64,000 nucleotides of DNA from Sipunculus nudus (Eukaryota; Annelida; Sipuncula; Golfingiida; Sipunculidae): NCBI GenBank assembly GCA_026874595.1, contig CM049314.1, positions 72,494,300 through 72,558,299 of the forward strand, read 5' to 3'. The translations under genes were made by a program, and so were the position numbers. The notes below the pieces were generated by a model, which searched no databases, was not told the DNA's origin, and saw only the letters and a program-made list of their open reading frames with translations. Below are positions 1 to 64,000 of this stretch, piece by piece. The stretch's first letter is position 1; every line of letters begins with the position of its first letter.

Positions 1-885
1 GTCTATTAGTATATTATTTAGTTTGTTAGATAATTAATTAACAATAGTAGTGATTTTCCTTCAATGCCATGTAATTCTAGTTTATGAATTAGTATGTTAT
101 GATTTAATGTATCAAATGCTTTTTATAAGTCGAGATATATAGACAGGGGTGTGTTTCCATAATTAACTTGAGTATATATTCTGCCTGCTAGTTTTAATAT
201 TGCATGTTCGGTTATTTTTTTTCTGAATCCATGTTGGTTATTTTATAGTACATTGTGTGTTTGTAGAAATTCATATAATTGATTGTAGATTATTTTTTCA
301 AATATTTTTGAATGTTTTGTAAAAGTTATATTGGCCTATAATTTTACAGGTATATGAATGTTTTCCTTATGTGAACAGTGTTTTTTTTTTTGGTATTTCT
401 ATAATTGGTTTATCAGGTAATATGCCAGTGGTTATTGATTGATTTATAATAATGCATAGTGGTTGATTATGACAGGACCAATTTTATTTAGCAAATTTCT
501 AGAGAGATCATCATACCCTGTGCTATTTTTTGGCTTAAGATTATTGATTATATTTTGGACTTACGATTCATTTATATGCTTGAATGTTAAAAGATTTTCA
601 ATTTTAGATTTTTTTTTATTGTGTTTTATGTGTAGATAAGTATTTCATGTAATTTATTTCATCATTATTTCATTTTCTTTGCCTAAATTGTTGAAGAAGG
701 TATTGAATTGATTTGCTATTTTTCTGGGATCATTTAATTTATTGCTTTTGATTATGAAGTATTCAGGGAGGTTTTTTTGTTCTTTTCTTTGTATTATTTT
801 CTGATTGTTTCCCAAGTCTTTTAATATCTGTTTTAAATTTATTAAATTGAGAGTTTATGTTGCTTCAAATTGAAAACATCTGATT
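1..885 (-). pseudogene. Non-LTR retrotransposon reverse transcriptase fragment, cut by the window edge
   Basis: Read on the minus strand this stretch gives the order of a LINE-type reverse transcriptase. Near 750-660 is a charged region ending in a 'NQFNTFFNNLGKEN'-like segment. A 'STGYDDLSRNLL' segment lies near 520, 'LTTGILPDKPI' near 430, 'KIFEKIIYNQLYEFLQ' near 300, 'NQHGFRKK' near 235, and the palm motif 'YLDL*KAFDTLNHNIL' near 130-90. Several frameshifts and stops break it, for example the stop inside the LDLsKAFD motif. The thumb side ('YLTN') continues off the left edge. No endonuclease domain is visible within the window. The clade (jockey/CR1/RTE) cannot be assigned from this fragment. 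Dead element; the family identity is well supported by motif order. Confidence 0.85.
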
Positions 886-2869
886 TTTAAATCCAACGAT
901 GAGTGCATACCCCTTTTTTCTGATCAATCGAATAAAGTTAACGTCATCAATATAAGATACCGATTGCTGTAAAGGGTAGAACACAAATAACAACCCGTTT
1001 CATCAGAATGAAGAAAACAAAATGGATATAAATTGGTGTTATTCATATAGTAACAACTAGGTCTTGTTTTTATTTAATGTAATATTGCACATGCTTATTC
1101 GTGTAATTCACAGCAGTAAAGGTAAATCAAACGAATGTATAAATAGCTTATTTTATGTATTTCTGTAACAATAATCATTTTGATAATTATTTGATACTCC
1201 ATGAATTTGTCTGAGAAAGTGAGACGATATACAACGTTGAGAAGATGCAGAAAATACTTCAGGAGAAAGCAAGGTGTTAGCTCAAGAGCTACCTTAGTAT
1301 TGTTGGTTACATAAATTGCTCAAAGAGCAGTTAGGCCAATGAAATGAAAGATGAGATACACCGGTTAGAAGTTGCACATTTAAACCAGGTGCCAGCCAGA
1401 AAAAAAAGGAAATGTTTGAGCTGAGTTTAAAGAAAGCCTGGGATAAGACGGCTAGGTATGTGAAAGTTTAAGAGAGTACTAAAGAGTGCACGTTTTTACT
1501 TTGGTTGACCGTAACTATATATATATATATCTTTAATGCATGTGGTCTACAGCACAGATTAGTGGTCGCAGTCCATTAAGAGATGGTGGAAGGCAAACTT
1601 CTTATTGAAATTGTCAACATCACCTTGAACAAAACGAGTCAGCTTTTCATACCTAACACCCTGTTAACTATTAAATCCAAATAATGAATTAGATCAAGGT
1701 TCTTGCTAGCATCTTCTCACCAGTGTGTAAGGGAGTAGGGGCTACAAAACACTCCTATTATTCATCACTTTACCATGTTATATGCTGTAATATGGTAGGT
1801 TTTTACTTTTACGTCAGATCCAGTGAATGGTACTGAAACAGTCGAATCATCTTTCTCAGCTTAATAAAATGACGTTTATTGGTAAGTGGGGTTCACACAT
1901 ATTTCACCCGTGAATCATCAATTAATGATTATTTTTAATTAAGTATATTCATAACCTTAAGTTATTAGAGGAGTAAAGATAAACATACCTTGCAAGCACG
2001 AACGTAGAGACCGGATGTCATGCAGAAAACCGCGTAATGAGACTGCTGGACTCTGGCTGCCAGTCACCGTCACATGACCTCTCACGGGACTTTAAATGTA
2101 TACCTCCCTGTTCTTAAGATTCTGCCTTTATAAGAAGTCACCATAGCTAATAGAGTTTAATTCGTCTCTTGTGCTACGCAGTCTTAATTTGTCAGTGTTA
2201 CTTAACTATTAAAGCAAACTTCTGTTTTTAATTCCTATTATTTTTAGTGCTGACATGTTTATTTATAAAGTAATTAATGTAAATATTTGTATTTAATAAC
2301 AGAAGAATTCCTTTCTAACATATATGATACAACATTTGGTCATATAATATGACATGTTAACGCTAAGTGATGTCGTGAAGAGATTAATGAATATAACATT
2401 TTAATGCTTATTGATGACGTGAGGAAATGAAGAAGCATTTAACTAAGGGCTGAAAAACAGCATCTACTATGTGGCAGTTGAAAAGGCGCCAGCCATCCTT
2501 CGATAGACCATAATATACCTGTCACGCCATAGGCGCACCTTGGAACATGTGGTCAGTCTGCCTGTCTGTTTCAAAGACGCTGCGCCGACCAAGCTTTTTT
2601 ACGACTAGACATGCTATACTTTCATTGTAACAAATGAATAAAATTAATGGTAAATTTGGATTATAATGCCGCTGCCTTCAGACTATTAAGCCGATATTTT
2701 TATCCTGCAAAACGTAATACAATTAATTATCCAATATAAATCACAGAATTATGAATAAAGCAAAATTAGGACAGAAACCAAATTGAGTCCATCATTTGTG
2801 TAACCATGAGTTTTAGCGAAATTGTTGATGCCTGTGTGTATACTCTTTTGTTCCTTTATTTATGCGCTA
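886..2869. other. Intergenic sequence with no recognised gene
   Basis: AT-rich sequence with no exon-like homology to the synthetase and no long open frame. A short GC-richer island at about 1985-2110 is discussed under findings as a possible minus-strand first exon. A short (TA)n tract lies near 1516. Nothing else could be supported. Confidence 0.5.
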
Positions 2870-3840
2870 AAGTGTTATTTTTTTATTTATTTTTTTCTTG
2901 TCGATGGTGTTTATTAGTCTCATCATTTTATATCTATATATTTATGTGTTTTACCTCTATTTAGATTATTATCAGTATGTGAAAAAAAATATCACAGTAC
3001 TATCAGGCTAATAGAAAAGGATAAACAGCAGACTATTGTCATTCGAGTTGTGTTTCCGAAGTACAATGAATATTCTTTTCATCAACCGCTACTTTGTTTT
3101 CAAGGGGTTCAATCTCTAAAAAAGCATGTTGAAATTCGCTAAAACGTTACATGTAATGGTGACTGAGTTACCAGATACAAGGAGTCTCACTTTTCTAGGC
3201 GTGCTATTTCAACTGAGACCCCCCGGACCTATCGCACAAATCAGTTGCAATAGGTTTTTAAAATCAATATGCATTCTATCGATGAACCGTTGTGCCCATC
3301 TAGCGAAGACTTGTCAGTGGACATAAATGTTATTGTATGCACTACTTTAGACCAGTCCTTCTTTGGGATTTTCACACATGCAAAAAATCGGTTGCATATA
3401 TAAAAATATATGTTGATATAAACATTGTTATACTTCAAAATCTACAAAGAGAAGTGTTTACTCTGTCTGAACCCCAGAAAGTTAAAGCTTGATTACATTA
3501 AAGGCAAGACGCATATGTGGGTCTATTGTTTCTGGCAAAAGTCAACTAAGTACCAAGCTCAGTGCTTTAGTGTTTTTTTCAGAATGTCGCCACACACTTC
3601 ACAGAGAGGTTCAATCTTTGTTATTTGAATTTGAGGACACCTCATATTATCATTCTAATCACAATCCGTTTGCTAATTGAAGCCCCCCATGGGGTACAGA
3701 TAAGTACCGAAATGATTTTCAAGTGGTGGTATCTCCGGCAAAAGCCTTTCAGTAAATTGTTTAAAAGATGTCCGGATCAGGGCACAGCGGAATGTTTCCT
3801 ATTGCTTCACATTCCGAGACATCGGGCTACAGCTTAAACC
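2870..3840 (+). promoter_or_regulatory. Degenerate 5' flank of the pseudogene, homologous to the upstream flank of the intact gene
   Basis: Blocks here align with the sequence upstream of the two exon 1 copies at 22.4 and 26.2 kb. Examples are the 'tttatttagatta' stretch near 2960, the 'attgtcattcg' stretch near 3037, the 'tattgtttctggcaaaagtc' stretch near 3525 and the 'gaggacacct' stretch near 3633. About 400 bp at 3110-3480 is absent from the other two copies. Conservation of order shows that the whole 5' flank was duplicated with the gene. Whether any of it has promoter activity cannot be seen. Confidence 0.45.
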
Positions 3841-3939
3841 ATCGCAGCAAGTGGACCCCCAGCATCTCCAGTTCCAGACCAGAACGTTCAGCAGTACATC
3901 ATGAATGACTGGAGCAGTGCCGCGTGTAAAACTGCTGTC
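3841..3939 (+). pseudogene. Pseudo-exon 1
   Basis: 99 bp with the same length and frame as the intact exon 1 at 26209-26307. The peptide keeps the 'SGPPA', 'QNVQQY' and 'MNDW' features, but the initiator ATG is ATC and the donor reads gttcat instead of gtaagt. Confidence 0.85.
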
Positions 3940-4094
3940 GTTCATGTTGGGTTTTAGCATTTTCAAAGATTGAGAAATAATAAAACCTTGCTAATTTTAA
4001 GATAAAAAAGTGATGTGCCATTCAGAATGTATTGATAGGAGAAACAGAAATATAACTGAGGATTCATGATCCTTCCACACACACACACACAAAT

Positions 4095-4125
<31 letters not shown>

Positions 4126-6222
4126 ATTTATTCTATGTTTATGTCAAATATATAGGTTTCTCTGACTTAAAACGTAGTGAGTAAACCTCTGCATTTACCC
4201 CTCGGTTACATAAATTTAAGTACAAGAAATGTATACTGTATGAGGTTGATTGTATGTGCTAGAAATGGACTTTATATTTATGGTAATTGGTCACGTATAT
4301 ACATATACATCATCAATTATACTGTATGACCATCTTTTGAGATATGAAAGTGTGCATAAATATACCAGTTTAAAACAACACAGAACTGCACGGTAAAACA
4401 CCAGTGGTTGTGGTAAAGCATAAGTATACTATTCTGCCTGTAGATGGCAGTATATTCATCAGGCCGTCACAACAGAACAGCCATCATATGTCTAATTGTG
4501 TGAGCATAAACCGTTTCTCTTATTCCTTTACATATTAAAGATGTCAATGACAAATCCCAATGTTTATTTTGCGAACGTTTTGTCTAAAACAGTATCCCTC
4601 TGTATAATGGTAGCAAGCCTTGTCTCCTAATGAGGTCAAATATAAGTCCTATAAAATTCTTAATCTGTTTTTGAAAGATTTGCACAATAAAAACAAGGAT
4701 GATATGGCTCGATTTACTGCTTCCGGAGAATGTTGTGATAGGTGAAAAGGAACTCGTCTGTAACACAATATAATTCTTCATTTAAAATCTCCCAACAGCT
4801 GTGCACTGGAACTGAGGTCGCTGGGTTCACGTAAGTTTCATGGCTTAGGCTAGAGTGTGTGTGTAGAGATATATGAGACATGAACTATGTTTCCTCACAA
4901 AAATTATACCAGGCTCGCGGCACACGCTCAACCGATTAATCAAACCAATATTGAAATCAGACGATCGCAAATGACGCGCTGTAAAACAGAGGGCCGAACG
5001 CGTCCGACGTCACGTAATGCTGTGAATAACGCAAGTACCCATGCAATTTCGCGGAATTTCATGAATGGAGCGATGCACAATGATGTGTATCACGCCGACA
5101 CAGGGCATGTTAAAATATTGTTCAATATCCAATAAAAAATGCAAATACACTGTTCCTTTTATGAAAGACCCTATACATTGTGATTATATTACATATAACC
5201 ACCTTTACCCGTTTCCACTTACAAAAAGCTGAAGAAGCAATTTTAAAGAAAAAAATCAAGTCCGTCACTTTAATACTTAGAAAAAGGCAGATCCTATGGT
5301 CAAAGGGTATGTCGACTAATATAAATTTAAACGTTACCTGGTTGACTGGCTTGCAACAATCATGTGTCAATCAATAGAGCCAAGCTTATCAAGATAAACA
5401 GTGCGTAATGACGGAAGACCACCCGGGGCATGTCACAATCCTAGATGTCTTAACTTCACATGCTGGACAATCAGCGATTGAAGGTTTACATAGGATTTCA
5501 TCGGTGGAAGGGGGGGGGGAGGGATTGTACAGGTCACTTAAAAGAAAGGCTACGGTTTCTTAATAATAAACCAAATTGTCAACACCATATTTTTGTGACA
5601 AAATGAGTATTTAAAAAATATTCTGAAAGTGAACCTATTATGAATTTTACATGGTTAATAAATAAGCTATTAATTTTTCAGTGGACCATAGGCCAATTTT
5701 ATATGTCATGATTGGAAATGTGTTTCTTAAATTAGTTATACTTTTGATCATTTCAACAACAGAAATGGTCAGATATTCACCTGTATTTTTACACAAATTA
5801 ATGCGACATTTCTTATCCCGACGTTGGAATATTTTGTTTCCATCATTTGAATAATGAAGCAAATTCATAGTTAGTTCGCAGGAGATCTTAAATCCTGTCA
5901 TAACCTGTATTTATGAATGCACCGTGCCATTAAAGGGTAAAAAACTTGGTTTTTTTATGTCAAGTGTAACAAATTTGCTTTTGATCCCTAAATACCATCA
6001 GGTGTCACTATAGGTGCAGGGAATAGGTTATTTTGTCTGCATTTTCCAAATTATCAATACAATATTTATTTATGTTATTTCAGGATTACGTCCATTTAAC
6101 GATGATTGCTAAATATTTTAGTAGGCTTTGTATTCGGAAAATATACACGGTACATATATTATTATCAGGTGGCATACAAACAACAATTAAATGCTATGAC
6201 TAAGTACATATATCTATTTTAG
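3940..6222 (+). other. Pseudo-intron 1
   Basis: Contains a (CA)n/(TA)n tract at about 4076-4126. Around 4300-4480 it is homologous to 28640-28790 (the 'gagatatg' and 'atattcatcag' stretches), and 5571-6222 is homologous to the 3' end of the intact intron 1. The latter lacks the 880-bp insertion found at 30160-31042. No coding potential is seen. Confidence 0.6.
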
Positions 6223-6437
6223 ACATTTTGATGGTAAAACGCGGACCGATTATACATATGGAATCTGAAACATATGGTGGAACGTTTTACGTCAGGGCTG
6301 TATCGACATGGTGTCCGAAGCGGGGAAATGATTTTGATATTCATCACCAACAACGTAGAATTCCCTTATAACAATGCTGGTGGCGTGGGCGATCGGCGCT
6401 ACCGTTACTAACGCTAATGTTCTGTATATATAGACAG
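6223..6437 (+). pseudogene. Pseudo-exon 2, frameshifted
   Basis: Clear homology to 31143-31356, including the segments encoding 'GLYRHGVRSG' and 'AWAIGATVTNANVL'. Small deletions near 6229 and 6264 break the frame, and an in-frame TAG lies just before the donor-like gtaata at 6438. Confidence 0.85.
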
Positions 6438-7180
6438 GTAATAACTCTAAAAATCAGGTAAACAATTATTAAAAATCTGTTTATTCTAAAAAATATGACA
6501 AATTATTAATGATAGTTATAAAATAACAAAGAAATGTTTCAAGTTGTGATAAATGTATAAACTTTGAAATAAATTTCTAAACCATTATAAAAAAAATCCA
6601 AATTAACGTAGACAATGGCTTTCTTAACCATTATAAAAAAATCCAGATTAACGTAGACACTGGTGTCCAAATATATATATTGGTTGCGTTTCATATGCTC
6701 ATTCTTAGGAATTTTGTACACTAGGACGTAAGTTGCGGTTTTCGGTGTTTAAGTTTATAGCAAAACATATATTTATATAATTACTACAATACTGCATGAA
6801 ATCTAGATAGGTATATGTAGCATTGTAAACTTACAAGTTAGAATTGTACCTGATTTGATATTATCGAATATGAAACCCTCATTTACTTTTTTCGTCATTT
6901 GTTTGGTTCAATTACATTCTAATCTGACAACTAGGGGGTCGCCTAGCCATATAAGGCGTGTTTTATTTGCCACCAGTTTCCTATAAAAACAAGGTTGTTC
7001 TTCCCACGAACAGTCTTGTCCCCAGCATCAGTTGAATTCAAACCTGTTACATCGAAATTCTTTGATGCACACCTAACATGTTTTCCATTTTAACACCTGA
7101 TATGTGTTCTGTTTTTTTTTTTTTTTTTTTTTTTACACGACTTATTAATTTATTATTTGTACTGACTGTTTCCTTGCCAG

Positions 7181-7289
7181 GAGGGCTTGCCCGAGAAATG
7201 GACGATGCTGGCGCCACCTATGTAGTTGGTAACGTAGCTTTCATCAAGACATGTGAGACGGCGGTGAACAATGCCCTAGAAGAGTGAAG
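7181..7289 (+). pseudogene. Pseudo-exon 3, frameshifted
   Basis: Homologous to 31793-31902 and bounded by ttgccag and gtaaatg. It encodes 'REMDDAGATYVVGNVAFIK'. One nucleotide is missing near the 3' end, creating a TGA before the donor. Confidence 0.87.
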
Positions 7290-7555
7290 GTAAATGATGT
7301 ATTATAACTTTTGAACTGCAAAAACATACAGCACCAATTCTGGATCCCTTTCGGTAGAGTAGGCAGGGTTTCCCAAGATTAATATGGTCATTTAACTGTA
7401 TAATATGGTACCATCAATGATGTAATACATCTTTCGGTGTGTTTTGTTGGTGATGAACGACAGATAAATGTTAGAAATAAATTGTTTATACTTTGTGCAC
7501 CCTATTTGTTGCGGGGTTATGTCAGAGAGGCTTGCATATACTTTAATGTATGTAA

Positions 7556-7783
<228 letters not shown>

Positions 7784-8596
7784 TAAGTGTAAATGACACG
7801 TTCTCAATCTCTGTCCAAGAAATAAAGTTGAAATTAGTTTTCGTTTGTTGGTTATTGTTATCAGTTATGTCAGTGCCTTGTGCTGTATCTGATGGAACAT
7901 TTAAACATAATAACCGGATCACGCAGATAAAAAAAATGACTGAGGATACCATGTGCATGGAGAACCAACAAATAGAGAAATGAATAAAATAGAAAATATT
8001 TCTGCATTAAACTTCCTCAATCATCTTTGCTATATACACAATTTTTAAGTTAATGACATAAAAAAATCCTGATGATTGACTGTGTGTTAGAATGTAAATT
8101 CTGTTTATCACAGACAACTGATCCAGTTATATAATGATATTACGGAGCCTTCCTAAATCTTCACACTGATAAAATAGTTTTCATACATTGTGTTTGAATC
8201 CCTCTAAATGGTTAGATATAAATTTTTGCTTAGGCGGGACGAAGTACAGGAGAGCTTCATCTGTGCTTAAATTCCATATATTTTTGTTGTTGTCCAGAGA
8301 GGAATCCAGCCTATGCTTCAGAGGTCATATGGTGATTATTCATGAAGATATCAGATTAAAGTTTTAATGCAAAGTCTTTACTGATGAAGATGATAACATT
8401 TTGTGTCGGTGATAACATTTTGTATTTCTTTTTTATAATTCATGTCTCATTGATTTTAAGCCTATAGGGTCGGCCCTTATTGTTACAAGCAAGATTGTTA
8501 TTTTTTTCAGTATGAAATAAAACATATTTAATGTCTATAGTGTCTATATTTTGCTAATAGAAATATTTGCAGTATTTATTTTCTCTTTCATGCTGA

Positions 8597-8762
8597 AGGG
8601 TCGCTTAAAACCTGTCCCCGGACAACACGCAGCTGTTATATTTACCAATGTTCCCCGTGGCTGGCCTTTTTCTGGGTCTGTTATATGCCGGAATACCTGC
8701 CCGTGGTAACCATGCCTGGTTTTTATTCTGAATTGTTCTTCTCGTGTATATAAGACTTCCGG
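8597..8762 (+). pseudogene. Pseudo-exon 5, degraded
   Basis: Homologous to 34510-34675, strongest over the 'caatgttccccgtggctggc' stretch and at the 3' end 'aagacttccgg|gtacg'. The first third is scrambled and frames are lost. Confidence 0.8.
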
Positions 8763-9500
8763 GTACGACACGAATGTAATCATGTTTCATACAATAACAA
8801 CGACAATGACCACCGAAAGCTTTGAAACCCTGTCCATTAAGTTCCTTGTTAATACCTCTTGATTATATATGTTATAATAGATTGCGATTGGTCCATTTTA
8901 GTAAAATGCTCCCATATGGAGCGTGGACAGTCAACAAAATTGATTCCATGGTTTACTTTAGAACGTTTTTATAAAATGCCAGCTTTCTTACCTATGGGTA
9001 TTTTGTCGAAAATTGATATAATAATTTTGAGACATAATTAAGATCAATGTCCCAGTATAGTTGTGTACTTTTATATTTCGTATTTCTTTGTATAATTTTA
9101 ACAATGTACTTAGTTTATCATTCTTAATTAGCAAGCAAACCAAATCTGCTCCAAAGTTTCTTCAGAAATGTCACATACAGTTGTAGAATTTCAAAACAAC
9201 TGATCACTGTTTAGTATAAATTACAAAGAAATGCGCTAATACATTTATTATAAGTCATTCATTCAGTGCCTTAAAACAGGAATTGTGTGATCACCGTGTT
9301 GACGTTATGCTAAAGTGGCCCTAACTATTTCAATTTTAAACTTTAAAAAATATTTAAGTATATTATTATTGTGAAATAGAAACGATCATTCAATCGTGTC
9401 GGTTTTGTAATACCCTTGGAAATAAGAAGGATCAATAATCATGGCTTGTTTGAAGGACTAATAGCTACCTGCATATTTAATCAATACATTTTTAGCTCAG
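8763..9500. other. First part of pseudo-intron 5
   Basis: AT-rich sequence without recognisable exon or element. It lies between pseudo-exon 5 and the degenerate tandem repeats. Confidence 0.5.
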
Positions 9501-9529
9501 CTGATTTTCAGTCATGCTGTGCTATAGCG

Positions 9530-10700
9530 ATCGATCTTTGTCTGTCGTCCTTCCATCTATCCGTCCGGCCGTCCGTCCGTTAGCAGGGCACATATCGTAA
9601 TCGTAATGGCTAGAATCATGAATCCTATTCAGTTTTAGAGATTTTAAAAAGATCTGCTTGTAAACCTGGAATTAGGTCACTGCGACCTATATTCTCCGAG
9701 TTACGGGGTGTGTTTGCATCCCCAGAATTAATTCCAAGAAAAAAAGTTTCATTCCAAACCTTCCATCTTTCACCTACGGCTCACCTACCGACAGGAAAGG
9801 AAACATAATTATGTTCAGGTTGCAAGGTCAAGATCAAGTTCACAGGACTCTTATTTGAATAACTTGTGGATGCATTTTAAGCCAAACCTTTCATCCCAAA
9901 CCTTCGTTCTTTCACATATGGCTCACCTACTAAATGGAAAAAGAATCCTATAGATGTTGAAGTCAAAAGGTCAAGGTCACAGGATCCACATCTTTAAAAA
10001 CGTTGTGGACACATTGCCAAACCTTTCATCCCAAACCTTCGATCTTTCACATATGGCTCACCTACTAAGTGGGAAAAGAATCCTATAGATTTTGAGGTCA
10101 AAAGGTCAAGGTCACAGGATCTACTTCTTTAAAAACGTTGTGGAAACATTTCAGGCTAGACTTTTCATTCCAAACCTTTCAGCATTGACATATCGTCTCG
10201 TTGATAGCAGCGGATACGACCAGTTTATTATGAGGTCAAATGTCAAGTTCACAGCACCCACTTCTTGCGTGGAGTCATTTTAAGGTAAAATAGGGGAAGA
10301 ACCCTAATGAAGTTGAGTTCAAAAGGTCAGAGGTCAAGGTCACAATACTAAATTGTTCCAAATGCTTGTGAACATATTTCAAGCTAAACTTTTCATCCCA
10401 ACCCTTAAGTCTTTCGTGTATGCCTCATCTATGCATTACCCAATTTGATTCAAACTTCATAGTTATGGGTCTTTTTGCTCGAAGAATTAACCTATTGATT
10501 TTGGGGTCAGCTGGTCAGAAGGTTAAAGGTTGCAGGTCAATGTTATTCATTGGTTTCCAAGTGATTACTCCAGTTTTCGGGGTTAGTAGTTACCCATCAC
10601 TCTAGAAAGAATCCAATTGATATATAGGGGAAAGGCAAAGTTCATATGTCAGAGATGTTCACAATAAAAACTTTCTTTGTAGACCATCTCTATTTTTCTT
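9530..10700. repeat. Degenerate tandem repeat of about 135 bp with 'ggtcaaggtcacagg' motif
   Basis: A unit containing 'aaacctttcatcccaaacc', 'ctttcacatatggctcacc', 'agaatcctatagat' and 'aaggtcaaggtcacaggat' recurs with a period of about 135 bp between 9820 and 10200, and more degenerately up to about 10660. The start at 9537-9585 has a tetranucleotide-like 'ccgtccgtccgtt' tract. It inflates pseudo-intron 5 relative to the intact intron 5. A related 'ggtcaaggtcacaggg' patch occurs at 43340. Confidence 0.75.
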
Positions 10701-12485
10701 ATATATATAACCAATGGACTCCAACTGGTACATCTCGCTGTGTGGCCGTAATTGTGAGCGACGCTTGTGATGTACGACTCCCTTTTGTAACAGCCCATTG
10801 AATGATAAAAGCATCATTAGTGCATAACAAAAACACTCTTGTTGCCGGAGGAGGTATTACTAAATGCTTTGGCCAGGCATTAAGACTCTGAGAGTGTTGT
10901 ATTAAGGTTTACCTATTGATTTATAAGATGATGGGAACATTTTGCAGTTTATTTTAAAGAATCATAGCAATAAACTTAGTTTCCTAGATATCTAAATATT
11001 TTTATACAGATCATCAGATATACCAGCAAGTGTTGGTTCTGATAATATGTGGGTCTGTACCTTGATTTAGAGTGGCTTTATTTTTTTTACGAGACTCTTA
11101 GTAATGATTTCTGCATTTCTTTTTTTTTCAGTGTTTACCTACCCTGCTGACCCCACTAAAAGCAAGAATATAAATAAAAATATTGTACTTACACTTTTTT
11201 ACGTTTGCATGTCCATAAATCTTATATGAGACCTCTCCAACTTGATCATGCCTTTTAAATTGTTTTGGACATTAATTACTCTAATATTCTTTGGAACAAT
11301 TGCCACAAGTTTGGTCTCTTATTGGAGGATGTGTGATATCAAATGTCCCACTTGTCAGAAACCCATTATGTTTGCCAGGTAGCCACCTTAGAAATCCTTT
11401 AGTCAGTGCAGTTTCTGTGATTTTTTTAATGTTTGGTACCTTTTAGAGGATGTTTGTTTTCGGATTCAGACCTGTCAGAAATATAATATGGCCACCAGTT
11501 AGCCATCTTTAAATTCCTTTGGAACATATTATCTCAATAACTGAAGTGAATGCAGTGGGACGCATATTAACATAATCTTACAAAGGATTGGGTCAAAGAA
11601 TTCTTTAAAAATATGACCATCATTTATGAAAGTTCAGTAGAGTTGGTTTATATTGAATAAAAATTCCAACAGAAGCACCCGTTTCTCAATAATTCTTGCA
11701 TGGATCTCCTTGATTTTTTGCTATGTATGTAGATCTTATGTTTGGCTTTTGAGACTAACAGATATCAAGCAAGCTATTGCAGTAGTTCGTGATAGTTGAA
11801 CAACCATAAATTTTGTCTCAGACCATCAAATCACTGTATTTTAACAAGACATGTATGATTTATTTTTCTTTCATGGTAGAAAGTTTCAACAAACCTGGCA
11901 AATAGGTTCTTCAAAGATTTGACTGTAAGTTGTGAATCTCAGCCCATGATGTCACAGGTTATACTTGGCAGCTAAGCTTGTTTGTTTTCGTGACAAGTTC
12001 TCTGCAATCTATTATTTGATTGGAAAGTTATGTCAATTGAACAAGTAAATATCTATGATTTTTATATATTTTCATTAGATTTTTTCTCAGGCTCATGTAA
12101 AATGTTTGTTCTGAAAATCGATGTGGTTATTATACATCGATAAGTATATAACCTGGGATGACTTATATTTGCCTGACCTGTAGTCATGATGTAATCCTCT
12201 CTGATTTCTCCATAACTAATACTACATAACATTTCTGTTTTACCTGCAGAATGCCTCCTAAAATATAATTTAAAGCAAAAAAATTTTCACTCGCGTTATA
12301 CTGGTTATTTCCTGTATGCCTATTCCATCATAAAGAAAATCTTTATTCATATGATATCATTTTTGTGAAGAAAATGATTTGCTTGTGAATAAACATAATA
12401 GTGTTTTTGAATTTGTATTTTGTGCAGAAAAATGTAATATTTTTGTATTTCGTTTATTGTTTTGTGGTTTGCTACCCAACTTCAG
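10700..12485. other. Remainder of pseudo-intron 5, with a second degenerate repeat
   Basis: Around 11260-11540 two diverged copies of a 'cctttggaacaatt' / 'ccagttagccat' type segment occur about 170-240 bp apart. From about 12030 to 12240 the sequence is recognisably homologous to the end of the intact intron 5 (the 'gtcaattgaacaa' and 'cctgacctgtag' stretches). No gene. Confidence 0.5.
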
Positions 12486-12598
12486 ATAGAAGAAGTGGTT
12501 GTTGTACCGCCAATAGCGGTGTTAATATTCAAATATCCACTGACAAAGAAATAAAACCTCTCATCACTCAAGAAAATCAGGATAGGTGCTGCTTACAG
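12486..12598 (+). pseudogene. Pseudo-exon 6, truncated
   Basis: Starts after a ttcag acceptor and encodes an 'EEVVVVPPIAVLIF'-like start homologous to 36201 onward. An in-frame TAA follows the 'TKK' position, and similarity fades after about 12598 instead of reaching a donor. Confidence 0.78.
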
Positions 12599-12599
12599 T

Positions 12600-13823
12600 A
12601 ACAAAACAAAGCTAAATATCTATAAAGCTAATACACGTTGGCCTATAATTGACAATAATATATATATAAAGTAATGTTATTGTGTGAACTATGTTCAAAT
12701 CAAGAAACCAATTTTCTCGTCGTTTAGTTCACAAACAAAGGTTCTTTTGCTCCCTCCGATCAACTTTTCCAATGGATGTTTATCAATTTACATCCTATTT
12801 ATGTTTCATATTTCTGATACCGTCCAAATCCCTTTAATGGAATCAGTCTGTTTATCACATAGACATATTACATCGAAAAAGTTGTTATTATTGAGGAATA
12901 TTATTAGGACTGGGGTTTGTCATATGCATCATTTCAAGGATCGTTATCTTTTTGTTTATACCTACAACACAATTATTTGACAATAATTGTCAAATATAAC
13001 ACGCTTTTTTACCAGAAAATAATCAAATAAAACTTCACAAGCTCTAAACATATTTTGATCCAATAATACTTAAAATTATTCTTTTCGTGTGGCCTAAAGA
13101 CAGGGTAGTCGTTCATTGTCAGGTCTTGGCGCCCAATGGCAAATATCACACCACATCTATCGATGTGCTGGGGTGAGCCGTACGGGTACTGGGCGTAAAA
13201 ATCACAGCCGTGTTGGCTAGTGGTTACTTTTATTTTCTTAGATCTTAAATAGTTTCTCTGCAGTGCCTAATACTGGGCCGATGGTCCGCCTTAAGCTGAC
13301 GTAAGACTTGTCGGTTTGAGCAAACCTTATGTGGGTATTTTCGAATTTAGTGGTGGGTTCATAACATAAACTGTTAATTCACCACTAAATAATGTATGCT
13401 AAATTGAGACTCCGTAGAACTGCTTTCTAATTGCTCTCGAATTGCTTAGGTTATTAACAACTAAATTTGTGATTTGTTCAGTTGAGTTAATAGTATGTAT
13501 ATCATTCTTATTATTTTCGTTAGATTATGACCCGATATATGTATTGCTTTGGAAAAACACAGAAAGATTGTCAAGAACAAGGACGACATTCTTAGCAAGT
13601 TTGCAAATTCTGATCGCAAAGGCCTTTGTGCGCGCACGCCGAATTACAACATGAGCATACTTGTGTCAAAATGGTTCCAGAAGGTTTGCGCCATGAACGA
13701 AAATAATCATTTAGTATAAATGTTCTAGCAATTGTATTTCCCATTTGAAATTTAATATCATCACTTAAGTCCATCTTTATATATTATTTTGTAAATGGCT
13801 AATTTTATTTTCTTGTGTTTATG

Positions 13824-13863
<40 letters not shown>

Positions 13864-13900
13864 TTGTTGTGGTTATTGTGCCCATTTAACGACTTAACGC
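12600..13900. other. Intergenic sequence with a small inverted repeat and a (TA)n tract
   Basis: No gene recognised. A perfect 11-bp inverted repeat (atttagtggtg / caccactaaat) flanks a 24-bp loop at about 13346-13391. A (TA)n tract occupies 13829-13860. Confidence 0.5.
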
Positions 13901-14099
13901 TGGGGCAATCACGAAAAAGCTTTCATTAGTAAAGAAATATTTGAAGATGTAGCACCAACATACATTCCGCCTTATAGAAAGCGGGTTACAATGAAAGCGT
14001 CCGCTTCAAAGGTTGAAACGGCGAAAATGGATAGCCTAAGAGGAAAAGAAACAGAGGTAGGAAGATAATTTGGAATAACGAATCATACAGCAAAAACAT

Positions 14100-14720
14100 C
14101 AAAGCAAATGTCGGAGCACAGTTCTAAAATTGATCAAAAAGCAATTTTCGTGGGATAACAGAATTTTTAACAGAAACAAGATCAAAATCAGCTACAGTGG
14201 CATTAGAAATATGATACCATTAATTACAGCCCATAAAAAAATCACAGCAAAAGCAACTACCTAGCAGCCAACGAATAAACCTGCAACTGTTATTGAAAAA
14301 TACATGTCCCTTAGACCACATTGCCAGCAAAGCAAGTTTACAAAGCAAAGGTCATCATCGAACACCCAACCGCGTACTGCATTAGATTAGCGAGTGGCAT
14401 ATTCAAAATTAGTTACAATAACCCAAACAAATCATTCCGCAATGAAAGTTACGAAAAAGACACAGAACTTTCTAAGTACATTTGGACCCCCAAAAGAAAG
14501 AAAATGCCATATTCAACTGCTTGGGAAATAATCGAACACTATAACACAATTAAACGTACCTTGAAACAATGAAACCTCTGTATTGAGGAGAAATACAGCA
14601 TTTTACATCACAAAAGCGACAGATCAATAATCTTATTAAATAGGCATGCGAATTAGTTTCGAAATGCAGAAACATGAAACTACCAAACCGAACCGTGCAA
14701 AGAGAAAGTAAAAGTAACAG
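14100..14720 (+). pseudogene. GIY-YIG retroelement C-terminal remnant
   Basis: The plus strand encodes, in order, an 'IFNRNKIKISYSGIRNM' segment near 14160-14215, a cysteine-containing 'CNC..K' stretch near 14282 (partly frameshifted), 'KQVYKAKVIIEHPTAYC' near 14330, 'FRNESYEKDTELSKYIW' near 14440, and 'NLCIEEKYSIL' near 14575 after a stop. This order is what I know from GIY-YIG-type nuclease C-termini encoded next to reverse transcriptases in many invertebrate genomes. The catalytic 'YIGxxxxxFKxRxxxH' pattern is worn to 'YCIRLASGIFKISYNN'. A (TA)n tract lies nearby at 14900-14931. The exact element family is uncertain; it is dead. Confidence 0.6.
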
Positions 14721-14898
14721 CTTGGTCACAACGAACGTCAGTAATCTAATGATCGCCTTAGTTCTGATACCATCCACTGCATGGGCATGAAGCTCTGAGT
14801 AATGAAACGATGCTCCAACGTTCTTAACATTTAGATAATCTTATATACCTAAACTGTATTGAGCACTATAATGCAAGCACTGCAACATATTTAGGACG

Positions 14899-14939
<41 letters not shown>

Positions 14940-14945
<6 letters not shown>

Positions 14946-17299
14946 AAATGTATATGCTTCTTAAGTCGATATTTAACAGAAGGGTTAACTTATTTCTTAC
15001 TTTTCTATTTTGCTCATTCAATATACCTTGTACAAGTGCAATTATTTCGTCATTATCTACTTACCTATTGATGCTTCCTGTATTAAAAAAAGTATGATAT
15101 ATGCCTTAAGGGAATATTTAGGTTTATGTTCTTTAAAATTGGTACACTGGGCTTAGTTGAACAGTAGAGTAGAAAAAGCACGCTTTATAGCCTGGAACTG
15201 TACATGCTCTGGTCGTGTCCCACCAGGAGTTTCAGAGATGCCAGGCTATCTTGGAAAATGAATGTCAATGACACAAATGCATTACCAGGTAAGATTATGC
15301 TTAATAAGAAATATAATAATAAATACAGTCATGGAAACGGAGTTCATAATATTAAATAATGTCGTAATTTGTATTATTCCTGTCATCGGTTGTGTTGACA
15401 TAGTCCCGATGGTTCGATCAAAAGGATTTGTTTATTGTGTTAAGTTTTTGAAGTATTTACTGTACTACTGTTGAGTATGATTATCTGACAGGTGATTACA
15501 GAGGATGCAGGTATTTCTAGAAGCATAATTGATCATTTTCATTAGACAGTTTCAAAAACAACAGAAGTTCTTTGATCAAAAAGTACAAAGAAAAATCACC
15601 GAGAAAAGATAATTTCGGCCAAGTGTCATCTCGACAGGCAAGGAGAGAATGAGTCCGTGTGCACCTGCGACAGGACGTGTCGTTTCAGCTGTAGTTTCTG
15701 CGACGAACATATCGCTTCGTTACCAGCAAATATTATTTTTACTTGGATATTCCGGACTTTGCGTGAACGTTACTTGGAACTATTTCTCCGATACGTATGT
15801 GGTTTTACAAGTACCATGTACATTGTGAGGTATACATACTATTCTTTAAGCATCAGAAGAAGGAGGAGCTATGTAGTGTGAATATTCTACAAACAGCAAC
15901 GTTATCAAATGTCTTGTACACCTTTAAAACTTATTGCTTTTTGACTAGGTTTATGCGGTTCCTTGTAATTTCTTTTGTTACACTAGTGTCCCATGTATTG
16001 GCTTAATTAGGAGATAGTGGATTGGTAAACAAAAGATATTTAATTGAACAGATCATTTATTGTATAAAATATACAATTCATCTTAACTCACAGTCTCATT
16101 TAATATGGTTTTGCTTTTTACAAAGGTTTGTCTGCAAATAAAATTATCGTCTACATGATACCGTATACATTGAAAGGAGCGGTTCTGTCAGTCAATGGTC
16201 TGTCCATAAATTAGGTTTGTGTAGTTCCATGATGATTTTATTTTCAGTGGTCCAGACCTGGGCGTGTCATGATATGTGACAAATCGTGGTACACCACAAC
16301 TCTTCTTCATTTCCTGGTCTTTTGTTTGTGCGTTATATATAAAGGTTATGGATTACAAATCTAAAGTCTTGTGTAATCTTTCCCTTCTGTTTACTGTGGT
16401 TGCCTTTAATTTCGCGAGGCTGAAATTTCACGATTTATTCACTTTGAACGTTTCGCGATTGCACCAGAACCTGTAAAATCTAAGTGTAGCAGAATCTGTA
16501 TTGATTTCAAGTTTAGAAAGAAATCCTCCAATACTTATCGAATTTCTGGTTCAGTCATTAAAGTAAGGCTTGTATCACAGTCGATATGTATCAAAGTCTG
16601 GGTGAAAGGCCAATGCATTGACCAGTTTCGAAACCAGGCACAAATTAGGTTACTAACGAGGTTGTTTTCAGAGGTCATTTTAGTTGATGGGCATCTTATT
16701 CCCGAGGGATTTATATTCGCGATTATATCACATTCACAAATATCGCCAAATTAAAACCCTCGCGAATAAAAAGGCAAGTAATCTGGCGTTTGTAACGAAA
16801 TGGTTTGCTATTTATGACAGACCTGAAATGAGTTTGGGAGCTAGAGGCGCGATATAGCTTTGTCGGTCAGATGGGATGAGGTAGAGAGGTTGTGTTTATC
16901 GATCCTTTTGAAAATATTACTGTAGTGCCTAGGTTCCTTGAGTGCTCTATGTTAAGTTTATGCTGTAAGCGTTGATAAGTTCATCCTCACTGTGAGTGCA
17001 GATCAGAGAATATAAGATCTATGTAACGGACATGTAGTAGGGATTTTTTTCTGTTCAGAGAAAAATCCAGTTCCCATGATCTGATGATGCAGCTTTTCTT
17101 ATTACTTTATATGATAGATCATCGTTTGGTCCATGTCTGCTGGTATATGCAAATCTAATCTGTTACTCAGGAAGAAACATATATTGTTTTGCAAATTAAT
17201 ACATAACTGTTACTGCATTATGACATACCAAATTGCATCATAAACAGGATCCTTTACTTTATTGTTAATAACGATGGGCATAATTTAGTTCTTGGGTGG
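14940..17299. other. Intergenic sequence, nothing recognised
   Basis: Only short spurious open frames are present. No homology to the synthetase exons or to the mobile elements elsewhere in the window could be seen. Confidence 0.5.
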
Positions 17300-17304
17300 A
17301 TATC

Positions 17305-17420
17305 TCTTTAACAAATAGTTAAGTTTACAATTTTCATTTAGACATCTTTTTAGAAATACTTTAAAACATTTTCCAGTTCTAAGATTCTCCCTCGTAGCTG
17401 TGTGTAGAGAGCGACATTGT
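17305..17420 (-). pseudogene. Inverted pseudo-exon 11
   Basis: Minus-strand acceptor tatttcag is followed by a 'DNVALYTQLRG'-type start, then loss of the 'TATGK' catalytic region through deletion, and a 'LKRCLNEN'-like tail equivalent to 'LKEMSKKK' of the intact exon. Confidence 0.78.
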
Positions 17421-18133
17421 CTGAAATAAATACAAACGTACATATGTATATTCGGATCAACACTGACCGTCGAAGTCATGAGATGCAATATTAGACACTG
17501 GGAGTCGGAACTTGACACTGAAATGCCATTCTCTCTGAAGACGACGTAAAAAGTAAATATTATTTAACCAAAATGTGTCCAGACCTTGTTACTTTTTATA
17601 TTTTTTTCCTGGTTAACAAAAGTATGTGATAATTGAATAAAAATCTAGAAGTTTACAAAAATAGGTATCGATTCTTTAAAAAGTGGATATGAACAAACCT
17701 TAGTTTTGCCATTCTTGAATAAAATGGTTGGATAAATTATGGAAAATGACTCTATTTAAGAGATACTTACCGAGCAGAAATTAGCAATATTTATACGGTT
17801 TTAATTCGTTCCATTTTTATATAATGGACCATTGTAAATGAGTTCCACCTTTATATGGAAATGAAAAGTTTTGATGTAAAACAGGAACAGTCCAAAAATA
17901 GCAAAGATATAGTGTAAGATGTAATATATCCTTATGCCATTCTGTATTAGGGTTCCCTCGAGAACAGAGAGCAACTGTTGATTAAATCATTTTGTATATT
18001 GATATCTACCTTAATTTAGTAGTAATTATTTTAACCATTTATCGTCCCATCTAAAAGAAACGTTTGGTTCATATGTAGATCAGATATGTCAGAATGACAC
18101 TTCAGTTTTCCTATATAAGGCCATATTTTAACA

Positions 18134-18292
18134 AAACAAATCAGGTTGTGCATATCCGTTTCTTGAGGTTTTACGGACAACAAGCGCCGTCGGGAGAGCT
18201 TTTGCTCCGTCTTTGTCGGGAACTCCTACGGCCCCTGCTCCACCCACCCCTGGGTGCGACAAAAAGAGGGCTTCTCATTCTGTTGGCGCTAC
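18134..18292 (-). pseudogene. Inverted pseudo-exon 10
   Basis: Minus-strand ctgctgatttgc reverses to an acceptor-like gcaaatcagcag followed by a GC-rich coding-like stretch matching '[18 protein letters not shown]' and 'GVPDKDGA'. A deletion near the 3' end removes the 'GHYVTERE' equivalent. Confidence 0.83.
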
Positions 18293-18640
18293 CTGCTGAT
18301 TTGCTAAATGAGCATGACCATTAAAAAAATACATATTTTTATAAAACCCAAGGAGTTGTTATTTAGATTCACATATAGGTGAAAGTATATTTTCTCGTTG
18401 CATTTAGCCTCTCTTTAAACAAAATCTCCGCTTCCTTATCACAAAAAAAGAAGCTAGCAGTACTTATGTCGGCAAAGTTTCCTGGTAGTCTCCCGGTGAA
18501 GTATTCGTTATTTTATAAACATTCTCCTTTTTTTTTATTTTAATAGCTTATGATTGTTTACTAGATTGTGTTATTAAAGTAAACATACTAAAGTAATGAT
18601 TCATATCACCTCTGTATGTATTTGTGTTTTTTTCCAATAC

Positions 18641-18722
18641 CTGGTAAGTTTTGTAATTAATCATCTCCTTGGATCTGTCATGATGTATGGAAAACCATCG
18701 GCGTCAAGATACCCAACGTCAC
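18641..18722 (-). pseudogene. Inverted pseudo-exon 9
   Basis: Homologous to 38079-38161 but 82 rather than 83 bp. It encodes 'GDVGYLDADG' then a frameshifted 'DRVKEMI' equivalent, and ends in cag|gtattg. The codon at the conserved A8 glycine position is ACT here and GCT in the intact gene. Confidence 0.85.
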
Positions 18723-19035
18723 CTAAAGCTATGTCATCGGATTAAATGACTTACCTGAGCAATATAAAATTCTGATCATATAATCTGATGTATAATATAC
18801 ACTTTTATAAGGATAGAGGTTAATTAAATCAAGGTTGAATCCAAACCATCTCCGTAATTATAACTGTGACATTAACTGCTTTAAAGATGGACCTTGGTAC
18901 ATAAATGAAGATTCCTTTCCATTTCATTGGTGATTAGCTTGATGATCGACGACATGGCTTGGTAAATAAAATAATCTACCTAACACACAGGGTAATGGCG
19001 ATTGCACATGTAAACATTCCTAACTCCATAATTAA

Positions 19036-19180
19036 CAGTATTGAGCCTTCCATCTTCGTCGAGTGTTTCAGCTGTGGCGTCATGTCTGTTCCGGTATCTT
19101 TTCATCTCCATCGGCCCTTCCAACTAGACCTTCCCTGTTTTTCCTATTAGTTATTGTTGTTTTGTTGAGAAGTCTACATT
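19036..19180 (-). pseudogene. Inverted pseudo-exon 8
   Basis: 145 bp homologous to 37113-37257, with matching segments for the 'GKV..VGRADG', 'RHDATAET' and 'DEDG' positions. The donor gt is lost (ttaatt) and the frame is interrupted. Confidence 0.82.
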
Positions 19181-19645
19181 CTATAAATAAAAACATCAAA
19201 TGTTACTGGATATCGTCTTTAAAAATTACCGATTCGGGTTTGGCGATTGATTACCGAATTAAAATGACGGGTATCGATATAATGTTCTGAAACCAAATTA
19301 TACGTTGTGACAATAGCGTTTATTTGCATTTAAATTTACTAAGGTGTTGCATAAGGCGTATGTATTTTACTGACTGAATGTGCATCTTATATTAAATTTA
19401 GCATTACAAATTCTGCAGCTGATATAGACATTTTTCGGACAGGTATGAATGTCATTATCATGGAACAGGGTACCCACCCCTTTTACGGTAATTACGTGGA
19501 GGTTACTCGTGTGGTATACCGTCTGTGCCGATTATATTCTATGGGTTTACTGTACACAATTTGAGTTTTTGCTATGGGTACACCTTAATCTACTTTTTTA
19601 TATACATTGTACTTATTGTATAGTACTTTCACTGACTTTATAGCA

Positions 19646-19905
19646 CATAAACGGCCTCTGTGGGTCAGGGAAAGAGCATATGACTCAAAGCCAGAAGGTC
19701 AAGAGTTCAATTCGATGAGATTTTCACGGTCAGTCACCACCCGAGGTGGGCGCTCTAAAGGCTTCATTGAAAACCTCTGCCTCACAGCCGTGTATCAGGA
19801 TCAAGCTCGTGCGTCTTTGGGGGTTCCTCGGCGATATGGCCCAGCCTGGGGGTGATTACATCGTTATGACTGAGAGGTACGGTATACACCGGCCTGGGTG
19901 ACACC
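19646..19905 (+). repeat. Possible tRNA-derived SINE
   Basis: 'ctctgtgggtcagggaaaga' followed about 30 bp later by 'aagagttcaattcgatg' resembles a degenerate RNA polymerase III A box plus B box pair of a tRNA-derived SINE head. A GC-richer non-tRNA body runs to about 19900. No clear target duplication was found. The call rests only on box-like spacing and the compositional contrast with AT-rich surroundings. Confidence 0.4.
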
Positions 19906-20204
19906 GGGATACAAAAATAATCTGATCGGAAGCGAGTACCTCCGCCCTGTCACGTAGTCCAAAACCGAAATGGAACTTTGCAGATCTACATACTAAGATT
20001 AAGAATTAGATAAATGAGCATAAATAAGGCGGTTACCTCCACCAAGAAAGACTTCATGGCACTTGTACAACGATGGTACCAGGTATACATATTGTATTTC
20101 TACTATGCGAGTTCTTATGTCCGTCGACTTGAGCCCTCAGGGTTATGTATTGAACATTTGCATATATGAGTGTCTGCTTTCGGTAAACATAGGAGATAAA
20201 TGCA

Positions 20205-20300
20205 TTGTATCTACATGTGTGTTTATGCACCTGTGCGGCTACTGCGCCATTTTTATTGACACCATCGTGGATTAATGTGGTTTATGAATTAGACCTTTAT
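20205..20300 (-). pseudogene. Possible inverted pseudo-exon 7
   Basis: The plus-strand stretch near 20218-20268 (including 'ggctactgcgcca' and 'ttgacaccat') resembles the complement of intact exon 7 (36501-36601) around 'VSKPGAVGVPVPG'. It sits exactly between inverted exons 6 and 8. The similarity is weak. Confidence 0.4.
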
Positions 20301-20370
20301 TTTGAATATTTTCTATTGAAGAATAAACAAAAATAATCCAGTATAATTAATCAGGCCATTTACACCAACC

Positions 20371-20530
20371 TCGTTAAAAAATGTATCTGTAAAGGACTTT
20401 GCCATATCCGACCTAGGTCTCTTTCTGCTGAAGCGCTACACCTACATGGATTTTCTTCAATGAAAATAGGTCGTACATATTTGTCAGTTGTGATTTGTAC
20501 ATCAACACTGCAAGGGGTTGTAGAACAAGG
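20371..20530 (-). pseudogene. Inverted pseudo-exon 6
   Basis: Minus strand matches 36201-36372: a 'VDVQITTDKYVRPI' segment corresponds to 'VLMYKSPMTKNYDL', and 'tggcaaagtcct' and the 3' donor area 'ggttggtgtaaa' align with the intact exon end. Frameshifts are present. Confidence 0.8.
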
Positions 20531-21379
20531 ACTTAGTCTATCTAATTGAGCTAACACATAATATACGTTCAAAATATTAAACACTGAGAATAAGCTAATT
20601 TATAAGATAACCCAAATCGTGTTTCCGTCCCTATGCATCAGAAATAAATATCTAGTGCTTTTAGATAAAAACTTTATCAGATGAAAAGTATAAGATACCT
20701 GGATATTGCTGATATGGTGGGTGACATTTTTAGTGGATGCACCGAGGCAAGTACCAGCTGCACAGATTAATTTTTATATTAATAGTTCATGTGTACATAA
20801 AGCGTATAGTCGTGATTAGGTTTTGGTCAAGCATGGTTGTAATTTAGATTATTTCAATTTTTTACGACTTTGAACCTACGCATATAATATGATGACCTGT
20901 GGGCGTTTCCCCACTTATAAAACTGAGTTGTCACAAATGCAGTCTCCAATTACGTCCAACTTACATTTTCTTCTACTTGGCAGAGTATATGGTCCATTTT
21001 TGTTTCTCTGTTGTTTTAAAAAATGTGTGTTAAAAATGTTTAAAAATGTCATTAGATCAATGGCATTTAAATGTGAATGTTTATCTGTAAATAAACACCT
21101 TGGCTGTTTACTTGAGATCAATGGGGCATGGATAAAAAAAAAGGAAACGCACTATCTTATCCCTGCAATCTTTATCAGGAAAGGCTTTGAATTGAAACTA
21201 AAATTTGACATCTAAATAAACAACACCGTTTGACCCATAGGCAATTGCTCATAGGCAAGCAATGAATATATGAAGTCTAAACATAGAAAAAGCCCTCAAA
21301 CCCTAACAAAATATATTTAACCTTTTACAACCCAAATTATGAAAACAATTATATTCATCGTCATCGCGACATGTGAATT
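20531..21379. other. Spacer before the duplicated exon 1 blocks
   Basis: AT-rich; no gene or element recognised. An open frame of 108 codons at 20889-21215 has no recognisable domain and low-complexity coding properties. Confidence 0.45.
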
Positions 21380-22423
21380 TCGTAATATTAATATAATATT
21401 ATAATATTATTTGATCAGCTCTCTGTGATTAACATAATTTACTTTCTTATACAAAGTTTCATTCTTAAGGGTCATGTATGCTACTCTGTAATACTAAATG
21501 TCTTGGGTTTGATTACGTGAACAAGTAATGAGCGGTAGCAAATGTATTACGAATAAACCTCTATCGCCTATCATTCTTGTTGTACCCTTAAACGCCGCTA
21601 AGGAATGTGTTCAGGCTATTAAGAATTTAAGAATTTGTGTTTGTATCGTTTGCATTTCAAAAATTCAAAATATATCGTTTGCCCTCATACTCCTGCGAGC
21701 ATTCGACACTGCCGTCTCGCATGTCTTGATTAAAGTGTGAACAACTACATAGGTGGCGCTGGCATCGTCTATTTGTCGTCTATTTGTAAATAAATTTTTC
21801 TTGGGGGGTGTAGTTAGGCAAAAAAATTCGTTAATCTAATTGTTTCCATTTATATATATGTTTTTATTTTACGTTTATTTAGATTATATTGTGTATGTGT
21901 AAAGGTACCACCATACTACTAGTCGATTAGAAAGGTATAAATAGAAAATTATTGTCGTCATTCGTATGGTGTTTTCGTACATCTGGTAAGCTGTTGAAAC
22001 AATGAAATAATTCAACATCCGCAACGTAAAACGTCTAGCCTCACTGAACACCTGACAGTTTTTGGCCTGGTCAGATCTAATGCAAGAACCACATATATGA
22101 GGCTATTGTTTCTAGTACACATCGACTAAGTAGAAATTACATTGATCATTGATAAAGTGTTTTTTTTATACCGTAGCCACGTAGTAAACAGTGGCAGTAT
22201 ATGGCGTTAGACAACATTTCCTTGGGCCAAAGACACTTGCCACATGAACTTGAGGACACCTTTCTACATAAATCTTATCTTTCCACGCAAGCTACTTTGC
22301 CAATTAGAGCCTGACCCGTCTGACGTACCAGCAATTACACTGAATGATTTACATATGGCTGTGTCTCGGGCAATAGTTAATTGTCTTTGAAGTGTGTTGT
22401 CTGATTAGGCTACAGATTCCATC

Positions 22424-22521
22424 ATGGCGGCAAGCCGACCCCCAGCATTTCCAGTTCCCATCCAGAACGTACAGCAGTATGTCATGAGTGACTGGAAAAA
22501 TACTATGATAAAACTGCTGTC
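22424..22521 (+). pseudogene. Upstream duplicate of exon 1 with a 1-nt deletion
   Basis: Begins with ATGGCGGCAAGC like the downstream copy and ends at the same ctgtc|gtaagt donor, but is 98 rather than 99 bp. The lost base after 'SDW' shifts the frame so that a TAA is created across the donor. It cannot supply the N-terminus if spliced to exon 2. It could still act as a non-coding leader if its promoter works. Confidence 0.85.
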
Positions 22522-23857
22522 GTAAGTGTTGCGTTTCTAGTTTGAGAACTCGTAAAAACATGCATTTCTAACGAAAACATTTTTACTGCAGTTATGGCAA
22601 ACATATAGGTCTGTCTGACCGGAAACATGTGCCGAGTATACCTTTAAAAGTGCCGCTTTAAATATTTCATCTGTGCACTGTATAAGGAGATAATTTCTGT
22701 GCTTAAGTATGTACGCAAGAGTGAAGACGTGTATCTATGCATACATGTATGTGTATGTGTGCACCTAGGTTTATGCATCTGTGTATGAAAGAAGATTATT
22801 ATGTAAAAGTGTGTCTGTGTGCGCCAAGATGGAGGACAAGCTTTAATATATACATACTCAAGGCAAAGCACATGCAAGGTATCTACATACATAGTTTGGC
22901 AATCTCAACTAAAAGCTGCAGTAAATGGACCTTGATATACAGTGTCCCTGATTCAACCATAAATCTCTAGTTGATTATTACAGTGACAGCTGAGTTCAAA
23001 GGTTTATTTACCTGGTGATGTTAGATTTACACATCACTATAAATCATATGGAACCTTATAGTTCGGTTAAGCTGGTGCTTTTTAGGGAACCGGTGCGTTT
23101 TAATTAAAGATTTCCTGTATATTCTGCTTTAAGGGCCCTTTATATGCTATCAAGGCGAATGCTTATTCTATTTTGCAACATATAGCGATTTGAAACGTAC
23201 ATTTAAAATTCCAAACTGGTCTTTACGTAAAAATCTTGCAGGGTTTCGAAGCCGATAAGGTTTCTATTGGTCAAACACAAGTGTCAAATTTCATTGATTC
23301 TGTAGGTGGAGTAAAGGACCACACAGAAATTTGGGTTGCGTATATATTCTTAAACTCTTTGTCTAAAAGGATTCTTTAAAATAAACTAAACGGGGATATA
23401 TATAGATAAATGTCAAAATAACCAGTGTCAAACTTTTTAAGATGGTTATATATTATCATTTAAAACAGCTGGCATAAAAGGTTATTACTGGATAAATTTG
23501 AAATGCTTGCGTCGTTGGAGTGCAAAATATGTATGGTTTTGAGGTTTTGAAAATGGATTTGGTATATAGCTATCGTCATAGATAATCAATTACACTGCAT
23601 CAGTCTTACACTCAACAGAAAAGACATTATCAAAAAGAATACTTTCTCGGGACCTTTTTTTATGTTAAATTATTCAAATTAATATGTATGTAGCGTTTAA
23701 CTTGTTATATATCTAAACTTTAAAGGGACCAATAACCTATAAAGCACTTAGAATTAACACGAAAAATAGATTCTTCCCTTTCAAATAAATGTGTACCTGC
23801 CAAAATATTGCCCTGAACTCGTTTGCTTACTCCCGTACATGAGTGTAAAAACAGTGG

Positions 23858-24150
23858 ACCAGGCGCGATCAAAGGTGTCAACATAAACACAGTGCGGTCA
23901 TCCCCCGGCCACAACATGTCAATCAGGAGATATCCTGACTGTTGTAGCCCAAAAAATGTAATACATGTACCCGCTGGCTGAAACACCGCCTGTTAGGCTT
24001 AAAGTCGGACCTCTGGTCACGCGGCCTTGTTATAGTAAACAGACTCACTTGGACCGTGTTTACCAACACGCAGACCCATAACAAGGTGTATAACAGCCAT
24101 ATACGAGGTACTGAGATTGTATGTTGGGGTACTTTTGCTGGGAAACTTTT
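23858..24150. repeat. About 290-bp segment present in copy A only
   Basis: Sequence between 'aaacagtggacc' and 'aattaaagc' that is missing from the otherwise aligned copy B at about 27688. It is GC-richer than its surroundings. No terminal inverted repeats or target duplication were seen, so insertion in A and deletion in B cannot be told apart. Confidence 0.6.
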
Positions 24151-24219
24151 AATTAAAGCAAAACTGGACTGATAGTGTTAAAGAATAGGCATAATATTGC
24201 TCCTGATTATGTCCCTTTA

Positions 24220-24425
24220 CGGAAGAGTTCATGCCATGTTTGTAGATTTTTCTAAAGATTTTGATAGCATAAATCATAACATTATAATGTCTGTTCTATA
24301 AATATATGGCGTACCATTAAACTTTTAAAATCTCTGAACTCTATATACTCTTAATTACAGTCTTTTTTTTAACAGAAACAGGCGTATCTGGGATAAGCAA
24401 GGCTGTATATAATACGCCAGATGCA
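24220..24425 (+). pseudogene. Reverse transcriptase remnant inside copy A
   Basis: One frame gives 'MFVDFSKDFDSINHNIIMSV' then a stop and 'IYGVPLNF'. About 110 bp later 'WDKQGC' appears. These match the order of the palm motif and the 'QGC' motif of non-LTR reverse transcriptases. It is heavily broken. The same remnant lies in copy B, so it was there before the duplication. Confidence 0.72.
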
Positions 24426-25599
24426 GCTTATTATTTTTTTTCAATGAATGAATAGCTCACATGATAATGCGGTATGATATAGCCTTAACCGAAAAAATAC
24501 CAAATTTCTATCTTCATGTGTGAAAATGTTTTATTAGGCTACAATGTTGGGAAAAATACAGAACTATATAACAACGTCAGGTCTAATGCCATCGATACGC
24601 GATGAGTGTAAATCTAAACGAACTAGGGTGGTATTAAAAACAGGAGGACTATTATTAAACGTTAAAAAATGAAAATTCATGCTTATATTGAAGCACTGAC
24701 CTAGTATGCATATTTTGGAACAATTTTCCCAAGCTTTATTAAATGGTTAAACTCTCATAAACATCAAGCAAATCAGACAGAACAAAGCGTTTAAGGATAT
24801 ATGGTCATCATGACAAATAATTAATATATTGTTCGTTTTTTTTTTCATAAAATGGTAAAATGGTTGTACTAGTGTTGACATACTATAGTGAACAATGGGA
24901 ATAGGGTGATTGGTGCGACTTAGAGCGAGTTCAAACAAAAGTTTGTTATTTTTGTTTTCTGAAACTGAGTTCATTTGCACCTACCTGCAGTTGTAGGAAA
25001 TGTTGAATATTAAAAGTTAAAATACACTGATAAATTGTATGTTTTATAATTATCACTTCAAATGCAATTTATACTGATGCTGATTGACAAGAATCTCATA
25101 TATATTATAAATTATTACTGTATGATCCATTTCGTAATATTAATGTAATATTATAATATTATTTGATCAGTTCTCTGTGATTAACATAATTTACTTTCTC
25201 ATACAAAGTTTCATTCTTAAGGGTCATGTATGCTATTCTCTAATGCTAAATGTCTTGGGTTTGATTAAGTGAACAAGTAATGAGCGGTAGCAAATGTATT
25301 ACGAATAAACCTCTATCGCCTATCATTCTTGTTGTACCTTAAGCGCCGCTAAGGAATGTGTTAAGGCTATTAAGAATTTAAGAATTTGTGTTTGTATCGT
25401 TTGCATTTCAAAAATTCAAAATACATCGTTTGCCCTCATACTCCTGCAAGCATTTGACACTGCCGTCTCGCATGTCTTGATTAAAGTGGGAACAACTACA
25501 TAGGTGGCGCTGGCATCGTCTATTTGTCGTCTATTTGTAAATAAACTTTTTTTAGGGGGGATGTAGTTAAGCAAAAATTTTTTTTCCATTTATATATAT

Positions 25600-26208
25600 G
25601 TTTTTATTTTACGTTTATTTAGATTATATTATGTGTAAAGGTACCACCATACTACTAGTCGATTAGAAAGCTATAAATAAAAAATTATTGTCGTCAGGCG
25701 TATGGTGTTTACGTACATCTGGTAAGCTGTTGAAACAATGAAATAATTCAACGTCCGCAACGTAAGACGTCTAGCCTCACTGAACACCTGACAGTTTTTG
25801 GCCTGGCCAGATCTAATGCAAGAACCACATATATGAGGCTATTGTTTCTAGTACACATCGACTAAGTAGAAATTACATTGATCATTGATTAAGTGTTTTT
25901 TATACCATAGCTACGTAGTAAACAGTGGCAGTATATAGCGTTAGACAACATTTCCTTGGGCTAAAGACACTTGCCACATGAACTTAAGGACACCTTACTA
26001 CATCAATCTTATCTTGCCACGCAAGCCTCTTTGCCAATTAGAGCCTGACCCATCTGACATACAAGCAATTACCTGAATGATTTACATATGGCTGTGTCTC
26101 AGGCAAAATTTTATCAGAAGGTTGTCTTTGAAGTGTGTTGAATCATAGCCCACTGCGAAGGTCCATATTGCTGCACATTCCGTGACTCATTAGGCTACAG
26201 ATTCCATC
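25600..26208 (+). promoter_or_regulatory. Conserved 5' flank of the intact gene, putative promoter
   Basis: This flank is retained in order upstream of all three exon 1 copies (2870-3840, 21855-22423 and here). No convincing TATA box at the right distance from the ATG was found. The start site and the length of the 5' UTR cannot be placed from sequence alone. Confidence 0.35.
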
Positions 26209-39779
<13,571 letters not shown>

Positions 39780-40029
39780 TTCCAGAGATAAAGTACCAAG
39801 GACATTTATTATGCACTGCTTCTAACACGTATATTATGTCTCTTGATATGTCATTATGCAGTAACAATAATATATGAATTAGCAAAACACAAACTGATGC
39901 TACCATCCGAGAGACGATGACGGAACGCCCGTCACGCGAGGCATGGATACGCGCGGGACGACCTATTCCAAAAACGGCACTCATGGGCAGTGAACAACTC
40001 GGCACAGTGCCCAGACGGTTCTAGCTGCC

Positions 40030-41130
40030 TGAAGTTTCTAGTAAAAGCACCCTATCAGAAGAAATTTTCTGTGAAAAAAAATAAAACCTATTGTCAAAAT
40101 AACTCCGATCCATATCCATGACACCACAGATTTTCTCAACAAACTTAGCGATATTGAGAAATTCTATATTCATAACCCTGTTATATTCACCTTTGATGTA
40201 AAATCCCCATATATGAAAAATCCACATACAGATTGCTACTGGCTATCAGGAAACGCATGATATACCACACCAGCCAATTGCCTCAATACCTACAAATGTG
40301 ATTACCAAACTAGCAAAATTCATTCTAACACATAATTACAACCTGTTTCTACAGACAATGGGAACTGGAAAATTTCCTTTCTAAACACAAAACAATTTCC
40401 CTACTATACGTCCTAACATAGACGAAATGTTCCTGATCCGGACCCACAGTAAGAAATACGCTTATCAACGTCCAGAACGTTATTAACATAGACTTAAAAT
40501 GGAGTATTCCAGGAACTCATTCCATTTCCTAGATGCTACTGTCAAGCTCTCAAACAGGATTGATAAACACATCTCTCTACCGCCATCCAGCTGACTGACA
40601 CATCTACATCCACCCACCTAAATTCTAAGCTCTACATGTGGGCATGTCTGTCGTATATAGCTTAACAATACGTTGGAACGGCATATATTTAGACAAAGAT
40701 ATGCACCATCGCCTGGATACAAACCACAAACAACAGACCCGGGAAAGGAAAAATGCCACCAACATCCCTCGAGAGATACTGTTGAATGAAGACTGAAAAG
40801 AATGAAACACAAAAATGCCGTGTGTCACTACTCGTCACATATACTCGTAACTGCTAGCACTGAGCAAAATCACCAAGGAACTATATTCTATTCTACAGAG
40901 AGAAATGTCTTCTCAATCCGATCCCTAAGCTATTATATAGACATCCAAAAAAACTTAGATAAACCCTTGACCAAAACAAAATAATGTCAATTGAGAAAAA
41001 CAAGGTACATATCCCTGCAACAAGGCCAGGTGTAAAACATGTGCCATCATAACGGAGGGAGAAACCTTTTAGCAATCAAAGACTAAAGGTACGAGGGCAT
41101 TGCAACTGTCAGTCAAGGGGAGTGGTATAT

Positions 41131-41206
<76 letters not shown>

Positions 41207-41330
41207 TTACAAATGCAGGATATGTTCAACAATATCCTACATAGGTGAATATGGCCAGACCTTAATACAACGCAGCCACAGACAGCCTTTTCAAAAACGA
41301 CACTGCACCGAACTACGGGTTAAATAGAGA
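40030..41330 (+). pseudogene. Penelope-like retroelement remnant (reverse transcriptase plus GIY-YIG)
   Basis: Frames taken piecewise on the plus strand give the Penelope-like order. 'HDTTDFLNKLSDIEKF' and the palm A motif 'FTFDVKSPY' lie near 40120-40205, 'IPTNVITKLAKFILTHNY' near 40290-40340, and 'LQTMGT' near 40350. The catalytic C motif is degraded to 'NIDEMFLI' near 40413, followed by 'FHFLDATVKLSN' near 40525. 'RCKTCAIITEGETF' lies near 41030, and the GIY-YIG half 'ISYIGEYGQTLIQR' near 41240. The family shows 'YVDD/YIDD' at the C motif, so the catalytic aspartates are partly lost. Stops, frameshifts and a 70-bp (TA)n tract break the element. It begins about 250 bp behind the synthetase stop on the same strand and contains the first AATAAA (40080-40085) after the gene, which may serve as its polyadenylation signal. 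Confidence 0.82.
41134..41203 (+). repeat. (TA)n microsatellite inside the Penelope-like remnant
   Basis: About 70 bp of uninterrupted TA. It replaces the segment just before the zinc-ligand-like 'CRIC' and 'YIGE' motifs. Confidence 0.97.
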
Positions 41331-41439
41331 GTGGTGTTGCTATGTTGGTAAGTTTTCCGGGGTCCAGGGTAAATCTAAAGTTAATTATTTCAAGATAAAC
41401 ATTTAATGCTCCCTACAATATTAATCTATTTCGGATACT

Positions 41440-42047
41440 TAAAAAAATGTCAACCACGAGTAAAACCCACCCAGAGGTAGGGAAGAGAAACACAAAGAGA
41501 TTATGGATATAAAAAAAAAACCATCGTCTGTGGTCAGTAGGTGACGGATAAAGACGCCATCAAACGTAAACTCTGATACTCTGTGAAACCAGGAGTCTTC
41601 TACAAGAATGTTCCCGTTAAGCAGCTTTGTTGTACCACACGGAGATGTAAACACGCCCCCCCCCGTCCTGTCTGAACACGTAAACTAAATGTCTGTATCA
41701 TATGAGACCAGGTACACCGGGCCGGCGTTTGGATGTACAGCGTATATAACACCCCATATACCAGGGGAGTTATACTGTTGTTACAACACAAGTTAGTTGG
41801 AGTACCTAAGTAACTTTTGTATCGTTTAATAATCAGGAGACTCTCACTGTTTGTAACCAACCTATAGAGATCCTCTACCTGTGGCCGCAGTTTGTTGAGG
41901 GGTACCTGACCTCCGGTATGGGCTGCTACAATCTTACTGCTCCCGGAGAGAACGTAGACGTAGACAGTGTCGTTACTGAAGGCTGCACCCCTTTCGCTAT
42001 GGGTGAGCAACATGGATGGATTCATATCGCCTTGAGGCTTCAAATTT
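41440..42047 (-). pseudogene. Fragment resembling the C-terminus of a B-box/NHL-repeat protein
   Basis: The minus strand has coding-like composition from an acceptor-like aatcacag near 42048. The first frame (about 42043-41760) encodes 'AAFSNDTVYVYVLSGSSKIV' and 'LYRLVTNSESLLIIKRY'. A frameshift near 41755 moves to a frame with 'IYAVHPNAGPVYLVSYDTD', a TAG near 41685, then 'LLNGNILVEDSWFHRVSEF' and 'FDGVFIRHLLTTDDG'. The last part looks like one NHL propeller blade ('dGnilVaD...hRV..f..dG.f.r.ll'), which is frequent in molluscan TRIM-like proteins. The frameshift and stop make it a broken copy or exon remnant. Family assignment is from pattern memory only. Confidence 0.45.
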
Positions 42048-42448
42048 CTGTGATTAAAATGGCGATTGCTGTATGATGCTGATTCAAATGCTTGGTGACG
42101 TCACAGATTACCAGTTATACATGGTCTTCCTCTGGCAGTAAAATTATGCACTAATCGAAAGGGTTTATTTCGTAAAAAAACTGCAATAAACCCTACGGAT
42201 AAAACATAAGGGTATAGTATTGCACAAAAACCCTTTTCTCTTTAAAAAAAAAACCTTTATTAAAACCCTTTAACAAACTGTATGACAAAGTAAACGGTTG
42301 ACATCAATGTCTGAAACAGCCTTAATGATGATTCTCTTACCAATTTTACAGTATTGCCTTATTATGTAATTCCTGCAACAGAACGACCGAGCTTTCTCTC
42401 GGAATTTCACAATATTCAAGCACTTGTTGGTGAAGTTACTAACATATG

Positions 42449-42509
<61 letters not shown>

Positions 42510-42834
42510 AACGTGAAATAACTTCAGACTAGAAATATGCAATATAAGGAATGCAACTTTCCATCATATGGTGCTACCTGCTGTAATTTGCTCCCCAACC
42601 CACGTCTGTTTTTACTTATTCGGCCCTTTTTCAGAGGTTCATTCATACTTTAATGATTGTATATTTGTTAATTTTACTTAATGACGTTCTTGAATCCATA
42701 TTATGTGCCGGATCCCCACAAAAATCGAAACAATTCTTAACTGGTCTATTCGCGAAACCCACGAAAACTTCATGCGATTCGTTTTATGAGTTATATTGTG
42801 AAAAAATCCTAATGGCAGGATTTGGAAGGTGTTT

Positions 42835-42890
<56 letters not shown>

Positions 42891-43026
42891 TGATATATCC
42901 GTGTTAGTGTGTAGTTGAAGCGAACGTTAAGACAGTGACCCCTACAAGATAGACTAACTAGTTTATTAAATATACATTATTAAACTAGTTAGTCTATCTA
43001 AAAGGCGTCACCATTTATCTTAACTT

Positions 43027-43083
<57 letters not shown>

Positions 43084-43190
43084 CTATTTTGATGTAATAT
43101 TTCCTTGCTTTTGAGACTGTCATTATATTGATACTTACAGATTTGTAACTGTTGTTTTATCTGTGTCCTGATACCTTGCTATAGATGTTT
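42048..43190. repeat. (TA)n-rich spacer with hairpin
   Basis: Three long (TA)n tracts (42452-42504, 42838-42888 and 43030-43081) lie in 630 bp. Between the last two sits the hairpin annotated separately. No gene seen. Confidence 0.85.
42921..43029. repeat. 109-bp imperfect palindrome (hairpin), possible MITE
   Basis: The core arms 'agatagactaactagttta' (42947-42965) and its exact complement (42981-42999) enclose a 15-bp AT loop. Outside the core the flanks pair imperfectly: 'cgaacgttaag' on the left against 'cttaactttcg' on the right. Both ends abut (TA)n tracts. It could be a miniature inverted-repeat element inserted at TA, or a cruciform-prone palindrome. Confidence 0.8.
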
Positions 43191-43480
43191 ATTAGGACCC
43201 CGCTTGAATGAGCAGATGTCCATCTTAAACACCTTGTTCTTCCGTCTGTTCATCTTTCCGTATGTCCATCAAATTTGTTTTCTGATGATAATTCCAGTTT
43301 GGATTGACATATAGTTTTCAAACTTGACTTATATTTGACCCAGGTCAAGGTCACAGGGCCCGTCCATTCACAAATTATTTCATGGATGATAACTTAAGTT
43401 TGGGTAGACAGGTTGCCTTTAACCTGATCACAGGACCCATATTTTGAAAAAGCTTATAAATCTATCCTTAGAGATATATT
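43190..43480. repeat. Dispersed 'ggtcaaggtcacaggg' repeat fragment
   Basis: The 'atttgacccaggtcaaggtc' stretch near 43333 and surrounding 'gatgataa' units resemble the degenerate repeat at 9.5-10.7 kb, here as a single short patch. Confidence 0.5.
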
Positions 43481-44128
43481 CAGCTGAGCGTCGAGATCCG
43501 TGGTTACGTAGTTCATAAAATTGTCATTTATTAGAAAAATCGAATATAATTAGGAGAGACATAATAAAACTGGTCATAATAAAACTGATCTTAATAAAAG
43601 TGTAATTTATTAACTTTGCCATATGTCATATCCATAATTTGGATATGCGATGCTTGAAATCCGGATTTTAGTGTGTACACAAAAGGGCACCCCCCTCCCC
43701 CCACCAAATGAGCATTGGCAAGGAGACGCGTATCGGCAATGTTCGGAGCGCATTAAACGTTTCATGTGCCACTCACAATTTAGGTAGGGCCAGTACAGAC
43801 AGACGGACCACTGTTTTAGATTTCCCTACTATGACGTGGAAATAGAAAAACATATCATAAAAAGTATATTTCTGCTTGTTATATTGTGCTCCCTTGGTTC
43901 ATTAAACATGAACTTTTAACAGATCAGCAAATGATAGTCCTACATCTCATATATCTTCATGTTTTCATTGTGGGGAACAAATTTACTTATCACATCCAAT
44001 GTGCTCTACATATATCTGCGTTATTGTTTACTTTATTTTCATAGAATCAACCGCATTTGTTAATATTCTTCATCTGTATTCGGGATATCGTTAAGCTATA
44101 TACGAGCAAATAAAAATATTTTTATTCC
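43481..44128. other. Spacer before the 76-bp satellite
   Basis: AT-rich sequence with no recognised gene or element. Confidence 0.5.
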
Positions 44129-44326
44129 TGCTAGGTGGCGCATGCCGACTTTCAGTCTGTAATCACACCAAGCCGCGTAGAATTAATGTGATGTCGTTTA
44201 TTCCTGCTAGGTGGCGCATGCTGACTTTCAGTCTGTAATCACACCAGGCCGCGTAGATTTAATGTGATGTCGTTTATTCCTGCTAGGTGGCGCATGCTGA
44301 CTTTCAGTCTGTAATCACACCAAGCC
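44124..44326 (+). repeat. 76-bp satellite, left flank of the giant element
   Basis: Two full units and a partial third containing 'ttcctgctaggtggcgcatg', at a period of exactly 76 bp (44129, 44205, 44281). The array stops abruptly inside a unit at 'caccaagcc' (44318-44326), where the inserted element begins. Confidence 0.95.
44318..44326 (+). repeat. 9-bp target-site duplication, left copy
   Basis: 'caccaagcc', identical to 63695-63703. Removing the element and one copy restores a continuous 76-bp satellite unit. Confidence 0.88.
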
Positions 44327-44386
44327 ACCGAGTTCAAGCTATCCGGACGTTGCGCCATCCGGAGGTAACATATCCGGACCCAGTTG
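44327..44386 (+). repeat. Left terminal inverted repeat with TCCGGA motifs
   Basis: Three TCCGGA boxes (44342-44380 area) separated by about 15-20 bp. The outer one lies in 'tcaagctatccggacg', shared with the right end. These repeated boxes could be transposase-binding sites (inference). Confidence 0.8.
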
Positions 44387-44620
44387 GTTAACACAATATC
44401 CACCAGAGGTCGCTACCGCTATGCTTACCAACAGGATGGACGTCGCAGGCAATGCCCATACACTTTTGTGTGGTCCAACTGCACCAGAGACTGTGTCCTG
44501 ATGTGACTTGATGATGGAAGTATGACGTCACATGAAGTATTCATAAACGCCGACGTTAATAAAAAGAAAAAAAAGATATTTCAACAATAAATTAATTAAA
44601 GAGCGTTTTCCGTGATATAT
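44387..44620. other. Unique left subterminal segment of the element
   Basis: About 230 bp between the terminal repeat and the first monomers, containing 'gacgtcacatgaagtattca'. No open frame. The right end has an equivalent short AT-rich segment at about 63520-63590. Confidence 0.6.
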
Positions 44621-47600
44621 TGCGCTGGCCAAATGGAGGGTTTGTAACCTCTTATCTCAGAGGCTGTGACAACAAGCCATGCATGTCAAGCCCCTTTGAA
44701 TGGTTTGGATTATCTATAAAAATTATTTGCATGGGTTTCTCATTGGGTTCAAGGACCAAAACCGGGTTTTTGTAGCTATACGTCTATATTCCTATATGGT
44801 GTAAGGCCAAATTTAATGAAGGGTTTAAGTATCTCTTATCCCAGAGCCTGTGACAGCAAGACTTGGAGCGGTATGAGTTTTCTCTGCGTTGGTGTCTGAC
44901 AGGGACCAAGGGCCCGAACCACGGTTCAAAGTGGGGCTTTACCACAATCTTTATTCATTATATTGGCCAACCTGAGGCGAACGGGAATTCAAAATGGGAC
45001 TATGCCTTTATATTAAATCATTATTTTGGCCAAATTGAGGGTTTTTAATCTCTAATCACAAAGTCTGTGACAACAAGCCATGCATACCCACCATCTAAAA
45101 AAATAAATTAACATTGGTGTCTGACCGGGTTCAGGGGCCCAAACGACGGTTCCAAGTGTGGCTATACCTCTCTCTCAATTCAGTAACATGGTGATATCTC
45201 TAATCTAAGAGAATGTCACAATTACAGTTGCATGTCACCTAACTGGGCGGGGATCGAACTATTCAGAACCAAATTTGCAATGTGCCCTGACCGGGATCAG
45301 GGGCCCAAATCAGGGTTCGAAATGGGGCTGTTCCTCTATTATAATTCATTCTATTGGCCAACCTGAGGGTGTTTATCTCCAACTTCAGAGTATGTGACAG
45401 TTAGAGATGCATGTTACCTGGCTTGGTGGGGCCCTAACTGTCTGCAACCAAAATTGCAATGGCCTCTGATCGGGATAAGGGACCCAAAAAAGGGTTAGAA
45501 ATGGGGCTATACTTCTATTTAAACTCATTTTGTTGTTCAACCTGAGGGCGTTTATCTTTAATCTCGGAGTCTTTGACGGTTAAAGATGCATATGTCACCT
45601 GACTGGACGGGACTCCAACTGTCTACGAGCAAATTTGCAATGGGCTCTGACCGATTTCAGGGGCCCAAATGAGGGTTCGAAATGGGGCTATTCTTCTATC
45701 TAAACTCATTTTGTTGGCCAACCTGAGGGTGTTTATCTCTAATCTCAAAATCTGTGACAGTAAGAGATGTATGTCGTCTGACTGAGATCGGTTCCAGCTG
45801 TCTACAAGCAAATTTTCTCTGGGCCCTGACCGGGTTGAAAAGCCCAAATCAGGGTTCAAAATGTGGCTATACCTTTTTCTTAACTCATTATATTGGCCTA
45901 CCTAAGGATGTTTATTTCTAACCTCAGAGTCTGTGACAGTTAGAGATGCATGTCGCCTGACTGGGAGAGGTTCCAGCTGTCTACAAGCAAATTTTCTCTG
46001 GGCCCTGACCGGGTTGAAAAGCCCAAATCAGGGTTCAAAATGTGTCTATACCTCTATCTTAACTCATTATATTGGCCTACCTGAGGATGTTTCTCTAATC
46101 TCAGAGACTGTGACAGTTAGAGATGCATGTCGTCTGACTGGGAGAGATTCCAGCTGTGTACAAGCAAATTTGCACTGGGCCCTGACCGGGTTTAGGGGCC
46201 CAAATCAGGGTTAGAAATGGGGTAAAACCTCTATCCTAACTCATTAAATTGGCCAAACCGAGGGTGTTTATCTCTAATCTCAGAGTCTGTGACAGTTAGA
46301 GATAATTGTAACCTGGGTGGGCTGGGCTCTAACTATCTGCAAGCGAAATTGCAATTTGCCCTGACCGGGTTCAGGGGCCAAAATCAGGGTACGAAATTGG
46401 TTTTTATACTCTATCTAAAATCATTTTGTTGGCCAACCTGAGGCTGTCTATCTCTAATCCCAGAGTCTGTGACAGTTAGAGATGTATGCCAACTGACTGG
46501 GCGGGGCTCTAACTGTGCTCAAGCAAATTTGCAATGGGCTCTGACCGGGTTGAAGGGTCCGAATCAGGGCTCAAATGCGGCTATACCTCTATCTCAACTC
46601 ATTATATTGGCCTACCTGAGGATGTTTATCTCTAATCTCAGAGTCTGTGACAGTAAGAGATGCATGTTGCCTGACCGGGCTCGGTTTCATCTGACTGTTT
46701 GGAAATTTGCAATGGGCCCTGACCGGGTTCAGGGGTCCAAATCAGGTTTCGAAATGGGGCTATTCTTCTATCTAAACTCATTTTGTTGGCCAACCTGAGG
46801 GTGTTTATCTCTAATCTCAGAATCTGTGACAGTAAGAGATGTATATCGTCCGATTGAGATCGGTTCCAGCTGTCTATAAGCAAATTTTTACTGGACCTTC
46901 ACCCGGTTGAAAAGCCCAAATCAGGGTCCAAATGTGGCTATACCTCTTTCTTAACTCATTATATTGGCCTACCTGAGGATGTTTATCTCTAATCTCAGAG
47001 TCTGTGACAGTTAGAGATGCATGTCGCCTGACTGGGAGAGGTTCCAGCTGTCTACAAGCAAATTTTCTCTGGGCCCTGACCGGGTTGAAAAGCCCAAATC
47101 AGGGTTCAAAATGTGGCTATACCTCTATCTTAACTCATTATATTGGCCTACCTGAGGATGTTTATCTCTAATCTCAGAGACTGTGACAGTGAGAGATGCA
47201 TGTCGCCTGACTGGGAGAGATTCCAGCTGTCTACAAGCAAATTTGCACTGGGCCCTGACCGGGTTTAGGGGCCCAAATCAGGGTTAGAAATGGGGTAAAA
47301 CTTCTATCCTAACTCATTAAATTGGCCAAACAGAGGGTGTTTATCTCTAATCTCAGAGTCTGTGACAGTTAGAGATAATTGTAACCTGGATGGGCTGGGC
47401 TCTAACTATCTGCAAGCAAAATTGCGATTTGCCCTGACCGGGTTCAGGGGCAAAAATCAGGGTACGAAATTGGTTTTTATACTCTATCTAGATAAACTCA
47501 TTTTGTTGGCCAACCTGAGGGTGTCTATCTCTAATCCCAGAGTCTGTGACAGTTAGAGATGTATGCCAACTGTCTGGGCGGGGCTCTAACTGTGCTCAAG

Positions 47601-49545
47601 CAAATTTGCAATGGGCTCTGACCGGGTTGAAGGGTCCGAATCAGGGCTCAAAATGCGGCTATACCTCTTTCTTAACTCATTATATAGGCCTACCTGAGGA
47701 TGTTTATTTCTAATCTCAGAGTCTGTGACAGTTAGAGATGCATGTCGCCTGACTGGGAGAGGTTCCAGCTGTCTACAAGCAAATTTTCTCTGGGCCCTAA
47801 CCGGGTTGAAAAGCCCAAATCAGGGTTCAAAATGTGTCTATACCTCTATCTTAACTCATTATATTGGCCTACCTGAGGATGTTTCTCTAATCTCAGAGAC
47901 TGTGACAGTTAGAGATGCATGTCGTCTGACTGGGAGAGATTCCAGCTGTGTACAAGCAAATTTGCACTGGGCCCTGACCGGGTTTAGGGGCCCCTATCAG
48001 GGTTAGAAATGGGGTAAAACCTCTATCCTAACTCATTAAATTGGCCAAACCGAGGGTGTTTATCTCTAATCTCAGAGTCTGTGACAGTTAGAGATAATTG
48101 TAACCTGGGTGGGCTGGGCTCTAACTATCTGCAAGCGAAATTGCAATTTGCCCTGACCGGGTTCAGGGGCAAAAATCAGGGTACGAAATAGGTTTTTATA
48201 CTCTATCTAAACTCATTTTGTTGGCCAACCTGAGGGTGTCTATCTCTAATCCCAGAGTCTGTGACAGTTAGAGATGTATGCCAACTGATTGGGCGGGGCT
48301 CTAACTGTGCTCAAGCAAATTTGCAATGGGCTCTGACCGGGTTGAAGAGTCCGAATCATGGCTCAAAATGCGGCTATACCTCTATCTCAACTCATTATAT
48401 TGGCCTACCTGAGGATGTTTATCTCTAATCTCAGAGTCTGTGACAGTAAGAGATGCATGTTGCCTGACTGGGCTCGGTTTCATCTGACTGTTTGGAAATT
48501 TGCAATGGGCCCTGACCGGGTTCAGGGGTCCAAATCAGATTTCGAAATGGGGCTATTCTTCTATCTAAACTCATTTTGTTGGCCAACCTGAGGGTGTTTA
48601 TCTCTAATCTCAGAGTCTGTGACAGTTAGAGATGCATGTCGCCTGACTGGGCACGGTTTCATCTGACTGTTTGGAAATTTGCAATGGGCCCTGACGGCTA
48701 TCAGGGATCCAAATCAGGGTTCGAAATGGGGCTATTCTTCTATCTATACTCCTTTTGTTATCCAACCATGAGGTTGCTTATCTCTAATATCAGAGTCTGT
48801 GACAGTTAAAGGTGCGTGTCGTCTGACTGACAGTGGTTCAAGCTGTCTACAAGCAAATTTGCTCTGGGCCCTCATCGAGTTCAGGGCCAAATCAGGGTTC
48901 AAAATGTGGCTATACCTCTATCTTAACTCATTATATTGGCCTACCTGAGGCTGTTTATCTCTAATCTCAGAGTCTGTGACAGTTAGAGATGCATGTCGCC
49001 TGACTGGGAGAGGTTTCAGCTGTTTACAAGCAAATTTGCACTGGGCCCTGACCGGGGTCTTGGACCCAAATCAGGGTTATAAATGGGGTAAAACCTCTAT
49101 CCTAACTCATTATATTGGCCAAACCGAGGGTGTTTATCTCTAATCTCAGAGTCTGTGACAGTTAGAGATAATTGTAACCTGCATGGGCTGGGCTCGAACT
49201 ATCTTCAAGCAAAATTGCAATTTGCCCTGACCGGGTTCAGGGGCCAAAATCAGGGTACGAAATTGGTTTATACCTCTATCTAAACTCATTTTGTTGGCCA
49301 ACCTGAGGGTGTCTATCTCTAATCTCAGAGTCTGAGACAGAGATGCATGTCGCCTGACTGGGAGAGGTTCCAGCTGTCTACAAGCAAATTGCACTGTGCG
49401 GGGCTCTAACTGCCCTCAAGCAAATTTGCAATGGGCTCTGACCGGGATGAAGGGCCCGAATCATGGCTCAAAATGCGGCTATACCTCTATCTCAACTCCT
49501 TATATTTGCCTGCCTGAGGATATTTAACTCTAATCTCAGAGTCTG
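44620..49545 (+). repeat. Left arm: about 27 tandem monomers of about 179 bp
   Basis: Recurring landmarks are 'ctaatctcagagtctgtgac', 'gagatgcatgtcgcctgact', 'gggccctgaccgggtt', 'aactcatt' and 'ttggccaacctgagggtgtt'. Outer monomers (44.6-45.7 kb) are the most diverged and inner ones are homogenised. About 45890-46800 recurs at 47682-48592 (offset 1792 bp, ten monomers), and a six-monomer relation (offset about 1079) links 45740 with 46820. Open frames of 60-110 codons running through monomers repeat with the array and are not genes. Confidence 0.95.
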
Positions 49546-51847
49546 CAGCGGCGTACCTAGCCTCATTGCCGCCCGGGGCGGTCTTAGAAATTGCCGCCCC
49601 TCTAACAAAACATTACAAAACTGGATAACATATTGAAACATATCGTTTCAAATGTCCTTGTTACAGGCTCGTATTTAACAACAACGCAATTATATGAATT
49701 CACTCGCAGGGAATTCTTCCGCCACATATTAAATAGCAGACATCTTTTTGCTACTGTAAATCAAAAGATCGCTCGAAGCTTAAACAAGTATATTTCATTA
49801 TGAAGTGAACAGAAAGGAATAAAACGAATAAATTGAAACTATTAACAGATTATACTGCAGGATACACATATAATGGGAAATTGATCTTTCATTATTCACG
49901 TAAACACGATTCATGATTGCTTTAAACTCAACTTGGGAAAAAACTTTATTTGGTGATTGTTATTTCATTCTCGACGCATACAAATACTTTGTCACATCTA
50001 TGATTCCACCTGTTGTTATCGCATATGACAGCAGGTACACCTAATAGAGCTATTGAGATATGCATGGTACTGCTGCACGCAAGTCATTTAGTCTTTACTA
50101 AAACAGCGTAATTCATGAGTTAAGCATATATATGTAGGCAGGGCATGTTTATCTTTTTTCACAAAAAAAATACAATGTTGGGATAAACTGACTTTGTTTA
50201 ATTTAAATATCCTCAAAGTTAAAACATACTTTAATTCAAGGCTACATCAAAATCATTTTAGAATTATAATGATTATGCAGTTTGCGAGGTTTTATTTATA
50301 AACGTATGACTATTTGTTATTCAATAAAGTATTTAAATGAATTTCAAGTAATGATATAATTTAAATATATGTTATAATTTAATTTCAAATGATTTGTCAC
50401 AATATACAACAATTGTCTGTAGGTAGTGGATAATGAAACTGTTAATAACAGAATTAACAGTACAGGTAAATATATCTTTAATTTAAGTTTTGAACTCTAA
50501 AAGTTAAAACTGATACTTGATACGTATATTGAACATGTGGCTAAGTGGCCAGGGGGATTCATCCCGCCCGGAGAGTTTTAATAGAATTATATTTTAAAGT
50601 TAAAATAATTCCTATATAGGTCTGGGTGTTTATTGGGTTTTTTTTTTCACGTTACATAAAAGATCATGCAGGTCATATTGGTTAATCAAAAGACACAGGC
50701 ATTTAGGTAGTACTCATTATTACACGATGATGTAAACGCCTTTATTTTAACGAGACTGATGTTAAAGTATGCAGAATCATGGAAAAAGGGCATTTCAGGT
50801 TGTTTCAGGCTGTTTAAATATCCTGGAATTTCGGGAATTCAAGCGTTCAAGAATGGAAATTCTTAATACTTTCCAAGGAAAGAGCAACACAATTCGTCAA
50901 AATAATTTCACAGAATATGTACGACAGACACCCCACCCCCACTACCTGGTGCCATTGGTCTTCTGGTAGGGTTTTTCCCTGGTGATTATCAGATGCTGCT
51001 AGAGATTTCTGTAAACGACGACCGCCCTGAAATGCAGGCTTTTTGCATGATTGGTCAGTTTATCGATGGCGTTCTGACATTGCAAGACCACAGATCTAAC
51101 AAAGAATAACTACAGATATATTTATTGCCTTTGATTTAGAGATCGTCCGCAAATAATTTCGTTGGTTCCACCGCCAAATTTTTAATCTCTGAAATTCTTG
51201 AAAAGGGACAAAAAAGGCCAAATTTGAACTTTTTGAGGAACCCCTTCTGCCACTGATTATACTAAATCCCAGAAATGCCGCGCCCCCCCCCCCCCCCCTC
51301 CAAAAAAAAAGGGTGCAGAACGTTCGCTAATAAATTGGTAGGTTCCACTGTCCAGTTTATAATCCCTGGAAAACTTGAACATGGGACAAAAAGGCCAAAT
51401 TTGTACTTTTTGTGGATCTCCTTAAGCCACTGATTAAACTAAATTCCAGAAATGCCGCCCCTAAAAATGTGCAAATCGTTCGCTAATCATTTGGTAGGTT
51501 TAAAAGTCCAGTTTATAATCCCTGGTATACTTGAACATTGGACCAAAAAGTTCAAATTTGTACTTTTTGTGGAACTCCTTATGCCACTGGTTAAACTTAA
51601 TCCCAGAAATGCCGCCCTCAAAAATGTGCAAATTGTTCGCTTGTCATTTGATAGGTTCCACTGTCCAGTTTATAATCCCAGGATAGTTGAACATGGGACA
51701 AAAAGATCGAATTTGTACTTTTTTTGTGGAACTACTTGTGCCACTCATTATACTAATTCCCCGAAATGCCGCCCCCCAAAATGTGCCGCCCGGGGCGGAC
51801 CGCCCCTGCCGCCCCCCCCCCCCCCCCCCCCCTTAAGTACGCCACTG
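49546..51847. mobile_element. Nested non-autonomous hAT-like element (2302 bp)
   Basis: Inserted into a left-arm monomer. It is flanked by the exact 8-bp duplication 'agagtctg' (49538-49545 and 51848-51855). Terminal inverted repeats: left 'cagcggcgtacctag', right complement 'cagtggcgtacttaa' (12 of 15 match). Each end also has a 'tgccgcccggggcgg' GC palindrome close to the tip. Internal poly-C tracts (51285-51298 and 51812-51832) and about four tandem units of about 157 bp lie near the right end. No transposase reading frame is visible, so it depends on another element. The 8-bp duplication and CAG...CTG tips are the hAT hallmarks. Confidence 0.88.
51180..51800 (+). repeat. About 157-bp tandem repeats inside the hAT-like element
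   Basis: The unit with 'ccagaaatgccgcc', 'gttcgctaat', 'ggtaggtt' and 'ccagtttataatccctgg' recurs about four times (ccaga at 51446 and 51603), with variable poly-C length. Confidence 0.85.
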
Positions 51848-52008
51848 AGAGTCTGTGACAGTTAGAGATGCATGTCGCCTGACTGGGCCCGGTTTCATCT
51901 GACTGTTTGGAAATTTGCTATGGGCCCTGACCGGGTTCAGAGGTCCAAATCTAGGCTATTCTTCTATCTAAACGCATTTTGTTGGCCAACCTGAGGGTGC
52001 TTATATAT
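51848..52008 (+). repeat. Last left-arm monomer after the hAT insertion
   Basis: Continues the monomer interrupted at 49545 and ends at 'caacctgagggtgcttat', where the unique core starts with a short TA tract. Confidence 0.9.
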
Positions 52009-52743
52009 ATATATCCGACGAAAGCAACGAGTTGTTCATCTCTGTTGAATTACTGGCCGGGGTGCTGAAATTTCCTGCTACGGTACAGATTTATTGGAAA
52101 TATTTAAAACGGAAATCGACAGTGTTAAATGTAAATATGGGAATGGATGATTCCTTCACTTGATCGTGCTGCTGTCCTAGGCTGACATATGACCTTTTTC
52201 ATAATTCTGGTTTTTTTTGTGTTATTTTGCAGGTAAAATATCCTTTTGTTAACCAATATGTATGGGCTTGAGAAACACTGACATAATTTCGCGGCATCAA
52301 ACTCTTTAAGCGGGGTGATAAAATAATGAGAAATTCTCAATCCTTGTTTTCTAAGGGAGATGCCTAAAAATCCCGGGGGGGGGGGGACTTATTACGTTAT
52401 TACGATCCATGGTGTTGTAAACTTGAAGCAGTGTTTGATCATTGCACCTATGAAAGTAGAATTGAAGGAATGAAAGTATAATTATAGGTCGGCTTATATA
52501 TGTCAATCTGCTCTTGTCTACTCTGACCATTTTTCATACAAGCCCAGTTCTGTGGCCATGGTGATGACAGTTAAATTTCTGTAATTTATTAATAATCAGA
52601 ATTATAGACTGATTACATTTCTGAATTTACTATGAAATATTATATGTCTTAAACTGGTTTATAATTAACTTATCCTTGAAATATATTAAATAACTTATTT
52701 TTAAATGTTATACTTCATTGTAAATTCTTTGAAAGGTGTCACA

Positions 52744-52827
<84 letters not shown>

Positions 52828-54515
52828 AAAGTTGTCCAAACTTTGATTACCCTCCAATTTCTACGAGTAGTCCTTCACCCTTGAAGAAAAAAAATTGACG
52901 TCACTGATAATACTCAAATAGTCTTTCTAAATTAGTTACATCAGGCTGTTGAGACTGTCAGATGCCAGAATGTGTCCTCTTTACCAGGGTCTAGTTTTGA
53001 AATACAGTGTCCCCTAACTGATGGACATTCAGATCTATGAAATGTATTGACTGTCCATATACTAACTATGCTTTAGCACAGTAGACCTTTATAAGGACCT
53101 GCTTGAAATGAATAACACGATTGATAGTTTTCACTGACAACTTAAGTATAGCGTTCCTCCTTAGAGGTGTTGTGTACAAGACCCCTGTACCCTCCACATC
53201 ATTCACAATTTGACCTCTGTCACCATAAGGAGAGAGGCAAGTGTCTCAGCTAAGGGTTATATCTGCACTGACTGAAATAAAGCAACGTGTGTGATAGCTG
53301 CTGTGTAGTTTTAAAATGCTTTTACTGACTGAACACAAAGAACACTTGTATGGAAAACTCCTGTTTAACTGTTCAATATATTTTAGATAATTTTATGTTG
53401 TGCAAATAGTTAACAGTGATTTCTTTAAAAATACTGCAAATATGAATGAAGTGCAAGACTGATGTATTGTTTATTTTTTTAAAGACGGACCAGATCAACA
53501 AAACCATGATGGTTGGAAGCACTTCATTTGAACAAGTATGCACTGATTACCATCAGGACGTTAACGTTATCACATAATTTGTATTCATATCCAGGGTAAG
53601 ACATGATTGCATATTATTGTATTTTGAAATGCATTCTGTCGAAGCGTGCAGACTAGGATTTATCATATAGTATTCTTTACATTATATTGTCATCAACAGT
53701 GATGAATGATTTGAAAGTTCAGTCTAGAGTATTATTTTTCCACGGACTTCCGTTTTTTTTTTTTTTTTTTGTTTCGGTTATGCCAATTAACCATTCTGAC
53801 TATAATTAAAGATTTTATAATAATAACTAATATCAAAATATTTTAGTATCTGTTTGAAACATAGTGTCATTATGGAGTGTTTTTATTATAGTAAACTTTT
53901 GATTTTTACAGATTTCCTATAATAAAAGTGTGTTATCACTATTACATTTTTTGAATGTTTATTACTGAAGGAAGGCAAAACATTAATAATCCTTACATTT
54001 TGTCATAATAATACTTTAATATTCACCAATCAACGCCACCCGTCTCCCCCCCCCCCCCCCAAACTTTTAAAAAAGGGGTTTGGCACAGACGGCCCAAGAA
54101 GTTTTACAATTAATCTGACTCTGGATATACTGGTATCAGCCATCATGCAGACATAAATCCACGAGCATTGTCTATAGGTGTTGCAAACGCATGCTATATT
54201 AGTTTTCAGTGTACCAGTAAGAAGTACTTTTATCCCACCCCCACATAATGTGTGTAGCCTGGTTCTTTATAAATGTGCATACTATAACAAGCCTGATCCC
54301 TCCCAGTCATCAAACACCTCAGATCATAGATAACTTAATCATAACTTGACAAGACGGGCCAGCCATCAGTGTGTAACTGTTATTCTCAACACATATACCC
54401 TTACTGGGAGAGGGTCAAAATGGTTACATACCAGAGCTGAGTATCAATTTGTAACACTGTCACTAACCCTCCAGCAGCACTGACCTCCCCCATTATGTTA
54501 AGAGTCAGTGTCTAG
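52009..54515. other. Unique core of the foldback element
   Basis: About 2.5 kb between the arms, with no monomer homology. It contains a (TA)n/(GT)n tract at 52751-52828, a T tract near 53755 and a C tract near 54046. The short exon-like piece at 53484-53575 (after ttttttaaag) ends in a stop and shows no recognised domain. No transposase, reverse transcriptase or host gene was identified on either strand. Confidence 0.7.
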
Positions 54516-55368
54516 TGTCATGGACCAAACTAACTGTTTAAGATGGACGATTCAGACCATTCCGAACCCTTACTGGCCCCTGAACCCGGTCAGTGCCCAT
54601 AGCAAATTGGCTAAGTGACAGATGGAACCGGGCCTAGTCAAGTGACATGCATCTCTAACTGTCACAGACTCTGATGCTAGAGAAAGACATCCTCATGCTG
54701 GTCAACAAAATGATTTAAGATAGAGGTATAACCCCATTTCGAACCCTGATTTTTTCCCCTAAAACCTGGTCAGAGCCAATTGCTAATTTGCTTGTAGACA
54801 GCTGGAACCGAGCCCAGTCAGGTGACATGCATCTTTATCTGTCACAGACTCTGAGTTTAGAGATAAATACCCTCAGGTTAGCCAATTTAATAAGTTAAGA
54901 TAGAGGTATAGCCACATTTCGGACCCTGATTTGGGCACCTGAGCCCGGTCAGGGCCCATTGCAACTTTGCTTGCAGACAGTTGAAAGCCCGCCCAGTCAG
55001 GTGACATGCATCTCATACTGTCACAGACTCTGAGTTTAGAGATAAATACCCTCAGGTTGAAAATTTAATCAGTTAAGATAGAGGTATAGCCAGATTTCGG
55101 ACCCTGATTTGGGCACCTGAGACAGTTCAGGGAAAATTGCAAATTTGCTTGCAGACAGTTGAAGGCCCGCCCAGTCAGATGATATGCATCTCATACTGTC
55201 ACAGACTCTGTGATTAGAGATAAATACCCTCAGGTTGGCCAATTTAATCAGTTAAAAGGGGGTATAGCCACATTTCGGACCCTGATTTGGGCACCGGAGC
55301 CCGGTCAGGGCCTATTGCAAATTTGCTTGCTGACAGTTGAAGGCCCGCCCAGTCAGGTGACATGCATC

Positions 55369-58206
55369 TATTACTGTCACAGACTCTGTTTTTAGAGATA
55401 AACACCCTCAGGTTGGCCAATTTAATCAGTTAAAAGGGGGTATAGCCACATTTCGGACCCTGATTTTGGGCACCTGAGCCCAGTCAGGGCCAATTGCAAC
55501 TTTGCTTGCAGACAGTTTAAGGCCCGCCCCGTCAGGTGACCTGCATCTCATACTGTCACAGACTCTGAGTTTAGAGATAAATACTCTCAGGTTCACCAAT
55601 TTAATCAGTTAAAAGGAGGTATAGCCACATTTCGGACCCTGATTTGGGCACCGGAGCCCGGTCAGGCAGAATTGCAAATTTGTTTGCAGACAGTTGAAGG
55701 CCCGCCCAGTCAGGTGACATGCATCTATTACTGTCACAGACTCTGCTTTTAGAGATAAACACCCTCAGGTTGGCCAATTTTATCAGTTAAAAGGGGGTAT
55801 AGCCACATTTCGGACCCTGATTTGGGGCACCTGAGACCAGTCAGGGCCCATTGTAACTTTGCTTGCAGACAGTTGAAGGCCCGCCCCGTCAGGTGACCTG
55901 CATCTCATACTGTCACAGACTCTGAGTTTAGAGATAAATACTCTCAGGTTCACCAATTTTATCAGTTAAGATAGAGGACTAGCCACATTTCGGACCCTGA
56001 TTTGGTCACCTGAGCCCGGTCAGGGAGAATTGCAAATTTGCTTGCTGACAGTTGAAGTCCCGTCCAGTCAGGTGACATGCATCTATATATGTCACAGACT
56101 CTGAGTTTAGAGATAAATACCCTAAGGCTGGGAAATTTTATCAGTTAAGATAGAGGTATAGCCAGATTTCGGACCCTGATTTGGGCACCTGAGCCCGGTC
56201 AGGGAGAATTGCAAATTTGCTTGCAGACAGTTGATGGCCCGCCCAGACAGGTGATATGCATCTCTAACTGTCACAGACTCTGTGATTAGAGAGAAACACC
56301 CTCAGGTCGGCCAATTTAATCAGTTAAGATAGAGGATTAACCACATTTCTTACCCTGATTTGGGCACCTGAGCCCGGTCAGGGAGAATTGCAAATTTGCT
56401 TGCTGACAGTTGAAGGCCCTCCCAGTCAGGTGACATGCATCCCTACCTGTCACAGACTCTGTGATTAGAGATTAACACCCCCAGGTAGGCCAATTTAATC
56501 AGTTAAAAGCGGGTATAGCCACATTTCGGACCCTAATTTGGGCACCTGAGCCCGGTCAGGGCCCATTGCAACTTTGCTTGCTGACAGTTGAAGGCCCGCC
56601 CAGTCAGGTGACATGCATCTCTAACTGTCACAGACTCTGTGATTAGAGATAAACACCCTCAGGTTGGCCAATTTAATCAGTTAAGATAGAGGATTAGCCA
56701 CATTTCGGACCCTGATTTGGGCACCTGAGCCCGGTCGGGGCCCATTGCAACTTTGCTTGCAGACAGTTGAAGGCCCGCCCAGTCAGGTGACATGCATCTG
56801 TAACTGTCACAGACTCTGTGGTTAGAGATAAACACCCTCAGGTTGGCCGATTTAATCAGTTAAAAGGGGGTATAGCCACATTTCGGACCCTGGTTTGGGC
56901 ACCGGAGCCCAGTCAGGTCCTATTGCAAATTTGCTTGCAGACAGTTGAAGGCCAGCCCAGTCAGGTGACATGCATCCCTAACTGTCACAGACTCTGTGAT
57001 TAGAGATAAACACCCTCAGGTTGGCCAATTTAATCAGTTAAAAGGGGGTATAGCCACATTTCGGACCCTGATTTGGGCACCGGAGCCCGGCAGGGCTTAT
57101 TGCAAATTTGCTTGCAGACAATTGAAGGCCCGCCCAGTCAGGTGACATGCATCTATTACTGTCACAGACTCTGCTTTTAGAGATAAACACCCTCAGGTTG
57201 GCCAATTTTATCAGTTAAAAGGGGGTATAGCCACATTTCGGACCCTGATTTGGGGCACCTGAGACCAGTCAGGGCCCATTGTAACTTTGCTTGCTGACAG
57301 TTGAAGGCCCGCCCCGTCAGGTGACCTGCATCTCATACTGTCACAGACTCTGAGTTTAGAGATAAATACTCTCAGGTTCACCAATTTAATCAGTTAAGAT
57401 AGGGGACTAGCCACATTTCGGACCCTGATTTGGTCACCTGAGCCCGGTCAGGGAGAATTGCAAATTTGCTTGCAGACAGTTGATGGCCCGCCCAGACAGG
57501 TGATATGCATCTCTAACTGTCACAGACTCTGTGATTAGAGAGAAACACCCTCAGGTCGGCCAATTTAATCAGTTAAGATAGAGGATTAACCACATTTCTT
57601 ACCCTGATTTGGGGCACCTGAGCCCAGTCAGGGCCCATTGTAATTTTGCTTGCAGACAGTTGAAGGCCCGCCCAGTCAGGTGACATGCATCCCTAACTGT
57701 CACAGACTCTGTGATTAGAGATAAACACCCTAAGGTTGGCCAATTTAATCAGTTAAAAGGGGGTATAGCCACATTTCGGACCCTAATTTGGGCACCTGAG
57801 CCCGGTCAGGGCCCATTGCAACTTTGCTTGCAGACAGTTGAAGGCCCGCCCAGTCAGGTGACATGCATCTCTGTCACAGACTCTGTGATTAGAGATAAAC
57901 ACCCTCAGGTTGGCCAATTTAGTCAGTTAAAAGGGGATATAGCCACATTTCGGACCCTGATTTGGGCACCTGAGCCCAGTCAGGGCCCATTGCGACTTTG
58001 CTTGCAGACAGTTGAAGGCCTGCCCAGTCAGGTGACATGCATCTCATACTGTCACAGAATCTGAGTTTAGAGGTTGGAAACTTTTATCAGTTAAGAAAGA
58101 GATAAAGCCCCATTTCGGGCCTTCATTTGGGCACCCGAGCCCGTCCAGGGAGAATTGCAAATTTGCTTGCACAGTTGAAGGCCAGCCCAGTCAGGTGACA
58201 TGCATC
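55369..58206 (-). repeat. Right-arm higher-order unit 1 (2838 bp)
   Basis: Sixteen monomers with distinctive variants (for example 'ggctgggaaattttatcag' and 'cctcccagtcag') that recur in the same order 2838 bp downstream with only scattered differences. Confidence 0.9.
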
Positions 58207-61200
58207 TGTAACTGTCACAGACTCTGTTTTTAGAGATAAACACCCTCAGGTTGGCCAATTTAATCAGTTAAAAGGGGGTATAGCCACATTTCGGACCCTG
58301 ATTTTGGGCACCTGAGCCCAGTCAGGGCCAATTGCAACTTTGCTTGCAGACAGTTTAAGGCCCGCCCCGTCAGGTGACCTGCATCTCATACTGTCACAGA
58401 CTCTGAGTTTAGAGATAAATACTCTCAGGTTCACCAATTTAATCAGTTAAAAGGAGGTATAGCCACATTTCGGACCCTGATTTGGGCACCGGAGCCCGGT
58501 CAGGCAGAATTGCAAATTTGTTTGCAGACAGTTGAAGGCCCGCCCAGTCAGGTGACATGCATCTATTACTGTCACAGACTCTGCTTTTAGAGATAAACAC
58601 CCTCAGGTTGGCCAATTTTATCAGTTAAAAGGGGGTATAGCCACATTTCGGACCCTGATTTGGGGCACCTGAGACCAGTCAGGGCCCATTGTAACTTTGC
58701 TTGCAGACAGTTGAAGGCCCGCCCCGTCAGGTGACCTGCATCTCATACTGTCACAGACTCTGAGTTTAGAGATAAATACTCTCAGGTTCACCAATTTTAT
58801 CAGTTAAGATAGAGGACTAGCCACATTTCGGACCCTGATTTGGTCACCTGAGCCCGGTCAGGGAGAATTGCAAATTTGCTTGCTGACAGTTGAAGTCCCG
58901 TCCAGTCAGGTGACATGCATCTATATATGTCACAGACTCTGAGTTTAGAGATAAATACCCTAAGGCTGGGAAATTTTATCAGTTAAGATAGAGGTATAGC
59001 CAGATTTCGGACCCTGATTTGGGCACCTGAGCCCGGTCAGGGAGAATTGCAAATTTGCTTGCAGACAGTTGATGGCCCGCCCAGACAGGTGATATGCATC
59101 TCTAACTGTCACAGACTCTGTGATTAGAGAGAAACACCCTCAGGTCGGCCAATTTAATCAGTTAAGATAGAGGATTAACCACATTTCTTACCCTGATTTG
59201 GGCACCTGAGCCCGGTCAGGGAGAATTGCAAATTTGCTTGCTGACAGTTGAAGGCCCTCCCAGTCAGGTGACATGCATCCCTACCTGTCACAGACTCTGT
59301 GATTAGAGATTAACACCCCCAGGTAGGCCAATTTAATCAGTTAAAAGCGGGTATAGCCACATTTCGGACCCTAATTTGGGCACCTGAGCCCGGTCAGGGC
59401 CCATTGCAACTTTGCTTGCTGACAGTTGAAGGCCCGCCCAGTCAGGTGACATGCATCTCTAACTGTCACAGACTCTGTGATTAGAGATAAACACCCTCAG
59501 GTTGGCCAATTTAATCAGTTAAGATAGAGGATTAGCCACATTTCGGACCCTGATTTGGGCACCTGAGCCCGGTCGGGGCCCATTGCAACTTTGCTTGCAG
59601 ACAGTTGAAGGCCCGCCCAGTCAGGTGACATGCATCTGTAACTGTCACAGACTCTGTGGTTAGAGATAAACACCCTCAGGTTGGCCGATTTAATCAGTTA
59701 AAAGGGGGTATAGCCACATTTCGGACCCTGGTTTGGGCACCGGAGCCCAGTCAGGTCCTATTGCAAATTTGCTTGCAGACAGTTGAAGGCCAGCCCAGTC
59801 AGGTGACATGCATCCCTAACTGTCACAGACTCTGTGATTAGAGATAAACACCCTCAGGTTGGCCAATTTAATCAGTTAAAAGGGGGTATAGCCACATTTC
59901 GGACCCTGATTTGGGCACCGGAGCCCGGCAGGGCTTATTGCAAATTTGCTTGCAGACAATTGAAGGTCCGCCCAGTCAGGTGACATGCATCTATTACTGT
60001 CACAGACTCTGCTTTTAGAGATAAACACCCTCAGGTTGGCCAATTTTATCAGTTAAAAGGGGGTATAGCCACATTTCGGACCCTGATTTGGGTCACCTGA
60101 GACCAGTCAGGGTCCATTGTAACTTTGCTTGCTGACAGTTGAAGGCCCGCCCCGTCAGGTGACCTGCATCTCATACTGTCACAGACTCTGAGTTTAGAGA
60201 TAAATACTCTCAGGTTCACCAATTTAATCAGTTAAGATAGGGGACTAGCCACATTTCGGACCCTGATTTGGTCACCTGAGCCCGGTCAGGGAGAATTGCA
60301 AATTTGCTTGCAGACAGTTGATGGCCCGCCCAGACAGGTGATATGCATCTCTAACTGTCACAGACTCTGTGATTAGAGAGAAACACCCTCAGGTCGGCCA
60401 ATTTAATCAGTTAAGATAGAGGATTAACCACATTTCTTACCCTGATTTGGGGCACCTGAGCCCAGTCAGGGCCCATTGTAATTTTGCTTGCAGACAGTTG
60501 AAGGCCCGCCCAGTCAGGTGACATGCATCCCTAACTGTCACAGACTCTGTGATTAGAGATAAACACCCTAAGGTTGGCCAATTTAATCAGTTAAAAGGGG
60601 GTATAGCCACATTTCGGACCCTAATTTGGGCACCTGAGCCCGGTCAGGGCCCATTGCAACTTTGCTTGCAGACAGTTGAAGGCCCGCCCAGTCAGGTGAC
60701 ATGCATCTCTGTCACAGACTCTGTGATTAGAGATAAACACCCTCAGGTTGGCCAATTTAGTCAGTTAAAAGGGGATATAGCCACATTTCGGACCCTGATT
60801 TGGGCACCGGAGCCCAGTCAGGTCCTATTGCAAATTTGCTTGCAGACAGTTGAAGGCCAGCCCAGTCAGGTGACATGCATCCCTAACTGTCACAGACTCT
60901 GTGATTAGAGATAAACACCCTCAGGTTGGCCAATTTAATCAGTTAAAAGGGGGTATAGCCACATTTCGGACCCTGATTTGGGCACCGGAGCCCGGCAGGG
61001 CTTATTGCAAATTTGCTTGCAGACAATTGAAGGTCCGCCCAGTCAGGTGACATGCATCTATTACTGTCACAGACTCTGCTTTTAGAGATAAACACCCTCA
61101 GGTTGGCCAATTTTATCAGTTAAAAGGGGGTATAGCCACATTTCGGACCCTGATTTGGGTCACCTGAGACCAGTCAGGGCCCATTGTAACTTTGCTTGCT

Positions 61201-62111
61201 GACAGTTGAAGGCCCGCCCCGTCAGGTGACCTGCATCTCATACTGTCACAGACTCTGAGTTTAGAGATAAATACTCTCAGGTTCACCAATTTAATCAGTT
61301 AAGATAGGGGACTAGCCACATTTCGGACCCTGATTTGGTCACCTGAGCCCGGTCAGGGAGAATTGCAAATTTGCTTGCAGACAGTTGATGGCCCGCCCAG
61401 ACAGGTGATATGCATCTCTAACTGTCACAGACTCTGTGATTAGAGAGAAACACCCTCAGGTCGGCCAATTTAATCAGTTAAGATAGAGGATTAACCACAT
61501 TTCTTACCCTGATTTGGGGCACCTGAGCCCAGTCAGGGCCCATTGTAATTTTGCTTGCTGACAGTTGAAGGCCCGCCCAGTCAGGTGACATGCATCCCTA
61601 ACTGTCACAGACTCTGTGATTAGAGATAAACACCCTAAGGTTGGCCAATTTAATCAGTTAAAAGGGGGTATAGCCACATTTCGGACCCTAATTTGGGCAC
61701 CTGAGCCCGGTCAGGGCCCATTGCAACTTTGCTTGCAGACAGTTGAAGGCCCGCCCAGTCAGGTGACATGCATCTCTGTCACAGACTCTGTGATTAGAGA
61801 TAAACACCCTCAGGTTGGCCAATTTAGTCAGTTAAAAGGGGATATAGCCACATTTCGGACCCTGATTTGGGCACCTGAGCCCAGTCAGGGCCCATTGCGA
61901 CTTTGCTTGCAGACAGTTGAAGGCCTGCCCAGTCAGGTGACATGCATCTCATACTGTCACAGAATCTGAGTTTAGAGGTTGGAAACTTTTATCAGTTAAG
62001 AAAGAGATAAAGCCCCATTTCGGGCCTTCATTTGGGCACCCGAGCCCGTCCAGGGAGAATTGCAAATTTGCTTGCACAGTTGAAGGCCAGCCCAGTCAGG
62101 TGACATGCATC
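58207..62111 (-). repeat. Right-arm higher-order unit 2 with an internal 1067-bp (six-monomer) duplication
   Basis: 58207-60806 repeats unit 1 at offset 2838. Then 60807-61873 repeats 59740-60806 at offset 1067, and 61874-62111 completes the unit 1 order (offset 3905). Junctions fall within the same monomer position, as expected from unequal crossover between misaligned monomers. Confidence 0.88.
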
Positions 62112-63599
62112 TGTAACTGTCACAGACTCTGTGGTTAGAGATAAACACCCTCAGGTTGGCCGATTTAATCAGTTAAAAGGGGGTAAGCCACATTTCGGAC
62201 CCTGATTTGGGCACCTGAGCCCAGTCAGGTCCTATTGCAAATTTGCTTGCAGACAGTTGAAGGCCAGCCCAGTCAGGTGACATGCATCTATTACTGTCAC
62301 AGACTCTGCTTTTAGAGATAAACACCCTCAGGTTGGCCAATTTAATCAGTTAAAAGCGGGTATAGCCACATTTCGGACCCTGATTTGGGCACCGGAGCCC
62401 AGTCAGGGCCTATTGCAAATTTGCTTGCAGACAGTTGAAGGCCAGCCCAGTCAGGTGACATGCATCCCTTACTGTCACAGACTCTGTGATTAGAGATAAA
62501 CACCCTCAGGTTGGCCAATTTAATCAGTTAAGATGGAGCTATAGCCACATTTCGGACCCTGATTTGGGCACCGGAGCCCGGTCAGGGCCTATTGCAAATT
62601 TGCTTGCTGACAGTTGAAGGCCAGCCCAGTCAGGTGACATGCATCTCTAACTGTCACAGACTCTATGTTTAGAGATAAATACCCTCAGGTTGGAAAATGT
62701 TATCAGTTAAGATAGAGGTATAGCCACATTTCGGACCCTGATTTGGACACCTGAGCCCGGTCAGGGCCCATTGCAAATTTGCTTGCAGACAGTTGAAGGC
62801 CCGCCAAGTCAGGCATCATGCATCTAAAAGTGTCACAGACTGTGATTAGAGATAAATACCCTCAGGTTGGCCAATGTAATAAGTAAAAAGGTGATTTAGC
62901 CCAATTTCGGACCCTGTTATGGGCCCCTGAGCCCGGCCAGGGCCCATTGCGAATTTGCTTGCAGACAGTTGAAGGCCCCCCTAGTCAGGCAACATGCAAC
63001 TATAACTGTCACATACTCTGTGATTAGAGATAAATACCCTCAGGTTGGCCAATGTGTAATCAGTTAAAAGGGGATTTAGCTCAATTTCGGACCCTGTTAT
63101 AGGCCCCTGAGCCCGGTCAGGGCCCATTGCAAATTTGCTTGCAGACAGTTGAAACCCAAGCAAGTGCAGGCTGGTGATTAAGGCATCTCTTAATATATTG
63201 ATCCTGGACTTGAGATTAAAGATAAAAACTCTCAAGATGACTTACATAATGAATTAAGATACAGGTATAACCGTACATATAGCCCTACTTTGAACCCCGT
63301 TTTGGGCCGGGTGCCTTTACCCCCTGAGAAACCTATGCAAAAAATGTTCATAGAAAATTTAATTTTCTCCAAATGATATACATGGCTTAATTGCTGTAAC
63401 AGACTCTGCTATAAGAGATACAATTCCTCCTCCACATGGGCAACACATTGTATGAATACAGACGCGGAGGTAAAGTTCCATTTTGAGCCCTGGTTTGAGT
63501 GCTTGAACCCGGTAAGAGACCCATTTAAATAATATTTATAATTCATATATCTTCATTATTTGTTTATGAATTTATTACAGCTGAAATACTGATGAGACG

Positions 63600-63694
63600 G
63601 CTGTCTCCGGATAGCTTGAGTCCTGATGACCTTCCGGTGACCTCCGGATGGAATTCCCTCCGGATAGCCTTCGTCCGGATAGCTTGAGCATGGT
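63600..63694 (-). repeat. Right terminal inverted repeat with TCCGGATAG motifs
   Basis: Four TCCGGA boxes (near 63608, 63643, 63658 and 63674), two of them in the longer form 'tccggatagcttgag'. The outermost matches the left terminus in inverted orientation. Confidence 0.82.
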
Positions 63695-63703
63695 CACCAA
63701 GCC
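63695..63703 (+). repeat. 9-bp target-site duplication, right copy
   Basis: 'caccaagcc'; resumes the 76-bp satellite exactly where the left flank stopped. Confidence 0.88.
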
Positions 63704-64000
63704 GCGTAGATTTAATGTGATGTCGTTTATTCCTGCTAGGTGGCGCATGCTGACTTTCAGTCTGTAATCACACCAGGCCGCGTAGATTTAATGTGATGTC
63801 GTTTATTCCTGCTAGGTGGCGCATGCTGACTTTCAGTCTGTAATCACACCAGGCCGCGTAGATTTAATGTGATGTCGTTTATTCCTGCTAGGTGGCGCAT
63901 GCTGACTTTCAGTCTGTAATCACACCAGGCCGCGTAGATTTAATGTGATGTCGTTTATTCCTGCTAGGTGGCGCATGCTGACTTTCAGTCTGTAATCACA
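63695..64000 (+). repeat. 76-bp satellite, right flank, running off the window
   Basis: Units at exactly 76-bp spacing (tgtcgtttattcc at 63721, 63797, 63873, 63949), the same orientation as on the left flank and nearly identical to each other. Confidence 0.96.

Follow-up and report, generated by a model that had tools for sequence, protein, structure and literature searches.

A giant foldback-type transposon with satellite-like inverted arms and its sister copies in the genome of Sipunculus nudus

Introduction

The FB elements of Drosophila have inverted arms made of short tandem repeats (tens of bp), with the arm length varying between copies and 9-bp duplications at the target; their two arms are expected to be near-identical, and a hairpin is expected to form when one strand folds back on itself. 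Among other groups, target duplications of 8 bp accompany hAT elements and Galileo, those of 8–9 bp accompany the P and Merlin superfamilies, a 9-bp duplication not being unique to Mutator, while Helitrons/Helentrons have neither a target duplication nor terminal inverted repeats.

Tetris of Drosophila virilis is described as a non-autonomous element with inverted arms of a tandem repeat, an outer flanking domain and a middle domain without apparent coding capacity; its ~220-bp repeat, variable in number, resembles the outer domain in part (37 bp), its duplications are 8–10 bp long, and three structurally complete copies with terminal inverted repeats (TIRs) of up to 1,735 bp are described; the repeat also forms free satellite arrays, with as many as 66 copies (PMC4079207). 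Rehavkus-1_TC of Tribolium (9.5 kb) carries 164-bp satellite monomers in its inverted termini, mostly 5 and 8 of them (PMC10218199), and the Rehavkus group is characterized by 9-bp duplications, TIRs of 26–400 bp and a transposase with a PHD finger, the same source giving 8–11 bp for the target duplications of MULEs (PMC6446971), whose complete arthropod members are described as reaching 9,972 bp (PMC13359780). Tm1 of Meloidogyne combines composite inverted ends, variable tandem repeats (~14 bp) that are unequal between the two ends, 9-bp duplications and asymmetric outermost bases, and has known members encoding a putative transposase (PMC3169594). Galileo (Drosophila, P superfamily) has long, internally repetitive inverted ends with extra transposase binding sites in the repeats (PMC3573991; PMC4079207).

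The element analyzed here lies in a 64,000-bp stretch of the Sipunculus nudus genome (the window) and is a giant foldback-type element, a variant of the kind known from FB, Tetris and Rehavkus. It resembles Tetris in being apparently non-autonomous and in its inverted arms of a tandem repeat of variable number, outer flanking domain with some likeness to the repeat, middle domain with no coding capacity recognized and duplication length, and differs in having a left arm of ~29 kb in one copy (by sampling) and 13 copies with both ends and the duplication. Satellite monomers in inverted termini and 9-bp duplications are shared with Rehavkus, although the arms are several times longer here and no coding sequence was recognized; composite ends, unequal repeat numbers, 9-bp duplications and asymmetric outermost bases are shared with Tm1, although not its short repeats, and no coding member was found here; and long, internally repetitive inverted ends are shared with Galileo, whose superfamily is set by its transposase. 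In contrast to FB elements, its monomers measure 179 bp and its two arms show no homogenization with each other.

Results

Borders, ends and core of the element

The element spans 19,368 bp (44327–63694) and is bounded by an exact 9-bp duplication, CACCAAGCC (44318–44326 and 63695–63703, unstranded), which confirms to the base the single insertion proposed in a first-pass annotation of the window. Joining the flanks with one copy of the duplication removed yields a 220-bp stretch that aligns to the 76-bp array without gaps at 99.1%, so the flanks represent an empty site of one and the same array, and the continuous satellite expected upon removal of the element is indeed restored. The host repeat named by that annotation is thus present, but as a short array of ~15 units, with about 206 bp (2.7 units; 44121–44326, plus strand) to the left of the element and 950 bp to the right (from 63695 to the window end at 64000, plus strand, and a further 644 bp past it, locus L040).

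The ends form an imperfect terminal inverted repeat, as had been claimed, with 20 of the first 23 positions matching when counted from the two ends, and clusters of (T/C)ATCCGGA spaced by about 15–16 bp lie inward of both of them (at element positions 14, 30 and 45 on the left). There are seven TCCGGA sites in the element against ~4.7 expected by chance, all of them confined to the outermost 60 bp on the left and 130 bp on the right, so that it is their placement, not their number, that is the notable feature. The unique left terminal region with the TIR and the (T/C)ATCCGGA sites (44327–44626) is followed by a left subterminal region in which degenerate stretches resemble monomers (44627–45194), and the right subterminal region (63154–63514) by the right terminal region with the TCCGGA cluster and inverted end (63515–63694; all four on the plus strand). 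Beyond the ~23-bp ends, the subterminal regions (about 870 bp on the left, 540 bp on the right) share only short inverted patches of at most about 65 bp.

The core (52011–54537, unstranded), in which no coding sequence was recognized, looks non-coding: it holds no ATG-, GTG- or TTG-started frame of 80 aa, its longest stop-to-stop frame is 87 codons, and a Pfam scan of 8 of its 27 short frames returned sub-cut-off matches only (best E 0.019). No Rfam match was found in 44000–64000, and no tRNA in the window. The main part of the core (query 52840–54550) is present end to end in nine family copies including that of the window, and elsewhere in short partial matches only; its capture from a known host locus was considered and rejected, the matches outside the family being two partial ones on C2 (74–75%), in which nothing was recognized, and several others of less than 85 bases.

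Nested in the left arm is a 2.3-kb transposon (49546–51847, unstranded) with an 8-bp duplication, AGAGTCTG (49538–49545 and 51848–51855), which we take to be hAT-like, going only by the length of its duplication and its ends. It is also present, whole or in part, in seven other copies, and its left junction is identical in five (C7, C10b, C4, C10a and the window copy), which means that the host element moved while carrying it.

Sister copies

Copies were sought across the genome (1.43 Gb), and 13 with both ends intact were found on 10 chromosome-scale contigs, answering the call of the first-pass annotation for further copies with the same termini, 9-bp duplications and variable arms. All 13 have a 9-bp duplication at identical borders (12 perfect, one with 8/9 matching), each different in sequence, and a chance origin of the structure seen in the window is thereby excluded. 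The copies measure 4,574–58,093 bp, mostly owing to arm-length variation, and the order of their parts is constant, with some having no core, arm or nested element. One 18-mer of the monomer is common to all 15 copies and part-copies. In a side search of the assembly, 11 matches to the COX1 family were obtained, 10 of them on contigs with numbers from C60 upward and a single short one on C5; the piece inspected, on C123, resembles a bacterial cbb3-type subunit. For the 58-kb copy, the sequence examined comprises the two ends plus 13 samples, from which its left arm is estimated at ~29 kb and its monomers in total at about 44 kb; the open frames in its core are those of a LINE nested there in antisense, of which one sampled piece matches reverse transcriptase (RVT_1, E 3e-13), while an endonuclease-like piece, named by inspection only, had no Pfam match and two terminal pieces gave nothing significant.

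A query with the left end had 24 genome matches, 16 of them (the window copy included) near full length, and the family end motif approximates ACC(G/A).G.TCAAGCTATCCGG. Genome-wide, the pattern CAAGCTATCCGGAN{3,15}ATCCGGA is found 28 times (26 times in known copies and twice in diverged relatives) versus 0 for the reversed control, and the looser pattern of three TCCGGA sites at 49 places per strand versus 23. One diverged relative, which is 2,551 bp long and has a 9-bp duplication, contains several monomer-like units, mostly in right-arm orientation, and a second one, at C16:6.51M, has left-arm-type units. Separately, some of the non-family places with three TCCGGA sites are other TCCGGA repeats of short period, and on C8 one such repeat takes the form of an inverted pair; any relation of these to the family is conjectural.

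Arms and their monomers

The left arm consists of tandem ~179-bp monomers (45195–49545, plus strand; 25 full ones in the whole left arm), with a remnant inward of the nested transposon (51856–52004, plus strand), and the right arm of 49 full ones (54538–63153, minus strand), in which blocks have recently been duplicated, the lags being 6, 16 and 22 monomers. The opposed arms that had been annotated thus have the opposite orientation and 179-bp period attributed to them, but they are only ~77% identical, and the left one is interrupted by the nested transposon. In the 12 two-ended copies that were read whole, there are 11–57 full monomers on the left and 0–71 on the right. The monomers of the left arms and those of the right arms form two distinct lineages, a finding new to this analysis, with 664 of 665 having their nearest neighbor in the same arm type (323/323 left, 341/342 right).

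Equally new is the finding that nearly all copies have the same units as their outermost monomers, while homogenization of the interiors has gone on within each copy, by duplication of blocks of several monomers. In every one of the 182 ordered pairs of 14 copies, the outermost left monomer has its counterpart as the best match, versus only 17 of 182 for the sixth one, and the nearest-neighbor distance within left arms is 12–24% for the outer four monomers versus about 1–14% in the middle. Runs diverged by <3% comprise 14 and 8 monomers in the right arm of the window copy (lags 16 and 22), 21 monomers in C12 (lag 11) and 19 in C8b (lag 10); in the small copy C8c, the homogenized-interior pattern is absent next to the core.

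Collinear monomers are common to C10a and C5 (17 left, 19 right) and to C10b and the window copy (20 left, 9 right), two pairs whose unique ends have diverged by 0.8–1.5%, and, as the members of each pair sit at different sites, ~6 kb of arms were carried through transposition. C1 and C7, likewise a close pair, have a collinear run of only 6 left monomers in common, and among copies with ~1% divergence at the unique ends the arm length differs up to about threefold. The collinear runs thus place only part of the arm growth before or after each insertion.

Discussion

Opposed tandem-repeat arms around a middle domain, repeat numbers that vary from copy to copy and, within a copy, from one arm to the other, and a ~9-bp target duplication at every two-ended copy (one with a mismatch) are the structural hallmarks of foldback elements, and the reading of the locus as a foldback-type DNA element with giant arms is well supported by the common termini and variable arms of the 13 copies. 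The near-identity of arms expected of FB is not seen, and an element whose arms are this dissimilar and whose monomer lineages are separate is foldback-type in form and not a member of FB; as no transposase was found, the link to FB is structural only. The assertion that it is far larger than described elements holds for Tetris, Rehavkus-1_TC and complete arthropod MULEs as described in the sources consulted (PMC4079207, PMC10218199, PMC13359780). Its 9-bp duplication falls within the MULE range and, together with satellite/minisatellite repeats within the element, agrees with Rehavkus, so that duplication length and precedent suggest a Mutator/Rehavkus kinship. No coding sequence for the PHD-finger transposase of Rehavkus was recognized in the cores of the copies, no transposase gene in any copy examined or among the open frames judged by eye at loci L022, L025–L028, L062, L063 and L039, and no autonomous member was found. 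The 8-bp duplication typical of hAT surrounds the nested element only, and a Helitron/Helentron-type carrier with central satellite repeats is ruled out by the 9-bp duplications and inverted ends.

Very probably, then, this is a non-autonomous cut-and-paste foldback transposon with the transposase supplied in trans and with arms that evolve in a satellite-like manner between and after jumps. The enzyme, most likely of the Mutator/Rehavkus kind to judge by the 9-bp duplication, would recognize the inverted ends of ~23 bp together with the ATCCGGA clusters next to them (its putative sites, proposed from sequence), would move the element together with both arms, and would insert it via a 9-bp staggered cut, the duplications themselves being observed. 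Between and after jumps, unequal exchange or replication slippage may duplicate and delete blocks in the inner arm, from several monomers up to about 22 at a time, while the outermost monomers at either end remain unchanged and no monomers pass from one arm to the other, a pattern that is observed and for which recombination is the presumed mechanism.

Long tandem arrays are prone to misassembly, and the largest copy was only sampled, yet that two unrelated 179-bp arrays were joined head to head by the assembler is scarcely conceivable: 13 two-ended copies with common ends and duplications on 10 chromosome-scale contigs reject such a join as a general explanation, there is no N in the 15 reconstructed copies and part-copies, and one whole 7.3-kb copy with the same plan lies in a single continuous stretch, all of which contradicts the artefact that the first-pass annotation had itself allowed for. 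An independent satellite captured as arms by an ordinary transposon would account for the satellite-like period and the block amplification, but it is improbable, given that all 150 listed of the 222 monomer matches are inside element copies (18 of 44 candidate regions scored), that both diverged relatives already have monomer-like or left-arm-type units, and that the left subterminal region is itself monomer-like in part. Within that scope, the same matches do not bear out the suggestion that the element is a source of free satellite DNA.

It is also unlikely, albeit less so, that the arms were short at insertion, with all of their giant size acquired afterwards and large arrays never having moved. 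The very recent block duplications within single copies, the up to threefold differences in arm length between sister copies and the short run common to C1 and C7 would fit such growth, whereas the 36 and 29 collinear monomers common to two pairs at different sites must, unless later conversion is invoked, predate the jump that separated them, which contradicts it for about 6 kb of arms, although not for >10 kb. A rather better case, if still an unfavored one, can be made for an enzyme of another superfamily with 8–9 bp duplications (P, Merlin or an undescribed one), with the motif clusters as its putative binding sites. At least 131 MULE transposase (PF10551) matches exist in the genome (150 of 252 candidates scored), and among those listed none falls inside a known copy or closer than 300 kb to a hit of either end-motif pattern; the foldback form, moreover, is also known from the P superfamily in Galileo (PMC3573991). 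Against this, the literature, as far as these sources go, places most foldback elements in Mutator, with exceptions (PMC4079207; PMC3169594).

Conclusions

The element is a transposon with arms that evolve like satellite DNA, its sister copies ranging from about 5 to 58 kb, and it bears on the old question of whether satellite DNA can arise inside, and travel in, transposons. Larger arrays may, according to Dias et al., have disrupted the transposition of Tetris (PMC4079207); here, arms of ~6 kb survived jumps that left perfect duplications, and several-fold longer arrays sit in perfectly duplicated copies. With every insertion a new array sets out from the same outer monomers, which makes the family a natural replicate experiment on array growth, homogenization and the keeping of edges. 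Possibly, and we put this forward only tentatively, the family is a transposition-competent mobile satellite, in which whole arrays (in the 58-kb element, about 44 kb of monomers as estimated from samples) are carried to new sites under a grammar of frozen edge and homogenized interior in each arm; if so, it would be a vehicle dispersing satellite DNA along chromosomes and the largest foldback element found in the literature compared.

Borders and anatomy of the element

The element occupies window positions 44327-63694 (19,368 bp) and is flanked on both sides by CACCAAGCC; when it is excised together with one copy of this duplication, the 76-bp repeat array of the host site runs on, gap-free and at 99.1% over 220 bp. 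These exact borders and the joined array confirm what the first-pass annotation had observed, namely, an insertion with matching 9-bp duplications and opposed arms, upon the removal of which the satellite is restored. With roughly 15 units, the host array is a short one, and it extends 644 bp past the window. Upstream of the element, a tandem duplication of ~3.7 kb is seen at 21377-28669, its segments being 87-99% alike.

From the left, the element consists of a terminal region whose inverted end (23 bp, imperfect) is accompanied by ATCCGGA sites, a subterminal region, the left arm, a nested 2.3-kb hAT-like transposon (49546-51847, with an 8-bp duplication), the remainder of the left arm, a core of ~2.5 kb, the right arm in the opposite orientation, and a second subterminal and terminal region, the latter with the inverted end and further ATCCGGA sites. 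TCCGGA occurs seven times in the element, always within 60 bases of its left end or 130 bases of its right end. The nested transposon, which contains an internal tandem repeat of ~157 bp (51313-51786), is common to seven other copies, whole or partial, and may therefore distinguish a sub-lineage within the host family.

Copies of the family

The window is the stretch 72494300-72558299 of C9 in a eukaryotic assembly that has 153 contigs and totals 1,426,538,692 bases. Genome-wide, the left terminus matches at 24 places (16 near full length) and the right terminus at 26 (14 at ≥96%). Fourteen left ends are paired with a same-strand right end, the left end being truncated in one (C4:41.39M), and in all 13 copies with both ends whole the element borders coincide and are flanked by a 9-bp duplication (perfect in 12; 8/9 at C8:16.9M). 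These 13 measure 4,574, 7,314, 8,066, 9,129, 10,834, 11,816, 12,415, 13,864, 18,320, 19,368, 19,730, 21,710 and 58,093 bp. Near-full left ends without a matching right end lie at C10:13.05M, where the right subterminal region breaks off, and at C3:32.87M, and the last near-full left end (C9:69.2M) belongs to a fragment. A pattern built on the inverted ends and ATCCGGA sites matched 28 times; known copies account for 26 of these matches and diverged relatives for 2, and the reversed control gave 0. As the pattern allows zero mismatches and missed C9:69.2M, for one, the census of close copies is closed only for intact ends.

Diverged relatives (about 75-87%) are also present: one on C3 (2,551 bp, 9-bp duplication CGTTTGAAG) has several monomer-like units, mostly in right-arm orientation, and another, on C16, has left-arm-type units. 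Among the copies, the one at C5:76.16M has its core gone, so that the arms abut directly, and that at C8:16.9M has lost its right arm, keeping only part of the core and part of the right subterminal region.

The 58-kb copy (C16, 19254605-19312697), flanked on both sides by CGGTGTGAC, was read continuously over the leftmost ~9.6 kb, at the right end and in 13 samples. Array of the left-arm type was found throughout the first stretch and in all four samples out to 19284700, which makes the left arm about 29 kb long, provided that the intervals between the samples also consist of array. Next come the hAT-like element and the beginning of the core, which a nested antisense LINE separates from the remaining core; the right arm comes last, with array in 3/3 samples across about 15 kb. 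The LINE (~6.7 kb, G000:C16:19289009-19295711) has a reverse transcriptase match in one piece, and a core segment of about 80 bp is present on both of its sides.

Ten COX1-family matches lie on high-numbered contigs of the same assembly (C60, C61, C62, C66, C72, C74, C75, C89 and C123); the one piece examined, on C123, resembles a bacterial cbb3-type oxidase, so the assembly may include bacterial contigs (symbiont or contaminant).

Coding capacity and affinities

No frame of 80 aa that starts with ATG, GTG or TTG is present in the core, the longest stop-to-stop frame there is 87 codons, and a Pfam scan of 8 of its 27 short frames gave no match above the cut-off; with no recognised coding in the core, the copies are taken as non-autonomous. 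The main part of the core is found end to end in nine family copies, the window's included, and elsewhere as partial matches only. At least 131 Mutator-like element (MULE) transposase matches exist in the genome, and all of those listed lie outside the known copies and more than 300 kb from any end-motif match; by duplication length and precedent, Mutator/Rehavkus is the likeliest partner. A 607-residue open frame occurs at 43 of the 131 listed MULE matches (e.g., G000:C10:28517874), which suggests a recently active family. Separately, an inverted pair of ~110-bp ends composed of 15-bp TCCGGAC repeats, 3.9 kb apart (G000:C8:3582355-3586240), may represent a further transposon family in which TCCGGA sites are clustered.

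The first-pass interpretation, a foldback-type element that is perhaps a source of satellite DNA, was right in kind. Family membership is provisional, as no transposase was recognised in the copies read, and the second part of the interpretation, the element as a source of free satellite arrays, is unproven: the 150 monomer matches listed, of 222, all fall inside 14 known copies (18 of 44 candidate regions scored). The closest known system is Tetris in form (PMC4079207) and Rehavkus-1_TC in monomer length (PMC10218199), with Tm1 (PMC3169594) and Galileo (PMC3573991) as further precedents; none of the open-access titles and abstract beginnings concerned arms of such size, Repbase reports being outside this scope and a database entry possible.

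Evolution and probable transposition of the arms

In a set of 665 near-full monomers, drawn from 15 copies and part-copies but not from the 58-kb one on C16, the nearest neighbour belongs to the same arm type for 323/323 left and 341/342 right monomers, as it did for 365/365 and 151/152 in an earlier, overlapping set of 517; the two arms have thus hardly exchanged monomers during the life of these copies. Uniformity maintained through hairpins would predict nearly identical arms, whereas those seen here are separate monomer lineages.

Counting from the terminus inward, the first left monomer has its counterpart as the best match in 182/182 ordered pairs of 14 copies, and monomers 2-6 in 136, 112, 92, 60 and 17 of 182; the right arms give 110/132 for each of the first two monomers and then 59/132. 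Nearest-neighbour distances within an arm are often 0.4-5% in the interior, as opposed to 9-24% for the outer four monomers, although the contrast is weaker in short arms and reversed in the small copy C8c, whose four innermost monomers are the more isolated. The lags at which blocks have been duplicated with <3% divergence include 10, 11, 16, 17 and 22 monomers. The arms behave as a satellite with frozen edges.

The closest pairs of copies differ at their ends by 0.8% on both sides (window/C10b), 0.6 and 0.8% (C1/C7) and 0.9 and 1.5% (C5/C10a), with right arms of 49 versus 17, 7 versus 18 and 25 versus 66 full monomers, respectively. Collinear monomers in common number 17 left and 19 right for C5 and C10a, and 20 left and 9 right for the window and C10b. 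C1 and C7, however, speak against arms having been transported, being collinear only over the outer six left monomers at the threshold used, with no right-arm run among the best 22 listed. Because each member of a pair occupies its own site and has its own duplication sequence, it is simplest to suppose that some 36 monomers of arm predate the separation of the two and were carried by transposition, a reading that applies to ~6.4 kb of arms and not to whole-array moves of >10 kb; growth of the arms after insertion is evident too.
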